From NCBI RefSeq assembly GCF_002155915.1, contig NZ_MUME01000126.1:156-64155 (forward strand): a DNA stretch of 64,000 nt, in the 5' to 3' direction. Position numbers and translations under genes: made by a program. Below, in pieces: positions 1 to 64,000 of the stretch (positions are counted from its first letter, which is position 1; each line of letters opens with the position of its first letter). This stretch comes from Streptomyces thermovulgaris. Lineage in GTDB: Bacteria; Actinomycetota; Actinomycetes; Streptomycetales; Streptomycetaceae. The notes below the pieces were generated by a model. It did no database searches. It was not told where the DNA came from and was given only the letters and a program-made list of their open reading frames with translations.

Positions 1-2028
1 GGCCTGAAGCTGGGCCGCGCGATACCCGAGGTCCTGGACGTGTCGTACCCGGACACCGGCGACCGTCCCAACCCGGCGCTCAAGCTGCTGCCCGACATTC
101 TCGCCGCCTCCCTGGACGAGAGCGCGCAGGACCGCACGGTGGACGCGGCGCTGCGGGTGCTCGGCCCGCTGCTGCCGGAGTTCGCCGAGACGACGTGGTG
201 GCACGACGACTGGATCCAGGATCAGGTGCGCACGGTGCCGGAGCGCTTCGACCGCGCCTTCGACCGGTGGCGGCAGCTGTTCCGTGCCGCACTCGAGGAC
301 CAGTACATCCAGAACAAGCGGCGCCTGGACTACAGCCTCACCGAAAGCGAGCGCAACCGCGCCAACACCCGCCGCCGCGAGGCGGAGACGCAGCTGACCC
401 TGCTGATGAACGAGAGCGTCGACAGCAAGTCGGTCCTCTCCGACTTCAACCCCTATCGCTACCTCGCCTCCGAGGGCTTCCTGCCCGGGTACAGCTTCCC
501 GCGTCTGCCGCTGGCCGCCTACATCCCGACCGTCGGCCGTCGCCGCGGCGACGGCGACTACCTCCAGCGGCCCCGCTTCCTCGCGATCCGCGAGTTCGGC
601 CCCGGAGCGCTGATCTATCACGAGGGCGCCCGCTACCAGGTGACCCGTATCCAGCTGCCGCCGGACTCCTCCGGCGACCTGGCCACCAGCGAGGCCCGCC
701 GCTGCGCCCAGTGCGGCTACCACCACGACCCGGCCGAGCGCCAGGACCGCTGCCAGATGTGCGACGAGCCGCTGGGCCCGGCCACGCACGGCCTGCTCCA
801 GCTGCACACCGTCTACACCACCCGCCGGGAGCGGATCTCCTCCGACGAGGAGGAACGGCGCCGGGCCGGCTTCCGCCTGCAGACGTCGTACCGCTTCCAG
901 GACCACGGCGCCCGCAAGGGCCGTCTCAACGCGTCCGTCAAGGATTCCTCGGGCGCGCCGCTCGCCGACCTCGCGTACGGCGACTCGGCGACCGTCCGCA
1001 TCACCAACATCGGCCGGGTGCGCGCCAAGCGGGACGAGCCGCCGGGCTACTGGCTCGACCTCGCCGACGGCCGCTGGATGAACGACAAGGACGCCGCCGA
1101 GGCCTCCGGCGACTCCAGCGAGCTGCCGCTGGTCGACGAGGACGGCAAGGAGCGGCGCCGCAAGAAGCGGGTCATCCCCTACGTGGAGGACCGCCGCAAC
1201 ATCCTCGTCGTCACCCTCGACGAGCCGCTGCCCGAGCCGGAGGCGCTGTCCCTGATGTACGCGCTGGAACGGGGCATCGAGGCCGCGTTCGAGCTGGAGG
1301 ACGCCGAGCTGTCCAGTGAGCTGCTGCCGCCGGACGAGGGCCCCCGCAAGCGGTTCCTGTTCACGGAGGCGGCCGAGGGCGGAGCGGGCGTACTGCGTCG
1401 CCTCCAGGCGGAGAAGGACGCGCTGGCGAAGGCGGCCCGGTACGCACTGTCGATCTGCCACTTCGACGAGGACGGCAACGATCTCGGCGGCCCGCACCCG
1501 GACCGGCCGTGCGCCCGCGGCTGCTACGAGTGCCTGCTGACGTACGGCAACCAGCTCGACCACGCACTGATCAACCGTCACTCGGCGCGGGAGTTGCTGG
1601 TGCGATTCGCCTCGGCGACGGCGGAGCGCGAGGCGCGTGGGGAATCACGGTCGGAGCAGTACCGCCGCCTGCTCGACCAGGTCTCTGCGGAGCCGACCGC
1701 GGTCGAGTCGTCGACCGCCGCCGAACTGGCCGCGCGCGGCGACTTCCTGGGCTGGGTGAAGACGAAGGGCCTGCGCCTCCCGGACGAGGCGAGCCCGTTC
1801 CTCACCGAGGCCAACGCGATGCCGGACTTCGTGTACCGGCTGCCCGGCGCGAACGTGGCCGTGTTCGTGGACACACCCGACAAGGAAGACAGCACCCTCC
1901 GGGACGAAAGCGCCGAGGAGCGGCTGTTCGACGCCAGTTGGGACGTCGTCCGCTTCCCTCACGACGGGGACTGGGACGCCATCGCCGCCGCCAACGCCCG
2001 CTACTTCGGCTCTCCGGCCGCCAACTGA
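1..2028 (+). CDS. DUF1998-containing helicase, 3' part (DISARM/Druantia-like)
   Basis: The reading frame is open from base 1, so this is the C-terminal 675 residues of a longer protein that starts outside the window. A four-cysteine zinc site (CAQCGYHH then CQMC, about nt 712-765) lies in the middle. The end carries the DUF1998 hallmark CxRGCYECLLTYGNQLDH (nt 1510-1563), followed by an NRHSARELL helix. DUF1998 is found in DrmB of DISARM, in DruE of Druantia and in large DEAD-box helicases. It sits 42 bp before a SNF2 helicase and an adenine methylase in the same direction, so a DISARM class 1-like defence role is likely. The helicase motors, if present, are off the left edge. DrmB and a DrmA-like fusion cannot be separated from this fragment. 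Confidence 0.75.
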   Translation, partial: GLKLGRAIPEVLDVSYPDTGDRPNPALKLLPDILAASLDESAQDRTVDAALRVLGPLLPEFAETTWWHDDWIQDQVRTVPERFDRAFDRWRQLFRAALEDQYIQNKRRLDYSLTESERNRANTRRREAETQLTLLMNESVDSKSVLSDFNPYRYLASEGFLPGYSFPRLPLAAYIPTVGRRRGDGDYLQRPRFLAIREFGPGALIYHEGARYQVTRIQLPPDSSGDLATSEARRCAQCGYHHDPAERQDRCQMCDEPLGPATHGLLQLHTVYTTRRERISSDEEERRRAGFRLQTSYRFQDHGARKGRLNASVKDSSGAPLADLAYGDSATVRITNIGRVRAKRDEPPGYWLDLADGRWMNDKDAAEASGDSSELPLVDEDGKERRRKKRVIPYVEDRRNILVVTLDEPLPEPEALSLMYALERGIEAAFELEDAELSSELLPPDEGPRKRFLFTEAAEGGAGVLRRLQAEKDALAKAARYALSICHFDEDGNDLGGPHPDRPCARGCYECLLTYGNQLDHALINRHSARELLVRFASATAEREARGESRSEQYRRLLDQVSAEPTAVESSTAAELAARGDFLGWVKTKGLRLPDEASPFLTEANAMPDFVYRLPGANVAVFVDTPDKEDSTLRDESAEERLFDASWDVVRFPHDGDWDAIAAANARYFGSPAAN

Positions 2029-2070
2029 GCACTGTCACCCTTCACTCTCCCTGAGGACTCGAAGACACAC

Positions 2071-5037
2071 ATGGCACTCACGTACTCCGCCGGTTCCCTG
2101 GTGAAGGCCCGCGGCCGGGAATGGGTGGTACTTCCCGAGAGCGAGCCCGACCTGCTCGTCCTGCGCCCGCTCGGCGGCTCGGACGACGACATCGCCGCCG
2201 TGTTCCCGGCGCTCGAGACGGTCGAGGAGGCGAGGTTCGCCCCACCGGAGCCGAGCGACCTCGGCGACCAGCGGGCGGCCGGCCTGCTGCGCACCGCCCT
2301 GCGCATCGGCTTCCGCTCGGGCGCGGGCCCGTTCCGCTCGCTCGCCGGCATCGCGGTGGAACCGCGCGCATACCAGCTCGTGCCCCTGCTGATGGCGCTG
2401 CGGCAGAAGACGGTCCGCATGCTGATCTCCGACGACGTCGGCATCGGCAAGACCGTCGAGGCGGGCCTGATCGCGAGCGAACTGCTCGCCCAGGGCGATG
2501 CGTCGGGCCTGGCGGTGCTGTGCTCGCCCGCTCTGGCGGAGCAGTGGCAGCAGGAGCTGCGCGGCAAGTTCGGCATCGACGCGGAGCTGGTGCTGGCGTC
2601 GACGGTCAGCCGTCTGGAGCGCGGACTGGACCTGGGCCAGTCCCTCTTCGACCGCTACCCGAACGTCATCGTCTCCACGGACTTCATCAAGTCCCCGCGC
2701 CACCGCGACGACTTCGTACGCCACTGTCCCGACCTGGTGATCGTCGACGAGGCGCACACGTGCGTGGCCGCCGATGACGCAAGGGCCGGCTCGCAGAGCC
2801 AGCTCCGCTACGAGCTGCTGCGCCGTGTCGCCGACGACGCCGACCGGCACCTGCTGCTGGTGACGGCCACTCCGCACAGCGGCAAGGAGTCCGCGTTCCG
2901 CAACCTGCTGGGGCTGATCAAGCCCGAACTGGCCCATGTGGACCTGGAGACGGAGGCGGGCAGGAAGCTGCTCGCCCAGCACTTCGTGGCCCGCAAGCGC
3001 GCGGACGTACGCCAGTACCTCACCAAGGAGGACGGCCTGGCCGACGACTCGCTCGCCGAGCGCACCGCGTTCCCCTCGGACCGCTACTTCAAGGACGAGA
3101 CGTACAAGCTGTCCCCGGAGTACCGGGCTCTGCTGGACGACGCGCTCGCGTACGCGAGCGAGCGGGTGAAGGAGGCGGACAACCAGGGCCAGCGGGAGTA
3201 CCGCATAGCCTGGTGGTCGGCGATCGCCCTGCTGCGCTCACTGGTGTCCTCGCCACGCGCCGCCGCCCAGACGCTGCGGACGCGGTCGGCGGCGGCGGTC
3301 GCGTCCTCGGCGGAGGAGGCCGACAGGCTGGGCGCACCGCTGAACAGCGACGCGGCCGACAGCGACGCGATGGAGGGCATGGACGTAGCGCCGGGCGCGG
3401 AGATCGCGGAGAACGACCCGCGCTCGCGCCTCGCCGAACTCGCCGACCGTGCCGAGAAGCTGGAGGGGCCGGAGAAGGACCTCAAGCTGAAGGCACTGAT
3501 CAAGCACCTCAAGGCGCTGCTCGCCGACGGCTACAACCCGATCGTCTTCTGCCGCTACATCCCGACGGCCAAGTACCTGGCCGAGCAACTGGCGAACGAC
3601 CCGGAGACGAAGAAGCGCAGCCCCCTCGGCGCCAAGACCGTCGTCAAGGCGGTCACCGGCGAGCTCTCACCGCAGCAGCGCATCGACAACATCGAGGCGC
3701 TGGCCACGGAGGCCGGCGAGGACACCGCCGCACGCCGCGTCCTGATCGCCACGGACTGCCTGTCAGAGGGCGTGAACCTCCAGTACCACTTCGACGCCGT
3801 GATCCACTACGACCTGGCGTGGAACCCCACCCGCCACGACCAGCGCGAGGGCCGCGTCGACCGCTACGGCCAGCGCCGCGACAAGGTCCGTGTCATCACC
3901 CTGTACGGCGAGGACAACGGCATCGACGGCAAGGTCCTCGAAGTCCTCATCAAGAAGCATCGCCAGATCAAGAAGGACCTCGGCATCTCGGTGTCGGTCC
4001 CGGACGAGCTGTCGACCGGCGTGATGGACGCGATCGTGAAATGGCTGCTGATGCGCGGTCGCGAGAACGAGGACGCCCTGTTCAGCGCGGACGCCTTCAA
4101 GGTGAGCAAGGCGAAGCTGGACAACAACTGGAAGTCGGCGGCGGAGCGGGAGAAGCGGTCCCAGTCCCGGTTCGCGCAGCACGCGATCCACCCGGAGAAA
4201 GTGGCCCGCGAGGTCGCCGCGATCCGGGAGGCGCTGGGCAGCACGGGCGAGGTGAGGACGTTCGTACGGGAGTCCCTGGGCGCGCTGGGCGCGGTGCTGC
4301 GCGGTACGGCCGAGTCCGACGACTTCACGGCCCAGGTGGGCGGCACCCCGGCAGGCCTGCGGGACGCCCTCGCCACGGCCGTGGGCGCGGAGGTGATCGA
4401 ACAGGACCGTCCGATCCCGTTCCGGACGAACCCGGCGGTGGCGCGCGGCGAGGCAGCACTGGTGCGCACGGACCCGGTGGTCGGGGCACTGGCGTCGCAC
4501 GTCCTGAACGCGGCACTGGACGCGCAGGCGGACGGTGCGCGTCCCGCACGCCGCTGCGGCGTGATCACGACGGACGCGGTGACGACCCGGACGACGCTGC
4601 TGCTGGTCCGCTATCGCTTCCATCTGACCCTGCCGTCGCGGAACGGCGAGAAGCAGCTGGTCGCGGAGGACGCGCGGCTGCTCGCCTTCGAAGGCTCCCC
4701 GAAGAACGCGGTATGGCTGCCGCAGGAACGCGCCGCGGCCCTGCTGGACGCGACGGCGTCCGAGAACACGGACCCGCACTTCGGTGAGCGCATGATGAAG
4801 CGCATTCTCGACCAACTTCCCGAGGTCAACGGCTACCTGGAGTCCTACGGCGAGGAGCTGGCCGCCGAGCTGAACGCCTCGCACCGCCGGGTGCGCCAGG
4901 CGTCCGGCGAGATCGTCCGAGGTCTGTCGGTGACGGCTCAGAAACCGGCCGACGTCCTGGGCGCGTATCTGTACCTGCCCTCCGCCCCCGCTGCCCCTTC
5001 CGCTGTCCCTGCTGCTGTCTCTGGAGCGTCCGCCTGA
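2071..5037 (+). CDS. drmD: SNF2-family helicase, DrmD-like
   Basis: 988 residues with both RecA lobes of an SF2/SNF2 motor. Walker A (DDVGIGKT) is near residue 122 and the DEAH box (VIVDEAHT) near 224. Motif V (ATDCLSEGVNLQ) is near 560 and motif VI (QREGRVDRYGQ) near 592. A long C-terminal extension of about 370 residues has no recognised domain. Length and organisation fit DrmD, the SNF2-like helicase that marks class 1 DISARM. The stop codon shares one base with the start of the methylase (TGATG), which indicates translational coupling. The ATG at 2071 has a GAGGA element about 13 bp upstream. Other SNF2 defence helicases are possible, but the adjacent methylase and DUF1998 gene favour DISARM. 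Confidence 0.72.
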   Translation: MALTYSAGSLVKARGREWVVLPESEPDLLVLRPLGGSDDDIAAVFPALETVEEARFAPPEPSDLGDQRAAGLLRTALRIGFRSGAGPFRSLAGIAVEPRAYQLVPLLMALRQKTVRMLISDDVGIGKTVEAGLIASELLAQGDASGLAVLCSPALAEQWQQELRGKFGIDAELVLASTVSRLERGLDLGQSLFDRYPNVIVSTDFIKSPRHRDDFVRHCPDLVIVDEAHTCVAADDARAGSQSQLRYELLRRVADDADRHLLLVTATPHSGKESAFRNLLGLIKPELAHVDLETEAGRKLLAQHFVARKRADVRQYLTKEDGLADDSLAERTAFPSDRYFKDETYKLSPEYRALLDDALAYASERVKEADNQGQREYRIAWWSAIALLRSLVSSPRAAAQTLRTRSAAAVASSAEEADRLGAPLNSDAADSDAMEGMDVAPGAEIAENDPRSRLAELADRAEKLEGPEKDLKLKALIKHLKALLADGYNPIVFCRYIPTAKYLAEQLANDPETKKRSPLGAKTVVKAVTGELSPQQRIDNIEALATEAGEDTAARRVLIATDCLSEGVNLQYHFDAVIHYDLAWNPTRHDQREGRVDRYGQRRDKVRVITLYGEDNGIDGKVLEVLIKKHRQIKKDLGISVSVPDELSTGVMDAIVKWLLMRGRENEDALFSADAFKVSKAKLDNNWKSAAEREKRSQSRFAQHAIHPEKVAREVAAIREALGSTGEVRTFVRESLGALGAVLRGTAESDDFTAQVGGTPAGLRDALATAVGAEVIEQDRPIPFRTNPAVARGEAALVRTDPVVGALASHVLNAALDAQADGARPARRCGVITTDAVTTRTTLLLVRYRFHLTLPSRNGEKQLVAEDARLLAFEGSPKNAVWLPQERAAALLDATASENTDPHFGERMMKRILDQLPEVNGYLESYGEELAAELNASHRRVRQASGEIVRGLSVTAQKPADVLGAYLYLPSAPAAPSAVPAAVSGASA

Positions 5038-8000
5038 TGTCCGCCACGACTCGCCACCAGGTGTTCACCGCCGTCCACACGGTCGGAGGGCTGCTGCCGG
5101 CCGACATGCTGCTGCGCATCTCCGAGGGCAAGGACGTCCCGGGCTCCAAGCCCGCCGACTACGGCCTGCCGTCCTCCCGCTCGGTACGGGACGAGGCGGA
5201 GCGCAGCTGGGAGTACCTGAAGCCGCTCTGGCGCGAGCTGCGCAAGCACCTTCCCGAGGGCCGGGAGACGGGCCTGCCCGCCACCGACCCCACAGGCCGC
5301 GCGGCCACCGACTGGCTGGCGCCGCTGTGGCAGGAACTGGGCTTCGGCCGTCTGACACCGATCGGCACGGAGGGTGTCCGGGCCGACTCGGACGCGGAGA
5401 AGCGGTTCGAGGTCTCGCACCGCTGGCAGCACGCGCTCATCCACCAGACGCCGTGGAACACCGACCTGGACAAGCGCCCGGGCGGTGCGGGCACGGTCCC
5501 GCCCCAGTCGATGCTCCAGGAGTGCCTCAACCGGACCGAGGCCCACCTGTGGGGCATCCTGACGAACGGCCGCCAGATACGGCTGCTGCGCGACTCCAGC
5601 GCACTGGCCACGGCGTCGTACGTCGAGTTCGACCTCGAGGCGATCTTCGACGGCGAGCTGTTCAGCGAGTTCGTGCTGCTGTACCGGCTGCTGCACGTGT
5701 CGCGCTTCGAGGTCGCGGAGGACGCGGCACCGTCGACGTGCTGGCTGGAGAAGTGGCGCACGGAGGCGATCGCACAGGGCACGCGCGCCCTGGACCAGCT
5801 GAGGAAGGGCGTCCAGAGAGCGATCACGATCCTCGGCACGGGCTTCCTGAAGCACCCGGACAACCGGGAGCTGCGCGAGACGCTGGACGTGAAGACCTTC
5901 CACTACGCGCTGCTGCGCCTGGTCTACCGGCTGCTGTTCCTGTTCGTGGCCGAGGACCGCGAGGTCCTGCTGTCCCCGTCGGCGGACGAGACGGCGAAGA
6001 AGCGCTACGCCACGTACTTCTCGTCGGCCCGTCTGCGCCGGCACGCCCAGCGGCGTCGGGGCACGGTCCACGGCGACCTGTACCAGGCCCTGCGCCTGGT
6101 CCTCTCGGGCCTGGGCAACGACGACGGCCTGCCGGAGCTGGGCCTGCCCGGCCTCGGCGGCATCTTCGACGACACGGAGGCGGACAAGGTCCTGCACGGC
6201 CTGTCCCTGTCGAACGAGCCGCTGCTGGAGGCGGTGCGGGCGCTGTCGATCGTGCGGGACACCAGCAGCAAGCGCAACCGGGTGGTCGACTACCGCCACC
6301 TGGACGCGGAGGAGCTGGGCTCCATTTACGAGTCCCTGTTGGAACTGGTCCCCAAGCACAACGCGACCGAGCGCACCTTCGAACTCGTCGAGCTGGCGGG
6401 CAACGCCCGCAAGACCACGGGCTCGTACTACACCCCGTCCTCGCTGATCGAGTGCCTGCTGGACTCGACGCTGGACCCGGTCATCGACGACGCGGTCAAG
6501 CGCGGCGAGATCCGGGCGACGCGCTCGGGACAGCCGGACCCGCGCCCGGCCATCGTCGAGGAACTGCTGAACCTCACCGTCTGCGACCCGGCCTGCGGTT
6601 CGGGCCACTTCCTGGTGGCGGCGGCTCGACGCATCGCGAAGCGAGTGGCTGCGGTGCGAGAGCAGAACCCGGAGCCGACTATCGACGCGGTACGCCACGC
6701 CCTGCACGAGGTCGTCGCACGGTGCATCTACGGCGTGGACCTCAACCCGATGGCGGTCGAGCTGGCCAAGGTGTCCCTGTGGCTGGAGGCCATGGAGCCG
6801 GGCAAGCCACTGGGCTTCCTGGACGCCCACATCAAGCACGGCAACGCGCTCATCGGGGCTACGCCGGCACTGCTGGCCAAGGGCATCCCGGACGACGCCT
6901 TCAAGCCCATCGAGGGCGACGACAAGAAGATCGCGACGGCCATTCGGAAGCGGAACGCCAAGGAGCGCGGCGGCCAGCTGAGCTTCCACACGGAGGAGCG
7001 CATCTGGATCTCCAACGCCTCCTTCGCGGCAAGCCTGCGCGACATCACCGCCGCCCCGGCCAACACCCTGCGCGACGTCCGGCTCCAGTCCAGCCGCTTT
7101 CGCGATCTGGAACAGTCCGCGGACTATCTCCGGGCCCTGCACATCGCCGACGCCTGGTGCGCCGCCTTCGTCTGGCCCAAGGTCCAGGGCGCACCGACCC
7201 CGGTCACCGAGGGCGTCTTCCGCGACCTCCAGAGCGCGGGCGCGGGCATTCCGGTGAGCACGAACGAGGAGATCATCCGCCTCGCCCAGCAGTACAAGTT
7301 CTTCCACTGGCATCTGGAGTTCCCGGAGGTCTTCACTGTCTCCGAGACTGCGGACGACGACGTCGATCCGTCCACGGGGTGGGCTGGGGGCTTCTCCTGT
7401 GTGCTGGGGAATCCGCCGTGGGAACGCATCAAGCTGCAGGAACAGGAGTTCTTCGCACAGCGCGATGCGGAGATCGCCAACGCCCCGAATGCCGCCGCCC
7501 GCAAGCGGCTCATCGCGGCTCTGCCAGAGACGAACCCCGACCTCTTCGCCGAGTTCATCGCAGCCAAGCGCAAAGCGGAGGGCGAGAGCCAATTCCTGCG
7601 CTCGTCGCTGCGCTACCCGCTCACCGGCCGAGGGGACATCAACACGTACGCCGTCTTCGCCGAGACCGACCGCATGATGACGGGGCCGCACGGTCGTATG
7701 GGCGTCATCGTGCCAACGGGCATTGCAACGGACGCAACGACGCAGTTCTTCTTCAAGGAATTGGTGCAGAATGCGTCGATCGCGGCGCTGTACGACTTCG
7801 AAAACGCGGCACCGCTCTTTCCTGGTGTGCATCGCTCGTTCAAGTTCAGCATTCTGTCTCTCACCGGTCGCGGCTTGCGCGAACCATTCGCTCGATTCGC
7901 CTTCTTCCTTCACAATCCGACGGAACTGGACGACGCGGACAAAGTATTCACGCTCACTCCCGAGGAGATCACCCTCCTCAACCCCAACACGGGTACGTGT

Positions 8001-9059
8001 CCGGTCTTCCGCTCCCGCCGCGACGCTGAGATCACCCTCGGCATCTACCGCCGCGTCCCGGTCCTCATCAAGGAGAGTGATCCCAAGGGCAACCCGTGGA
8101 ACGTGTCGTTCATGACGATGTTCCACATGTCCAACGACTCGCACCTCTTCCGTGCCCGTGAGGAGCTGGAGAGCGACGGCTGGCAATTGGTGGGCAACGT
8201 CTTCACGAAGGCGGGGGCTCAGATGCTGCCGCTGTACGAGGCAAAGATGCTCCACCATTACGACCACCGCTGGGCTACCTATGATAGAGATGGGTCCACG
8301 CGCGACTTGTCTTTGGAGGAGAAAAAGGACGCGAGAGCTGTGGTGCTGCCTCGCTATTGGGTACCTGAACAAGAAGCGAGCAATACCACAGCAGCCAAGG
8401 GGTGGGCGAGAGACTGGTTCATCGGATTCCGGAAGATTTGTCGCGCTACCGATGAGCGAACAGTTATCACTTACGCTTTCCCTAAGGGAGGGCTTGGCGA
8501 CTCCGGCAACATTCTCATGCCTACCATAAGCAGTTCCCCTGAGCTCTTGTACGCAAACACGACCGCTTTGGTCCTGGACTACATACTGCGTCAAAAACTT
8601 GGCGGCACCAACCTAAACTTCTTCCAATTCGAACAGCTACCTTTCCTCACTCCCATAGCAATCCACCCGCACGCTAAGTTTATCGATAGGCGCGTCTTGG
8701 AACTGACTTATACCACCAACGACATGCGTTCTTTCGCCGCTGACCTCGGCGATAACGGCATGCCTTTCCGTTGGGATGAGGTCCGTCGCCAAATCATCCG
8801 CGCTGAGCTGGATGCTCTCTTCTTCCATCTTTACGGCGTCTCCCGTGATGACGTCGACTACATCCTCGATACCTTCCCTATCGCCAAACGTAAGGACGAG
8901 GCTAAGTACGGCACCTACCGCACCAAGGAGCTGATTCTGGCCGAGTACGACCGCATGGCCGCAGCCGGCGTCAGCCTGGAGAACCCGTTGGTGGACGGCG
9001 AGAACTACACCTCCACCCTCACCCCACCTCCGGGCCACGGCCCCCGACACCCCGCCTGA
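5037..9059 (+). CDS. drmMI: Eco57I-type N6-adenine methylase, DrmMI-like
   Basis: 1340 residues, matching the large adenine methylases of class 1 DISARM and BREX PglX. The SAM-binding motif I (CDPACGSGHFL) is near residue 517 and the catalytic motif IV (NPPWERI) near 793. An N-terminal half of about 450 helical residues precedes the methylase core, and a target-recognition region follows. In DISARM the methylase marks host DNA so that unmarked phage DNA is attacked. The start overlaps the drmD-like stop by one base. Base composition is clearly more AT-rich from about 8250 to 8900, covering the probable recognition domain, which suggests replacement of that part by recombination. Confidence 0.75.
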   Translation: MSATTRHQVFTAVHTVGGLLPADMLLRISEGKDVPGSKPADYGLPSSRSVRDEAERSWEYLKPLWRELRKHLPEGRETGLPATDPTGRAATDWLAPLWQELGFGRLTPIGTEGVRADSDAEKRFEVSHRWQHALIHQTPWNTDLDKRPGGAGTVPPQSMLQECLNRTEAHLWGILTNGRQIRLLRDSSALATASYVEFDLEAIFDGELFSEFVLLYRLLHVSRFEVAEDAAPSTCWLEKWRTEAIAQGTRALDQLRKGVQRAITILGTGFLKHPDNRELRETLDVKTFHYALLRLVYRLLFLFVAEDREVLLSPSADETAKKRYATYFSSARLRRHAQRRRGTVHGDLYQALRLVLSGLGNDDGLPELGLPGLGGIFDDTEADKVLHGLSLSNEPLLEAVRALSIVRDTSSKRNRVVDYRHLDAEELGSIYESLLELVPKHNATERTFELVELAGNARKTTGSYYTPSSLIECLLDSTLDPVIDDAVKRGEIRATRSGQPDPRPAIVEELLNLTVCDPACGSGHFLVAAARRIAKRVAAVREQNPEPTIDAVRHALHEVVARCIYGVDLNPMAVELAKVSLWLEAMEPGKPLGFLDAHIKHGNALIGATPALLAKGIPDDAFKPIEGDDKKIATAIRKRNAKERGGQLSFHTEERIWISNASFAASLRDITAAPANTLRDVRLQSSRFRDLEQSADYLRALHIADAWCAAFVWPKVQGAPTPVTEGVFRDLQSAGAGIPVSTNEEIIRLAQQYKFFHWHLEFPEVFTVSETADDDVDPSTGWAGGFSCVLGNPPWERIKLQEQEFFAQRDAEIANAPNAAARKRLIAALPETNPDLFAEFIAAKRKAEGESQFLRSSLRYPLTGRGDINTYAVFAETDRMMTGPHGRMGVIVPTGIATDATTQFFFKELVQNASIAALYDFENAAPLFPGVHRSFKFSILSLTGRGLREPFARFAFFLHNPTELDDADKVFTLTPEEITLLNPNTGTCPVFRSRRDAEITLGIYRRVPVLIKESDPKGNPWNVSFMTMFHMSNDSHLFRAREELESDGWQLVGNVFTKAGAQMLPLYEAKMLHHYDHRWATYDRDGSTRDLSLEEKKDARAVVLPRYWVPEQEASNTTAAKGWARDWFIGFRKICRATDERTVITYAFPKGGLGDSGNILMPTISSSPELLYANTTALVLDYILRQKLGGTNLNFFQFEQLPFLTPIAIHPHAKFIDRRVLELTYTTNDMRSFAADLGDNGMPFRWDEVRRQIIRAELDALFFHLYGVSRDDVDYILDTFPIAKRKDEAKYGTYRTKELILAEYDRMAAAGVSLENPLVDGENYTSTLTPPPGHGPRHPA

Positions 9060-9092
9060 CAGCTCGCCCCAGAGACAGGAGCACCAGGGACC

Positions 9093-10235
9093 ATGAGTAG
9101 CCCTCAACACCCGCAGCGCCCTGATCGGCTTCCCTCGGACTACGAACTCGAGGCATGGCGTGCCATTCAACAGTTCAAGGGGCGCCCACTGTCACGAGTG
9201 ATGAGAAACGCCGGCGAGCAAGTGGCCAACGGCGTCGCGGAACTCGGCAAGCGTGCCGCGAAGCACCTGGAGAACCACCCACGGGCCCAATCGGCGGTTT
9301 CACGCGGACAAGAATTCGTTGCCAAGGGCGCTCATAAGGTCAGCGCCAAGGCTCGCGAAGCCGCCGACGCCCTGCCGGAGTGGAGCGGCACTGCCGTGCA
9401 ATCCGTACGGCGGACGCTGGGACGGGTCTCACGAGCGGGGCTCTCCTCCAAGCGGGTGGTGGCGCTCCACAAAAAACGCGGGCACGACGTCGCATCACTC
9501 TCCGATCTGCGCCGCCTCGACCTCGAACAGGTCGACGCGGTCCGCGGACGGGCGGCGAGCTGGTACTTCCCGGCCGCCGCGGCGCTCTCGGGAGCCGGTG
9601 CGGGACTTATGATCTCCGGAGGACAACTCGCCATCGCCGCCTCCGCCGGCGCGGCGGCGGCACCTTCGGGAGGTGCGATCACCGGCGCCTTTGTCGCCGA
9701 TGCCGCGTTCGTCCTCGGACTCGCGTCCCGCGCCGTCGGCCAGGTCTCGCTGTTCTACGGCTACGACCCCGAAGAGCCTGCCGAGAAGCTCTTCGTGATG
9801 TCTGTCGTCAACGTCGGAACGGCAAGTTCGGCCGCCGCCAAGAACGCCGCGATGGCCGACATCTCGCGGCTCACCCAAGCGCTCTTCCGCGGCAAGACGT
9901 GGGAGGTCCTGAACGAGACGGTTGTCGCCAAGGTCTCCTCACAGTTCGCGAAGGCGTTCGGCTTTCGTCTCACCAAGAAGGGCCTTGGCAAGGCCGTACC
10001 GGCATTGGGGATCGCCGTCGGAAGCACCCTCAACTGGGCCACCCTGGAGGGGATCGTCGATGCCGCCGAGATGGCGTATCGGCGGCGCTTCCTCCTGGAG
10101 AAGTACCCGCATCTCGCTGACGAGGAGGCATCCGCACCGTTTCCCGGCGACGACTCGAACGTACCGGACGACGCCGACGAGGAGATCAGTTTGCTCAACG
10201 AGATAGCCAAGGCGGGCGGACCCGACCTCCACTGA
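9093..10235 (+). CDS. EcsC family protein
   Basis: 380 residues starting 33 bp after the methylase. The N-terminal 130 residues are helical and charged. A glycine/alanine-rich hydrophobic stretch follows (about residues 160-225), then the YGYDPEEPAEKLFVMSVVNVGTA block that is typical of EcsC-family proteins, and a second hydrophobic helix near 305. EcsC proteins are poorly understood; the founding member is linked to the Bacillus EcsAB transporter. Direction and spacing suggest co-transcription with the DISARM-like genes, but EcsC is not a known DISARM component. It could be an accessory or a passenger. Confidence 0.7.
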   Translation: MSSPQHPQRPDRLPSDYELEAWRAIQQFKGRPLSRVMRNAGEQVANGVAELGKRAAKHLENHPRAQSAVSRGQEFVAKGAHKVSAKAREAADALPEWSGTAVQSVRRTLGRVSRAGLSSKRVVALHKKRGHDVASLSDLRRLDLEQVDAVRGRAASWYFPAAAALSGAGAGLMISGGQLAIAASAGAAAAPSGGAITGAFVADAAFVLGLASRAVGQVSLFYGYDPEEPAEKLFVMSVVNVGTASSAAAKNAAMADISRLTQALFRGKTWEVLNETVVAKVSSQFAKAFGFRLTKKGLGKAVPALGIAVGSTLNWATLEGIVDAAEMAYRRRFLLEKYPHLADEEASAPFPGDDSNVPDDADEEISLLNEIAKAGGPDLH

Positions 10236-10243
10236 TCCGATGT

Positions 10244-10276
10244 CCCGGCGGTCTCCGCAGGTGCGGAACCGCCGGG
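10244..10276. terminator. Bidirectional stem-loop terminator
   Basis: A 9-bp outer stem (CCCGGCGGT with ACCGCCGGG) encloses a second 5-bp stem (TCCGC/GCGGA) around a 4-nt loop. It lies between the convergent ends of the EcsC gene and the DUF397 gene, where a two-way terminator is expected. No U-tract follows, as is usual in actinobacteria. Confidence 0.65.
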
Positions 10277-10282
10277 TGCAAC

Positions 10283-10468
10283 TCATGCCTCCGTCACGAA
10301 CCCTATGAACCGCGACCATCCCTCACGCCCCACCGCGAAGGGCGGGCGCGTCAAGTCCTTGGAGTCCCTTACATGGATGGCCTGTTCGGTGACGGCAACC
10401 TCCACGCAGTTGTCGCCGGCCGTGCCGCTGTAACTGGACTTAAACCAGGTCAGTTGGGTGTTGCTCAT
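10283..10468 (-). CDS. DUF397 protein, partner of the adjacent XRE regulator
   Basis: 61 residues with the DUF397 pattern: WFKSSYSGTAGDNCVEVA, then VRDSKD, then FAVGREGWSRFIG. These small Streptomyces proteins are encoded next to Scr1-type XRE regulators and are thought to modulate them, as in WhiJ-like and BldB-linked gene pairs. The ATG overlaps the stop of the regulator by 4 bp (ATGA), and a GAGGAGA ribosome site lies inside the end of that gene. Confidence 0.9.
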   Translation of the reverse strand: MSNTQLTWFKSSYSGTAGDNCVEVAVTEQAIHVRDSKDLTRPPFAVGREGWSRFIGFVTEA

Positions 10469-11325
10469 AGTTCTCCTCTGATCCGCTCCAACAGGCCCAC
10501 GGAGTCGTGAGGGGCAAGGGCCTGTGCGCGGAGTGTTGCATACCTCCTGTGGAGAACAGCAGCCTGCTTCGGGTCAGTGATCAATCGACCGCTTTCCTGC
10601 CCCTCGGAGTACGCCAGGCGTTTCCCCTCCGGGGTCTCCAGCAAGGCGAGCGGACCGTCCAGCCCCGCATGGGTCACCGTGCGAGTAGGCATGATCTGCA
10701 CGGACACATTGCGGAGTCGGGCGAAGTCCAGCATGTGGTCCAACTGGTCGCGCAGTACCTGGCTCCCGCCAAGAGGCCGTTGCACGATGTGCTCCTCTAC
10801 GACGAACCTGAAGGAGGTGGTGGGCCGTTCCCGGATGAGGTTCTGCCGTTCCATACGGGCGGCCACCTGTGCCTCCATCTGTTCATCGGACAGCGGTGGG
10901 ATACGCGTCTCAAAGGCCGCGCGAGTGTACCCCTCCGACTGCAACAACCCCGGAATCAACCGGCACTCATACGTGCACAGGTTCACCGCCTTCCGCTCCA
11001 GCCTCGCCCACTGCCGGAACCACGCCGCCAGCCCCACCTCTCCCCGCGTCAGGAACCGGGCCGACCTCCGCAGCGCCCCCGTGTTGCCCAGCGCCTCCTC
11101 CGCCCGTTCCACGAACGAGTCGTCCGGCATCCGCCGTCCCAACTCCACGGACTCCACCGTGTGTTTGGAGAAGCACACCAGCTCCCCGAACTCCGCCCGG
11201 CTCAGTCCCGCGTGCTCGCGCAGCGCCTGGACGACGGCCCCGAACGTGCGCAAGCTGTCCGACAGACTCGGTTCCCGCTCGCGCTCTCCGCCCGGCACCG
11301 CCGGTTCGACGTGTTCGGTCGTCAT
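10465..11325 (-). CDS. Scr1-type helix-turn-helix regulator (XRE + DUF5753)
   Basis: 286 residues. An N-terminal XRE HTH (about residues 20-80, including REHAGLSRAEFGELVCFSKHTVESVELG) is followed by a DUF5753/Scr1 ligand-like domain (LIPGLLQSEGYTRA, then RQNLI, then EEHIVQRPLGG). The frame is open further upstream, but ATG 11325 has a perfect GGAGGT site 9 bp before it (11335-11340) and the protein begins there as in the family. It is coupled to the DUF397 gene downstream and diverges from the Gabija operon, with about 350 bp between the starts. It could regulate either neighbour; targets are unknown. Confidence 0.9.
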   Translation of the reverse strand: MTTEHVEPAVPGGEREREPSLSDSLRTFGAVVQALREHAGLSRAEFGELVCFSKHTVESVELGRRMPDDSFVERAEEALGNTGALRRSARFLTRGEVGLAAWFRQWARLERKAVNLCTYECRLIPGLLQSEGYTRAAFETRIPPLSDEQMEAQVAARMERQNLIRERPTTSFRFVVEEHIVQRPLGGSQVLRDQLDHMLDFARLRNVSVQIMPTRTVTHAGLDGPLALLETPEGKRLAYSEGQESGRLITDPKQAAVLHRRYATLRAQALAPHDSVGLLERIRGEL

Positions 11326-11550
11326 TCGAGGCCCACCTCCAGGTGTGCACGCGCCAGTTCCCTCTGCTGGAGAGAACGACCAGCGTGACCAACCCGGATT
11401 CGTACAGCCCACCGAACGTGTCCGTACACCGACCCAGCGTACGGATCCCCGACCTTAGAACACTCCCGTGCCCTGCGTCCGCGATCCCCGTGGGCGCGAC
11501 CACACCCCAACTCCCTCACCGCGAAGGCGTTCACGCGGCAGCCACAACAG

Positions 11551-11566
11551 CACACTTTAAAGTGTG
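11551..11566. promoter_or_regulatory. Perfect 16-bp palindrome upstream of the gajA promoter
   Basis: CACACTTTAAAGTGTG is a perfect inverted repeat ending one base before the GTTGAC element. A dyad with an AT-rich centre just upstream of a -35 box is typical of a repressor or activator site. The divergent XRE regulator is one candidate binder. Confidence 0.55.
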
Positions 11567-11567
11567 C

Positions 11568-11598
11568 GTTGACGGCGCTAACACAACTCTTTCATACT
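11568..11598 (+). promoter_or_regulatory. gajAB promoter with GTTGAC-N3-GCTAAC operator
   Basis: GTTGACGGCGCTAAC (11568-11582) is an imperfect inverted repeat that includes a TTGAC -35 box. CATACT follows exactly 19 nt after TTGAC and fits a vegetative -10. Transcription would start near 11605, giving a leader of about 73 nt to gajA. The same layout occurs at 39869-39899 and, on the other strand, at 46651-46681. Confidence 0.6.
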
Positions 11599-11677
11599 CT
11601 TCTCGCGCACACTCCCGTCTCGGTCGTTCGCGAGCACCCCACCGGGCCGCCGCTCCATCCGCTTCTGGAGAGCAGTC

Positions 11678-13561
11678 ATGTATCTCGACCTCCTTCACCT
11701 GCGTGGATTCCGGTCCGCAGCAGACACCAAGGTCACCTTTCTGCCGGATGTCACCGTCCTCTTAGGTGAGAACAACGCGGGCAAGTCCAACGTGATGGAC
11801 GGCATCCGGCTTCTTACCCTCCCTCTCGACGGCAAGGGAAACGGCCTGTACCCGGATCGCGACGACCTTCACCGCGACGGTTGCGCGGAGGGCGCGCATG
11901 GCGAGAACTGCCGTACGACGATCGAGCTGTCCGCCCGTTACCGGTCCACCGTCCCGGGCGATCTGGACAAGCTCAGCCAGGCCTTCTCCGAGGACGGCCA
12001 GACCGCGAGCTACCACCTCACCATCACTCCCCCACCGACCGGTTTCCGGCGCCCCACGTTGTCCTGGCGGGCAGGTGACGGAGCGACCACCGACCTCGAC
12101 CCCGAGCCGAGGGCCCGTGAGGGAATCCGGCACCTCTACCTCCCTCCACTGCGGGACGCGCAACGGGAACTCGCCTCCAGCAGTGGCAGACGCATACAAC
12201 TCGTCATCGAGCGGCTGCTGCGCGACGACGACGCACGCGAGGACTTCCTCAAGCAAGTCGGCAAGCAGTTCGAGGAAGTCGGGGCGATCGATCCGCTTCC
12301 CCAGGCGGTGAAAGCAGTGCGCACCCGGCTCACCCGACTCACCGAAGGCGCACATCCCCAGACCGCCGACCTGGGATTCGCGGACGCGTCCGTCAGCTCC
12401 ATCGCGCGTGGGCTGCGGCTGCGCATGGAGCAGGCAGGCCTGGATCCGCGCGACCTCGCCGAATCAGGCCTCGGCTACGCGAACCTCCTCTACATGGCCA
12501 CCGTGCTCACCCAGCTCCAGGACGCGGCCGAAGCCGACCTCACCTTGCTCCTGGTGGAGGAACCCGAAGCCCACCTGCATCCGCAGCTCCAGACCATCCT
12601 CCTCAACCATCTCGCGGAGGAGGCTCGTGCGAGTCGTCAGCGGCAGCCCGAGCCCGGAAACCCCTGGCTCGGCAGAATTCAGGTGATCGTCACGACGCAC
12701 TCCCCCCATGTCGCCACAGCCGTCGATCCCAGAAACCTGGTTGTGTTGCAGCGTCGCCCATGGCGACCCCGATCGGTCACAAGCGAAGCGAAGCCGACCG
12801 TCTCCGAGACCCCCACGTCATCCCGGCCGTCGTACCAGACCACAGCAGTCGCTGTGGACCGTCTTGGGCTGGAGAAACGCGACCACTACAAGATCCGCAG
12901 CTATCTCAACGCGACCCGCAACACGCTCCTGTTCGGGCAGCGAGTCCTCCTGGTGGAAGGCATCGCAGAGGCGATCCTGCTGCCCGAGTTCGCCCGGCTC
13001 ACCCTCACCGACAAAAACCTCCAGCGGTTCCATGGAACGGCCCTCGTGCCCATCGACGGTGTCGACTTCGAGCCCTACCTGCGCATCCTGTTGCAGCCGG
13101 ACACCGAGAGCGGGTATCGGATCGCCCGACGCGTGGCCGTGATCACGGACGGAGACGCGGGGACGGCCGAGAAAACCGCGCAGGACCGGATCCACAACCT
13201 CAACGCGCTCATCACGTCCTCGGGCGCAGGTGGCCTGGCCCGCGTGTTCCACAACGAGTTCACCCTGGAACCCGAAATCCTCAGGGCTGGTGGGCCCAAT
13301 CGGAGTCTGCTCATCGCGGCGTGGCGGGAGCAGCGCCCCCAGGCGTGGGCCAGGGACTGGCAAGTCGTTGGAGATGGGCCCCTGGACGAGCAGGCCGAAG
13401 CACTGAGCAGCCTGCTGCACAAGGTCAAAATCCGCAAGGGTGATCTCGCCCAGGCACTCCTCGCCGAAGCAGCCGCGCAACCGGACGGCTCCCCTCCCTT
13501 GGCCGTCCCCGACTACCTTCGCACCGCCCTGGAATGGATCACCGAGGAGCCCGTCCCGTGA
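11678..13561 (+). CDS. gajA: Gabija GajA: OLD-family ATPase with TOPRIM nuclease
   Basis: 627 residues. The N-terminal ABC-type ATPase has Walker A (GENNAGKS) at about residue 30, Walker B (LLVEEPEAHLHP) near 290 and the switch TTHSPH near 340. The C-terminal TOPRIM nuclease shows the acidic LVEGIAEAILLPE near 425 and the DGD motif (ITDGDAGT) near 488. OLD nucleases encoded with a UvrD-like helicase are class 2 OLD proteins. In Gabija, GajA forms a tetramer that nicks phage DNA when nucleotides are depleted. It is somewhat longer than the Bacillus protein (about 580). GGAGAG lies 6 bp before the ATG. The gajB start overlaps the stop. Confidence 0.88.
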   Translation: MYLDLLHLRGFRSAADTKVTFLPDVTVLLGENNAGKSNVMDGIRLLTLPLDGKGNGLYPDRDDLHRDGCAEGAHGENCRTTIELSARYRSTVPGDLDKLSQAFSEDGQTASYHLTITPPPTGFRRPTLSWRAGDGATTDLDPEPRAREGIRHLYLPPLRDAQRELASSSGRRIQLVIERLLRDDDAREDFLKQVGKQFEEVGAIDPLPQAVKAVRTRLTRLTEGAHPQTADLGFADASVSSIARGLRLRMEQAGLDPRDLAESGLGYANLLYMATVLTQLQDAAEADLTLLLVEEPEAHLHPQLQTILLNHLAEEARASRQRQPEPGNPWLGRIQVIVTTHSPHVATAVDPRNLVVLQRRPWRPRSVTSEAKPTVSETPTSSRPSYQTTAVAVDRLGLEKRDHYKIRSYLNATRNTLLFGQRVLLVEGIAEAILLPEFARLTLTDKNLQRFHGTALVPIDGVDFEPYLRILLQPDTESGYRIARRVAVITDGDAGTAEKTAQDRIHNLNALITSSGAGGLARVFHNEFTLEPEILRAGGPNRSLLIAAWREQRPQAWARDWQVVGDGPLDEQAEALSSLLHKVKIRKGDLAQALLAEAAAQPDGSPPLAVPDYLRTALEWITEEPVP

Positions 13562-15432
13562 CACACCTGGAGGCACCGAAGGCAGGAAGGATTGCCGTCC
13601 TGCGCGCCGAGGCCGAAGCCGCCCAGCGCACCCTGGTGGACCTGGACACCAGTCCTGGGCGCGTGGTGCGTACACAGGCCTGTCCGGGCGCGGGCAAGAC
13701 ACGGACTGTCGTGGAACGCCACCTCAGCCGCCCGGTACCACCGCGGCAGGGACGAGCCATCCTCTCGTTCACCAAGGTGGCCGGCGCCGAGGTCCGCAAG
13801 CGGTGCGCGCAGGCAGGACATCCGGAACTCACCCAGTTCCCGCACTACATCGGAACGTTCGACACCTTCATCTGGCGTCACCTCGTCCGACCGTACCTGC
13901 GCCCGGTCAGCGGGAAGACCTGGCATCGTCTGGAGTCCTGGGGCGATCATCCCAGGGCCCGGCATAGGGATGTGACCCTGGACGACTTCCGTTTCGACTA
14001 TGCAGAGCAGTTCCCGGTACGCGTCGTGAACCCCAGACTCAGACCCGGCGCACTGCCGCACAGGCTCCGCCGGGACACAAAAGCGGTGAGACGTCTGACC
14101 TCCTGGGCTTCCCACACCATGCGGGAGCTGTGGGAAGCCGGGTACCTGTCCGGTGACCAGTTGCGCGACATGGCCCTGTATCTGTTGACCCGAAGCAACC
14201 GTCGTGACCGCATCGCCAGAGTCCTGAGAGCGCGGTTCGCCGAGATCGTCATCGACGAGGCCCAGGACTGCTCACGCGAGGACCTCCAACTGGTCGACCT
14301 GATCCGTAAGGCAGGAGTTCCCCTGCTGCTCGTGGGTGACCCGGATCAGAGCATCTACGGGTTCCGTGAGAGCCATCGGCTCGAGGACCGCAGCCACCCT
14401 TCATTCACCTTCGCCATCGCGCCGGACCATCGGTTGAGCCACAACTGGCGCAGTACGCAGATCATCTGCGATCTCGCCCACACCCTGCGTACCTCCGACG
14501 CGCCTCCTGACATCGCAACCGGCCCCTACCATGCCGAGGCGAATCCGGTCGTGCTCATTCCCACCACCAAACGCAGAGAATCCGAATGGGTCGGCAACTT
14601 CGCCGAGGAGGCGGAAAGGCTCAGCGTTCCCGTGCAGCAGCGGTTGGTCGTGGCGCACGCCAACTCCGCCTTGCCCAAAGGGATAACCGGAACCCGGCGC
14701 GTGCCGACGGCCAAGCTCGACCGTCTCATCTGGGCGACAGCCGTCCTGCGCTCCCCGGGCGCTTCGACACGGCAGCAGGAGCTCGCGGGTAGATCGCTGC
14801 GCGAGGCCGTGCTGGACCATTGGTACGGCGCGCCACCCGACGAGCCGGAATCCGTCGGCCTTGCCCGTCACCGCCTCACCGACCTCGAACTGCGGCTCGT
14901 CCAGCAGTCGTTGATCAGAAATCTCCCCTCTCTGAGCACCCCGCCCCGCGAGTGGAGCCGCTCGGCGTGCAAGCTGCTCCGGGACGAAGCCGCTCGGCTC
15001 GGCATCGAGCCGAAGACGACGCGCGCGTACCCGTGCCGGCATTCCAAGGGTGCGGCTTGGGAACTCGTGGGATTCGGCGATCCCACGTCCGCCCGAACCG
15101 CCATCGGCAGGGCCGGCACGGTGCACGGAGTGAAGGGCCAGGAGGTCGACGCGGTCCTGGTCGTCATCCCGCCCATCGGCACGGACAAGGAGGACAACCG
15201 CTCGGACCGGCTGATCGAGGCGTGGACGGCGGGTGCCGTGACTGGGGACGGTCCCGAGACCGCCGAGGCATTGCGCGTTCTGTATGTCGCTGTCACACGA
15301 GCCCGACGGCTCGTCGCGCTGGCGTTGAGCGACAGGCATCTGAACGCGGTGGAGTCCTTCCTCGCAGAACGAGGAATTCCCTGCCGCACCATGAACGACA
15401 ACGGCGGGGAACAGATCATGCTGCCGCTGTGA
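13558..15432 (+). CDS. gajB: Gabija GajB: UvrD-like SF1 helicase
   Basis: 624 residues with SF1A motifs in order: Walker A (CPGAGKT) near residue 42, Walker B (VIDEAQD) near 231, motif III (VGDPDQSIYGFR) near 260, motif V (TVHGVKGQEVDAV) near 521 and motif VI (YVAVTRARR) near 577. GajB pairs with GajA and responds to DNA ends. The chosen GTG start at 13558 overlaps the gajA stop (GTGA) with GAGGAG 8 bp upstream. An in-frame ATG at 13534 is less likely. It is longer than Bacillus GajB (about 494 residues), with added sequence between the RecA lobes. Confidence 0.88.
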   Translation: MTHLEAPKAGRIAVLRAEAEAAQRTLVDLDTSPGRVVRTQACPGAGKTRTVVERHLSRPVPPRQGRAILSFTKVAGAEVRKRCAQAGHPELTQFPHYIGTFDTFIWRHLVRPYLRPVSGKTWHRLESWGDHPRARHRDVTLDDFRFDYAEQFPVRVVNPRLRPGALPHRLRRDTKAVRRLTSWASHTMRELWEAGYLSGDQLRDMALYLLTRSNRRDRIARVLRARFAEIVIDEAQDCSREDLQLVDLIRKAGVPLLLVGDPDQSIYGFRESHRLEDRSHPSFTFAIAPDHRLSHNWRSTQIICDLAHTLRTSDAPPDIATGPYHAEANPVVLIPTTKRRESEWVGNFAEEAERLSVPVQQRLVVAHANSALPKGITGTRRVPTAKLDRLIWATAVLRSPGASTRQQELAGRSLREAVLDHWYGAPPDEPESVGLARHRLTDLELRLVQQSLIRNLPSLSTPPREWSRSACKLLRDEAARLGIEPKTTRAYPCRHSKGAAWELVGFGDPTSARTAIGRAGTVHGVKGQEVDAVLVVIPPIGTDKEDNRSDRLIEAWTAGAVTGDGPETAEALRVLYVAVTRARRLVALALSDRHLNAVESFLAERGIPCRTMNDNGGEQIMLPL

Positions 15433-15830
15433 CACACCGGCGTCCGATGACCGCAGTGAACGGCTGCGGGGAACGTTGTCGAGGCCCGGCGTATGCCGAG
15501 TGAGAACGGGACGGACATCAGCCTGTGGGGCGGTTCGCGTCCGGCGTCGACTGCATCTCAAGGGACTTCCGCTCGCCGTCAGGCGACCGAAAAATAACGA
15601 AATCACCAAGTGCGGCAAGTGACGCACCACATGCTCCACACTCACCCAGTACAACCGTATGGCGCAGTCCCGCCTCACACTGAGAACCCCTCGTCGGCGG
15701 CGGAAACGCACCTCCCCCTCACCCCGTCCCGGGCCACGGTCCCGACACCTGTCTGACAGTCCGGGCCCTCCGGCAGGCACTGCCGGGGCGGGACCAGCCC
15801 AGTCCACAACCACAGAAACAAGAACACCAG
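15433..15830. other. Intergenic region, no gene recognised
   Basis: About 400 bp between gajB and the PASTA gene. A short CCGCAG/CTGCGG stem near 15450-15468 could help end the gajB transcript. A short A-rich stretch near 15590-15610 could belong to the promoter of the next gene. No reading frame here has convincing codon bias. Confidence 0.5.
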
Positions 15831-16928
15831 ATGAATCCGTACAACACCCCGGCGTCATCACGCCCCTGGTGGAAGACCACTCCGGCCGCGTTCGGCATGT
15901 TGGTCCTGGTGGCCCTGCTCGGCGCGCTCAGCTTCCCTCTCGGCTTCCTCGTGATGATCGCCGCCATGGTGGCGATGTGGGTGCTACCGCCCTGGCGCTG
16001 GTTCGCCAAGCTCGGCGCGACGTTCGGAGCGTTCGTGCTCCTGACGGTCGGCGCAAGCCTGGGCGGACAGCTCGACGACAACGGGAAGGACAAGTCCGAC
16101 GCCAAGGTGCGGAACGAGAAGGGGACGAGCGCCGAAGCCACGTCGTCCTCACCTTCTCCCAAGCCCCTCAAGATCGCTGACTACACGGGCAAACAACTGG
16201 ACGAGGCGGCACAGCAAGCACGATCCGCGGGATTCACCGCCGGCCACCATGACGCAGCCGACGAAAACCGTTCGATCCTCGTGCTGTCCGAGTGGAAGGT
16301 GTGCTTCCAGAAGAACGACGCGGCCGCGAGGACCATTGACTTCGCCGCGGTCAAGACGAGCGAGCCATGCCCGGAGAGGGACGGCGGCCCGCTCCCCTGG
16401 CCGGTGATGCCCGACGTCGTCGGCGCCACCTACAACACGGCCGTCAAAGACCTGGAGCAGGCTGGTATCGACCTCGACCGCGTCACGCTTGACGACGTCT
16501 ACCTCGACATCGACTCCCCCACCGCCGACGAGGCAGCCGAGGACGGCGACGAGTGGCGGGTGTGCTTCCAGTCCCCCGGCGAGGGCACGAAGGTGACCTC
16601 CACCACCACGGTCCGTCTCGACCTGGGCAAGTGGTCCGACTACGACCTCGTCCAGCGCTGTCCGGCAGCGAAGAACACGACCTACAAGATCCCGGCCAAC
16701 GACCCCGATCACGAGAGTGACGACAGCGCCGGCAGGAAACACAGCTCGTCAGGCGGCAGCTCCTCGTCCTCCTCCGGTGGCTCCACCAACGACGGCGGCA
16801 GTGGCGGCGGCACGGTGCACCCCGGCTCGTTCTGTTCCCCGCCCGGCGCAACCGGTGTCACGAAGGCAGGGACTCCCATGGTCTGCGGTCCAGGCTCCGA
16901 CGGACGCAATCGTTGGCGTTCCCCCTGA
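15831..16928 (+). CDS. PASTA-domain membrane protein
   Basis: 365 residues. Three hydrophobic segments lie at about residues 18-40, 42-52 and 60-80. They are followed by two extracellular PASTA-like repeats (IADYTGKQLDEAAQQARSAG near 115 and PDVVGATYNTAVKDLEQAGI near 195). A serine/glycine-rich linker of about 45 residues then leads to a short C-terminal module with two cysteines (FCSPPGATG, then PMVCGPGSDG) that is common in Streptomyces exported proteins. PASTA domains usually bind peptidoglycan or muropeptides, but no kinase domain is present. The function is unknown, and a role in the cell envelope is likely. Confidence 0.75.
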   Translation: MNPYNTPASSRPWWKTTPAAFGMLVLVALLGALSFPLGFLVMIAAMVAMWVLPPWRWFAKLGATFGAFVLLTVGASLGGQLDDNGKDKSDAKVRNEKGTSAEATSSSPSPKPLKIADYTGKQLDEAAQQARSAGFTAGHHDAADENRSILVLSEWKVCFQKNDAAARTIDFAAVKTSEPCPERDGGPLPWPVMPDVVGATYNTAVKDLEQAGIDLDRVTLDDVYLDIDSPTADEAAEDGDEWRVCFQSPGEGTKVTSTTTVRLDLGKWSDYDLVQRCPAAKNTTYKIPANDPDHESDDSAGRKHSSSGGSSSSSSGGSTNDGGSGGGTVHPGSFCSPPGATGVTKAGTPMVCGPGSDGRNRWRSP

Positions 16929-16997
16929 TCCCGTACATCCCCAAGCGCCCCGTCGGCCCGACACCACTGCCGGCCAATCCCACCTGCTCAGGAACCG

Positions 16998-17045
16998 CTG
17001 CGAAACCGTGAACAATTTTCCGGGAAAGCGTTCACGGTTTCGCAG
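16998..17045. repeat. Perfect 16-bp inverted repeat with 16-nt loop
   Basis: CTGCGAAACCGTGAAC (16998-17013) is exactly complementary to 17030-17045. It begins 70 bp after the PASTA stop and could be a terminator. No U-tract follows. The length and perfection, next to a decayed gajA fragment, also allow a remnant of a mobile element. Confidence 0.55.
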
Positions 17046-17130
17046 AGTGCATCCCTTGAGCGCGCGGTTGTGCGGGTTCGCCAACACGATCGTCCGACCG
17101 ACGGGGCTCACACGATCGGGCATCTGCCAC

Positions 17131-17303
17131 GAAGGCCACGAAACAATCCCAAGAAGCCCGGTCGTGTTGCAGCGCTGCCCGTAGCGGCCCGGATCAAGCC
17201 CTGGTGCCGGCCACAAATGGAGCGAAGGCAGCCACTTCCGCGCTGTCCCGGCCGTCGTACGGACCACAACGGTCACTGTGGATCGTCTCAGGCTGGGAAG
17301 TAC
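17131..17303 (+). pseudogene. Decayed fragment of a gajA-like gene
   Basis: The stretch matches the middle of the gajA gene upstream (12715-12880). Reading from about 17145, IPRSPVVLQRCP aligns with DPRNLVVLQRRP. After a stop and a variable stretch, the bases TCCCGGCCGTCGTAC, then GACCACA, then CTGTGGA and CGTCT correspond to the gajA segment SRPSYQTTAVAVDRLGL. A small deletion after CGTCGTAC breaks the frame. It lies about 1.7 kb beyond gajB on the same strand. It is either a relic of a second Gabija copy or of a partial duplication. Confidence 0.65.
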
Positions 17304-17371
17304 GGTCTCTTGACCGCTCGAGCACTCCTGGTCGGCTGCGGGAAACAGAAAAGCGCCCCGATCCAGATCCG

Positions 17372-18064
17372 TCACTTCGACATGATGAAGTCCAGGGCAA
17401 AGCCGGAAGCAGTCGTCCAATAGGTGACGAGCTGACCGTCGTCCGCGTACAACGTGTCGACGGGCATGGGGACGTCGATCGGCTTGCTCACCTTGCTGCC
17501 GGGCTTGCGACCCTGGAGGGTGAGGGTGATGTTCTTCACCTCGTACTCGTCCCTGGCACCGCCGCTGACGAGCAGAGCGGCATAGGCCTCCTCACCCGGA
17601 GCGATGGTGACAGGCACCCCCGGGTCCGGGTCGCTGTCCTCGATCACGGGGACCGTGGTCTGGCCGTTGCCGAGCCGCACGTAGGGGTAGTGGTGGAGAT
17701 TGCACTTCTCGTCGCCGACGTTCTGGACGATGATGAGAAGGTGCCTGGCCTCCTTGCTGTCCGCAGGCTCCTTCACGGCGGAGACCGCGAGGCCGTTCTC
17801 GGTGCAGGCGGCGATGGTGCCGGCGCCGCCGCTGACACCGCCGTTGCTGTCCCCACTGGTGCTGCCCGAAGCATTGCCCGGCTTCCCCGAAGCCGTCTCA
17901 CTCAGCTTCGCCAGGCTTGTCGCGTTCAGCTGGTTCGAGGACTTGACCTCACCCGATCCGTTGGCCGCGCTCGACCCACATGCAGTGGTCCCGAGCAGCG
18001 CGGCAATCACCGCTGCCCCGATGGCGTAGGACTTCCATCCCTTGGAGCGAACAAGAGCACTCAT
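17372..18064 (-). CDS. DUF4232 lipoprotein
   Basis: 230 residues. The signal peptide begins MSALVRSKGWKSYAIG and ends at a lipobox-like LGTTAC|GSS near residue 29. A flexible Ser/Gly/Asn-rich linker follows to about residue 85. The rest fits DUF4232: paired cysteines (AACTENGL and EKCNLHHYPYVRLG) and VTIAPGEEAYAALLVSGG. DUF4232 proteins are abundant surface lipoproteins of unknown function in Streptomyces. The frame extends 40 codons upstream, but ATG 18064 directly precedes the signal peptide and has a purine-rich GGGGGAAC upstream. Confidence 0.85.
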   Translation of the reverse strand: MSALVRSKGWKSYAIGAAVIAALLGTTACGSSAANGSGEVKSSNQLNATSLAKLSETASGKPGNASGSTSGDSNGGVSGGAGTIAACTENGLAVSAVKEPADSKEARHLLIIVQNVGDEKCNLHHYPYVRLGNGQTTVPVIEDSDPDPGVPVTIAPGEEAYAALLVSGGARDEYEVKNITLTLQGRKPGSKVSKPIDVPMPVDTLYADDGQLVTYWTTASGFALDFIMSK

Positions 18065-18677
18065 TGATGTTCCCCCGTGGTCGGCCGTACACGGCCGCTC
18101 TTGGACTCTCGGTACGCAAGCAGATCTTTCACCAAGAACCTTTCTCAATACACCCATTGGGCAGTTCTGTTGCTCATCGAGCACAGGGAGGAGACGGTTC
18201 CGTCAAAAAGACGATCAAAGCGTGATCGCGTCGTCATTGTGACGCGGTTGCGAGCGTATGGGTGTCCGGGCGCGCCGAAGACCATGCTCGGCTCCGTGTC
18301 GTCCTTCGCGGGACAGGCCGACCGTGCCAACGGAGGCGGGAAACCGGACACAGTTGATGTCCCACAGCTCCGGAGCGTCACCGCCCACCGCCGCGGACGC
18401 CCGTCTGCCACGGCTGAGCAGCGGATCGAACGTACAGGTCATGGCTGGATGACAGAACAGTTGACGTCACGGCCATGGCACCCGCCTGTCGTCGTATCGA
18501 ACTCTCCTGTTCAAGAACCGGAATGACGGTTTCTCAGCATCGAGCACCACGTGCTCAGCAGGTCAACGAAGCCCTGTGAGGGGTCCGGTGCGTTTCACGG
18601 GAACCACCGCCCCCATCCACACACGTCGTGATCTACGGTGCCATCAGTCACTCATGACACCGCGACGGGGAGGGGCC
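18065..18677. other. Intergenic region between divergent genes, no gene recognised
   Basis: About 610 bp between the DUF4232 lipoprotein and the SseB-like gene. It is less GC-rich than its surroundings near 18110-18240, which fits promoters. Several short frames exist on both strands, but none has codon bias, a ribosome site or a familiar sequence. Confidence 0.5.
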
Positions 18678-19100
18678 GTGGAGCAACCCAGAACGGCATT
18701 GGCCGAGCGCATAGCCGAACGAAGGGCAGGGATCGGTGATCCACGGGCGTTGGTCGGTGAGATGCGGCGCTCGGTTCTTCTGGTCCCGACCGTCGGCGGC
18801 CGCCTCTGGAGCGTGCGCTCGGGTGGGGTGCGGTGGGTGTGCGCCTTCACGGACGAGACGGCGCTGGCCCGCTTCGCGCTTCATCACGGGCCCGGTGACC
18901 GGCCGGTGGACTATGCCGCGTTGCTGGGCGCCCGGATCGTGGACGAGATCGTACCGAGTCTGGGCGAGCCCGCCGGTCTGGCCGTGGACATCGCCGGCGA
19001 GGACGGGGCGATGTTCTTCCCTCCGGTCACGGGGATCGTTCCCGACGGCGTCGCCGTCGACACCGACGCGGTGAAGGAGGGGAGTGGCCATGAGCGGTGA
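18678..19100 (+). CDS. SseB-like domain protein, first gene of the RHS toxin operon
   Basis: 140 residues resembling the SseB domain, a small fold found next to ESX/type VII loci: SVLLVPTVGGRLWSVRSGGVRWVCAFTDETALARF followed by a GLAVDIAGEDGAMFFPP block. The GTG at 18678 is preceded by GGGGAGGGG. In-frame ATG codons upstream (for example 18654) lack such a site. The 3' end overlaps the next gene by 11 bp, so it starts the operon that carries the RHS toxin. Its role in secretion or chaperoning is inferred from context. Confidence 0.7.
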   Translation: MEQPRTALAERIAERRAGIGDPRALVGEMRRSVLLVPTVGGRLWSVRSGGVRWVCAFTDETALARFALHHGPGDRPVDYAALLGARIVDEIVPSLGEPAGLAVDIAGEDGAMFFPPVTGIVPDGVAVDTDAVKEGSGHER

Positions 19101-19725
19101 CGGAACGGACCTGCACTTCGACAAGGCGTCGGTCGCGAAGTTCACAAGGGGCGTGGGCGCCACCATCGACGGGCTGGGCGAACTGGGCGGCGCCACCGGT
19201 TCGGTGATGGGCAAAGGTTTCTCCGCGTTGTCCATGACCGGAATGGAAGCCGGGCACCACGGTCTGGCGGCCGACTTCGAGGACTTCTGCGAACGCTGGG
19301 AGTGGGGTGTGCGCGCCCTGGTGAACGACGCCAGCCAGATCGCGAACCGTCTCGGCCTGGCGGCCGGAACGCAGTGGGAGCACGACCAGTACGTCGCGGG
19401 CACGCTGAAGGTGGGGGTCAACGCCCTGATGGGCGGCAATCCGCATGCCTCCGAGGAGGAGATCGCCCGGCAGGACTGGGGTGAAGTGTTCACGCCGGAC
19501 CACCTGAACCCTGACTGGAGTACCGAGTCGTTCGAGCGGGCGCAGCAGGAGATCGAGCAGACCTGGATGGACACCGGCCGGACGATCCTGACCGAGGGAC
19601 AGGTCGGCCGGCAGACGGAAAAGATCAACAAGTCGCTGGGCATCGACGACAGCGAGTGGAACCAGGCATTGGACAGGACATTCGGGCCGTCGCCCGAGGA
19701 ACGCGCCCGGCAGGCGCAGCAGTAG
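19090..19725 (+). CDS. Probable T7SS/RHS helper protein
   Basis: 211 residues, mainly helical, with no cysteine-rich or catalytic motif. The first 100 residues (AKFTRGVGATIDGLGELGG, then FEDFCERWEWGVRALVNDA) resemble WXG100-like helical hairpins that end in a W-x-G-type turn. The C-terminal half is charged and ends PSPEERARQAQQ. AGGAGG lies 9 bp before the ATG at 19090. It lies between an SseB-like gene and a T7SS-type RHS protein, so a partner or chaperone for toxin export is likely. No specific family was recognised. Confidence 0.6.
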   Translation: MSGDGTDLHFDKASVAKFTRGVGATIDGLGELGGATGSVMGKGFSALSMTGMEAGHHGLAADFEDFCERWEWGVRALVNDASQIANRLGLAAGTQWEHDQYVAGTLKVGVNALMGGNPHASEEEIARQDWGEVFTPDHLNPDWSTESFERAQQEIEQTWMDTGRTILTEGQVGRQTEKINKSLGIDDSEWNQALDRTFGPSPEERARQAQQ

Positions 19726-19757
19726 AGCGGTCAGGGCGGCGACGGGGGTAACTGAAC

Positions 19758-22700
19758 GTGGGCATCGGCGATTTCATCAAGGACATCACACCGGACTCGG
19801 TGGAGAACGCGGTCGAGGACGGTGTCGAATGGCTCGGCGACCGGGTCGAGGACGGCGGAAAGTGGGTCGCGGACCGGCTGGACGACGTCGGCTGGGAGTC
19901 CGGCGCGGACTGGGTGCGTGAGCAGTCGCGTTCGGTTGCGAACCGGATGGGTGCCGAGGTCGACGAGATGGACCTGGGGCAGACCGAGGACAAGACCAAG
20001 CTGGTCTACGGCAGCCCGGAGAAGCTGCGTTCCACCGCTCGGAAACTCCGTGCCTTCCAGAAGGCGTTCGACGACGCCGGCGAGGGCCTGAAAGGCCTGG
20101 ACTCCTCGCGGCTCAAAGGCGAGGCCGCCGAGGCGCTGCGGAAGGTCATGAGCGCCCAGCCGCCGAAGTGGTTCACCGGAGCCGACGCCTGTGAGAAGGC
20201 AGCCTCCGCGCTGGAGGCGTTCGCCGACACCGTGGCATGGGCGCAAGGACAGGCGCAGCTGGCGATCGACAAGTGGAAGGAAGGGGTCAAGGCGTCCGAG
20301 GAGGCCGCCGACGCACACCGCAAGAAGATCGAGGCCTACAACAAGGCCGTCGACCGCTACAACGCCCAGCCCGCCGATCAGCGTGACCCGTCCACGCTGC
20401 CGCCTTGTCCCGCCCCGACGTTCCACGACCCGGGCAAGAAGCTGATGCAGGTGGCGCAGGACATCCTCGCCGAGGCCCGCAAGCAGCGGAACACCGCCGC
20501 GGAAACCGCTCGCAGCGCGATCCGCGCCGCCCGCGACATGGCGCCGAAGAAGCCGTCGTACGCCGAGCAGGCGGGCGGCGGTCTGCAGGAGCTGCAGATC
20601 ATGAGCGACCACGTCGGCGGTGGCGTCATCAAAGGCACGGCCGGCCTTGTGAACTTCGTCCGCTCGGTCAACTTCCTGGACCCCTACAACATCACGCACC
20701 CGGCCGAGTACGCCACGAATCTCAACAGCCTGGCCGCGGGCCTGTTGGTGGCCGCCAACGACCCCGTCGGCACCGGCACCCAGATGGTCAAGGACTTCAT
20801 GAAGGACCCGGCCGAGGGCTTCGGCCGGCTGATCCCCGACCTGGCGCTGACCGTGGCCACCGGTGGCGGCGGCGCCGCGGTGAAGGGGGTACGCCTCGCC
20901 GAGGACGTGTCCGACGTCGCACGGGTGCGCAAACTGGTCGACAACGCCCCCGAGGGCACCCACAACCGACCCGACGGCACCCGCACCACCGACGGGACCG
21001 ACCCCGTCGACCTCGCCACGGGCCACATGTTCCTGCCCCAGACCGATGTGGAGATCCCCGGCATCCTGCCGCTGGTCTTCACCCGCCGCACCGAGTCCGG
21101 CTGCACGGTCGGCCGTTTCCTGGGGCCGTCCTGGACGTCCACCGTCGACGAGCGTCTGGAGATCGACCCGGTCGGCGTCGTCCACGTCACCGCCGACGGC
21201 CTGCTGATCACCTACCCGCACCCCGTCCCCGGCACCCCCACCCGTCCGGAGTCCGGTACCGCCCGCACCCTGCTGGCCCGCGACGAAAACGGCGACTACA
21301 CGGTCACCGACTCCGACACCGGCCTGGTCCGCCACTTCGCCGCCCCGCCCGGCAGCGAACCCGGCGGCGACGGAGTCGCCTGGCTGATATCCGTCACCGA
21401 ACGCAACGGCCACACCGTCACCATCGACCGCGCCGACGACGGCCTGCCGCTGGCCCTGGTCCACTCGGCCGGCCACCAGGTGAAGCTGACCACCGCCGAG
21501 GGCCTGATCACCGCCCTCTCCCTGGCCGGCGCCGGCGAGAACGGCACCGACCTGCCGTTGATGGCATACGGCTACCAGGACGGCAACCTCACCACCGTCA
21601 CCAAACCCTCCGGCGCCGCCACCACCTTCGTCTACGACGACCGCCGCCGCGTCACCGCCTGGATCGACTCCAACAACAGCCGCTACGACTACACCTACGA
21701 CGACCGCGACCGCGTCATCGCGGAAGGCGGCGAAGCCGGCCACATCAAGATCACTCTCACCTACACCGAACCCGACCCCGAGACCGGTCACCGCACCACC
21801 ACCCTCACCACCGCCGACGGCCGCATCACCCGCCACCTCATCGACCGCCGCTGCCGGGTGATCGCCACCACCGATCCGCTCGGCCACACCACCCGCTACA
21901 CCTACGACAGCCGCGGCAACCTGCTCACCCACACCGACCCGCTCGGCCACACCACCGCCTGCACCTACGACGAGAACGGCCGGCTGGTCCGCGTGGCCCG
22001 CCCGGACGGCTCCGAACTGCGCGTCATACGCGGCCCTCTCGGGCTGCCGACGGAAGTCGTGGGACCGGACGGCGCCCGCACGACCTACGGGTACGACGAG
22101 CGCGGCAACCGCACCGCGGTCACCGACCCGGCCGGGAAGACGACCCATTCGGCCTACGACGACGCCGGCCGCCTCACCTCTGTCACCGACGCCCTCGGAA
22201 ACACGACCCGTGTGGTGTGCGACGCGGCGGGTCGGATCGTGGAGGTGACCACCCCGTCCGGCGCCACCACCCGCACCGAGCGGGACGGGCTCGGCCGTCC
22301 GGTCCGCGTCACCGACCCGACGGGCAGGACCACCCGACTGGAATGGAACGCGGACGGACAACTCGCCCGCCGCACCGATCCGGGCGGCACCGTCGAGTCA
22401 TGGACCTACGACGGTGAGGGCAACTGCCTTGCCCATACCGACCCCTCCGGCGGTGTCTCACGCTACGAGTACACCCACTTCGACCTTCCGTTCGCCGTCA
22501 CCCGCCCCGACGGGAGCCGCTACACCTTCGAGCACGACAAGGACCTGCGTCTCACCCGGGTCACCAACCCGCAAGGTCTGACCTGGACGTACGAGTACGA
22601 CGCGGCCGGCAACATCGTGTCCGAGACCGACTTCGACGGACGCACCCTGACCTACCGCCTGGACGCCGCAGGCCGACTCGTCGAGCGGATCGACGCACTC

Positions 22701-24527
22701 GGCGGAACCATCTCCTTCGAGCGCGACCAGCTCGGCCGGGTGCTCCGCAAGAACGTCGACGGGAAGGTGACGACCTACACCTACGACCGAGCGGGCCGCC
22801 TTCTCGAGGCGATCGGGCCGGACAGCGAGCTCCGCTACCAGTACGACCGCCGCGGGCAGGTCAAGACGGAGCTGGTGGACGGCCACCCGCTCGTCTACTC
22901 CTACGACGACCTGGGCCGACGCATCCGCCGGACCACGCCCACCGGCCATGTCACGTCCTACACCTACGACTCCGACGGGCTTCCCGCGCAGCTGACCACG
23001 GGTGGCCGTGAGGTCGCCTTCACCCATGACGCCGTCGGCCACGAACTGGCCCGTGCCTACGGGGGCGCGATCACCATGACGTCGGCCTGGGACGAGGCCG
23101 GACGGCTTGCCGAACAGCACATCACCGCCGGAGCCCGGGCCGTCAACAGCCGCGCTTACGCCTACCGTGCCGACGGACATCTGCTCTCCGTCACGGACCG
23201 GCTGTCGGGCACCCGCACCTTCGACCTCGACCCCATCGGCCGGGTCACCGCCGTCCACGCCCCGGACTGGACGGAGCGGTACGCGTACGACGAGGCGGGC
23301 AACCAGACCTCGGCGTCCTGGCCGGCCCACCACCCCGGCAGCGAGGCCACCGGACCACGCGCCTACCACGGCACCCGCATCACCCACGCCGGAGGCGTCC
23401 GCTTCGAGCACGACGCCCTCGGCCGCGTCGTCCTGCGGCAGAAGACCCGCTTGTCCCGCAAGCCCGACACCTGGCGCTACGAGTGGGACACGGAGAACCG
23501 CCTCACCTCCGTCACCACCCCCGACGGCACCCGGTGGCGGTACCGCTACGACCCGCTGGGTCGCCGCACCGCCAAGCAGCGCCTGGCGGCCGACGGCGAG
23601 ACCGTGGTCGAGGAGATCCGCTTCACCTGGGACGGCCTCACCCTGTGCGAGCAGACCAGCCACCAGCCCGACGTCCCACACACGGTCGCTCTCACCTGGG
23701 ACCACCACGACGTCGTCCCGCTGGCCCAGACCGAGCGTCTCCTGACCGCCGACAGCCGGCAGGAGGAAATCGACCGCCGGTTCTTCGCCATCGCCACCGA
23801 CCTGATCGGCACACCGACCGAACTGATCGACGAGACCGGCGGCATCGCCTGGCGCACTCGCACCACCCTATGGGGCACCACCGCCTGGGCCCGCGACAGC
23901 AGCGCCTACACCCCGCTCCGCTTCCCCGGCCAGTACTACGACCCCGAAACCGGCCTCCACTACAACTACTTCCGCCACTACGACCCCGAAACCGGCCGCT
24001 ACACCTCCCCGGATCCGCTCGGGCTCGCGCCCGCCCCCAACCCGGTCACCTACGTCCACAACCCGCACACCTGGACGGACCCGCTGGGGCTCTCCCCCTA
24101 TGCACAATCGAAGGGGGCACATGCGGAGATTGATCCCAGGAAGCTCGACTACCTGTTCAACAAAGACATCAAACCGGACCCGCACAACACATCGAGAGCA
24201 CTTCAGAACGAGCTGGAACTCCTTCGAATCGGCATACCGGACACGCCAGAGATGCGAAAGTACGTTAGCGATCACCTGACCCAGGCCGCCCAACAGCCAT
24301 TCAGGCGCACATACACCAAGGAGTGGCCCGGAGGAAGCGGCAACTTCGGTGTGACTGATTCCGTTCTGTATGGTCCTCACGGGGCGCTTGGCGTCGAAAG
24401 CGCCTGGGAAATCCTGCCGGATGGCGGGCGTAGACTCTCCACGGTCATCTTCCGGGGAAGCGGCCCAAATGTCAGCATCCAAGGCAGCATGGACCACTGG
24501 CCGCCATACATCAGTAAGTGGAAGTGA
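19758..24527 (+). CDS. RHS-repeat polymorphic toxin with T7SS-type N-terminus
   Basis: 1589 residues. The helical N-terminus (about 1-330), starting GIGDFIKDITPDSVENAVE and containing WXG-like helices, fits putative T7SS-secreted proteins. A DUF6531 pre-RHS domain begins near 416 (VDLATGHMFLPQTDVEIPG). About 900 residues of YD/RHS repeats follow and form the toxin cage. The RHS core ends near 1410 with YDPETGRYTSPDPLGL. The last 150 residues are a variable toxin module (LDYLFNKDIKPDPHNTSRA, then VTDSVLYGPHGA) that I cannot assign to a nuclease family. Base composition turns less GC-rich exactly at this module. The immunity gene follows after 12 bp. Confidence 0.88.
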   Translation: MGIGDFIKDITPDSVENAVEDGVEWLGDRVEDGGKWVADRLDDVGWESGADWVREQSRSVANRMGAEVDEMDLGQTEDKTKLVYGSPEKLRSTARKLRAFQKAFDDAGEGLKGLDSSRLKGEAAEALRKVMSAQPPKWFTGADACEKAASALEAFADTVAWAQGQAQLAIDKWKEGVKASEEAADAHRKKIEAYNKAVDRYNAQPADQRDPSTLPPCPAPTFHDPGKKLMQVAQDILAEARKQRNTAAETARSAIRAARDMAPKKPSYAEQAGGGLQELQIMSDHVGGGVIKGTAGLVNFVRSVNFLDPYNITHPAEYATNLNSLAAGLLVAANDPVGTGTQMVKDFMKDPAEGFGRLIPDLALTVATGGGGAAVKGVRLAEDVSDVARVRKLVDNAPEGTHNRPDGTRTTDGTDPVDLATGHMFLPQTDVEIPGILPLVFTRRTESGCTVGRFLGPSWTSTVDERLEIDPVGVVHVTADGLLITYPHPVPGTPTRPESGTARTLLARDENGDYTVTDSDTGLVRHFAAPPGSEPGGDGVAWLISVTERNGHTVTIDRADDGLPLALVHSAGHQVKLTTAEGLITALSLAGAGENGTDLPLMAYGYQDGNLTTVTKPSGAATTFVYDDRRRVTAWIDSNNSRYDYTYDDRDRVIAEGGEAGHIKITLTYTEPDPETGHRTTTLTTADGRITRHLIDRRCRVIATTDPLGHTTRYTYDSRGNLLTHTDPLGHTTACTYDENGRLVRVARPDGSELRVIRGPLGLPTEVVGPDGARTTYGYDERGNRTAVTDPAGKTTHSAYDDAGRLTSVTDALGNTTRVVCDAAGRIVEVTTPSGATTRTERDGLGRPVRVTDPTGRTTRLEWNADGQLARRTDPGGTVESWTYDGEGNCLAHTDPSGGVSRYEYTHFDLPFAVTRPDGSRYTFEHDKDLRLTRVTNPQGLTWTYEYDAAGNIVSETDFDGRTLTYRLDAAGRLVERIDALGGTISFERDQLGRVLRKNVDGKVTTYTYDRAGRLLEAIGPDSELRYQYDRRGQVKTELVDGHPLVYSYDDLGRRIRRTTPTGHVTSYTYDSDGLPAQLTTGGREVAFTHDAVGHELARAYGGAITMTSAWDEAGRLAEQHITAGARAVNSRAYAYRADGHLLSVTDRLSGTRTFDLDPIGRVTAVHAPDWTERYAYDEAGNQTSASWPAHHPGSEATGPRAYHGTRITHAGGVRFEHDALGRVVLRQKTRLSRKPDTWRYEWDTENRLTSVTTPDGTRWRYRYDPLGRRTAKQRLAADGETVVEEIRFTWDGLTLCEQTSHQPDVPHTVALTWDHHDVVPLAQTERLLTADSRQEEIDRRFFAIATDLIGTPTELIDETGGIAWRTRTTLWGTTAWARDSSAYTPLRFPGQYYDPETGLHYNYFRHYDPETGRYTSPDPLGLAPAPNPVTYVHNPHTWTDPLGLSPYAQSKGAHAEIDPRKLDYLFNKDIKPDPHNTSRALQNELELLRIGIPDTPEMRKYVSDHLTQAAQQPFRRTYTKEWPGGSGNFGVTDSVLYGPHGALGVESAWEILPDGGRRLSTVIFRGSGPNVSIQGSMDHWPPYISKWK

Positions 24528-24539
24528 AGGTGCGGGCAG

Positions 24540-24896
24540 ATGTATCTGTATCGAGAATTCCTTACTCCTGACGACGAAGAAGTGTACGACACCTTCGGCG
24601 AATGGCCGGATTCAGATGAAAACGGAACGCGAATTCTTACCTTTCAAGACACTTCCGGGCAATCACTGGTATTTTCCTACCATGTACTGGAGAGGTCGGT
24701 GAGGGTTCGCTGGATGAACAATCAAGAAGTCACCCTGGTGGATATTTATCGGGAGTGCGCCACGCGCTTGTCCTTCTCCCCCGGAAAATCAACTAGGAAT
24801 ATTTTGATTGAATTCGACATGGGCGAGTGCGCAGGGGTCATGGACATTCAGATCGCCCCACATTTCGCGATCGAGGATCGCCTCCTGTTTCGATAG
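24540..24896 (+). CDS. Candidate immunity protein for the RHS toxin
   Basis: 118 residues, acidic, beginning MYLYREFLTPDDEEVYDTF. It starts 12 bp after the toxin stop and shares the toxin tip's lower GC content, as expected for a horizontally exchanged toxin-immunity cassette. No family was recognised and there is no signal peptide, so it would act in the cytoplasm. The assignment rests on position, size and composition. Confidence 0.65.
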   Translation: MYLYREFLTPDDEEVYDTFGEWPDSDENGTRILTFQDTSGQSLVFSYHVLERSVRVRWMNNQEVTLVDIYRECATRLSFSPGKSTRNILIEFDMGECAGVMDIQIAPHFAIEDRLLFR

Positions 24897-25227
24897 AACA
24901 AGCGCGTGTCTCCTTTCGTTTCAAACATCGGAGCTTGCGGAGGTGTCACCGATGCTTGAGGCGGCAACAGCCCTCGCGAGGGTTCGGATCTTTGCACAGG
25001 ATCGGTTAATAAGCTTGCCGGCCTGCCGAGATCGTCTTCACCAAGCCGCTGCTTGACAAGGTAAAGGGACGACACACGGCCGCCTTGACCCGGCTCCAGT
25101 AGATCCACCAGGCTCTGCGCGCCAGCGTGAGGACCGGCATCGCATCGACGCCCTGCTTTCGCTCATCGACGATCTGGTGGAGGACTACGCGGACCAGTGA
25201 TGCCCAGTTAAGGAATGGATTCAATAA
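24897..25227. other. Degenerate DNA with coding remnants
   Basis: No intact gene. A frame ending at about 25200 reads DRHRIDALLSLIDDLVEDYADQ before its stop, which looks like the tail of a lost protein but has no start. The composition is lower in GC than typical genes here. Such debris is common between successive toxin-immunity cassettes. Confidence 0.45.
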
Positions 25228-25416
25228 AGCACAGAGACCCTTGAAAGAGAAATACTTATACCCACGAAGCGCGACCTGGAAGCGCTCCTAAATAAACATG
25301 AAGAGGTCACTCGAGGGCCCGACCGGCTAAATGAATTTCTCCACTTTATCGCCCATCGACAATCCTCGCGCGAGATCTGTAAGACGGCAATAAATGAGCG
25401 ACCGCACCTTCCTTGA
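25228..25416 (+). pseudogene. Displaced C-terminal tail of a toxin-like gene
   Basis: A 62-codon open stretch without a start codon reads STETLEREILIPTKRDLEAL, continues as a charged helical sequence (including LNEFLHFIAHRQSS) and stops at 25416, 20 bp inside the CdiI-like gene. A stop codon immediately precedes it. The tail overlaps the start of the immunity gene, as real toxin ends often do. It is best explained as the leftover end of the toxin that once matched that immunity protein. Confidence 0.45.
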
Positions 25417-25810
25417 ACTCTCACTGGAAGAGCTTGAGGGGGATCGATGGCCCGATCCCCCAGCCGACGCGACAGGATTGGTCAAAGCTGTGCATCGCCT
25501 GCGGCGTCGCCCCATCGGGAGCCTCGCCGCGCACGAGTTGCGACGACTGATTGGGCAGGATGTCGGACTTCAGTGGCTTCTTCCGCTGGCGATTGAAATT
25601 CTCCGCGAAACCGCACCGGAGGAGGCTGAGGAAGGGTTCTATGACGACGACTTGCTGTCGGCGGTTCTGACTCGAGATCCGGAAGTCTGGGCCGCCGCAC
25701 CGGAGATGGCCCGCGAGGTGAAAGAGATCCTGGCAACACTGCAAGATCTGTCACCCTACATCCAGTCGGAAGCAGAAGAGTTTCTACGGTCGCTCCCGGG
25801 CGACCTATGA
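25394..25810 (+). CDS. CdiI-like immunity protein (contact-dependent inhibition)
   Basis: 138 residues with the pattern of the CdiI_3-type immunity family: LEELEGDRWPDPP near the start, VKAVHRLRRRPIGSLAAHELRRLIGQDVGLQWLLPLA in the middle, then FYDDDLLSAVLTRDPEVW. Such proteins neutralise a matching polymorphic toxin in the cytoplasm. No intact cognate toxin precedes it, only a truncated tail, so it is an orphan immunity gene. Orphans of this kind protect against related neighbours. Confidence 0.75.
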   Translation: MSDRTFLELSLEELEGDRWPDPPADATGLVKAVHRLRRRPIGSLAAHELRRLIGQDVGLQWLLPLAIEILRETAPEEAEEGFYDDDLLSAVLTRDPEVWAAAPEMAREVKEILATLQDLSPYIQSEAEEFLRSLPGDL

Positions 25811-25820
25811 CAAGGACCAA

Positions 25821-26720
25821 ATGACACAAGTACCGCTCGCCTTCAGGCGTGAATTCTCCCCACCTACCGCCCAGGCGGTGGTTCAGTCCCACTTGGCCAT
25901 AAGGGGCAGGTTCCTGCCAAGGGTGGCTACATGGCTCCAGCAGTTCAGATCAGGCAAGGAAGAATTAATCGTGAAGCTGACCTTCGACGGCGGCTGGCTC
26001 GCCACGGTGACGGATGATCCGCTGCCCATCACCCCACAATTCACGGGTGATTCTGTGGTCATCGCGCGCTACATGAACGTGGAGGAACGTGAGCGGTTCT
26101 TTGTAACCACCTTCGGCAGCCGAGAGTGGCTGTGGGACGCCCCTGACATCTTCCGGTTCAATTCTGACAGCCGGGAACTGGTCGGGGCCGAATTCCAGAT
26201 GCCGTATGTGTCCGCTGAAGCCGAGACCACCACCCGTGTGCCCATCATGCCCGCAGTACGTCCGGGCGGACTCCGCGCGGACGAGGTCCAAGGCTTCCGG
26301 CATGAGATGTGCACGGTGCTGTGTCGCGTGCCCGGGGACGCCATGCTGACCTGTCTACGCGACCCCGATGTCCTCGATGAGCCGCTGGAGGCCCGCATCG
26401 GCATCGCCCCCGACGTTGCGCTCCTCGTCCAGCACGGCACCGTCGTCGGCTGGAGCCTGACCGACCCGGTTCGCTATGTGACCATCGGGTTCAACGCTCC
26501 TGACCCCAACCCGCCCTCTCCTTCAACCCGTCGTCTGTTCACCGAGTGCCTGGACTTGATCACCACACCGGTAGCCGACGACGTGGTGGACAGCGAACCA
26601 GCCGCCTTGGCCCGTCTACGGGCCGCCGACAAGGCTCTGCGCGCCCAGCCCGAAGATCGGCGCCGGGCCGACGCACTGCTGGAGATGATCTCCTCTCTCA
26701 TGGAGCTTTACGGGCGGTAA
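25821..26720 (+). CDS. Hypothetical protein in the toxin-immunity region
   Basis: 299 residues, starting 10 bp after the CdiI-like gene with AAGGA before the ATG. It has no signal peptide or membrane segment. Visible features are a mixed alpha/beta body (FDGGWLATVTDDPLPITPQF, then DVALLVQHGTVVGWSLTDPV) and a helical arginine-rich C-terminus. I do not recognise the family. Its place in the immunity array suggests a further immunity-type or accessory protein, but that is inference. Confidence 0.6.
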   Translation: MTQVPLAFRREFSPPTAQAVVQSHLAIRGRFLPRVATWLQQFRSGKEELIVKLTFDGGWLATVTDDPLPITPQFTGDSVVIARYMNVEERERFFVTTFGSREWLWDAPDIFRFNSDSRELVGAEFQMPYVSAEAETTTRVPIMPAVRPGGLRADEVQGFRHEMCTVLCRVPGDAMLTCLRDPDVLDEPLEARIGIAPDVALLVQHGTVVGWSLTDPVRYVTIGFNAPDPNPPSPSTRRLFTECLDLITTPVADDVVDSEPAALARLRAADKALRAQPEDRRRADALLEMISSLMELYGR

Positions 26721-26804
26721 ACCTCTTCTGATTCACCTGATCCACGCCGACCGACAGCCAATGGCGTCTCCTGTTCCTGGCAACGGCATGAGTGGAATGA
26801 GCTC

Positions 26805-27933
26805 ATGGCTGCAGTGACCGCAATGCTGGAAGAACTCCGGGACATGGTCCCGCTGACCGCCGAGGGCGCGGCGGGAAGGTTCGCGGTCCAGGAGTGGACG
26901 CCCGAGGGAAAATCCCGCGACGGTGTGGAGACGTCCTGGCACAAGGACGGCATCCGGGGATGGATCCAGAAGTTCCGCAGCGGAGCGGTCCGTGTCTCGT
27001 TCGCCGTCTGGATCCGCGATGTCGACGAGTCCGGTTGCTTCGACGCCCTGGACGCCGTCTACGAGCAGGGCGAGCAGGCGCTGGCCACGTTCCTCCCCGG
27101 GATCGAACATTCTCCGCTCACCGGCCACCTTGCCGAGGCTGAGCTGACGGCCACGGACAAAGACGAGTTCATCGCGGCCCGCGAGTGGACCCTCGACGAA
27201 CGGGTCCTGACCGCCGGTGTGGTACAGCAGGACACCGATCCTCCAGTGATGGTCGTGGTCGTGCTGAGAAACCCGCGCCCGCCTCGGCGTGAGTTCGTTT
27301 CAGGTGAAAGCCATTCCTGTACGAGACCTGTACGAGAAGTGCAGACCTGGAACCGCGTGGAAGAGTGGTCTGCCATGATCTTTTCGCAGGCGTGGGACTG
27401 GGACTCCCTGGAGACGCTGAGCATTCCGGCGGCCGAACTTCGGACGTACCTGGAACGCCTTCTCGGGCAGGACCCCGATGAGCGAGCCCGTGCCGACCAG
27501 GTTCTCCACTGCGAGGTCGCCAGCCAAGGGCACCTGTACAGCGCTGCCGCTTCCCGCGTCGATGCCCTGACGACCCGGGCCGGAGCGGGTGCCCCACTGG
27601 CGCCGCAGGCCGTAAGTCTCCTCGAGGCCATCCTGAACGCCAGGAACGCCGGTGTGCGTGTCGGACTGGAGGACGGGTCCGTCGACGTCACGGACTATTG
27701 CAGGAACGAAATCCTGGCGGTGCTCCCCCGGTTGCTGAGCCACGCCGACGGCGCGGATCCCGAGTACTTCCACGAGATCTGCCACCTCGTTCCCCAGTTG
27801 GCCGACTCATCCGCCGAGGGTGATCGGCTTCCTGCGCAAGTCCGTCTCGACGCTCGAAGGAGAGCTGCGCCAAGCGGCCGCCGACGCACTGGAGGAGGCC
27901 GAAGAAGTGGCCAGGGAAGGCCACATGCAGTAG
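26805..27933 (+). pseudogene. Frameshifted hypothetical gene of the immunity region
   Basis: The frame from ATG 26805 is good protein until VPQLADSSAEG, then degenerates into arginine/proline-rich sequence. If one G of the GGG run at 27818-27820 is removed, the protein continues as AEVIGFLRKSVSTLEGEL and then QAAADALEEAEEVAREGHMQ, stopping at 27933. The intact product would have about 375 residues. The first 165 residues form one alpha/beta domain; the rest (from about FSQAWDWDSLETLS) is all-helical and HEAT-like. Either the gene is broken by a 1-base insertion or the base is a sequencing error. The function is unknown. Confidence 0.6.
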
Positions 27934-27970
27934 AGCCACCACTAGCCGACGTGGTGGGACGGACTGCGGG

Positions 27971-27991
27971 CCACCACCCATCTGGTGGTGG
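27971..27991. terminator. Stem-loop after the frameshifted gene
   Basis: CCACCACC (27971-27978) pairs with GGTGGTGG (27984-27991) around a 5-nt loop, 37 bp after the restored stop at 27933. It is a plausible terminator before the SWIM operon. Confidence 0.4.
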
Positions 27992-28197
27992 ACGACGCCG
28001 TTCACCGAGGACGACGCCGGCTGAACCACCCCCTCCGCCCCACGGGCGGCCGTACCCCCCACCGCGCTTCCCAGGCCGGCTCCTCTCTCCCCCACGCGGC
28101 TTCCAGGCGGCCCCCGACAGCGCCCGGACCGCATTGTCAGTGGCCGCGGTTAGCTTCGATCACGTTCCGCCGAGGTGGCGTGAACGTTCCCTTTCGC

Positions 28198-28719
28198 ATG
28201 CCTGGAGATGGTGCGTTGTCGGTGTGGGAGAAGTCGAGCACGGCGCGGGTGGTGCCGTTCTCGCGGCCGCGGAAGCTCGCGAAGGTGCCGTTCGTCGAGT
28301 TGGCCGACGGGCGGCTGCAGGGTGTGGTGTCCAGTGGGTCGGACATCGGGCGCGTCTATGTGTCCTCGATCGAGGCGGGGACGTACGCGTTCGCATGCAG
28401 CACCAACAACAACCGCCCCTGCGGCGGGGCGCACGGGTGGTTCTGCAAGCACCTTCGCGCGCTCGTCGGTGAGGCCGTGCTGCAGTACGGCGTCGAGCGC
28501 GTGGCCCGGTATCTGAAGGTCGAGGTCCCGGACGACGGAGCCGACGCGGCCTCCGTCGTCGACGCCATGACCGCCACGCGCCCCGCGCAGGGCGACCGTT
28601 CCGCCGCGGCGCAGGTGTTCAGCCGGTTCCTGCGGCATCTGGCGTATCTCGAACTGGAGCCGGTCACCGTCCCGTTGCCCGAGATGCAGTGGTTCCCGAC
28701 GACGAGGGCGGTGGCCTGA
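28198..28719 (+). CDS. SWIM zinc-finger protein (YehQ N-terminal part-like)
   Basis: 173 residues. The SWIM motif is visible at about residues 64-83: C, then C, then CKH, within CSTNNNRPC and GGAHGWFCKHL. SWIM domains bind zinc and mediate DNA or protein contacts. The frame is open upstream to 27985, but good codon use starts near MPGDGALSVWEKSS. A GTG at 28180 is an alternative start. It begins a tightly coupled five-gene operon. In E. coli YehQ one longer protein carries the SWIM domain. Here the downstream 467-residue gene, fused by TGATG, probably supplies the rest. Confidence 0.75.
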   Translation: MPGDGALSVWEKSSTARVVPFSRPRKLAKVPFVELADGRLQGVVSSGSDIGRVYVSSIEAGTYAFACSTNNNRPCGGAHGWFCKHLRALVGEAVLQYGVERVARYLKVEVPDDGADAASVVDAMTATRPAQGDRSAAAQVFSRFLRHLAYLELEPVTVPLPEMQWFPTTRAVA

Positions 28720-30122
28720 TGCGTGCCGATCTGCTGACCGACGCCGTCGACGGGCTCGACGAGGCCCTCGCGGCCGTGGACGGTTTCGACGAGGTTCTTG
28801 TCGCCGGTCTGCTGCGTCCGCAGCCCGCCCAGGCGGACGGGCTGTTCGCGCTCGCCGATGCCGTCGCCGGGTCCCCGCTGGCCTCGCGGGTCGCCGAGGC
28901 GGCCGAGAAGGCGGCTGCCGGCGCCGCGGGCGAGGATCACTTCATCGCACTGGCCGCCGCCCGTACCGCCCTGCTCGGTTCCGTGCACGACGCGCTGACC
29001 GTGCGGGTGGAGGAGGCCGTCGGACGGCCGCGTGCCGAGGAGGGCACCGACGGGGCCGGCTCCCCGGGTGACGGCGACGAGCACGCCGCCCATCTGCATG
29101 TGGCCGCCCGTGAGTGGCTGTGCGATCTGGCGCGGGCCGGCTGGCGGGGCATCGACCACGAGCTCGTCGCCGGGGCCGCACCCGTGGTCTCCGCGATGCT
29201 GCCCGACCCGGCGCTGCGCCGCCTGGTCACGCTGCTCGACGGTTTCGCCGCCGAACTCGCCGCCTCCTGTCCGGGGGCGACCCTGGAGCGTGTTCCGGTG
29301 CGCCGCTGGGCCGATCTGTGGTCGCGTGCCCTGCTGCTGACCGTGCCCGGTGCGGCCCATGCGCCCGCCACGGCCGAGGTGAGCGGCCGTCTGCTGCCGC
29401 TCGGCGTCGACCTGCAGGAACACGCCACCGCCGTACAGGCCCAGGTGCACGCGGTGTTCGAGCCCGCGGACGGCGGTGCGTCCCGGCTCGTACGGGCCTC
29501 GGTGTCCGCGCCGAAGCCGGACACGGTCGTCGGGGCGGGGCTGTGGCAGCTGCTGCGGCCGCGCATGTCGCTGCTGGCCGCCGTCAGCGAGGGCCGTGCC
29601 ATGGAGCTGGACGCGATGCCCGTCACCGCCGAGGGCGACCTGATCTGGGACGACGCCCGGGCCCGTACGGGTGAGCCCGTGGAGATCTTCACCACCGCCC
29701 GGGTGGCGCTGCCCACCGCGGCCGCCTTCGCGACGGCGCCCCTGGACCGGCATCCGGCCCGGATCGCGGTGCCCGTCCTGGTGGAGGGGTACGACGTCGA
29801 GGAGGAGGACGGCGCGGTCGCCTTCCGGATCGCCGGACAGCGTCTCCCTGTCGACACCGGCCGGATCCCGGCCGCCGGTCCGCTCACCCCGGAGGCCGTC
29901 GCCTCCTCCGGCGCGTGCATCGGGCTGCTGCGGTGGGACGCCGGGGAGTTCCTGCTCCAGCCGCTCGCCGTCGAGCGGAAGGCGGGGAGGAAGACCGTCG
30001 CCGTGCACGCCGGGGCCTGGGCCGGAGGGACGACGGACAAGGCGGGCGTGCGGGCCGAGAAGGCGGCCACCGACGCCGTCGAGGTGCTGCGTGAGCGCGC
30101 CGGAAAGCTGCTGCGGAAATGA
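28719..30122 (+). CDS. Hypothetical protein of the SWIM-VWA-MoxR operon
   Basis: 467 residues. The start shares one base with the stop of the SWIM gene and the end overlaps the VWA gene by 4 bp, so all three are translationally coupled. The first 250 residues are helical and rich in Ala/Leu. The C-terminal 200 are beta-rich with repeated barrel-like strands (GRLLPLGVDLQEHATAVQAQ, then IAVPVLVEGYDVEEEDGAVA). No enzyme motif is evident. By position it corresponds to the C-terminal part of YehQ-type SWIM proteins, split off as a separate gene. Confidence 0.7.
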   Translation: MRADLLTDAVDGLDEALAAVDGFDEVLVAGLLRPQPAQADGLFALADAVAGSPLASRVAEAAEKAAAGAAGEDHFIALAAARTALLGSVHDALTVRVEEAVGRPRAEEGTDGAGSPGDGDEHAAHLHVAAREWLCDLARAGWRGIDHELVAGAAPVVSAMLPDPALRRLVTLLDGFAAELAASCPGATLERVPVRRWADLWSRALLLTVPGAAHAPATAEVSGRLLPLGVDLQEHATAVQAQVHAVFEPADGGASRLVRASVSAPKPDTVVGAGLWQLLRPRMSLLAAVSEGRAMELDAMPVTAEGDLIWDDARARTGEPVEIFTTARVALPTAAAFATAPLDRHPARIAVPVLVEGYDVEEEDGAVAFRIAGQRLPVDTGRIPAAGPLTPEAVASSGACIGLLRWDAGEFLLQPLAVERKAGRKTVAVHAGAWAGGTTDKAGVRAEKAATDAVEVLRERAGKLLRK

Positions 30123-31540
30123 CCGGACAGACTGCGGAGAAGATGCCCGCGCCCGATCCGTACGACAACCGGCGGCAGGTGCTGTACTGGCGTCTGCTGG
30201 CCCGGCTCTTCGACTCCGAGGAGCAGGCCGCCCTGGAGTCGGCGAGTCTCGCCGTCGTCGAGGACATCGGCCTGCCGCCCGCGCTGCTCGACCCGGGGGC
30301 GTCCGTCGACTCCGTCGTGCAGCGGCACCCGGAGCTGGCCGCCGAGTTCGAGGGTCTGATGACCCCGAAGCCGGAGGAGGACGGTGCGCGTGACCGGGCC
30401 GCCGAGGTGCGGCGCGCGGCGCTCGTGTCGAAGGTCCTGCTGAACGTCTTCGCCCCCACCCCCGGTGCGGTCACCGCCGGGCAGCTGGCCCGCTGGCAGT
30501 CCGACGCGGGATGGCTGGAGCGGGCGCTGGGCTGCCGGCCCGGTGAGCTGCGCGGCGGACGCGGCAGACACCGTGTGGGGGCCGGAGGCGGGGTCAGTCC
30601 GACCGGCACCGGTGTCGGCAGGCCCACGCCCGACCTCAGCCGGCTCGTTCCCGAGATCGGCCCGGAGCTCGGCGCCATCGAGGCGGACCTGGTCAAGCGG
30701 ATGCATCTGCGGGAGGTGCTGGCCGACCCGCAGCTGGCCTCGCAGCTGACGCCGAGCATGTCCCTGATCGAGCAGTTGCTGTGGGACAAGGACAACCTCT
30801 CCGGGGTGGCCCTGGCGAACGCCAAGGCGCTGATCCGCCGTTACATCGACGAGGTCGCGCAGGTGCTGCGCACCCAGGTGGAGAAGGCCACGGTCGGCGA
30901 GATCGACCGGTCCGTGCCGCCCAAGAGGGTCTTCCGCAACCTCGATCTCGACCGCACGATCTGGAAGAACCTGACCAACTGGGACCCGGAGGAGGAACGG
31001 CTCTACGTCGACCGTCTCTACTACCGGCACACCAGCCGCAAGACGACGCCGCAGCGGCTGATCGTCGTGGTGGACCAGTCGGGCTCCATGGTCGACTCGA
31101 TGGTCAACTGCACCATCCTGGCCTCCATATTCGCCGGACTGCCGAAGGTGAACGTCCACCTGATCGCCTACGACACGCAGGCGCTGGACCTCACGCCCTG
31201 GGCGCACGACCCGTTCGAGACGCTGCTGCGCACCAAGCTGGGCGGAGGCACCGACGGCACCGTCGCCATGCAGCTCGTCCAGCCGAAGATCGCCGAGCCG
31301 CGCAACACCGTCGTGGTGTGGATCTCCGACTTCTACGAGTGGCGCTCCCATGAGCTGTTCGAGAGCATGGCCGCCCTTCACCGCTCGGGGACGAGGTTCA
31401 TCCCGGTGGGTTCGGTGACCAGCTCCGGCCGGGGCAGCGTCAACCCGTGGTTCCGGGAGCGGTTCAAGGATCTCGGGACTCCGGTGATCTCCGGTCACAT
31501 CAAGAAGCTCGTGCACGAACTCAAGACGTTTCTCACCTGA
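30119..31540 (+). CDS. VWA-domain protein, YehP-like
   Basis: 473 residues. A C-terminal von Willebrand A domain has a complete metal site: DQSGSMV (DxSxS) near residue 320, the threonine of GGGTDGTVAM near 378 and the aspartate of WISDFYEW near 403. The N-terminal 300 residues are helical and include a variable Gly/Arg linker near 145. VWA proteins paired with MoxR-type AAA+ ATPases act as adaptors or targets that the ATPase remodels. The MoxR-like gene follows, and the arrangement fits E. coli YehP beside YehL. Confidence 0.85.
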   Translation: MTGQTAEKMPAPDPYDNRRQVLYWRLLARLFDSEEQAALESASLAVVEDIGLPPALLDPGASVDSVVQRHPELAAEFEGLMTPKPEEDGARDRAAEVRRAALVSKVLLNVFAPTPGAVTAGQLARWQSDAGWLERALGCRPGELRGGRGRHRVGAGGGVSPTGTGVGRPTPDLSRLVPEIGPELGAIEADLVKRMHLREVLADPQLASQLTPSMSLIEQLLWDKDNLSGVALANAKALIRRYIDEVAQVLRTQVEKATVGEIDRSVPPKRVFRNLDLDRTIWKNLTNWDPEEERLYVDRLYYRHTSRKTTPQRLIVVVDQSGSMVDSMVNCTILASIFAGLPKVNVHLIAYDTQALDLTPWAHDPFETLLRTKLGGGTDGTVAMQLVQPKIAEPRNTVVVWISDFYEWRSHELFESMAALHRSGTRFIPVGSVTSSGRGSVNPWFRERFKDLGTPVISGHIKKLVHELKTFLT

Positions 31541-31570
31541 TCTCACCCGCTCTCACTCGATCTCACCCGA
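31531..31570. repeat. Four tandem 10-bp repeats at the end of the VWA gene
   Basis: Units TCTCACCTGA, TCTCACCCGC, TCTCACTCGA and TCTCACCCGA run head to tail. The first contains the stop codon of the VWA gene. A second degenerate array built on GTTCGAGCC follows at about 31597-31645. The rest of the operon is overlapped, so this 135-bp spacer with repeats is unusual. Confidence 0.75.
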
Positions 31571-31675
31571 TCACCGAGCATGCCTCGCTCGAACCCGTGC
31601 CGTTCGAGCCATGTCGTTCGAGCCGCGCCGTTCCTGCCGTTCGCTCGTGATCACCGTACGAAAGGCTTTCCTCTC

Positions 31676-32797
31676 ATGTCCGACCTGCTGCGCGCCCCTG
31701 CCGAGATCAAGTACGCCGAGGAGCTCGACTGGCTGGAGTCGATCGACACCAACCCCAAGCCGTTCTCGTGGCGTCTGTCCCCGAAGATGGTCCGTCTGTT
31801 CATTCTCGGCTCCGAGCCCTCCGACGGCCTGGACCGTGAGATCCCGCGGAAGTGGTTCGGCGACCGCAGCTTCGTGGAGCGTGCGATCGTCACCCTCGCC
31901 TCGGACCGCGGGCTGCTGCTCATCGGCGACCCCGGCACCGGCAAGAGCTGGCTGGCCGAGCTGCTGGCCGCGGCGATCTGCCGCAACTCCACGCTGGTGG
32001 TGCAGGGGACGGCCGGCACCACCGAGGACCACATCAAGTACTCCTGGAACGTGTCCATGGTCATCGCCAAGGGCCAGTCGCGGGAGTCGATGATCCCCTC
32101 GCCGATCATGACGGCCATGGAGACCGGCGCCATCGGCCGCTTCGAGGAGCTGACCCGCGCCACCAGCGACGTCCAGGACGCGTTGATCTCCATCCTCTCC
32201 GAGAAGTACATCTCCGTCCCCGAACTGGAGAGCAGCGGCAGCGACAACATCGTCTTCGCCAAGCCCGGTTTCTCGATCATCGCCACGGCCAACAGCCGTG
32301 ACCGGGGCGTCAACGACCTGTCCTCCGCGCTCAAGCGCCGCTTCAACTTCGTCCGCATCCCGGTCGTGACGAACAAGAAGAGCGAGGCGGAGATCGTCCG
32401 CTTCCGCACCGAGGAGCTGCTGCGCCGGCACGCCATCGACCTGGAGGTGCCGCCGACCCTGCTGGACGTGCTGCTGCAGAGCTTCGCCGATCTGCGGGCC
32501 TCCGCCGCGGCGGCCGGCAGCGACGACGAGAAGCTGGAGTCCGCGCTGTCGACGGCCGAGCAGATCGGTGTGCTGGAGGACGCCGTGCTGCACAGCAACT
32601 TCTTCGGCGAGCGCACCCTCACCGCCCGTACCCTCGCCTCCTCGCTCGTCGGCTCCCTCGCCCGCCGCGAGCCGGAGGACCTGGCCATCCTCAACAAGTA
32701 CCTGCACGGTGTCGTCGAGCCGCGCAGCAAGGAGGAGGGCGGGCACTGGACCGAGTTCCTCGAGGGCGGCCGCGACGCGATCGCCACCCTGTCGTGA
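31676..32797 (+). CDS. MoxR-family AAA+ ATPase, YehL-like
   Basis: 373 residues. Walker A (GDPGTGKS) is near residue 85, a Walker B-like segment (IGRFEELTRATSDVQD) near 150 and sensor 1 (SIIATANSRDRGVNDLSSALKRRF) near 200. These features fit MoxR/YehL ATPases, which work as hexameric remodelling motors together with VWA partners. The frame continues 32 codons upstream through repeat DNA; ATG 31676 with GAAAGG 9 bp upstream is the likely start. The end overlaps the DUF5682 gene by 4 bp. Confidence 0.85.
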   Translation: MSDLLRAPAEIKYAEELDWLESIDTNPKPFSWRLSPKMVRLFILGSEPSDGLDREIPRKWFGDRSFVERAIVTLASDRGLLLIGDPGTGKSWLAELLAAAICRNSTLVVQGTAGTTEDHIKYSWNVSMVIAKGQSRESMIPSPIMTAMETGAIGRFEELTRATSDVQDALISILSEKYISVPELESSGSDNIVFAKPGFSIIATANSRDRGVNDLSSALKRRFNFVRIPVVTNKKSEAEIVRFRTEELLRRHAIDLEVPPTLLDVLLQSFADLRASAAAAGSDDEKLESALSTAEQIGVLEDAVLHSNFFGERTLTARTLASSLVGSLARREPEDLAILNKYLHGVVEPRSKEEGGHWTEFLEGGRDAIATLS

Positions 32798-35784
32798 ACG
32801 GCGTGAACGTTGTGAACGGCACGCACGCGATGAGCAAGACCACCGGAACCCACGACAGCACGTTCTCCGCGCTGCGCGAGCAACTGCAGCGAGCGGCGGC
32901 CGCGTTCGCGGGCGGGCCCGACGCCCTGGAGGAGATCCTGCTCGGCATGGTCGACGACGTCGACCGCGCGGTGCACGAGCCGCTGGAGATCTTCCCCGTC
33001 TGCCACCACTCCCCCGCCTCGGCGCTCGCCATGGCCCGGCGCCTGCGCGAGAAGCAGCCCAAGGTCGTCTACCTGGAGCTGTGCGAGGACATGGCACCGC
33101 TCCTGACCGAGCTGCGCAACTGCCGGCTGCCGGTGGCGGTGCAGGCGTTCGCCGGGGACGTCGACGGCTTTCCCCGGGAGTGGGCGCCGCTGTCGGTCGT
33201 CGCCCCGGTCACCGAGGCGTCCGCCGAGTACCAGGCCATCGCCTACGCGCTCGACACCCCGGGCGTCGAACTGGTCCTGGTCGACCGGTCCGCGGACCAC
33301 GTCTTCCAGTGGGACCTGCGCGACGGGCGGACGGCGAGGAAGGCCGACGGCGCCCCCGACGCCTCCGCGGACAAGGCGCCCGAGGCGGAGGCCGCGCTGC
33401 ACGGCGAGGCCGTCGGCGTCGAGATCGGCGACCTGCGGCCGCGCTTCGCCGAGCTGGAGAAGCATCTGCTGCGCCACGGCAAGGTGCGGCACTGGTCGGA
33501 GTGGTGGCACCAGTACGTCGAGGTGCCGCTCGGCACCGGCGACCACGACACCTACCGCCAGGTGATGTTCCTCATCGGCAGCCTGTTCCGCCGTCTCGCC
33601 CCCGGCGACGTCGGCCGGCTCCGGGTGGACGAGGACCGCGAGCGGTACATGTGGACCCGGATACGCGAGCACCTGACGGCGACCGGCACCGACCCGGAGG
33701 ACTGCCTGTACGTGTGCGGCGCGTTCCACGCGGTCAGCCGTGTGGAGGAGTTCGGTCTGCACGGCACCACCGGCACGTTCCGGATCCCGCCGCGCACCGG
33801 CACCACCTGGCAGTACGGGCTGATCCCGTCCAGCCACGCGGCGATCGAGGCGCAGTTCGGCCTTGCCCCGGGCTCGGTGTCGATCGCCGCGACGGAGTGG
33901 GCGAAGGCGCTCAGGCGCACCGGCGTCCAGCCGTACCGGCTGACGGGCCAGGCAGGGGCGAAGAAGCCCTCGGCGAAGAAGTCCCCGGCACCGAAGCCCC
34001 GGGGCGGGCAGGCGGCGGTTCCCGCGCAGGAGCCGCCGGCCGGGGACCGGCTGTCCGGCTTCCTGCGCCGGCCGCCCGTCCTCGACGCCCTGGACGAGGC
34101 CGAGCTGCTCGGCTGGTCGGTGGACATCGTGCGCGCGGCACGGCGCAACGGCTATCTGGCCTCCACCGCCGACGCCATCGCCGTCTTCGAGACGTCGATC
34201 CTGCTCGCCGGAATGCGGGACCGGGTCAAGCCCACGCCGTACGACTTCCAGGACGCGGCGGTCACCTGCATCGAGAAGGACACCGTGCCCGGGCGGCGGG
34301 ACGTGCGGCGCCTGGTCGAGATCATGATGGGCGGCGACCGGGTCGGCCAGGTGGGCTACGAGGCGCTGCCGCCGCTGGCCCGTGACGTGTACGACCGGCT
34401 CGCACCGCTGGGCCTGAAGCTCCAGCAGCGCACCGTGCAGCGGGCCCTGCTGGACATGGCCTCCCGGCCGGAGCTGCGCGCGTGCTCCGACGTCCTGTGG
34501 CTGCTGCGGCGGCTGATGCCGCACGGCGCGGCACGGCCGATCATGGGCGAGCGGCGGCTCGGCGAACGGTCGATCCAGGAGTCGTGGGACCTGGCGCTCG
34601 GCAAGCACCAGCGGGCCCTCATCGAGCTGGGCTACGAGGGGGTCAGCCTCGAGCAGGTCCTGGAGCAGCGGCTGCGGCGCGAGGCGTACGGACCCCAGGC
34701 GACCGTGGCGACCGTCCTGGCGGCGGTCGAGGACGCGCTCCTGTACCTGGACAACCACCGTCTCGCCGACGAACTCGGCACGCACGCGCTGAAGGTGCTC
34801 GCCACCGAACGCAGCGTCGACGGTGCGCCGGAGGTGCTGCGCCGGATACGCGGGCTGCTGACGTACTACCGCACCAACGAACCGGCGCTGCCCTCGTGGA
34901 TCGAGTCGTTCAGCAAGACCGGCTACGCCCACTACTGCACCCTGCTGCCGGTGGCGTTCCGGGACGAGGACGCGACGGTCGGGCAGGTCGCGGCGATGCT
35001 CGGCTTCCTGTTCAGCATGGAGGGCCTCGCGCTGTCGCTGGGCTGCGACCGGGCCCAGCTGGAGCTGGCGGTCGCCCAGTCGCATCCCGAGGATCCGTCG
35101 AAGACGGCCCTGCTGTGGGCGGCGCAGGTGCAGCTCGGCACACTGTCCCGGGCCGAGCTGCGCAGCCGGTGCGACGCCCTGCTGGACAATCCGCTGGTGG
35201 TGCCCGCCTATCCCCGGTACCTCAGCGGCTTCGTCCACGCGCTGGAGCCGGTGCCGGGACTGGCGGACATGGTCGTGGAGGCGGTGTCGAACGCGTTCGG
35301 ACGGCTGCCCGACGCGGTGCTGCTGCCGTGGCTGCCGCTGCTCATCACCACCTTGCGGTCCAGCGCCGCGGAGCTCGCCCCGCTGCTGATCCGCGAGGCC
35401 GGGCGGCTCTTCCCGGGCCGGCTGGCGGACCTGGACGCATGGGTGCCGCCGTGGCGGATGCCCCGGACCCCGCCCGCCGCCCGCCGGACGCGGCCCGCGG
35501 AGCACGGCCGCCGGGGCGTCGCACTGCTCCCGGCCCACCCGGCGACCTGCGACGCGGTGGCGGAGCTGCTGGGCTGCCCGCAGGGGTGGACGCAGGCCGA
35601 CATCCCGTCCCCCTCGGGTGCCGGGTTGCTGGCCGCGCACCCGGCGACGTGCGACGCGGTGGCGGACCTGCTGGGCTGCGACGACCCGTGGGCGGCGTCC
35701 GGCTCCTCGCCCTCGGGTGCCGCCCTCACGGCCCGGCACCCGGCCACGGCGAAGGCCCTGGCCGCCCTGCTGGCGCGCACCTGA
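32794..35784 (+). CDS. DUF5682 protein, YehM-like
   Basis: 996 residues from a GTG that overlaps the AAA+ stop (GTGA); ATG 32830 is an alternative. The N-terminal half fits DUF5682: FPVCHHSPASALAMARRLRE, then YLELCEDMAPLL, then LYVCGAFHAV. This recalls the TraB/ChaN-like fold that precedes helical repeats. A lysine/proline linker lies near 390-405. The C-terminal 90 residues hold three units of 33-34 residues (ALLPAHPATCDAVAELLGC and variants), which are probably a lineage-specific protein-binding extension. E. coli YehM is about 760 residues. With the SWIM, VWA and AAA+ genes it completes a yehLMPQ-like set of unknown function. Confidence 0.85.
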   Translation: MNGVNVVNGTHAMSKTTGTHDSTFSALREQLQRAAAAFAGGPDALEEILLGMVDDVDRAVHEPLEIFPVCHHSPASALAMARRLREKQPKVVYLELCEDMAPLLTELRNCRLPVAVQAFAGDVDGFPREWAPLSVVAPVTEASAEYQAIAYALDTPGVELVLVDRSADHVFQWDLRDGRTARKADGAPDASADKAPEAEAALHGEAVGVEIGDLRPRFAELEKHLLRHGKVRHWSEWWHQYVEVPLGTGDHDTYRQVMFLIGSLFRRLAPGDVGRLRVDEDRERYMWTRIREHLTATGTDPEDCLYVCGAFHAVSRVEEFGLHGTTGTFRIPPRTGTTWQYGLIPSSHAAIEAQFGLAPGSVSIAATEWAKALRRTGVQPYRLTGQAGAKKPSAKKSPAPKPRGGQAAVPAQEPPAGDRLSGFLRRPPVLDALDEAELLGWSVDIVRAARRNGYLASTADAIAVFETSILLAGMRDRVKPTPYDFQDAAVTCIEKDTVPGRRDVRRLVEIMMGGDRVGQVGYEALPPLARDVYDRLAPLGLKLQQRTVQRALLDMASRPELRACSDVLWLLRRLMPHGAARPIMGERRLGERSIQESWDLALGKHQRALIELGYEGVSLEQVLEQRLRREAYGPQATVATVLAAVEDALLYLDNHRLADELGTHALKVLATERSVDGAPEVLRRIRGLLTYYRTNEPALPSWIESFSKTGYAHYCTLLPVAFRDEDATVGQVAAMLGFLFSMEGLALSLGCDRAQLELAVAQSHPEDPSKTALLWAAQVQLGTLSRAELRSRCDALLDNPLVVPAYPRYLSGFVHALEPVPGLADMVVEAVSNAFGRLPDAVLLPWLPLLITTLRSSAAELAPLLIREAGRLFPGRLADLDAWVPPWRMPRTPPAARRTRPAEHGRRGVALLPAHPATCDAVAELLGCPQGWTQADIPSPSGAGLLAAHPATCDAVADLLGCDDPWAASGSSPSGAALTARHPATAKALAALLART

Positions 35785-35820
35785 CGGGCCCACGAGCACC
35801 CGACAGCCGCGCCTCACGGC

Positions 35821-35859
35821 ACCGGCCGGGTCCTGGGACCGCTCCAGGACCCGGCCGGT
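35821..35859. terminator. Strong bidirectional terminator
   Basis: A perfect 16-bp stem (ACCGGCCGGGTCCTGG with its complement) around the 7-nt loop GACCGCT. It lies 37 bp after the DUF5682 gene and before the 3' end of the convergent hydrolase gene. Confidence 0.8.
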
Positions 35860-36136
35860 ACCTGGCTTGCTGGGGATCAAGGTGCCCGATGCACGCGAGA
35901 GCCGGAGCCCTTTCGCCCGCGTGGACTGCCCCGCTCCTCCGGATGCGGAGTCGGGCCACGCCCTCCTTCTGATCACCGTCTCGGCCTGACGGTGGGGTAC
36001 GGAGTCGTACCTGCCCGGCGGCAAGAGGCGTCTGGGCGGAGTTCGACGTACACACCCCCGCCCCGCCCCCTGAGCCGGGGAACCTGGCGGCCGCCCGATC
36101 GTACCGATGGCAGCGGCCCCGCCGGGTGTCGCCGCG

Positions 36137-37351
36137 TCAGCCGCGCTCCCGCCTGGCCAGGCGTTCGTCCAGCCAGTCGAAGACCCGTTGCTCGAACACC
36201 GCGCGACCCATCGGTTCGCAGTGCAGGTGGGAGCCCTCGGAGGCGGGGAACCGGATCAGTTCCCTGGGGCCGGGCAGGGCGTCGTACAGGCGCCGGGAGG
36301 CGCCGGGCCAGAAGTGCTCGCCCTCGGGGTCGGTGATCAGCAGGGGGGTGGTGATGCGCTGGACCACGGGCAGGACGTTGTAGCGTCCGACCTCGGCGAG
36401 CAGATCGTAGGGGGAGTCGATGCCGTAGGGCTTGGCCCGCCAGCGCCATGTCGCGGCCAGGGCCGGGTCGGCCTTCAGCCCTTCGGAGACGACGCTGTCG
36501 AAGGCCTCGCGGTCCCCGGAGTCCCACAGCCGGCGCAGGTCGGGGCCGAGGTTGCGCCACCAGCTCTCGGAGACGTCCACGACGCCGGGGTCGGCGACGG
36601 CCGCCGCGATGCGGTGCTCGAACGCGAGCGCCCGGGGCACCCAGTAGCCGGCCTGGCTGATGCCGGCCAGGACGAGACGCCCGGCGTCGACGTCCGGGCG
36701 GGCGGTCAGGAAGTCCACCACCGGGCTGATGACGTTCTCCCAGTCGGGGCGGAAGGTGAGACCGCGCTCGAACAGCATCGACTGCTGGCCGGGGCCGTCG
36801 AAGAGCAGGACGTTGTACCCGCGGGCCACGGCCGGGGCACCCAGGAACGTCCAGGCGGCGCTGATGGGGCCGTCGCTGCCGTTGTTGACGATCACCGTGG
36901 GCAGGGGCCCGTCGCGCCGGGGCGGCCGGAACAGATACCCGGGCAGGGACGTGTCCTCGTAGGCGATCTCCACCCGTTCGGCCGGTGGCTCGCAGGCCCG
37001 CGCGAACCGCTCGAAGCACTCCCGGTGCTCGGGGAAGACCTCGCGGAGCCGTGCTTCGGGGTCCGTGCAGGCGTCGACCGCCACCAGCGCGGCGCCGGAG
37101 TAGGTGGCGGCCCGCAGATATCCGTCCCGTGCGCTGACCGTGCGGCCCCGGGCCGCACTCCGTTCGGCCCGCTCCCGGGCCCGGTGCGCCAGTGCGGTCC
37201 ACGACGAGAACCAGGCGGCACCGTCGCCCTCGGCCGTGGCGAGCGCGGTCGTCAGCACCTCGCCCGCATCGGCACCGTGCTGCCAGGCGGAGCCGAGGAC
37301 GGTCATGACCTCGTAGTTGAACTGGTCGTTCTTGTGGAAGCGGTAGACCAT
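36137..37351 (-). CDS. Alpha/beta hydrolase (acylaminoacyl-peptidase-like)
   Basis: 404 residues. A helical cap of about 130 residues precedes a hydrolase fold with the nucleophile elbow GISQAGY near residue 237, the acid in TDPEGEHFWPG near 343 and the histidine in GSHLHCEP near 375. HG-type oxyanion sequence appears as VNNGSDGPISA near 168. Similar Streptomyces enzymes are annotated as dipeptidyl aminopeptidases or esterases; the substrate is not evident. The frame runs 53 codons further upstream, but MVYRFHKNDQF is the usual family start. Confidence 0.8.
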   Translation of the reverse strand: MVYRFHKNDQFNYEVMTVLGSAWQHGADAGEVLTTALATAEGDGAAWFSSWTALAHRARERAERSAARGRTVSARDGYLRAATYSGAALVAVDACTDPEARLREVFPEHRECFERFARACEPPAERVEIAYEDTSLPGYLFRPPRRDGPLPTVIVNNGSDGPISAAWTFLGAPAVARGYNVLLFDGPGQQSMLFERGLTFRPDWENVISPVVDFLTARPDVDAGRLVLAGISQAGYWVPRALAFEHRIAAAVADPGVVDVSESWWRNLGPDLRRLWDSGDREAFDSVVSEGLKADPALAATWRWRAKPYGIDSPYDLLAEVGRYNVLPVVQRITTPLLITDPEGEHFWPGASRRLYDALPGPRELIRFPASEGSHLHCEPMGRAVFEQRVFDWLDERLARRERG

Positions 37352-37613
37352 CGCGGCTCCCGTCGCCCCGTGCCCCTGCCCCCGGACCGTGTTCGGGCCG
37401 TGTGCGCTGCGTTCATGCCGTTCACGCCCGACTCTCACGGTAGGAGTTCCCCGGTGCGGGTGCATCCCGGCGCGGTTCCGCCGCATGTGACCATGCCCTC
37501 GTCCCGGCATGATGAGACAAAGGTGGTGCGGCGCACGGGCTCACCGAAAGGCCGGTCACCACGGCCGGCCGGGGAGCGGCAGGGCCGCACACGCGCGGGA
37601 CGGGAGCTCTCCC

Positions 37614-38228
37614 ATGGAACACCGGACAACGACGCAGGAGCCGCCCCGGAAGACCGTCAGCACCGGCAGCGTCTTCTACTCCTTCGCCCCCTGGATCATC
37701 TTCCAGGTCGTGGCCAGCCCCAGCACCTGGGAGTACGCGGCGCTGGCCGCACTGGTCGCCTCGGTCGTCCTCGCGGGCAGGGACATCGTGCAGAGGCATC
37801 CGAACGTCCTCGACCTGACGGGCATCGCGTTCTTCGCCGTGCTCTGCGTCCTCGCCCTCGCACTGGACCGCCAGGCGCTCCTCTGGGTGGAGACGTACGC
37901 CCAGGTCATCGCCAACCTGGCGGTGGCGGCCGTCGCGCTGGGCTCGCTGTTCTTCGACCCCTTCACCGCCCAGTACGCCCGGCGGACCACACCGCGGCAT
38001 CTGTGGGACTCCCCCGTCTTCAAGCACGTCAACGTGGTGCTGACAGCGGTGTGGGGTGTCGTCTTCCTCGTCATCGCCGTGCTCACCTGGCTCGCGATAC
38101 GCCTGCCCGGGGCGAGCGACTGGTTCAACTGGGTCATCCCCATCCTGCTGCTGGTGGGGGCCATCAAGTTCACCCAGCACTACCCGGAGTGGTACCGCGA
38201 CAAGGCACTCTCCTCCCGAGACTCCTGA
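37614..38228 (+). CDS. Integral membrane protein, SPW-repeat-like
   Basis: 204 residues with five to six hydrophobic helices, including YSFAPWIIFQVVASPSTWEY, FFAVLCVLALALD and VFLVIAVLTWLAIRL. There is a short charged N-terminus and a hydrophilic tail (HYPEWYRDKALSSRDS). No transport motif or cofactor ligand is seen. The frame is open upstream to 37509; ATG 37614 follows GGGA-rich sequence and starts the coherent protein. Confidence 0.65.
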   Translation: MEHRTTTQEPPRKTVSTGSVFYSFAPWIIFQVVASPSTWEYAALAALVASVVLAGRDIVQRHPNVLDLTGIAFFAVLCVLALALDRQALLWVETYAQVIANLAVAAVALGSLFFDPFTAQYARRTTPRHLWDSPVFKHVNVVLTAVWGVVFLVIAVLTWLAIRLPGASDWFNWVIPILLLVGAIKFTQHYPEWYRDKALSSRDS

Positions 38229-38287
38229 GTCTCCGTCCGCGGGGGCCGACGGCGCCGACCGAGCACGCGCCGGGTGGCGACGGCGGT

Positions 38288-38788
38288 TCAGGCCGGTGTC
38301 GGCCCCCAGCGGTAGGCGTCGACGACCTCGTCGTAGGGGCGCAGTAGTGGCTCCAGCTCCGTCCGCACCAGGTCGGCGTCCTTCGAAGGCAGCGTCAGCG
38401 ATGCCCTGCGCATGCGGACGCTCCAGGTCGCCGGATCGGGAAACACCGACAGCCGCGGCACCAGATCACGCAGGACGAGTCCCTCACGAAACCGTGCCAG
38501 GCCGGACAGCCGGAGCCGACAGCCTTCCGTGAAGGCCCGCTCGCCGAAGACGACCGGCTTCTCCAGGAGCCGTACCGGACTGGCGACCGTGGCCCGGCCG
38601 ATGACACGTCCCAGGTCACGCGTCGGGTTTCGGAAGCATCCCCGCGTGGTGTAGAGGAAGATTTCGTCGCCCTCCTCCAGCGCTCGGGCCGCCCTGGCCC
38701 GTCCTGCCGGGAACGCCATCCGCTGCTCGGTCACCACCCAGCTCAGAGCGGCCCGGTCTCCGATGATCAACAGGTGCGTGGACGGCAT
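38288..38788 (-). CDS. EVE/PUA-like domain protein
   Basis: 166 residues. The start HLLIIGDRAALSWVVTEQRM, with GDEIFLYTTRGCFRNP and GRVIGRATV, resembles the PUA-like EVE and ASCH folds that bind modified bases or RNA. Such domains often occur near modification-dependent restriction genes, and an McrBC island begins 1.2 kb away on the other strand. A GTG at 38797 would add three residues. Neither start has a good ribosome site. Confidence 0.6.
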   Translation of the reverse strand: MPSTHLLIIGDRAALSWVVTEQRMAFPAGRARAARALEEGDEIFLYTTRGCFRNPTRDLGRVIGRATVASPVRLLEKPVVFGERAFTEGCRLRLSGLARFREGLVLRDLVPRLSVFPDPATWSVRMRRASLTLPSKDADLVRTELEPLLRPYDEVVDAYRWGPTPA

Positions 38789-39868
38789 GCCGTTCACGAT
38801 AACCGGGCGAAGTCACCCGGCGCCGCGCTGCTCCCCAGACCGGCTCTCGCCGGCACGGGCAACGCCCGTAGCCCGCGCCCTCCGCACAGAACACCTCTGT
38901 CCTGACTCGAGCGCTTCCAGACCGACGGAGTGCGGTACAGCGCGTTCATCACCTCCAGCAGCAACGCCGCGCCGAGCCGGTGGAGAAGGCGGAGTCACCG
39001 TCTCGTTCTCTGTGCCTGCGGGTAGGAGTTCTTGCTGGTTCATCGTGCCCGTCGGTGGAACCGCCCGCGGACGAACGACCGACCGCTGGATGGCGAACCG
39101 GCCTCATCCGGCATCACGACCGCCATGACGGCCGAGGGGGGCGTGCGCGCAGCAGCGGGGAAGTTCGACCGGACGACCGCCACGGTGTCAGCGCCGTCGG
39201 CATCCATCAGCTCCTCACCTACAGCGCCGGGTACGCATCCGTTGAGGCGTCGAGAACAGTGATCGCCCATCCTCGGCCCGGCGGGCACGGTCGGCGCACC
39301 CTCAGGGTCCGAGGTCCTCAGGGCAGTCCGGGTGTCGTACACGTCCTCGGGATCGACACCCATGCACATCCTGAGCAAGCGACCGAGTGGGCCCGTACCG
39401 CGCTGGTGTGAACCCGTGACGGCCACGACCGGGCAGTGGACCAGTGAGGCCTGCGTCAGAGGTCGGTGGCGTTCCGGCCGCCAAAACGTTCAAAACGGCC
39501 TGGCAGAAGGTCGCGCGACCGGCTCCGGAGCAACGCAGGACTCTCGCTCCGGCCTGAGTCGAAGCCATCGGTCCGCTTCGCGCTGCCGGGCTCATGATCG
39601 GCGACATCGCGCAGGCCGGCACTCCGTGGTGTCCGGCCCGGAACACCCATTCATCGTCGGCTGCCTCACCAATCGTCGGAGCGACCACATGTCAGCACAG
39701 CAACTCCACGAGGTCCGTGAAATGTCCCTTGACGACAGTCATCCTCTTCCACGGCGACAGCGAAAGCGGTGGCGAGACCGTGGCCGGCGTCAGCTGCACG
39801 GTCACCACACCAAGGAGCACCGAAACCAGCACGTACACAAATTCGACCACCAGAGAATCATTAACCTT
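38789..39868. other. 1.1-kb intergenic region, no gene recognised
   Basis: Many short overlapping frames occur on both strands, but none has convincing codon bias, a ribosome site or a familiar sequence. Composition becomes more AT-rich toward 39830-39890, where a promoter for the zinc-hook ATPase lies. The segment may be the border of the defence island. Confidence 0.5.
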
Positions 39869-39899
39869 GTTGACATTGCTAACACTCGAGCGTCATGCT
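39869..39899 (+). promoter_or_regulatory. Promoter of the ATPase-McrBC operon with shared operator
   Basis: GTTGACATTGCTAAC (39869-39883) contains the -35 TTGACA. CATGCT starts exactly 19 nt after TTGAC. Both match the gajAB promoter, including a shared GCTAACAC. Predicted transcription starts near 39906, giving about a 61-nt leader to ATG 39967. Confidence 0.6.
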
Positions 39900-39966
39900 C
39901 AATTCGCAAATGTTCACCCATCTGTCGCACCGGCCTCCCCGGGCGCACCCGGCACATGGACAGAGC

Positions 39967-42420
39967 ATGACGAACCAGCCTTCCGGCGCTCCTGACTCCT
40001 CCTCGGCCACATCTGGCTCCCTGCGCAACCACCTCCTCGAGCGCCTGGAGCGCTCCGGTCTCGCCCCCGAGGTACGGACGCTGCTGCGTGAACTGCTCCC
40101 CAACGAACGCACACAGAGCAGCGGAAAACGAGCCGGCCCCGTCCAACTGCGGTCCATCACCGCAGCCGGCTGGCGCGGTGTCGGGCCACGCACCACGCTC
40201 GAACTGCCGCCAGGTCCCGGACTGGTCGTCGTCGCAGGCCCCAACGGCTCCGGCAAGTCGAGCTTCGCCGAGGCAGCGGAGACCGCGCTGACGGGGGTCA
40301 ACTCCCGATGGAAGGGGCGGCGCGCCCGTGACTGGCAGGCCGGCTGGCGCAACCTGCACAGCCCCGATGTCACACCCGAGGTCTGCGTCGAGCTGTCCGT
40401 CGGCGAGCGCGGGGAGCGCGTCAGCGTGCGGCGGACCTGGTACGGAACCAACGTCGACGAGGCACGGACGCGAGTCCAGGCGGAGGACGGCTCGGAGCGG
40501 AAGCTGGAAGAGGTCATCGACGCCGAGGCGCTGGAACTGACCCGGCCCTTCCTGCCGTACAGCGAACTCGGGGCGATGATCAACGGCACACTCGGCGGAC
40601 TGCATGACGCCTTCTTCAAGCTGCTCGGGCTCGAGCTGCTCGCCGAGTTCGACGCCCGGGTCAAGACTGTCGTGAGCGAGTGCGACCAGGCCGTCAAGGA
40701 AAGTGACGCGCTCACTGCGGAGCTGTTGGAGGAGCTGGCCACGCTCGACGACTCCAGGGCCCGTGAGGCCACGGCGGCGTTGTCAGGGGCCAAGCCCGAC
40801 CTCGCCCGGGTGCGGGCACTGCTGGAGAACCGCACCCCGGCAGCCCAGGGCGAGCTGGCCCGGCTGCGGCAGTACGCAAGCCTGGCCGGCCCCGACCTGA
40901 AGGAGGTCGAAGGAGCCGTCGCCCGGCTGCGGGAGGCCGCCGCCGACGCCGAGGAGGCCCGGCACGGCAGCGCCGAGGACGCCCGCCGTCTGGCCCGGCT
41001 GCTGGAGGCCGCGCTGGATCACCGGCGTCTCTCCCGGAGCACGGACTGTCCGGTCTGCGGCGCGGAGAACCGGCTCGACCGGGCATGGGCCGAACAGGCA
41101 CGGGCCGAGGTGGAGCGGCTGCAGATGGAAGCTGTCGAGGCCGAGGCCGCCCGGAAGGCCGTGACGACCTCGGTGCGGGCCGTCCATGATCTTGTTCAGC
41201 CGGTACCGGTGTGGCTGCGGGGCGAGACGTCGGCACTCGCCTCGGTCTGGCAGGACTGGGTGGTGTGCCGCGACATCACTCATCCCCGAGAACTGGCGGA
41301 CCGTGCCGAGCGTGCCGCGGCCCGGCTGGACGACGCCTGCCGGCAGATGCGGGAGGAAGCCGGCCGGCGACTCGCCGAGCACGACGGTGCGTGGCAGCCG
41401 ATGGCCGTGAGGCTCGCCGAGTGGCTCCGCGTGGCGGAAGCGGCCGAGGCCGCACGCGATCGCCGCGCACATGCGCGGAAAGCCCGTGCCTGGCTGCGGC
41501 CGATCATCGACGAACTGCGCGACGAGCGGCTGCGGCCGTTCGCCGAGCAGTCGCAAGAGGTGTGGCAGAAGTTGTGCGAGCACAGCAGCGTCACGCTCGG
41601 GTCCGTCACGCTCGCGGGCACACCGGGGCGTGGCCGCGTCGAACTGGACGTCTCCGTGGACGACATGTCGGCGCCCGCTTACAGCGTGATGAGCCAGGGC
41701 GAGCTGCACTCTCTCGCACTCTCCCTCTTCCTGCCGCGCGCCACACACGCCGCCAGCCCGTTCGGGTTCCTCGTCATCGACGACCCCGTGCAGTCCATGG
41801 ACCCCGAGAAGGTCGAGGGGTTGGCCCGGGTTCTCGACGCGTGTGCCCGGGACCGGCAGGTCGTCGTGTTCACCCACGACACCCGGCTCCAGCAGGCCAT
41901 CGCACACCTGGGTATCAAGGCGACCGTCCTGCGTGTCAGCCGCCAGACCAACTCGGTGGTAAGGGTGGAGACTTTCACCGATCCGGTGAAACAGGCCCTG
42001 GTGGAGGCCCGGGACATCTCCTGCGATCCCAACCTGCCGCAGGAGGTGGCCGATCATGTGCTGCCCGCCATGTGTCGGGTGGCTGTGGAGGCTGCCTGCC
42101 TGGAGACCGCGCGGCGCAGGCTCCGTGACGAGCAGGGGCTCGGTCTGAAGGACATCGAGGAGCGCATCGCATCCCTGGAGCGCACCAAGCAGTACGTGTC
42201 CCTCGCTCTGCTCGGTGACGACCGGCTGTCCGCGCGGGACGCCGTAGAACGCATCAGTCCGGGCGGCTGGGCGTTGATCGACGCCTTCAACTCCGGCGCG
42301 CATGAGCCACTGTCCACGGTCGACGCCCGCAAGGACCTGGTCGCCCGGACCAAGATCCTCGCGACGGCGATCCGACGAAGCGCCGTCCGTGGTGCGGGAA
42401 GCAGGGGAGGTGCCCGGTGA
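39967..42420 (+). CDS. Rad50/SMC-like ATPase with zinc hook
   Basis: 817 residues. Walker A (GPNGSGKSS) is near residue 91, the ABC signature (MSQGELHSLALSLF) near 573 and Walker B (FLVIDDPVQSMD) near 602, followed by the switch FTHDTRLQQA. Between them is a helical, coiled-coil-rich arm with a CPVC zinc hook near 361, as in Rad50 and RloC. A C-terminal helical domain of about 170 residues follows. No nuclease motif was found. An ATG at 39895 falls in the predicted -10 box, so ATG 39967 is preferred. It is coupled to a small gene by GTGA and precedes McrBC, which suggests a DNA-sensing or loading role in restriction. Confidence 0.82.
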   Translation: MTNQPSGAPDSSSATSGSLRNHLLERLERSGLAPEVRTLLRELLPNERTQSSGKRAGPVQLRSITAAGWRGVGPRTTLELPPGPGLVVVAGPNGSGKSSFAEAAETALTGVNSRWKGRRARDWQAGWRNLHSPDVTPEVCVELSVGERGERVSVRRTWYGTNVDEARTRVQAEDGSERKLEEVIDAEALELTRPFLPYSELGAMINGTLGGLHDAFFKLLGLELLAEFDARVKTVVSECDQAVKESDALTAELLEELATLDDSRAREATAALSGAKPDLARVRALLENRTPAAQGELARLRQYASLAGPDLKEVEGAVARLREAAADAEEARHGSAEDARRLARLLEAALDHRRLSRSTDCPVCGAENRLDRAWAEQARAEVERLQMEAVEAEAARKAVTTSVRAVHDLVQPVPVWLRGETSALASVWQDWVVCRDITHPRELADRAERAAARLDDACRQMREEAGRRLAEHDGAWQPMAVRLAEWLRVAEAAEAARDRRAHARKARAWLRPIIDELRDERLRPFAEQSQEVWQKLCEHSSVTLGSVTLAGTPGRGRVELDVSVDDMSAPAYSVMSQGELHSLALSLFLPRATHAASPFGFLVIDDPVQSMDPEKVEGLARVLDACARDRQVVVFTHDTRLQQAIAHLGIKATVLRVSRQTNSVVRVETFTDPVKQALVEARDISCDPNLPQEVADHVLPAMCRVAVEAACLETARRRLRDEQGLGLKDIEERIASLERTKQYVSLALLGDDRLSARDAVERISPGGWALIDAFNSGAHEPLSTVDARKDLVARTKILATAIRRSAVRGAGSRGGAR

Positions 42421-42824
42421 CCGTGTCCCCGGAGGCCCTCGTCACGGCCGCCGGCCGTCTTCTGCGTCCACCGGCGGGCTCGGTCCACACGCTGGCACCA
42501 GGTCTGCGCGCCCGAGCCTCCGCAATCCTGCTCCGCATGGCACTCGACCAGGCTCTGGACGACTACTGGCGACGGATCACACGGTCCATGACGCGGATCG
42601 GCAAGCACCGGATGCTGTGCCTGGAGTGGTACGCGGGGTCCGACACCGCCCGCAGGTGTCGCACCACCTGGGCGGCGCTCAGTGCGGCGTGTCACTACCG
42701 GACGTACGAACTTCCTCCGACTCCGGCGGAGGTCGGCGCCCGGCTGCTGGAGGTCACCGCCCTTCTGGCGGCCCTGCGCGCCGCTCCGGACACGACTTCG
42801 GCAGCGCGGAGCGCGAAGCCCTGA
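42417..42824 (+). CDS. Small helical protein coupled to the zinc-hook ATPase
   Basis: 135 residues, predicted all-helical. The GTG overlaps the ATPase stop (GTGA) with GGGGAGGTG 5 bp upstream. Features include ARASAILLRMALDQALDDYW, then WAALSAACHYRTYELPPTPAEV. Composition and helix pattern recall HEPN-like proteins of conflict systems, but a clear RxxxxH ribonuclease motif is absent. It probably works directly with the ATPase; whether it is an effector or a regulator is unknown. Confidence 0.6.
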   Translation: MTVSPEALVTAAGRLLRPPAGSVHTLAPGLRARASAILLRMALDQALDDYWRRITRSMTRIGKHRMLCLEWYAGSDTARRCRTTWAALSAACHYRTYELPPTPAEVGARLLEVTALLAALRAAPDTTSAARSAKP

Positions 42825-42886
42825 GCACGCCTGCCCTGCCGACCGGCATTGGGCCACGCCTGCCCTGGCCTGCCCTGCAAGTCCTT

Positions 42887-42906
42887 ATTGTTCTTGATTG
42901 TTCTTG
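42887..42906. repeat. Tandem 10-bp repeat before mcrB
   Basis: ATTGTTCTTG occurs twice in a row in an AT-rich patch of the 118-bp gap before mcrB. It may belong to an internal promoter or operator. Confidence 0.55.
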
Positions 42907-42942
42907 TCGAATGCACTGTGCACGGTGGGGAGAATGATGACG

Positions 42943-44760
42943 ATGGCCGCTGACGGCACGCCGTACCCGGAGTTCCGGCTGCGACTGCCAGGGGGCGGTC
43001 CCGAGGCCCGGGGGCGGTTGCTGACCGAGAAAGGGACGAACGGCAGTCAGAAGTTCGTGGTGTTGGCCGGATCTCCGGGGCGGCCATACGTCGTCCCTTC
43101 GTTCCCTGTCCGCATGCCGGCGGCATACCGGCTGAGGCAGCGCCTGATCGACGAGGGAATCCTCACGGAATCGACGAGATGGCCGGGGTGGCTGGAGACG
43201 ACACAGGACGTCGAGTGCAACTCGCCGTCGGCCGCGGCGGAGATTCTCCTCGGTCGCAGTGCCAATGGATGGCTGGAGTGGAAGACGTCCGACGGTCATC
43301 CGCTGTCCGATTACCTCGACCAGGTGTGGTGGGGTCCCAGCCGGGCGTGGCTCGTGCGCGGTTCCAACGTCTCCGGCCTCGACCTCGTCCAGCGTCTGTG
43401 GTTGCCCGAAGGGCTGGTGACCTTGCAGGCTCGTCACCTGCGGCAGGGCATCGAACAAGGAATCAGCAAGGACAAGCTGCGGACCGCCGTCGAGGAGGAC
43501 TACGCCTCCACTGCCACATACAACCAGAAGGTCCGGCTGGTGGAGGAATTCCATATGTTCCTCTCCCGTATGCGCCCCGGCGACACCATGTGCACCATCT
43601 CGGCCGGCCGGTTGTACGTCGGTGAGATCACGGGAGACGCAGAGCGGTTCGTCTCCGAGGACGGCCGCTCCGACCTGCGTCGGCCGGTGGAGTGGGCGGG
43701 CGACGGTCATCTGTACGAGTCCCTGCCGGAAGCGCTCCAGCAGAAGCTCTCCGCACAGCACGACGTGGTCGATCTGACCGCGGTGAAGGATCTCATCGAC
43801 GGCCTGGGCATGAGCGACGAGGATCTGATCGAGGAGGCCGAAGCCGCCGACCGGGATCCGACCGTGGAGCTTCCCGCGCTCACCGCCCGCCGTGAGCTCG
43901 AGCTGCCGGAACCCACCGAGGATCTCGCCGCGGAGCTGCTCGTGCACGACATCGGCTGGCTGCGCGAGGTGCGCGACCTGCTGTGGGACGAGCGTCAGCT
44001 GGTGTTCTACGGACCGCCCGGCACCGGCAAGACCTACCTCGCCCTCAAGCTCGCCGAGTTTCTCGGTGGCGGGCCCGAGCAGGTCAAGCTGGTGCAGTTC
44101 CATCCGTCCTATTCCTACGAGGACTTCTTCGAGGGGTTCCGGCCCCAGGAGGATCCGGAGACCCGTGAGGTCGCCTTCAGGCTCATCGCCGGCCCTCTGC
44201 GCGAGCTCGCCGATCTCGCGGCTCGTGAGGGCAACCGACACATTCCGCACTTCCTGATCATCGACGAGATCAACCGCGCCAATCTGGCGAAGGTCTTCGG
44301 CGAGCTGTACTTCCTGCTGGAGTACCGCAACAAGTCGGTGCGGCTGACGTACTCGGGCGACGACTTCGCATTGCCGCCGAACCTGTTCGTCATCGGCACG
44401 ATGAACACCGCCGACCGGTCGATCGCACTGGTCGACGCGGCGATGCGGCGGCGGTTCGCGTTCGTGGAGCTGTCACCACGCATCGAGCCGACGCGCGGGC
44501 TGCTGCGACGCTGGCTGGAGCGGGAGGGCAGGAATTCCGAGCCCGCCGATCTGCTGGATGCGCTCAACTCCCGTATCGACGACCCGGACTTCCGCATCGG
44601 GCCCTCGTATCTGATGAAGAAGGGTGTCTACCGGGAAGGCGGCTTGGAGCGGACCTGGCGGACGAAGATCTTGCCGCTGCTGGAGGAACATCACTACGGG
44701 GAGGGCGTGGACATCGAGAAGCGGTACGGGCTGACAGCGCTGCGGGAGTCGCTGGGGTGA
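42943..44760 (+). CDS. mcrB: McrB-type GTPase with N-terminal DUF4357
   Basis: 605 residues. The N-terminal part carries a DUF4357-like module (residues about 60-115, with SPSAAAEILLGRSANGWLEW), which is probably the DNA-recognition arm. The AAA+ motor has Walker A (GPPGTGKT) near 357, Walker B (LIIDEINRANLAKVFGEL) near 439 and the McrB GTPase signature MNTADRS near 487. McrB is the GTP-driven translocase of type IV restriction, which cuts modified DNA. Three in-frame ATGs exist; 42943 is 10 bp after GGGGAG and is preferred over 42934 and 42937. McrC follows with a GTGA overlap. Confidence 0.88.
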   Translation: MAADGTPYPEFRLRLPGGGPEARGRLLTEKGTNGSQKFVVLAGSPGRPYVVPSFPVRMPAAYRLRQRLIDEGILTESTRWPGWLETTQDVECNSPSAAAEILLGRSANGWLEWKTSDGHPLSDYLDQVWWGPSRAWLVRGSNVSGLDLVQRLWLPEGLVTLQARHLRQGIEQGISKDKLRTAVEEDYASTATYNQKVRLVEEFHMFLSRMRPGDTMCTISAGRLYVGEITGDAERFVSEDGRSDLRRPVEWAGDGHLYESLPEALQQKLSAQHDVVDLTAVKDLIDGLGMSDEDLIEEAEAADRDPTVELPALTARRELELPEPTEDLAAELLVHDIGWLREVRDLLWDERQLVFYGPPGTGKTYLALKLAEFLGGGPEQVKLVQFHPSYSYEDFFEGFRPQEDPETREVAFRLIAGPLRELADLAAREGNRHIPHFLIIDEINRANLAKVFGELYFLLEYRNKSVRLTYSGDDFALPPNLFVIGTMNTADRSIALVDAAMRRRFAFVELSPRIEPTRGLLRRWLEREGRNSEPADLLDALNSRIDDPDFRIGPSYLMKKGVYREGGLERTWRTKILPLLEEHHYGEGVDIEKRYGLTALRESLG

Positions 44761-45959
44761 CGCGCATCGTCGAGCTCGTCGAGCACGCGCCCGCCGTCAG
44801 CCTCGCCTTGCCCGACGGTGTCGGCCGGGCACTGGCCGCCGGGGACGTCGTCGAGGCGGCGCCCGACCCGTACGCGGCCGGCCGCTGGTCATTGCGGGCG
44901 GGCAGCAAGGTCGGCGCGGTCACCCTCACCGCACCGGACGTGGACGAGCCGTTCACCGTACGCATCACGCCCAAGGTGCCCATCGCCCGGCTCTTCTTCC
45001 TGCTCGGCCACAGTCTCGATCCCACCGGTGCGTGGCGCGACGGGGAGGTGGACGTGGCCGAACACCGGGATCTGCTGCCCGCTCTCGCCCATGCCGTCGA
45101 GCGGCAGGTCGACCGGGCCCTGCGGCAAGGGCTGCTCCAGGGATACCGGACGGCCGAGGAGAGCGCCCTGGTCGTCCGCGGGCGGATTCGGGAGGCCGAA
45201 CAGATCCGGCGGCGGTTCGGTGCGACACTGCCGGTGGAAGTGGCGTACGACGAGTACACCACCGACATCGCCGAGAACCGCATCCTGCGCACCGCCGTCG
45301 AGCGTCTGCTGCGCCTGCCCGGTGTGCCGCGTGACGTACGGCGCCGGCTGATGCACCAGCGGGCCCGGCTCTCCGATGTCACCCCGGTCGTCCAGGGGCA
45401 GCGGCTGCCGGACTGGCAACCGACCCGGCTCAACTCCCGGTACCACCACGCCCTGCGGCTGGCCCGTGCTGTCCTCGACGGCTCGTCCGCCGAGCACGCA
45501 CCTGGCGGGCTGCGCATCGACGGGTTCCTGTTCGACATGAACAAGCTCTTCGAGGACTTCGTGACCGTCGCCCTGCGCGAGTCCCTGCGCGGTTCGGGTC
45601 ACACGGTCCGACTCCAGGACATGCACCACCTCGACGAGGCCGCCGCTGTCCGCATGCGGCCGGACTTCGTGCTGTATGGACCGAACGGTGCCCCCTGCGC
45701 GGTCGCGGACGCGAAGTACAAGGCGGAGAAGCGGAACGGATATCCGGATGCCGACCTGTACCAGATGCTGGCGTACTGCACCGCTCTCGGCCTGGACGAG
45801 GGACACCTGATCTACGCGAAAGGCAACGCCTCCCACGCCGCCCACCGGGTGCGCCACGCGGGCGTCCTCATCCACCAGCACGCCCTCGACCTGGACCAGG
45901 AACCGGCGAAGCTGCTCGCCGACGTCCAGGAGGTCGCACGGCGGATGAGGAACGGCTGA
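44757..45959 (+). CDS. mcrC: McrC nuclease subunit
   Basis: 400 residues from a GTG that overlaps the mcrB stop. The N-terminal half contains the family segment YRTAEESALVVRGRIREAEQ and DEYTTDIAENRILRTAVERL. The C-terminal PD-(D/E)xK nuclease shows RPDFVLYG near 301 and VADAKYK near 317. McrC stimulates McrB GTP hydrolysis and provides the nuclease. All catalytic residues appear present, so the system is probably active. Confidence 0.9.
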   Translation: MTRIVELVEHAPAVSLALPDGVGRALAAGDVVEAAPDPYAAGRWSLRAGSKVGAVTLTAPDVDEPFTVRITPKVPIARLFFLLGHSLDPTGAWRDGEVDVAEHRDLLPALAHAVERQVDRALRQGLLQGYRTAEESALVVRGRIREAEQIRRRFGATLPVEVAYDEYTTDIAENRILRTAVERLLRLPGVPRDVRRRLMHQRARLSDVTPVVQGQRLPDWQPTRLNSRYHHALRLARAVLDGSSAEHAPGGLRIDGFLFDMNKLFEDFVTVALRESLRGSGHTVRLQDMHHLDEAAAVRMRPDFVLYGPNGAPCAVADAKYKAEKRNGYPDADLYQMLAYCTALGLDEGHLIYAKGNASHAAHRVRHAGVLIHQHALDLDQEPAKLLADVQEVARRMRNG

Positions 45960-45986
45960 CACGGCCCGGGTGCGCTTCCGGCGCGA

Positions 45987-46577
45987 CTACTGCAGCTTCC
46001 ACTCGCCGGTCTGGTCGGCGAACCCGGAGTCCATGGTGAACTGCACGGTGTCGATCTTCGACGCCTCGGGAACCTCGAAGACGATCCAGCCGAGGCCCTT
46101 GGCGCCGGGCTTGAGGGTCAGGCTGGAGGACATCGACGGCCCAGCGGTGATGTCCGCGATGGTGGAGTCGAACTGCTGCCCCTCGCTGTCGGCGATCCGG
46201 GCGCCATTGGACGGGCTGTCGCTGTAAACCGCCTTGCCGGTGTTGACGAGCTTGAACTGCACACCGACGAACCGCTTGCCGGACTCAGGCTCCATGAACT
46301 CGTCGGCCGACTTCGCGGGGTCGGCGACCTTGACGACCGTCACGTCGAGCCGACTGCCGTCCTCCATGCCCTTCAGAGTGAGAGTGTCGCCGACCTTGGC
46401 GACCTCGGGGGCGGAGCTCTTCTCCTTTGTCCCCTTCGTCGCGTCCTTGCCGCTGTCCGCCTCGGCGGCAGCGTTCCCCTTCGGCTTGTCGACAACGGTG
46501 CTGCCGGTGTCGCAGGCGGTGAGGGCGAGCGCACCGATGGCGGCGGCAGCGGCGGCAATTCCGATCCGAGCGTGCAT
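45987..46577 (-). CDS. DUF4352-type lipoprotein
   Basis: 196 residues. The signal peptide MHARIGIAAAAAAIGALAL ends in the lipobox LTAC|DTG. A charged linker to about residue 55 leads to a DUF4352/immunoglobulin-like domain: VGDTLTLKGMEDGSRLDVTV, then KRFVGVQFKLVNTGKAVYSD, then GWIVFEVPEAS. Such proteins are surface-exposed and their function is unknown. It lies inside the defence island, antisense to its neighbours, and has a promoter with the same operator as the defence genes. Confidence 0.85.
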   Translation of the reverse strand: MHARIGIAAAAAAIGALALTACDTGSTVVDKPKGNAAAEADSGKDATKGTKEKSSAPEVAKVGDTLTLKGMEDGSRLDVTVVKVADPAKSADEFMEPESGKRFVGVQFKLVNTGKAVYSDSPSNGARIADSEGQQFDSTIADITAGPSMSSSLTLKPGAKGLGWIVFEVPEASKIDTVQFTMDSGFADQTGEWKLQ

Positions 46578-46650
46578 GGTCCCCCCAAGGACAGTGCTGT
46601 GTTGTTCACGACACCCCCCACAAGCTTCGCAAGCAGGGGATTCACGCGGA

Positions 46651-46681
46651 ACACTAATCTCGATCCGTTAACATCGTCAAC
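46651..46681 (-). promoter_or_regulatory. Promoter of the lipoprotein with shared operator
   Basis: On the minus strand GTTGACGATGTTAAC (46681-46667) is followed by TAGTGT exactly 19 nt after TTGAC, a good -10. This copies the layout at gajAB and at the ATPase-McrBC operon. The palindrome lies between divergent genes and could also control the helicase on the plus strand, for which TATGAT at about 46732-46737 is a possible -10. Confidence 0.6.
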
Positions 46682-46778
46682 GCGTACCCGATTGAGATTT
46701 TGTTGATGCAGGAGCTCGGTAGCGCTCGATGCGTATGATCGGCTCCGGATCGTCCGTCCAGGGTGGGGAGTGGGCCTC

Positions 46779-48911
46779 GTGCCGCAGCTTGCGTTCGCCA
46801 ACAGTTTCTGGGAGAGCTATGACGCCCTCGAGAAGCCTGTGAAGGCCGGCGTACGCAAGGCGATGCAGAAGTTCCAGCAGCTCACCGTGCCGGAGCTGCA
46901 GGCGGACAAGGGGCTGCACCTGGAGTCCGTCGAGAATGCCGCCGACCGGCGCATGCGGACCATCCGCATCAACGACTTCTGGCGGGGTGTCGTACTGGCC
47001 CCGGACGACGGCAGTGATGTGTTCCTGCTGGTCAACGTCGTACGGCACGACGACGCCTACAGCTGGGCGGCGAAGCGGCTGTATACGACGAACGCCGCGA
47101 CGAAGGCCCTTGAGGTCCGGAACGTCCAGGCGATCGAGCAGCTGACCCCTCAGCTGGAGAAAGCAGCGGCCGCAGCCGATTCGCTGCTGTTCGCCAAGTA
47201 CTCGGACACGGTGCTACGGGAGCTCGGCATCGACGAGCAGGTGCTGCGGGCGGTGCGCACGATCATCGACAAGCCGCAGCTGGAGGCGTTCGGCACGCTG
47301 TTGCCGGAGGACCAGTTCGAGGTGCTGCAGTACCTCGCCGAAGGGTTCTCTCCGGAAGAGGTATACCGCGACGTGGTCGCCGTGCGCCGCCCCGTGAACG
47401 CGGGTCCCGACCCGGACGAGAGTCTCGCCGCGGCCATCGCCAACACCACGAGCCGCATCACACTGGTCAATGGCCCGGAGGAGCTCGCCGACATCCTGGA
47501 GAAACCCTTCGCGGCCTGGCGGGTGTTCCTCCACCCCTCGCAGCGCAGGGTCGCCTACCGGGTGTCGTACAGCGGGCCGGTCCAGGTCACCGGCGGGCCG
47601 GGCACGGGCAAGACGGTCGCGGCTCTGCACCGCGTCAAGCACCTGCTCACGCGCTCTCCCGACAGCCGGATCCTGCTCACCACGTACACCAACGCACTGG
47701 CCGCGTCGCTTCGTGAGAATCTCTCCCTCCTCCTCGACGGCGACGAGTCGTTGCTCGAGCGCGTCGAGGTGACCACGGTCAACGCCTACGCACACGGCGT
47801 CGTCACCCGCCTCGACGGCAGGGCCCCTTCTCCCATCAGTGACTGGGACGAGCGGCAATTGTGGCAGCGGGTGATCAAGAAACTCGGACTGCCGTGGACG
47901 GAGCAGTTCCTGGCGCAGGAGTACCGGCATGTCATCCTGGCCCAAGATCTGCGCAGTATCGAGGCCTACCGCGCGGCCTCTCGGCGGGGCCGAGGCAGCG
48001 CACTGCCGCAGTCGAAGCGTGACCAGCTGTGGTCCGCGGTGGAACTGTTCGAGCAGATGTTGCGCGAACGAAAGGTCACGACCCACCTCAAGGTGTGCGC
48101 TCGGGCCGCCGACCTCCTGACCGCCTCGGCACCCACCCACGACCACGTCGTCGTCGACGAGGCGCAGGACCTGCACCCGGCCCAGTGGCGCGTACTGCGC
48201 GCCGCAGTGGCACCCGGCAACGACGACCTGTTCATCACGGGAGACCCGCACCAGCGAATCTACGATTCCCGGGTCTCTCTCGGTTCCCTGGGCATCTCCG
48301 TCACCGGCCGCACCCACCGGCTGCGCATCAACTACCGCAGTACCGAGGAGATCCTGGCCTGGTCCACGGGCATCCTCAGTCCGGTGACGGTCGACGACCT
48401 GGGTGGCGAGGGGGCCGACACCCTGGCCGGTTACCGCTCACTGCTCCACGGACGGCGACCGCAGGTGAACGGGTACGGGTCCGAGCAGGCCGAGGTGGCC
48501 GCGCTCGTGGAGCGGGTGGAAGAGTGGATCGCGCAGGGCATCCGGCCCTCCGAGATCGGTGTGTGCGCCCGCTTCAACCTGCTGCTCGACAAGGCCCACG
48601 ACAAGCTGACCGCTGCCGGCGTGCCGGTGGTCCGGGTCAAGGACAACCCGGGGCCGGACGTCGACGGGGTGCGGCTGGCCACCATGCACGCGATGAAGGG
48701 GCTGGAGTTCCGCTGCGTGGCCGTCCTGGGAGTGACGGCGAGTGCGGTGCCGTTCGCGCGCGAGGTGACACCGGTCGACGTGGACGCGCTGCAGCACGAG
48801 TCCGATCTGCTGCGTGAGCGATGTCTGTTGTTCGTGGCCTGCACCCGGGCCAGGGAGGCGTTGGCCGTGTCGTGGAGCGGGACCGCGAGTCCGTTCGTGC
48901 CGAATCGCTGA
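46779..48911 (+). CDS. UvrD-like helicase with N-terminal RelE-fold domain
   Basis: 710 residues. Residues about 5-105 look like a RelE/ParE-type toxin fold: FANSFWESYDALEKPVKAGV, then ADRRMRTIRINDFWRGVVLA, then NVVRHDDAYSWA. An SF1 helicase follows, with Walker A (GGPGTGKT) near 272, Walker B (VVDEAQDLHPAQW) near 457, motif III (TGDPHQRIYDSR) near 487, motif V (TMHAMKGLEFRCVAV) near 635 and motif VI (VACTRAREAL) near 685. The likely start is GTG 46779, 8 bp after GGGGAG. It converges on the methylase gene with a 6-bp gap. A role in defence or DNA repair is plausible. Confidence 0.8.
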   Translation: MPQLAFANSFWESYDALEKPVKAGVRKAMQKFQQLTVPELQADKGLHLESVENAADRRMRTIRINDFWRGVVLAPDDGSDVFLLVNVVRHDDAYSWAAKRLYTTNAATKALEVRNVQAIEQLTPQLEKAAAAADSLLFAKYSDTVLRELGIDEQVLRAVRTIIDKPQLEAFGTLLPEDQFEVLQYLAEGFSPEEVYRDVVAVRRPVNAGPDPDESLAAAIANTTSRITLVNGPEELADILEKPFAAWRVFLHPSQRRVAYRVSYSGPVQVTGGPGTGKTVAALHRVKHLLTRSPDSRILLTTYTNALAASLRENLSLLLDGDESLLERVEVTTVNAYAHGVVTRLDGRAPSPISDWDERQLWQRVIKKLGLPWTEQFLAQEYRHVILAQDLRSIEAYRAASRRGRGSALPQSKRDQLWSAVELFEQMLRERKVTTHLKVCARAADLLTASAPTHDHVVVDEAQDLHPAQWRVLRAAVAPGNDDLFITGDPHQRIYDSRVSLGSLGISVTGRTHRLRINYRSTEEILAWSTGILSPVTVDDLGGEGADTLAGYRSLLHGRRPQVNGYGSEQAEVAALVERVEEWIAQGIRPSEIGVCARFNLLLDKAHDKLTAAGVPVVRVKDNPGPDVDGVRLATMHAMKGLEFRCVAVLGVTASAVPFAREVTPVDVDALQHESDLLRERCLLFVACTRAREALAVSWSGTASPFVPNR

Positions 48912-48917
48912 GGTTCG

Positions 48918-50576
48918 TCAGTTCTCCGGTTCGAGCGCGCCGTTGGCGAGGCCGTCCCGGGCCAGTTCGACGGCCTCACGGCTCAGTTCGGCGATTTTTC
49001 GAGCACGCTCCTCGAACTCCTGGAGAGCGCGGAACGCCGCACCGTACCGGCGCTGCTCGGCGATGTCCATCTGCGGGATGCGCGCGCCCTTGCTGTCGAG
49101 GCGGAACGTTCCGCTCGCACTGGTGGACCGGCGGGTGTTGGCCGCGCTGCGCAGGAATCCGCGCAGGAAGTCGGTGTCGAGCTGGTCGCTGATGGACACC
49201 GGCTCCGTGTCGCCGTACTCGACGAGGCCGGCCCGGGCGAGATCGGCGACGCTGACGGAGGGACCGTCCGCGGTGCTGTGGCGTTCGCCCGCGGTGAGAG
49301 CCGGCAGCAGTTCGGCGAGTACACGCACGTGTTCCGTCAGCTCGCGACGCAGCTTCTGGTACTCGGCCGGATAGTCGCGGTGGGACTCCTCCACATACCG
49401 GCCGGGGGTGAGGTCCACGACGTCGTCGAGCAGGTCGATGAGGGGGACGTCCGCCGTCTGGTCCGGCCGCGCGTCCAGGGGGCCGTCCGGATCGTTGCCG
49501 GTCAGGTCGACCATACGGACGCCGGTGGCCGCATCACTCGGGGAGTGCGGGCGGCGCAGGTGCCAGATGTGCACGGGCAGCGCATGCGAGGCGGCTGTAC
49601 CCGGCGGCAGGGCGGTGACCTGGGTGAGAATGCCGCGGCGTACGAGCTCGGCCCGGATACGACGGCCGGCCTTGCGGTAGGCGACCGAGGCGGGCATGAC
49701 CATCAGCGTCCGACCGCCGGGAGCGGTGTGCGCGTACGCGTGCTGCAGCCAGGCGAGTTCGCTCTCGGCCCGGGACGGGGTGCCGAGTTCCCACCGCGGG
49801 TCGAGGAGAAGTTCTTCGCGGCCCCAGTCGGTGTCGCCGACGGGTGGGTCGCAGACGACCAGATCGGCTTTGAGGTCCGCCCAGTGGTCGTCGCGCAGGG
49901 AGTCCCCCACGACGATCCGGACATCGGCACGCCCAGTGAGGTCGGCTCGCAGTTGCGCGAAGCGGGCGCTGCGGGAGTCCGCCTCCTGGCCGAACCGTCG
50001 CGGCCCCCGATCGGGACCGACGGAGAGCAGGAGGGTGCCGATGCCGCAGGCCGGGTCGAAGATGACGGCGTCCTCGGCGACTTGGCCGGCCAAGTGCCGT
50101 ACGGCCCGGACGATGCGCGGCGAGGAGACCTGGTCGGATCCGGCGCGTCGTACGGAGTCGGTGAACCGCTCGGCGAGGGCGTCGGCCACCTCACCGGGCG
50201 AGCCGCTGTCCGCCAGACGCCGGGTCAGCTCGACGGCATCCTCCGGAAGGGCGGCCGGTTTCTTCTCCCGGGCGTCGGCAAGAACCGCGGCGACATCGGC
50301 GAGCGCGGCCACCATGTCCTCGCCATAGGTTCCGCGCAGCACCTGCCAGAGTTTGACTTCCTCCGAGAGGTCCTGCCCCTTGCGCTGCTTGTCCAGCCAC
50401 GCCTGGACCTCGGCGAGATCGAAGAGCGGACTGTTGGCGCCTCCACCTGCCGGCGCAGGGAAGTCGTCGTACCGCCGCCGCCAATTGGACACCGCGGCCC
50501 GGGTGACGCCCGCGAGCCGCGCGATCTCGGAACCGGTGACAAGAGGACCGGCTGATGGAGCGGCGTTGTCCGTCAT
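48918..50576 (-). CDS. N6-adenine DNA methylase with N-terminal HTH
   Basis: 552 residues. An HTH ([20 protein letters not shown], residues 15-34) precedes an HsdM-like core with SAM motif I ([11 protein letters not shown]) near 173 and motif IV CDPPVGD near 242. The usual aromatic residue after the two prolines is valine here, so catalysis may be altered or lost. The C-terminal 200 residues resemble a specificity or coiled-coil region. No HsdR or separate HsdS is adjacent. The HTH and an inverted repeat over the start codon suggest self-regulation. Many Streptomyces carry such solitary methylase-like genes. Confidence 0.8.
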
Positions 50577-50584
50577 ACGGACAA
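50566..50584 (-). promoter_or_regulatory. Inverted repeat with the methylase start codon in its centre
   Basis: On the minus strand TTGTCCGT-ATG-ACGGACAA has perfect 8-bp arms, and the ATG is the start codon of the methylase gene. It could be an operator for the protein's own HTH or an RNA hairpin that hides the start codon. A normal ribosome site is not evident next to it. Confidence 0.6.
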
Positions 50585-50624
50585 CCGTACACGTCCTCCC
50601 GCTCGACCATCAACGAAAAAACGT

Positions 50625-50639
50625 GTTGACGTGGTACAC
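50625..50639. promoter_or_regulatory. Weaker relative of the shared operator
   Basis: GTTGACGTGGTACAC keeps the left half and spacing of GTTGAC-N3-GYTAAC but has a diverged right half. It lies between the divergent methylase and ctaD genes. No good -10 box follows at the 19-nt distance (GAATCC). Confidence 0.35.
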
Positions 50640-50901
50640 ATCCGGCAAAGAATCCTCCATGTGTACTTCACCCTTTCTGGGGCGGCCGGTGCGTACGCCC
50701 GTTTCACGCCGCCCCTGCCGCAGAAGGGGCCATTGGTCCCTATTCAAAAGCCCAGGCAGGGACTGTTCGACCCTACCCGCCCCCCGTACCAGGACGGTGA
50801 TCATGGGGCGGCGGCCGGGAGTGCTGTCCGGTTTCTCGGCCGGAGCGCCTCCGGGGGCGCCGTTCCATCGACGAAAGAAAGAGATCGGGAGGCACCGTCC
50901 G

Positions 50902-52599
50902 GTGGACGAGGTGCGGATACAACAGGCGGTGGCCGAGCGGCCGCCGGACACGGTCGAGGAGACCGCCCGGAAGGAGGCCGGCAGCCGGTCGAACTGGGTG
51001 GACTGGCTGACCACCACCGACCACAAGAAGATCGGGACGCTCTATCTCGTCACCGCCTTCGCCTTCTTCATAATCGGCGGCGTCCTGGCGCTGGCGATGC
51101 GGGCCGAACTCGCCCGGCCTGGGCTGCAGATCCTGTCGAACGAGCAGTTCAACCAGGCGTTCACGATGCACGGCTCGATCATGCTGCTGATGTTCGCGAT
51201 GCCGTTGTTCACCGGTTTCGCGAACTGGCTGATGCCGCTGCAGATCGGCACCCCCGATGTCGCCTTCCCGCGGCTGAACATGCTGGCCTACTGGCTGTTC
51301 CTGCTCGGCTCGCTCATCGCCGCGAGCAGCTTCCTCACTCCGGGCGGGGCCCCCGACTTCGGCTGGTTCCTGTACACGCCGCTGTCGGACGCGGTGCACA
51401 GCCCGGGGATCGGCGCCGACCTGTGGATCATGGGCGTGGCGCTGTCCGGTTTCGGCAGCATCCTCGGCTCGGTCAACTTCATCACCACGATCATCTGCAT
51501 GCGCGCACCCGGCATGACCATGTTCCGCATGCCGATCTTCACGTGGAACGTGCTGCTGACCTCGCTCCTCGTGCTGTTCGTCTTCCCCGTGCTGGCGGCG
51601 GCCCTGTTCGCCCTGGAGTGCGACCGCAGGTTCGGCAGCCAGATCTTCGACCCGGCCAACGGCGGTGCGCTGCTGTGGCAGCACCTGTTCTGGTTCTTCG
51701 GTCACCCCGAGGTGTACATCCTGGCGCTGCCGTTCTTCGGCATCGTCAGTGAGATCGTCCCGGTGTTCTCCCGCAAGCCGATGTTCGGCTACATGGGGCT
51801 GATCGGCGCGACCATCGCCATCGCGGGCCTGTCCCTGACGGTGTGGGCGCACCACATGTACACCACGGGCGGGATCCTGCTGCCGTTCTTCTCCTTCATG
51901 ACCTTCCTGATCGCGGTCCCGACCGGTGTGAAGTTCTTCAACTGGATCGGCACCATGTGGAGGGGCTCGCTCTCCTTCGAGACGCCGATGCTGTGGACGA
52001 TCGGCTTCCTGGTGACCTTCCTCTTCGGCGGTCTGACCGGTGTCATCCTGGCCGCGCCGCCGCTGGACTTCCACGTCTCGGACTCGTACTTCGTGGTGGC
52101 CCACTTCCACTACACGCTGTTCGGCACGGTCGTGTACGCGATGTTCGCCGGCTTCCACTTCTGGTGGCCGAAGTGGACGGGCAAGATGCTCGACGAGCGC
52201 CTGGGCAAGATCACGTTCTGGACGCTCACCGTGGGCTTCCAGCTGACGTTCCTGGTGCAGCACTGGCTGGGTGTCGAGGGCTTCCCGCGCCGTTACTCCG
52301 ACTACCTGGCGGCCGACGGCTTCACCCTTCTCAACACCCTGTCCACGATCGGTTCGTTCCTGCTGGGCCTGTCGCTCCTGCCGTTCTTCTACAACGTCTG
52401 GAAGACGGCCAAGTACGGCAAGCCGGTCCAGAGCGACGACCCCTGGGGCTGGGGCCGCTCGCTGGAGTGGGCGACCTCCTGCCCGCCGCCGCGGCACAAC
52501 TTCCGCTCCCTGCCGCGCATCCGCAGTGAATCCCCCGCGTTCGACCTGCACCACCCGGAGATCTCCGGGGCCGCCGAGGCGGAAGCGACGGCGAGGTAG
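50902..52599 (+). CDS. ctaD: Cytochrome c oxidase subunit I (aa3-type)
   Basis: 565 residues with about twelve membrane helices. The heme and copper ligands are visible: [12 protein letters not shown] (heme a), [11 protein letters not shown] with the cross-link Tyr (copper B), AHHMYTTGG (copper B) and [10 protein letters not shown] (heme a3 and a). The subunit reduces oxygen to water and pumps protons in the cytoplasmic membrane. The frame is open far upstream, but GTG 50902 has GGGAGG 9 bp before it. It is detached from a full cta operon, so it is probably the second ctaD copy often found in Streptomyces. Confidence 0.93.
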
Positions 52600-52602
52600 G
52601 TC

Positions 52603-53181
52603 ATGTCGCACGCCGTTGCCGCCCTGGGAACCGGCGCGTTCGCCGTCGCCGGCTGTGTCTGGTACGTGCCGGCCCTCGCCGATCTGCGGGCCGGCGCCGA
52701 CCGGCCCGACTCCCGAAGGATCGCCGCCGCGGCCTGTGTGACCGGCTGGGCCGGCGTCGGTGCGGTCACCGTGCTGCTGCTCCTGGCGGACGGCTGGTGG
52801 GCGCCGGCCGTCGTGGCCGTCGTCGGCGCCGTCGCCTCGGCCACCCTGCACCTGTACGCCGCCGTGCAGCGCAGACGCGAGACGCGGGAGGCCGCGCGGC
52901 ACTGGACGCGGCTGGGCCATGTTCCGTCCCCGGCCGGGCCGGGCCGCTCCCGGAGCGTCGTCGCCGCCGTCCTGGTCTGCGGCATGGTCGTCTCCGTGCC
53001 CGTCGCGGTCTGGCAGGCCGTCTCCGGTCCGGGCGGCGGTGCGGGCTGGGCGGTGGCGGCCATGACGTCGGCCGCCGTCATGGGGGTGTTCCTCGTCGCG
53101 GCGGGCCTGTGCGCCCGGGCGACCGACCGGGTGGCCCGTCGCACCGCGGTGACGACCGGCCGCAAAGGGTTCCGGTCCTGA
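52603..53181 (+). CDS. Small membrane protein downstream of ctaD
   Basis: 192 residues, starting 3 bp after ctaD. Five hydrophobic segments are visible (for example AAACVTGWAGVGAVTVLLLL, WWAPAVVAVVGAVASATLHL, VVAAVLVCGMVVSVPVAVW). There are no heme or copper ligands beyond scattered residues. Close coupling suggests an accessory to the oxidase, but the family is unknown. Confidence 0.65.
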   Translation: MSHAVAALGTGAFAVAGCVWYVPALADLRAGADRPDSRRIAAAACVTGWAGVGAVTVLLLLADGWWAPAVVAVVGAVASATLHLYAAVQRRRETREAARHWTRLGHVPSPAGPGRSRSVVAAVLVCGMVVSVPVAVWQAVSGPGGGAGWAVAAMTSAAVMGVFLVAAGLCARATDRVARRTAVTTGRKGFRS

Positions 53182-53189
53182 CGCGTCGG

Positions 53190-53225
53190 CGCTGGGGCCG
53201 GCGGGCCTGCCCGCCGGCCCCAGCG
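53190..53225. terminator. Strong bidirectional terminator
   Basis: A perfect 16-bp GC-rich stem (CGCTGGGGCCGGCGGG and its complement) with the 4-nt loop CCTG. It lies between convergent genes, 8 bp after the ctaD-operon stop. Confidence 0.85.
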
Positions 53226-53240
53226 GCATGCCGGTGCGCG

Positions 53241-54083
53241 TCATGTGCCGCCGTCGTCACCGCGTCGTCGTGCCTCGGTGAGAAGGGCCTGTCTCAGCTG
53301 CCCGGTGTCCATGGCCGCAAGACGCGGTACGGCCTCGTTCCAGCGTTCGGCCATGCCGTCCAGGGTCCGGGTGATGCTCCGGCGCATCCTGCGGCCGGCC
53401 AGGGCGAGGATCACGGCGACGACCGGCCGCAGGAGCGAGCCGCCGCGCAGGGAGACGGTGACGCACACCTCCCAGGTGCCGTCGTCCCTCCCCGGGCGGG
53501 GCGTGGCACGCACGTCCGCGTGGAGCCAGGGGTGGTCCAGCCGGGCCGAGGCCGGGGCGACGGGTGTGCCGCGTCCGGTGTCCGCGGCGGTCCACCAGTC
53601 GTCCAGCCGTATCCGTGCCCGGCCCCGCAGCCGGGACGGCACAAGCGGGATCCCCTCGAACCGGACCCGGCCGTCGGCCTCGAACAGGTGCGGGCGGTCG
53701 GGGCTCTTCAGTACGGCGTCCAGGTCGACGGTCCCGTCGTCCTCGGCGACGGCGAGTTCCAGCCGGACGGCGCGACGCCGGTCCCATTCCCTGATCGTGA
53801 CCCGGGCCGCTTCGCCGGTCCCCGTGTCCTTCCCCTCCCCCGTGTCCCCCTCGTGTCTCTCGTCCCCGGCGCCGTTCTCGTCCCGGACGAGGTAGACCGC
53901 TCCCGGCCGCAGATGCCGTCCCCGCACCAGCCGGACGTCCGGCACCGCCCGTCCGTCCGGCAGTACGACCCGCTGTCCCCGCGCACGGCTCTCCTCCGCC
54001 AGGGCGCGGACCACGCCGAGGGCGTCGACGAGCCACCGGTACGGAAGGGGTTCGACGACCACCGTGTGACGGACGAAGACCAT
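53241..54083 (-). CDS. Hypothetical protein
   Basis: 280 residues with no signal peptide or membrane anchor. It has an alternating beta-rich body (VFVRHTVVVEPLPYRWLVDA, then DVRLVRGRHLRPGAVYLVRD) and a low-complexity acidic linker near residue 75-90. A helical C-terminus of about 60 residues includes AGRRMRRSITRTLDGMAERW. The start at 54083 is chosen because the 28 codons before it are Pro/Arg-rich and unlike a protein. I do not recognise the family. Confidence 0.55.
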   Translation of the reverse strand: MVFVRHTVVVEPLPYRWLVDALGVVRALAEESRARGQRVVLPDGRAVPDVRLVRGRHLRPGAVYLVRDENGAGDERHEGDTGEGKDTGTGEAARVTIREWDRRRAVRLELAVAEDDGTVDLDAVLKSPDRPHLFEADGRVRFEGIPLVPSRLRGRARIRLDDWWTAADTGRGTPVAPASARLDHPWLHADVRATPRPGRDDGTWEVCVTVSLRGGSLLRPVVAVILALAGRRMRRSITRTLDGMAERWNEAVPRLAAMDTGQLRQALLTEARRRGDDGGT

Positions 54084-54122
54084 GCGGACAGCATGACCGG
54101 CCGGACGCCGGGCCGTCAGGGC

Positions 54123-54150
54123 GCGGCCCGGCAGAAAAGTGCCGGGCCGC
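54123..54150 (-). terminator. Stem-loop terminator after the DUF6745 gene
   Basis: An 11-bp stem GCGGCCCGGCA/TGCCGGGCCGC with the 6-nt loop GAAAAG. It lies about 60 bp downstream of the DUF6745 stop on the minus strand and before the next minus-strand gene. Confidence 0.65.
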
Positions 54151-54210
54151 TTGCCGGGCACCGGCACACCGCGGGCGTACCGGAGGTGCGGCAGGGGCGC
54201 CGGAGGCGGC

Positions 54211-55272
54211 TCAGGTCTCCCGCTTCGGTGCGTACTCGGACTCCTCCAGACCGAAGGTCCAGGCGACGCCCTCGCGAGCGGTCCAGGTGTGCGGCGGCAC
54301 CCGCAGCCAGTACGTGCGGTGGGTGCCGTCGGGTTCCGGGGTGGAGTTGACCACCTCGACCATCACCAGCGGCTCGTCCCCCTCCAGTTCGATGCGCCAG
54401 AGCACGCCCGTCTCGTCGCGGTGCACGGGCTCGGCACCGGACTCCTTCAGGAAGCGGTCGTAGCCGTAGTGCTCCAGCATCACGCGGCGCAGCTCGGCGT
54501 TCTCCTCCTCCTGTATCCGCCGCGGGGTCAGCTCGGCGAGTTCGGCGAGGAATTCGGCGGGGACCGGCATGCCGTGCCAGGCGTACAGCGCGAAACCGTC
54601 GGGGTAGGCGAGCGCCGGTCCGTCCGAGCGGTCGAGCCGGCCCGCCTCGTCGCGGTGCAGCTCCACGGGGCGTTCACAGATGACGACGGCCTTCTCGTAG
54701 GGCCACCACCAGCCCGCGGCGCGGGCGACCGCGGTGATTCCGGCGAGTGCGTCCGCGCCGTCCTGGCCGTCGAAGGCCGCCAGCCAGGCCGCGTCGTGCT
54801 GGCCCAGGACCGCGTCGAGCAGCACGAGCCGGACGGCCTGCTCGTCGTTCTCCCCGTTCTCCTTGCCGGCCAGGGCCTCGACCACACCGGTCCGTATGCG
54901 CCCGGTCAGACCGACCGTGGTGTCCCACAGCTGAGCACCCGTCAGGGCCCAGTGCTCGGCCCAGCCGGCCGGCCCGAGCCGGTCGAGGACACGGGTGCGT
55001 GCGGCGTCCCACGGCCGGGTGCGCACCGCGTCGCGCACACTGGGGCCGGCCGTGCCCTCCGCCGTGAGCCGTGCGGCCAGGGCCGCGCCCTCGCGGGGCG
55101 AGCCCGCCCAGACGACACGCTCCGGCTCGGGCAGCCCCGCCAGCCGGTAGGCCAGGCGCACCCCCTCCTCGGCCGCCGTGCGGTCCGCGGGGCCGGTCGC
55201 CGCCGCCACCGCGCGCCACCGCGCCGTCGTCTCCTGCCGTGCCGTCTCCGCCGATGCCGTGGGTGTCGTCAC
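54211..55272 (-). CDS. DUF6745 family protein
   Basis: 353 residues. The DUF6745 pattern is clear in the second half: AGWWWPYEKAVVICERPVEL, RLDRSDGPALAYPDGFALYAWHG, then YWLRVPPHTWTAREGVAWTF. Aromatic and histidine residues are conserved, but the biochemical role is unknown. The chosen GTG at 55272 has GGAG 5 bp upstream; the open frame beyond it is a shadow of the next gene. A small gene with matching orientation lies 86 bp upstream and commonly accompanies this family. Confidence 0.75.
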   Translation of the reverse strand: MTTPTASAETARQETTARWRAVAAATGPADRTAAEEGVRLAYRLAGLPEPERVVWAGSPREGAALAARLTAEGTAGPSVRDAVRTRPWDAARTRVLDRLGPAGWAEHWALTGAQLWDTTVGLTGRIRTGVVEALAGKENGENDEQAVRLVLLDAVLGQHDAAWLAAFDGQDGADALAGITAVARAAGWWWPYEKAVVICERPVELHRDEAGRLDRSDGPALAYPDGFALYAWHGMPVPAEFLAELAELTPRRIQEEENAELRRVMLEHYGYDRFLKESGAEPVHRDETGVLWRIELEGDEPLVMVEVVNSTPEPDGTHRTYWLRVPPHTWTAREGVAWTFGLEESEYAPKRET

Positions 55273-55358
55273 CGCTCCGCTCTCCCCGCTGTCCCGATCC
55301 GCTGTCCCGGTCGTCCCGGTCCGTCGTTCCCGTTCGTCTCGTTGCCCGGTGGGCTGTC

Positions 55359-55685
55359 TCAGTCCGCCACGACGCGTACCGCGCCGGGCACGTACTCCCG
55401 CTGCCGCACCACGCGGTACCAGCCCTTGGGCAGCGGAATCGCCGCGTGCTCCTCGTGCACCAGCCGTCCCCCGTCCGGAAGGTGGAGGTAGGAGGCTCCG
55501 AACGGCCCGCTCTCCCGGACCAGCTTTCCCGGGCCGATCACCGCGTGGGCGTGTCCGGTGACCTCGCCCAGAGCCAGCACCAGCCTTCCCCGTGCGTCCC
55601 TCGGCTGCTGCGGCAGCCGGTCGGTGCCCGGCGGCAGATCCGCCTCCGCCACGGGCACGATCAGGACATCCCCCTGCCGGTACAT
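55359..55685 (-). CDS. Small hypothetical partner of the DUF6745 gene
   Basis: 108 residues starting MYRQGDVLIVPV. It is a beta-rich small protein with VLALGEVTGHAHAVIGPGK and PLPKGWYRVVRQREYVPGAV. The GHAHA histidines could bind metal or lie in a cupin-like pocket, but no family was recognised beyond its frequent pairing with DUF6745. The upstream open frame is rejected because it reads through the divergent promoter region. Confidence 0.65.
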   Translation of the reverse strand: MYRQGDVLIVPVAEADLPPGTDRLPQQPRDARGRLVLALGEVTGHAHAVIGPGKLVRESGPFGASYLHLPDGGRLVHEEHAAIPLPKGWYRVVRQREYVPGAVRVVAD

Positions 55686-55917
55686 GCGTGTCTCCCTTCC
55701 CGTCGGCGCCGCGCCGACCGATGTCCACGACGTTATGCCGAGGGTCTGACAACACCCCCCGGACCACGTCCGGAACGCCGTTCGACCGGGGTTTCGGGCC
55801 GCGCCGGAAGCACGGACCCTGCTCGTCCGTTCACCGGCGCTGTCGGAGCCGCTTGGTAGAACTTCTTCGCGAACACCACCGCGTTCGCATCGGTTCGCAT
55901 CACAGGAGGCCAGCGCC

Positions 55918-56865
55918 ATGCTCCGCTATCTGGAGGAACACGACCTGCGCGTCTTCGACTTCCCCGATCCCGAGGACCAGCAGGAGCTGCCGGAGGCGGG
56001 TGCCGTGGCCTGGCGGCTGGCCGTCGACCTCTACGGGGGCCACGAGCGCGAGAGCTTCGACAACAAGTGGAACCGCTTCCTGGACTCCGTGGATCCGGCG
56101 GGTGTCCGGGCGATCGTCGTGGGGGCGTGGGGAGAAACGTACGACAACGGCTCCGGCGGCGTCGTGCAGCATCTCGTGGATGCCCGTGACCGGCTGACCT
56201 CGCTCCGGGCCGTGTTCATCGGGGACCTGGAGCAGGAGGAGGCGGAGATCTCCTGGATCGAGCAGTCCGATGTCACCCCGGTCCTCAAGGCCTATCCGCT
56301 GCTGGAGGAGCTCGGGATCCGCGGCAGTACCGACCTGCGTTTCCCGGCGGTCCGGCACCAGCACCTGCGCACGCTCCGCTTCGAGAGCGGCGGTCTGCCC
56401 GGCGAGGTCGTGCGCGGTGTCGCCGCCAGTGAGCTCCCCGCCCTGGAGTACCTGGAGATGTGGCTCGGCGTGGAGGACTACGGCGGTGACGCGACGGTGG
56501 CCGATCTCGCACCGCTGCTCGCCCATGGCCGCTTCCCGGCGCTGCGTCATCTCGGGCTCCAGGACAGCGAGATCCAGGACGAGATCGCGGCGGCGGTCGC
56601 CTCGGCGCCGGTCGTGGCGCAGCTGAAGTCGCTGGACCTGTCCATGGGCACCCTCTCCGACACCGGCGCCGAGGCCCTGCTCAACGGCCAGCCGCTGACG
56701 CATCTCGAGCATCTGAACCTGGAGCACCACTTCCTGAGCGAGGCCATGATGGAACGGTTCCGTGCGGCCTTCGCCTCCGCCGGGACCGAGGTGAACCTGG
56801 AGGATCCGCAGGCTCCGGAGCGCTGGGGGGACGAGGAGTGGCGCTATGTCGCCGTCTCCGAGTAG
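55918..56865 (+). CDS. STM4015 family LRR-like protein
   Basis: 315 residues. The sequence is built of leucine-rich-repeat-like units (LRTLRFESGGLPG, then LEYLEMWLGVEDYGG, then LRHLGLQDSEIQD, then LEHLNLEHHFL) after an N-terminal domain with FDFPDPEDQ and AWGETYDNGSG. It matches the STM4015 family, named after a Salmonella locus. AGGAGG lies 8 bp before the ATG. It is the first gene of five overlapping or adjacent genes (STM4015 to STM4011). A binding or scaffold role is likely; the function is unknown. Confidence 0.85.
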   Translation: MLRYLEEHDLRVFDFPDPEDQQELPEAGAVAWRLAVDLYGGHERESFDNKWNRFLDSVDPAGVRAIVVGAWGETYDNGSGGVVQHLVDARDRLTSLRAVFIGDLEQEEAEISWIEQSDVTPVLKAYPLLEELGIRGSTDLRFPAVRHQHLRTLRFESGGLPGEVVRGVAASELPALEYLEMWLGVEDYGGDATVADLAPLLAHGRFPALRHLGLQDSEIQDEIAAAVASAPVVAQLKSLDLSMGTLSDTGAEALLNGQPLTHLEHLNLEHHFLSEAMMERFRAAFASAGTEVNLEDPQAPERWGDEEWRYVAVSE

Positions 56866-58120
56866 GCGGGCGCCCGGCACCGGCCTTCGGTTCGCCGTCG
56901 TCGGCAATCCCGAGAACCGGCGGACGACGATGTTCGCCGACGCCGTTCGCGCGGCGGGCCACACGGCCCCCCGCGTGCTCGCATGGCGGGACGTGCTGCG
57001 CGGACGGTACTCCTTCCGGCCCGGTGAGCTGGTGCGGATCGACTCCCCCGGCGAGAACGCCGAGGTCGACCGGATGCTGCGCGACGTCGACGAGCCCACC
57101 CGGGTCGAGGGAACGGCTGTGTGGTACCGCCGTTTCACCGCGGCGGTCCGGGAGGTGACCGCCGCGGCGCACCGTGCGGGGGCGACGACGACCGCCGACC
57201 CCGAGGACGTCGCGGTCATGTTCGACAAGCGGCGCTGCCATGCCCGGCTCGCCGCCGCGGGCGTCCCGGTCCCGGAAGCTCTGGACGGTCCGGTCACCGG
57301 CTGGGACGAGCTCCGGGAGCGGCTGAGGGCCGCCCGCATCCCGCGGGCGTTCCTCAAGCCGGCGCACGGGTCGTCGGCCTCCGGTGTGGTGGCCCTGTCG
57401 CTGGCGGGCCCCGGCCGGGTCAGGGCGACGACCTCCGTGGAGACCACGGCCGACGGCCGTCTGTACAACTCCCTCCGGGTGCGCCACTACACCTCGGAGC
57501 GCGAGGTCGCCGCCCTGGTCGACGCCCTGGTCCCGGACGGGATCCACATCGAGCGGTGGCTGCCCAAGGCCTCGCAGAACGGCCGGGCCTCCGATCTGCG
57601 GGTGGTCGTGGTCGCGGGGCGCGCCACCCATGCCGTGGTACGGACCAGCCGTCATCCCATGACGAATCTTCACCTCGGTGGCCTCCGGGGCGATCTGGAC
57701 GCGGCCCGTGAGGCGATCCGGGCCGCCGGAGGCGACTTCGCCGACGTGCTGGACGTGGCCGAGCGGGCGGCCGCGTGCTTCCCGGGCACGCTGTGCGTCG
57801 GCGTGGACGTCCTGCCGTCCACCGGATGGCGGCGCTTCGCCGTCGGGGAGGTGAACGCCTTCGGGGACCTGCTGCCCCGCCTCACCGGCCTGCCCGGCAG
57901 CGGCGCCGAGGGCCTGGACACCTACGCCGCGCAGGTCGCCGCCGCATCGGCCGCCGCATCGGCCGCCGTATCGGCCGCCGCACCGGTCTCCGTGCCGGCC
58001 CGCGCACCGGCCGCATCGACCGTCGCACCGGCCGCCGTACGGCGAGCGAAGCACACAGAACACCAGGAGCAGCAAGAACACCATGAGCACCACCAGCACT
58101 CCCACGACCCCGCCGCTTGA
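56846..58120 (+). CDS. STM4014 family ATP-grasp-like protein
   Basis: 424 residues. ATP-grasp features are visible: VMFDKRRCHARLAAAGVPVP near 125, AFLKPAHGSSASGVVAL near 170, LRVVVVAGRATHAVVRTS near 250 and VGVDVLPSTGWRRFAVGEVN near 322. Such enzymes form amide or ester bonds by way of acyl-phosphates. The start overlaps STM4015 by 20 bp, with GAGGAG 8 bp upstream. The last 75 residues are unusual: Ala-rich repeats, then a His/Gln/Glu-rich tail (EHHEHHQHSHD) that overlaps the next gene by 38 bp. The tail may bind metal or simply be drift from the overlap. Confidence 0.85.
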   Translation: MSPSPSRRAPGTGLRFAVVGNPENRRTTMFADAVRAAGHTAPRVLAWRDVLRGRYSFRPGELVRIDSPGENAEVDRMLRDVDEPTRVEGTAVWYRRFTAAVREVTAAAHRAGATTTADPEDVAVMFDKRRCHARLAAAGVPVPEALDGPVTGWDELRERLRAARIPRAFLKPAHGSSASGVVALSLAGPGRVRATTSVETTADGRLYNSLRVRHYTSEREVAALVDALVPDGIHIERWLPKASQNGRASDLRVVVVAGRATHAVVRTSRHPMTNLHLGGLRGDLDAAREAIRAAGGDFADVLDVAERAAACFPGTLCVGVDVLPSTGWRRFAVGEVNAFGDLLPRLTGLPGSGAEGLDTYAAQVAAASAAASAAVSAAAPVSVPARAPAASTVAPAAVRRAKHTEHQEQQEHHEHHQHSHDPAA

Positions 58121-58928
58121 CATGAACGAGATCGTGGGCAGCCACGACCTGCTGCTGGTCACGCTCGACACCCTCCGCTACGACGTGGCGCAGGAGCTGG
58201 CGGAGGCCGGACGCATCCCGAACCTGGCCCGGCATCTGCCCGGCGGCGTCTGGGAGCGCCGGCACGCGCCGGGCAGTTTCACCTACGCCTCCCATCAGGC
58301 GATGTTCGCGGGATTCCTGCCGACACCGGCCGAACCGGGTCCGCATCCGCGGCTCTTCGCCGCCCGGTTCGCGGGCAGCGAGACCACCACGAGCGGCACC
58401 TTCGTCTACGACACGCCCGACCTGGTCTCGGGTCTGGCCGCCGTGGGCTACCGCACCGTCTGCATCGGCGGTGTGGGCTTCTTCAACAAGCAGGGGCCGC
58501 TGGGATCCGTCCTGCCGGGACTGTTCCAGGAGAGCCACTGGGAACCGGAGTTCGGGGTGACCTCCCCCACGTCCTTCGAGGCACAGGTGGCCCGCGCGGA
58601 GCAGGTCGTCGCCGAACTCCCCCAGGAGCAGCTGCTGTTCCTCTTCGTCAATGTGTCGGCCCTGCACCAGCCCAACTGGTTCCACCTGCCCGGGGCCACC
58701 CGGGAGGCGGGCGACACACGGGCCACCCACGCCGCGGCACTGGAGTACGTGGACCGGCACATGGGCCGCCTTCTGGCCGCCGCCGGCAGCCGCCGCCCGT
58801 GCTTCGCCATCGTCTGCTCCGACCACGGCACCGCGTACGGCGAGGACGGCTACAGCGGCCACCGCATCGGCCACGAGGTCGTCTGGACCGTGCCCTACGC
58901 CCACTTCTTCGTCGACGAGGCCCGGTGA
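58083..58928 (+). CDS. STM4013/SEN3800 family sulfatase-fold hydrolase
   Basis: 281 residues with an alkaline phosphatase/sulfatase-type core: LLLVTLDTLRYDVA (first metal Asp), SFTYASHQAMF (nucleophile region) and CSDHGTAYGEDGYSGHRIGHE (metal Asp/His pairs). It is shorter than true sulfatases, and the canonical CxPxR formylglycine motif is absent, so a phosphoesterase or phosphotransferase reaction is as likely. It overlaps STM4014 by 38 bp and STM4012 by 4 bp. The family has no known substrate. Confidence 0.85.
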   Translation: MSTTSTPTTPPLDMNEIVGSHDLLLVTLDTLRYDVAQELAEAGRIPNLARHLPGGVWERRHAPGSFTYASHQAMFAGFLPTPAEPGPHPRLFAARFAGSETTTSGTFVYDTPDLVSGLAAVGYRTVCIGGVGFFNKQGPLGSVLPGLFQESHWEPEFGVTSPTSFEAQVARAEQVVAELPQEQLLFLFVNVSALHQPNWFHLPGATREAGDTRATHAAALEYVDRHMGRLLAAAGSRRPCFAIVCSDHGTAYGEDGYSGHRIGHEVVWTVPYAHFFVDEAR

Positions 58929-60337
58929 CCATGCTCACTCCCCTGCCCGCCCCCACGCACACGCCGTCCTTCGCCGAGGAGGCGGCCACGCCCGCCGTCC
59001 GCCCGTACCAGCAGTACGTGTACGCGTACCCGCACAAGACCGCCTACCGCCCGCTGCGCCGGGAGCGGGCGTCGCTGCGCGAGCTGTGGGCGGACGAGCC
59101 GAAGGACTCCCTCTCGCTCTACTTCCACATCCCCTTCTGCGAGGTCCGCTGCGGCTTCTGCAATCTCTTCACCCGGATCGGGGCGCCCGACGGCCTGACC
59201 ACCGCCTATCTGGACGCACTGGAGCGCCAGGCGACCGCGGTGCGCGAGGCACTGGGCGACGGGGCCCGGTTCACGAACGCGGCGTTCGGCGGCGGCACCC
59301 CGACCTTCCTCACGGCCGCGGAGCTGGAGCGGCTGTGCGACCTCGCCGAGCACGTCCTGGGCGCCGACCTGACCGCGATCCCCCTGTCGGTGGAGGCCTC
59401 GCCCGCCACGGCGACCGCCGACCGGCTGGCCGTGCTGGCCGCCCGGGGCACCACACGGCTGAGTCTGGGCGTGCAGAGCTTCGTCGACTCCGAGGCGCGG
59501 GCGGCCGTGCGCCCCCAGCGCCGGGCGGACGTCGAGGCGGCCCTCGCCCGGATCCGCGACGCCGGCTTTCCCGTTCTCAACATCGACCTGATCTACGGCA
59601 TCGAGGGCCAGACCGAGGAGTCCTGGCGCACCTCCCTCGACGCCGCCCTCGCCTGGCAGCCGGAGGAGCTGTACCTCTACCCGCTCTATGTGCGTCCGCT
59701 CACCGGTCTCGGCCGGCACCGCGACCGGGCGGCCGACGCGACCGGACGGGACGAGGCCGCCTGGGACGAGCAACGGCTGCGGCTGTACCGCCACGGGCGC
59801 GACCATCTGCTCGCGCGGGGCTACGAGCAGGTGTCGATGCGCATGTTCCGCCGTGCGGACGCCCCCGCCGCCGGCGGGGAGGACTACACGTGCCAGACCG
59901 ACGGCATGGTCGGCCTCGGCTGCGGCGCCCGCTCGTACACCTCCACGCTGCACTACTCCTTCGACTACGCGGTGGACATGCACCGCATACGCGGGATCGT
60001 CGACGAGTACGTCGCACGCTCCGTCGACGACTTCCGCCATGCCGACTTCGGCTGGGAGATGAACGGGGACGAGGCCCGGCGCCGCCATCTGCTGCAGTCG
60101 CTGCTGCAGGCCGAGGGCATGCCGGTCGCGGACTACCGGGCCCGTTTCGGCACCGCGCCCGAGGACGACTTCGCCGCCGAGCTGGCCCGGTTCCGCGCAC
60201 GGGGCTGGCTGGACGACTCGGCCGGCCCACAGCTGCTGCGGCTGTCCCCCGAGGGGCTGGCCCACTCCGACGCGCTGGGCCCCGAGCTGTTCTCCGCCGC
60301 CGTGCGCGCGCGCATGGCCGCGTACGAACCGAAGTGA
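58925..60337 (+). CDS. STM4012 family radical SAM protein (HemN-like)
   Basis: 470 residues. The radical SAM cluster site CEVRCGFCN (Cx3Cx2C) is near residue 79, followed by the HemN-like elements FGGGTPTFLTAAELERL and RLSLGVQSFVDSEARAAVR and DLIYGIEGQTEESW. A HemN-like C-terminal domain with GLGCGARSYTS is present. True coproporphyrinogen oxidases are close relatives, but this family is tied to the STM401x cluster and probably acts on another substrate. The GTG start overlaps the STM4013 stop (GTGA); ATG 58931 is an alternative. Confidence 0.88.
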   Translation: MTMLTPLPAPTHTPSFAEEAATPAVRPYQQYVYAYPHKTAYRPLRRERASLRELWADEPKDSLSLYFHIPFCEVRCGFCNLFTRIGAPDGLTTAYLDALERQATAVREALGDGARFTNAAFGGGTPTFLTAAELERLCDLAEHVLGADLTAIPLSVEASPATATADRLAVLAARGTTRLSLGVQSFVDSEARAAVRPQRRADVEAALARIRDAGFPVLNIDLIYGIEGQTEESWRTSLDAALAWQPEELYLYPLYVRPLTGLGRHRDRAADATGRDEAAWDEQRLRLYRHGRDHLLARGYEQVSMRMFRRADAPAAGGEDYTCQTDGMVGLGCGARSYTSTLHYSFDYAVDMHRIRGIVDEYVARSVDDFRHADFGWEMNGDEARRRHLLQSLLQAEGMPVADYRARFGTAPEDDFAAELARFRARGWLDDSAGPQLLRLSPEGLAHSDALGPELFSAAVRARMAAYEPK

Positions 60338-60358
60338 CCCGAAGCGACGGAAGACCTC

Positions 60359-61213
60359 ATGGACCTGACGATCCTCTACCGCGGCCCGCTGGCGTCGTGC
60401 GACTACGACTGCCCGTACTGCCCCTTCGCCAAGCGCCGGGACAGTCCCGCCCAGCTGGCCGCGGACCGTGCCGCGCTGGAACGTTTCGCCGCCTGGGCGG
60501 CCGCGCAGCGGGACGACCGGCTCTCGGTGCTGTTCACCCCGTGGGGCGAGGGCCTGGTGCGCTCCTGGTACCGGCGCACGCTCGTGGAGCTGAGCCGGCT
60601 GCCGCACATCCGCCGGGTGGCGATCCAGACCAATCTCAGCTGCCGTACGAACTGGCTGGACGGGGCCGACCTGGACACCCTCGCCCTGTGGTGCACCTTC
60701 CACCCCGGGCAGACGCCGTACGACCGCTTCCTGGCCAAGTGCCACGACCTGGCCGCCCGCGGCGTCCGCTACAGCGTCGGTGTCGTCGGGCTGCCGGAGC
60801 ACCTTCAGTACGCGCGCCGTCTGCGCGCCGATCTGCCCGCCCATGTGTACCTGTGGGTCAACGCCGCCGAGGGGCACGCCTACACCGACGCCGAGGCCGA
60901 CCGGTGGACCGCCCTGGACCCGCTCTTCCCGTACAGCCGCCACCCGCACCGCAGCGCCGGCCTGCCCTGCCGCACGGGAGAGTCGGTCGTCTCGGTGGAC
61001 GGGGAGGGCACGGTGCGCCGCTGTCACTTCGTCCGCACGAAGCTGGGCAACCTGTACGACGGCTCCTACCGGCGGGCCCTGCGTCCCCGCCCGTGCCCGC
61101 TGGCCGTCTGCGACTGTCACATCGGCTATGTCCACCTGGAGACGCTGCCGCTGTACGACGTGTTCGCGGGCGGTGTCCTGGAGCGGATCCCGGCCGTGCC
61201 GCCCACGGTGTGA
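60359..61213 (+). CDS. STM4011 family radical SAM protein
   Basis: 284 residues. The iron-sulfur site CDYDCPYCPF (Cx3Cx2C) is at residues 16-23. FTPWGEGLVRSWYRR and RRVAIQTNLSC follow the usual barrel order. C-terminal cysteines (CRTGESVVSVDGEGTVRRC and CPLAVCDCHIGY) suggest a SPASM-like auxiliary cluster. It is 21 bp after STM4012 and ends the five-gene cluster. Its stop directly abuts the convergent LAL-like gene (TGATCA, stops on both strands). Confidence 0.87.
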   Translation: MDLTILYRGPLASCDYDCPYCPFAKRRDSPAQLAADRAALERFAAWAAAQRDDRLSVLFTPWGEGLVRSWYRRTLVELSRLPHIRRVAIQTNLSCRTNWLDGADLDTLALWCTFHPGQTPYDRFLAKCHDLAARGVRYSVGVVGLPEHLQYARRLRADLPAHVYLWVNAAEGHAYTDAEADRWTALDPLFPYSRHPHRSAGLPCRTGESVVSVDGEGTVRRCHFVRTKLGNLYDGSYRRALRPRPCPLAVCDCHIGYVHLETLPLYDVFAGGVLERIPAVPPTV

Positions 61214-63946
61214 TCACGGCCGGCTCGGCTCCGCGGTGTTCGCCCCGCGCTGCGCCGAGGGGCGGCTGCCGTGGGGCCGGGCTGTCGTTGCTGTCATTCC
61301 CGCTCTCTCCGCGCGGCCTCGTTCGGCGAGGTGACCGGCGCCGCACCGGTCCGCCAGCTCGATGCCCTCGGTCAGAAGCCCGGCCGCCCTGTCGGTGCGG
61401 CCGGTGCGGCCGAGCTCCGCACCGAGTTCGATCAGCGCCTCGGCGTACAGGTGCCGGCTGGGAGAGCGGCGCAGTGTCTCCACCGCGCGCTCCCGCAGCG
61501 GCAGCGCCTGCCCGGCCTCGGCCACCGCCGCGCTGAAGCCCAGTGCCTCGCCGATGGCGGTGGGCGTGCCGAAGCGCTCCGCCCGGCGCAGCATCCTCGC
61601 CGTGAGGGCGCGGGCGCGCCGGGGATCCTCCTCGGCGACGGCGAGGGCGAGGTGTCCGGCCCAGGGGCACCAGGTCGGGTTGTGCACGCCCTTGGCCTCC
61701 AGCCGCTCCCCGGCGGCGGCGAGCTGGGCCTCGGCCTCCCTGCGCAGGCCGTGGGCGAGAAGCAGCCGTCCGTAGACGGTCTGGGCGTCCGGGAAGACCA
61801 CCGCGTTCGGGTAGGGGGGTGCGAAGTCGTACGTCCGGGCGACGCGCAGTGCCTCCTGTGGGCGTCCCCGGGACAGCAGGACGTCCACCAGCAGCCCCAC
61901 GGCGTACCAGCGGGCGGGCACCCGGTCGCCCACCCGCTCGGCCAGGCGCACTCCCTCACGTGCGCACCGCTCCGCCTCGGCGAGCTTCCCCGTCCGCAGC
62001 CGGACCAGACCGAGGAGGGTGAAACCGAAGGAGAGGTGGGCGCCGCCCCAGCCGACCTTCTCGCACTCCTCGACGGCCGAGCCGAACAGCTCCTCCGCAC
62101 GGTCGCACTCGTCGGCGTACATGTAGGCGAGCGCGGTCAGGCTCGGCAGTTCGAAGCCCCAGTCCGGGTCGGTGTAGCTCAGGCCCACGGCGCGGGCGGC
62201 GACGGCCGGCATGTCCGCGGCCGGCTCCCCGCGCAGGGTCGCGTCCCAGGCGCGGAGGCACCGCAGGGCCCGTTCTCCGGTGGTGTCCCCGGGCAGCTGC
62301 CCGACGAGCCGTGCGAGCCGGCGGGAGCGGTCGGACGCCTGCGTCTCGTGCGCGTCGAAGGTCAGCCACAGGTAGTGCGCCGTCTGCAGACGCAGCCGCG
62401 CCCGGGGGCACTCCGCCCGGGCGGCCTCGGCACCGGCGACGGCGGCCGCCTTGCCGAGTTCGTCGTTGTGGGCGAAGGCCTGGGCCAGCCGGAAGGTGGC
62501 GTTCTCCCTGAGTTCGGGGCTCAGGAAGGGCTGCTCCAGGGCCGCGGTGAGGTGGTTGACCGTGGTGGCGGGGGCGGTGAGCAGGGCGGAGCAGCCGAGT
62601 TCGTGGAGCACGTCCGCGCGGTCCTCGGGCGCCGGCGGTTCGCGCAGCGCGCGTTCCAGGCAGCGCCGGGCGGCGTCGGGCGCGCCCAGACGGAGGTTCT
62701 CGCGGGCGGCGGCGCGCAGTTGCCGGACGGTGTGCGGGTCGCCCTCGGGGTGGGTCTCGAGCAGGTGCCGGGCGGCGGCAGTGATGCCCAGGCCGGCGTC
62801 GGCCACCGCCCAGGCGGCCTGTCCGTGCAGCGCGGTGCGCGTGGCCGGCGGGATGGCCTGGTACACGGCGGTGGCGATGAGGGGGTGGACGAACTCGAGG
62901 GTCCGGGTGCCGGTGAGGATGCGGGCGACACGCAGCCGGTCCACGGCGCTCAGGGCCTCGGCCGGCGGTAATCCGGCCACGGTCGCGGCGAGGTCCGCGG
63001 AGATCTCGGTGCCGAGCACCGCGGCGGCCCAGGCGAGCCGGACGCTGGCGTGGCCGAGCCGCTCCAGCCGTTTGACCAGTCCGGTGCCCCGTGCGCTCGC
63101 CCCGAGTTCCCTCAGCAGGGAGGCCGACTCCGCGTCCGGGGCGAGGCCCCGGTCCTGGACCTTGGCGACGAGTTCGACGGTCTCGTAGGGGTTGCCGCCG
63201 GTGACCACCCAGCACTCGTGGCAGAAGACGTCGTCGGCCTCCGCTCCGAGCGAGCCGCGCACCAGGTCGGCCACCGCCTCCGGGCTGAGGGCGTGCAGCG
63301 GGATCGGGCGGGTGCTGCGGCCCTCGACCAGTTCGCGGAACTCCACGGCCCCGTCGGGCAGTTCGTCCGGGCGGTAGCCGAGGACCACCAGCACGGGGAG
63401 CTCCCGTGCCCGCACCGCGAAGGCGGCGAGCCAGGCGAGCGACTCCAGGTCTCCCCAGTGGGCGTCGTCGAGGACGATCACGACCGGCGCCCGGCGCACG
63501 GCGATCTGGGTGACGACCCAGTCCAGGCCGTCCCTGACGCCCTGGGGGTCCGGGACGGGGGCGCCGGTCTGCTGCGCGAACAGGCCGACGGCGGGACCGG
63601 CGATCTCGTACCACCCGCCGAAGATCTCACGGCGCTCGGCCTCGGTGCAGGACGCGAGGACGGGCTGCAGCAACTGGCGTACGACGTGGAAGGGGACGGT
63701 GTGCTCCTGCTCGCTGCCGCGGGCGAACAGCACGGTGCAGCCGCGGGCGGTGGCCATGCGCCGGACCTCGGCCAGCACGGTCGTCTTGCCCAGCCCGGCG
63801 GCCGCGCTGTAGAACAGCAGCCCGCCCTGCCGGTCCTCGCCGTCCTCGTCGCCCGCGCAGAGCCGGTCCACCGCGATCCGTGCGGCGGTCACCTCGTTCT
63901 CGCGCTCGTACAGGAGGGGTTTTCCCCGTCGATCGTGTCCGCCCAC
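61214..63946 (-). CDS. LAL-type AAA ATPase regulator lacking the LuxR domain
   Basis: 910 residues. The N-terminal ATPase has AAAGLGKTTVL near residue 50 and Walker B VVIVLDDAHWGD near 160. A long helical TPR-like region follows, as in LAL (large ATP-binding LuxR) regulators. The C-terminal LuxR helix-turn-helix expected after RAERAG is missing; the protein ends in a short Ser/Pro/Arg tail at the convergent gene. The first glycine of Walker A is alanine. GTG 63946 has GGGGAGGG upstream and is preferred to 63982. It may be a truncated, non-DNA-binding regulator. Confidence 0.8.
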   Translation of the reverse strand: MGGHDRRGKPLLYERENEVTAARIAVDRLCAGDEDGEDRQGGLLFYSAAAGLGKTTVLAEVRRMATARGCTVLFARGSEQEHTVPFHVVRQLLQPVLASCTEAERREIFGGWYEIAGPAVGLFAQQTGAPVPDPQGVRDGLDWVVTQIAVRRAPVVIVLDDAHWGDLESLAWLAAFAVRARELPVLVVLGYRPDELPDGAVEFRELVEGRSTRPIPLHALSPEAVADLVRGSLGAEADDVFCHECWVVTGGNPYETVELVAKVQDRGLAPDAESASLLRELGASARGTGLVKRLERLGHASVRLAWAAAVLGTEISADLAATVAGLPPAEALSAVDRLRVARILTGTRTLEFVHPLIATAVYQAIPPATRTALHGQAAWAVADAGLGITAAARHLLETHPEGDPHTVRQLRAAARENLRLGAPDAARRCLERALREPPAPEDRADVLHELGCSALLTAPATTVNHLTAALEQPFLSPELRENATFRLAQAFAHNDELGKAAAVAGAEAARAECPRARLRLQTAHYLWLTFDAHETQASDRSRRLARLVGQLPGDTTGERALRCLRAWDATLRGEPAADMPAVAARAVGLSYTDPDWGFELPSLTALAYMYADECDRAEELFGSAVEECEKVGWGGAHLSFGFTLLGLVRLRTGKLAEAERCAREGVRLAERVGDRVPARWYAVGLLVDVLLSRGRPQEALRVARTYDFAPPYPNAVVFPDAQTVYGRLLLAHGLRREAEAQLAAAGERLEAKGVHNPTWCPWAGHLALAVAEEDPRRARALTARMLRRAERFGTPTAIGEALGFSAAVAEAGQALPLRERAVETLRRSPSRHLYAEALIELGAELGRTGRTDRAAGLLTEGIELADRCGAGHLAERGRAERAGMTATTARPHGSRPSAQRGANTAEPSRP

Positions 63947-64000
63947 GATGGTGGCCCTCCCCGCGCGTTGCCGTTCCGGCACGTCGTTGCCCCCCTGATC

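Follow-up and report, generated by a model that had tools for sequence, protein, structure and literature searches.

A co-inherited five-gene cluster in which the leucine-rich-repeat protein STM4015 is a possible substrate or carrier for ATP-grasp and radical SAM enzymes

The window, a 64,000-nucleotide stretch of Streptomyces DNA, carries the genes STM4015, STM4014, STM4013, STM4012 and STM4011 in that order, all on the plus strand, at positions 55918–61213. We propose, with a probability of roughly 45%, that STM4015 is the substrate or carrier of this system, that STM4014 ligates a unit onto its terminal glutamate, and that the radical SAM pair and the hydrolase finish the modification. If true, organisms from Streptomyces and Deinococcus to Salmonella and Bacteroides would use a leucine-rich-repeat (LRR) protein as the carrier or precursor in radical SAM chemistry. 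Before this analysis the five families were only co-named hypothetical proteins; naming the terminal glutamate of STM4015 and the class of the ligase makes the annotation testable by mass spectrometry.

The gene set and its surroundings

As the original prediction had it, the cluster is complete and tightly packed, with overlaps of 20 and 38 bases at the first two junctions and gaps of 2 and 21 bases at the others. The extent of the overlaps hinges on the choice of start codons, because the family models start at residue 16 of STM4014 and residue 14 of STM4013. Family calls were made with the curated NCBIfam cut-offs, which all five proteins exceeded. The families are indeed named solely by Salmonella locus tags, and the literature search, whose sources were available in part, returned no paper on their function; single locus tags appear in tables, as in PMC3844500 and PMC2784778.

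The data support a five-gene system that is co-inherited. A lack of co-occurrence beyond chance had been set beforehand as an outcome that would overturn the prediction. In a search covering STM4011, STM4014 and STM4015 in 296 genomes sampled from the phylum, the 6 with STM4011 over its cut-off are also the 6 with STM4014 and the 6 with STM4015. All five genes were present in 75 of the 80 loci fetched, which are actinobacterial throughout, and a contig end cuts four of the remaining five. Among the 13 plasmid loci bearing STM4011, 12 were opened (H13, a second Salmonella record, was left out), and 11 of these have the five genes in the same order. Incomplete sets were seen at locus L057, which is without STM4015, STM4013 and STM4012, and on the Bacteroides plasmid L014, where most of STM4013 and STM4012 is gone. 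Among the matches listed, at least one viral contig (L102) encodes a distant STM4011-like protein (22% identity). In E. coli, a megablast search with the Salmonella stretch, which diverged copies could escape, gave matches somewhere along the stretch in 94 of 5426 genomes and matches over 80% of it in none (0/5426); in the best 10 of the 94 matching genomes the alignment was confined to the HAD gene. PADLOC defence models gave a partial match of STM4012 residues 166–265 to PDC-M51A (28 bits, E 2.2e-7) and no match for STM4015, STM4014, STM4013 or STM4011.

It had been suggested that a comparison of neighbourhoods might reveal an invariant sixth gene or a precursor peptide. Two genes do recur. 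A DUF6745 protein (54211–55269, minus strand; PF20530, 389 bits) and a divergently encoded protein of 108 residues with a conserved His/Glu motif (55359–55685, minus strand) are candidate sixth and seventh genes; the pair, with the small protein at ~108 residues, adjoins the cluster in 59 of 73 actinobacterial loci. It also occurs on 7 of the 13 STM4011 plasmids, and three arrangements of the pair were seen; of the 9 plasmids that encode the small protein, 7 carry STM4011 as well. Neither gene is invariant, however: the pair is missing from 14 of the 73 loci and from the Salmonella, Paenibacillus, Bacteroides and two Embleya loci that were opened, which rules out an invariant sixth gene in this pair. 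It is found without an adjoining cluster in Microcystis phage LMM01, Deinococcus ficus and Skermanella. By eye, the N-terminus of the Deinococcus DUF6745 proteins looks LRR-like.

None of the 14 commonest other neighbour families (ORFs of at least 80 residues) occurs in more than 30 of the 80 loci. Their median offset of 5.7–10.9 kb from the first cluster gene places them downstream of STM4011, and they are taken for chromosomal surroundings rather than parts of the cluster. Pfam searches with 10 chosen neighbours, 8 of them among these 14, identified a tyrosine phosphatase, a GDSL lipase, an aminotransferase, an M23 peptidase, a radical SAM/DUF3463 protein and regulators; the other three, possibly antisense ORFs, gave no match. 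An Aminotran_3 neighbour lies several kb away at some loci. The M23 peptidase, found downstream in up to 26 of 80 loci, was the only peptidase seen.

A short precursor was sought among 491 ORFs of 20–79 residues lying outside known genes and within 1 kb of the cluster (blastp, E 1e-4; very short or fast-changing peptides could escape this comparison). The commonest family occurs in 11 of 80 loci, so that no separate short precursor recurs within this comparison. The earlier observation that no precursor gene was seen stands in this sense; it must be qualified in another, since STM4015 itself looks like a precursor or carrier on account of its conserved C-terminal tail.

The C-terminal tail of STM4015

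STM4015 (55918–56865; NF038076, 408 bits, cut-off 275) is an LRR protein of 315 residues in the window and ends in RYVAVSE, encoded at 56842–56862 with the glutamate codon immediately 5' of the stop. Its solved homologue is 2ra8 from B. fragilis (Q64V53; E 7.2e-107), on which the STM4015 model superimposes with Z 31.8 and an rmsd of 2.7 over 282 residues; neither 2RA8 nor Q64V53 was among the matches listed by the literature search.

A terminal glutamate is present in 113 of 114 complete STM4015 ORFs, drawn from five phyla plus one cyanobacterial copy. The single exception is the second STM4015 ORF of locus L052, which is without the tail; the STM4014 reading of that locus also breaks. The consensus is an acidic stretch followed by R-[YF]-[VT]-[AS]-V-[GAST]-E and the stop, or more loosely R-[YF]-x-x-x-x-E. 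In a thinned set of 80 drawn from the 113 Glu-ending ORFs, the L052 miss thus being left out, R stands at −7 in 77 and Y or F at −6 in 78. At −13 to −30 of the same 80 the commonest residue at each position reaches only 21–42%, a figure lowered in itself by counting positions gap-free from the end. The R at −7 is missing in Salmonella, Bacteroides and 2ra8.

A DNA search for the tail in 10 whole genomes gave 8 matches, all of them STM4015 gene ends and representing 8 of the 9 copies known in six of those genomes; the four congeners without the cluster gave none, and the reversed pattern gave one. Nor is the tail an artefact of gene overlap, because Glu is the last residue in 53 of 54 copies for which any overlap with the following gene is limited to 3 bases, and both Glu codons occur (GAG 81, GAA 30; n=112). 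Reading-frame overlap is therefore ruled out as its cause. A conserved last residue is found elsewhere too: the small neighbouring protein ends in Asp in 9 of 9 diverse copies, even without a nearby cluster, and DUF6745 ends in Thr in 98% of actinobacterial copies, with Ala or Ser in several others. Among other neighbour families, 2 of 22 have one last residue in at least 95% of copies.

STM4015 is also the only cluster gene found duplicated, with a second copy in 23 of 80 loci. Distant extra copies retain the tail, as in G161 (~100 kb off), S. cadmiisoli, two Embleya and a Calothrix plasmid. Except for Calothrix, of which one plasmid was examined, no STM4015 was found without the enzymes. The Bacteroides protein has an additional N-terminal part. 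The structural model does not show a clearly flexible tail, with pLDDT 89 at residues 301–310 and 73 at 311–315, and the alignment to 2ra8 extends through model residue 315.

Enzyme classes and a proposed mechanism

STM4014 (56846–58120; NF038074, 461 bits, cut-off 175) is assigned by sequence to the ATP-grasp ligases, whose characteristic residues are retained across the alignment; its placement in the LysX/ArgX/RimK group relies on fold and a weak profile match. The best matches of its model (Foldseek, VIA) were 5k2m, 3vpb, 3vpd, PsnB and RimK. LysX/ArgX and RimK proteins fill the first eight VIA rows (Z 23.5–24.6; RimK 23.5–24.2), and small-molecule ligases also match, namely glutathione synthetase (Z 22.2) and DcsG (21.9), so that protein-directed ligases outrank small-molecule ones by about 1–2 Z. 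STM4014 is not LysX itself, as it scores 25.9 bits against the LysX_arch cut-off of 275.6. It also has no alternative LysW partner in the window's genome, since TIGR01206 gave no matches there in a search that was positive in Thermus and others.

STM4013 (58083–58928; NF038075, 433 bits, cut-off 250) is a hydrolase of the alkaline-phosphatase superfamily. Sulfatase (PF00884) was the sole Pfam match over its cut-off (37 bits, cut-off 25), in keeping with the original call of a sulfatase-fold enzyme of phospho or sulfo transfer. The closer assignment differs. Thr67, D29, D247, H248, H260 and H264 are each kept in 88 of 89 sequences, and because the conserved Thr stands where formylglycine sulfatases carry Cys or Ser, the enzyme looks phosphatase- or NPP-type and a formylglycine sulfatase is not expected. 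The C/S-x-P-x-R motif of formylglycine sulfatases was not found in the alignment, and Ser65, near Thr67, is variable (Ser in 81 of 89). The best PDB profile matches, over short stretches, are to the NPPs 7n1s and 2gsn, followed by NPP 7mw8 and arylsulfatase 6hhm. By inference, Thr67 is the predicted nucleophile of an NPP-like enzyme.

STM4012 (58931–60337; NF006067, 650 bits, cut-off 380) is a HemN-like radical SAM enzyme. HemN (1olt, E 1.7e-52) is its nearest solved relative, followed by the methyltransferase NocN; against the HemN model TIGR00538 it scores 133.2 bits, under the cut-off of 324.95. HemN acts on a tetrapyrrole, converting porphyrin propionates to vinyl groups. Cys321 is present in 87 of 91 aligned rows, one of which is Salmonella HemN, where the residue is Thr. 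STM4011 (60359–61213; NF038073, 419 bits, cut-off 200) is the second radical SAM enzyme and had no Pfam match. The cysteines of its CxxxCxxC motif (C14, C18, C21) are present in 90 of 91 sequences, the gap being the L014 fusion protein, which was trimmed for alignment; C204, C222, C246, C251 and C253 are present in all 91. P values attached to the residue counts in these enzyme alignments are uncorrected for kinship. These conserved cysteines, together with a weak profile match of the C-terminal part to the peptide-modifying SkfB (6efn, E 1.7e-4), suggest that the C-terminal cysteines are SPASM/twitch-like.

These classes bear out the ligation and radical chemistry of the original prediction, and a modified peptide or protein is a likely outcome, with the ligation and the chemistry themselves deduced from the classes. 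In the mechanism we favour, the LRR body of STM4015 would serve for recognition and the C-terminal tail would be the part modified. STM4014 would use ATP to activate the terminal glutamate and add an amine-bearing unit, in the manner of LysX/ArgX on LysW and RimK on S6. STM4011 and STM4012 might next alter the tail, or the unit joined to it, by radical chemistry, and STM4013 might take off or transfer a phosphate-type group. The sequences themselves show the gene set, the widely conserved tail, the extra copies of STM4015 and the enzyme classes. We infer the tail as the enzymes' target, and likewise which atom accepts the unit, what that unit is, in which order the steps follow and whether the cluster releases a product. 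A more specific version, which we regard as speculative and improbable, is that STM4014 caps the glutamate and STM4012 decarboxylates its propionate-like side chain, giving a vinylglycine-type warhead or building block; STM4011 and STM4013 would finish the product, which would either be set free or stay in place as a permanent modification of the protein end, with the DUF6745 pair as accessory or target. If true, this would be a new class of protein-scaffolded chemistry.

Alternative readings and related systems

The cluster might instead be a small-molecule pathway. Free metabolites would then be the substrates of STM4014, a cofactor or secondary metabolite would be the product of the radical SAM enzymes and the phosphatase, and STM4015 would be a scaffold whose tail docks the enzymes. 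Glutathione synthetase, DcsG and D-Ala ligases have the ATP-grasp fold as well, STM4012 is closest among solved structures to a tetrapyrrole enzyme, and small phosphodiesters are substrates of NPP-type hydrolases. On the other hand, this leaves unexplained both the obligatory glutamate at the stop codon and the multiplication of STM4015 alone, remote copies included, and the protein-directed ligases top the STM4014 ranking, albeit by the small Z margin given above; we consider it possible but rather doubtful. STM4015 could also be an enzyme-activated sensor, a regulator switched through the modification of its tail (as with RimK and S6), tied to the DUF6745 pair and with no released product. 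Consistent with this are the LRR fold, the extra N-terminal part in Bacteroides, the LRR-like N-terminus of Deinococcus DUF6745, and the failure to recognise a maturation peptidase or exporter directly adjoining the genes among the 10 neighbours scanned. Four enzymes, two of them radical SAM, are nevertheless much for a switch, and Pfam finds no DNA-binding domain in the window's STM4015, making a sensor unlikely.

Two further readings have very little probability. In anaerobic sulfatase maturation a SPASM-like radical SAM gene lies next to a sulfatase-fold gene, and with the Pfam Sulfatase match this layout could suggest that a radical SAM protein matures STM4013 by formylglycine-type activation; the Thr at the nucleophile position, with the variable Ser65 and the lack of the sulfatase motif, largely refutes this. 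A role in haem synthesis, with STM4012 as a coproporphyrinogen oxidase, would fit the nearest solved relative of STM4012, but is rejected on family scores (133 bits, where the HemN cut-off is 325, and 650 for its own family). The same scores speak against complementation of coproporphyrinogen oxidase by STM4012, the second outcome set beforehand as one that would overturn the original prediction. The Salmonella record, moreover, has an annotated hemN near the cluster, with Thr at the position of Cys321.

Modification of STM4015 by the four enzymes, the reading we prefer, can be set against several known systems. SPASM RiPP pathways such as that of SkfB resemble it in STM4011, with its CxxxCxxC motif, five C-terminal cysteines and weak SkfB match, but here no short precursor peptide was found and an LRR protein would supply the core with its tail. 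For graspetides the likeness lies in PsnB, which is among the first Foldseek rows for STM4014, whereas no short core peptide was seen and the conserved acid of STM4015 is C-terminal. PEARL pathways (3-thiaglutamate, ammosamide) likewise build on the C-terminus of a carrier polypeptide; in the partial sources available, PEARL ligases use aminoacyl-tRNA, whereas STM4014 is an ATP-grasp enzyme and STM4015 a large folded carrier. RimK shares the ATP-grasp group of STM4014 and, according to excerpts of PMC10092738, works at the C-terminus of ribosomal protein S6; the proposed target of STM4014 is non-ribosomal, and radical SAM steps are added. Of lysine or arginine pathway enzymes, none was found among the five cluster genes and three neighbours scanned. 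The LysW/LysX-ArgX system of lysine and arginine synthesis in Thermus and archaea has ligases of the same structural group, and ArgX attaches to the terminal Glu of LysW (excerpts of PMC4490483). The putative partner of STM4014 likewise ends in Glu, the known acceptor of LysW. Unlike the small LysW, however, the STM4015 carrier would be an LRR protein of ~300 residues, and its cluster adds two radical SAM enzymes and a phosphatase-type enzyme.

The five-gene cluster and its neighbours

Five genes identified with NCBIfam models, STM4015, STM4014, STM4013, STM4012 and STM4011, occupy 55918-61213 on the + strand, each far exceeding its curated cut-off; they are separated by 20- and 38-base overlaps and then by 2- and 21-base gaps. 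Directly after STM4011, and convergent to the cluster, is a gene for a 922-residue AAA ATPase/TPR protein (61214-63982). Upstream, and divergent from the cluster, are genes for a 108-residue small protein (55359-55685) and a DUF6745 protein (54211-55269). The closest loci found come from Streptomyces.

STM4011, STM4014 and STM4015 were found over cut-off in the identical six of 296 genomes sampled from the phylum. An actinobacterial set was fetched with the STM4011 profile; from 533 confirmed relatives the best 80, almost exclusively from Streptomyces, were taken, and 75 of these 80 loci have the complete five-gene set. Of the other five, three start at a contig end within STM4014, one starts within STM4012, and one, L057 (Streptomyces sp. 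NRRL S-31, 8948-10837), has only STM4014 and STM4011 with no N in between, which reflects either a deletion or an assembly fault. STM4011 is also encoded on 13 of 72,556 plasmid records, from Actinomycetota, Deinococcota, Pseudomonadota, Bacillota and Bacteroidota; in 11 of the 12 such loci inspected the five-gene set is complete, with gene order and strand unchanged. In Bacteroides finegoldii (6513-10530 of its locus), STM4013 and STM4012 are reduced to short remnants and STM4011 is, as judged by eye, fused to a C-terminal HAD-like domain; the end of Salmonella STM4011 shares bases with a Cof-type HAD gene. A plasmid-labelled Salmonella Infantis record (L013, 1-18795) carries glnALG, typA and hemN along with the cluster, the gene content one would expect on a chromosome. 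A viral-collection contig (L102, 3398-4228) encodes a distant STM4011-like protein with 22% identity, among the matches listed.

The DUF6745 gene and the small-protein gene form a pair that adjoins the cluster in 59 of the 73 actinobacterial loci (from the best 80 of 533) having 3 kb of upstream sequence. The small protein, which has conserved His/Glu residues, is on nine plasmid records, with STM4011 adjacent in seven (chance 3e-26, kinship ignored), and DUF6745 is present in 4/6 cluster genomes vs 5/290 others (Fisher 6e-6, kinship ignored). The pair is divergent and upstream in Streptomyces, convergent and downstream in Deinococcus and Nonomuraea, and co-directional and upstream in Methylobacterium. 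It also stands without the cluster beside it in Microcystis phage LMM01, Skermanella and Deinococcus ficus, and so is a separable module; on the D. ficus plasmid, VWA and glutathionylspermidine-synthase-family genes belong to the same run of genes.

The conserved end of STM4015

The last residue was Glu in all ten diverse STM4015 proteins aligned, and Glu immediately preceded the stop in 113 of 114 complete STM4015 ORFs placed by tblastn (at least 60 bits). The sole exception, the second STM4015 copy at locus L052 (5766-6705), is probably a frameshift or sequencing error; the reading of the adjacent STM4014 also breaks. A subset of 80 less similar sequences drawn from the 113 ORFs gave the consensus R-[YF]-x-x-x-x-E, with Arg at -7 in 77, Tyr/Phe at -6 in 78, Ala at -4 in 67 and Val at -3 in 69. 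Positions -13 to -30 are an acidic stretch in which the commonest residue reaches 21-42% per position, in an ungapped count from the end that itself lowers upstream values. STM4015 copies located elsewhere than in the cluster keep the tail as well: one ~100 kb off in the G161 genome, one ~24 kb off on a Streptomyces cadmiisoli plasmid, those of two Embleya replicons, and that of a cyanobacterial plasmid from Calothrix, in which STM4011 gave no match. Salmonella, Bacteroides and the solved B. fragilis relative 2ra8 lack the Arg and keep the Glu; the corresponding end in 2ra8 is SYPMITE, followed by eight residues taken for a tag.

In actinobacterial loci the commonest last residue accounts for 99% of STM4015 vs 87% of STM4012, 44% of STM4013, 38% of STM4014 and 27% of STM4011. 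A fixed end is by itself not proof, because the small protein ends in Asp (97% of actinobacterial loci, 9/9 diverse copies), DUF6745 in Thr (98% of actinobacterial copies, mixed in other groups), and two of 22 other neighbour families likewise have a fixed last residue. Across ten whole genomes the tail DNA pattern matched eight times, each at an STM4015 gene end and together covering eight of the nine copies known there; the ninth, in the G161 cluster, ends in RFVSVGE and does not fit. The reversed pattern matched once in the ten genomes, and the tail pattern had zero matches in four congeners lacking the cluster. Gene overlap as the origin of the terminal Glu was ruled out, since Glu ends 53 of 54 copies unable to overlap the following gene by more than 3 bases and both codons are used (GAG 81, GAA 30 among 112 copies).

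The encoded enzymes

Against solved chains, the STM4014 profile gave weak matches throughout: LysX ranked first, and two biotin-carboxylase-type chains and RimK came next. Its AlphaFold2 model (mean pLDDT 85.5) placed LysX/ArgX, the graspetide ligase PsnB and RimK on top in Foldseek (5k2m, E 5.6e-13). With VIA-align the top eight rows were all ArgX, LysX or RimK (Z 23.5-24.6, rmsd 2.6-2.9, 265-277 residues), followed by glutathione synthetase (Z 22.2) and DcsG (Z 21.9). The ATP-grasp residues K171, D321, E335 and N337 are present in 88, 90, 88 and 89 of 90 aligned rows, respectively.

STM4011, which has no Pfam match, contains CxxxCxxC and five invariant cysteines towards its C-terminus; in a profile search its C-terminal part matches SkfB (E 1.7e-4). 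The nearest solved relative of STM4012 is HemN (1olt, E 1.7e-52), with NocN second; its score is far under the HemN cut-off, and its Cys321 is missing from the HemN copy in the same alignment. STM4013 scores 37 bits against Pfam Sulfatase, and among solved chains its profile ranks NPP phosphodiesterases at the top, with an arylsulfatase narrowly behind. Residues Thr67, D29, D247, H248, H260 and H264 are each present in 88 of 89 rows, a set from which formylglycine chemistry is not expected.

A proposed role for STM4015

STM4015 is the only cluster gene present in more than one copy per locus (23 of the best 80 of 533). Such multiplication is what one would expect if it were a substrate, not an enzyme. 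Because it is multi-copy, has a fixed terminal Glu and accompanies a ligase of a class acting on protein ends, STM4015 is most likely a carrier or precursor. Starting from what these comparisons establish, namely the genes of the set, the tail and the class of each enzyme, we suggest that STM4014 would join a unit to the terminal Glu, that the radical SAM enzymes STM4011 and STM4012 may then alter the tail or the attached unit, and that the phosphatase-type STM4013 would complete the modification; a product may also be released. No separate short ORF recurred near the cluster; there were 491 ORFs of 20-79 residues no more than 1 kb from it, and their commonest family occurred in 11 of the best 80 of 533 loci.

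Several observations count against this proposal. The last residues of the STM4015 model are of only moderate uncertainty and its structural alignment with 2ra8 includes the tail, which may therefore be folded; small-molecule ligases have the same fold as STM4014; and no dedicated maturation peptidase was recognised among the cluster neighbours. The only recurrent peptidase seen is an M23 peptidase (e.g., L098, 11829-12917), downstream among chromosomal neighbours in at most 26 of the best 80 of 533 loci.

The five families are already known by name, and no functional description of them was found in the literature searched; what this analysis adds is a proposed residue as the substrate site, an assigned ligase class, the recognition that the putative substrate is multi-copy, and the pair of partner genes. 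In LysW, the gamma-carboxyl of the terminal Glu is where the LysX homologue ArgX attaches an amino group (PMC4490483). TIGR01206 detected no LysW in the genome containing the window and was positive in a Thermus control. In its proposed way of working the cluster is like a LysW-type carrier system, but it lacks the features of carrier and pathway by which that family is defined.
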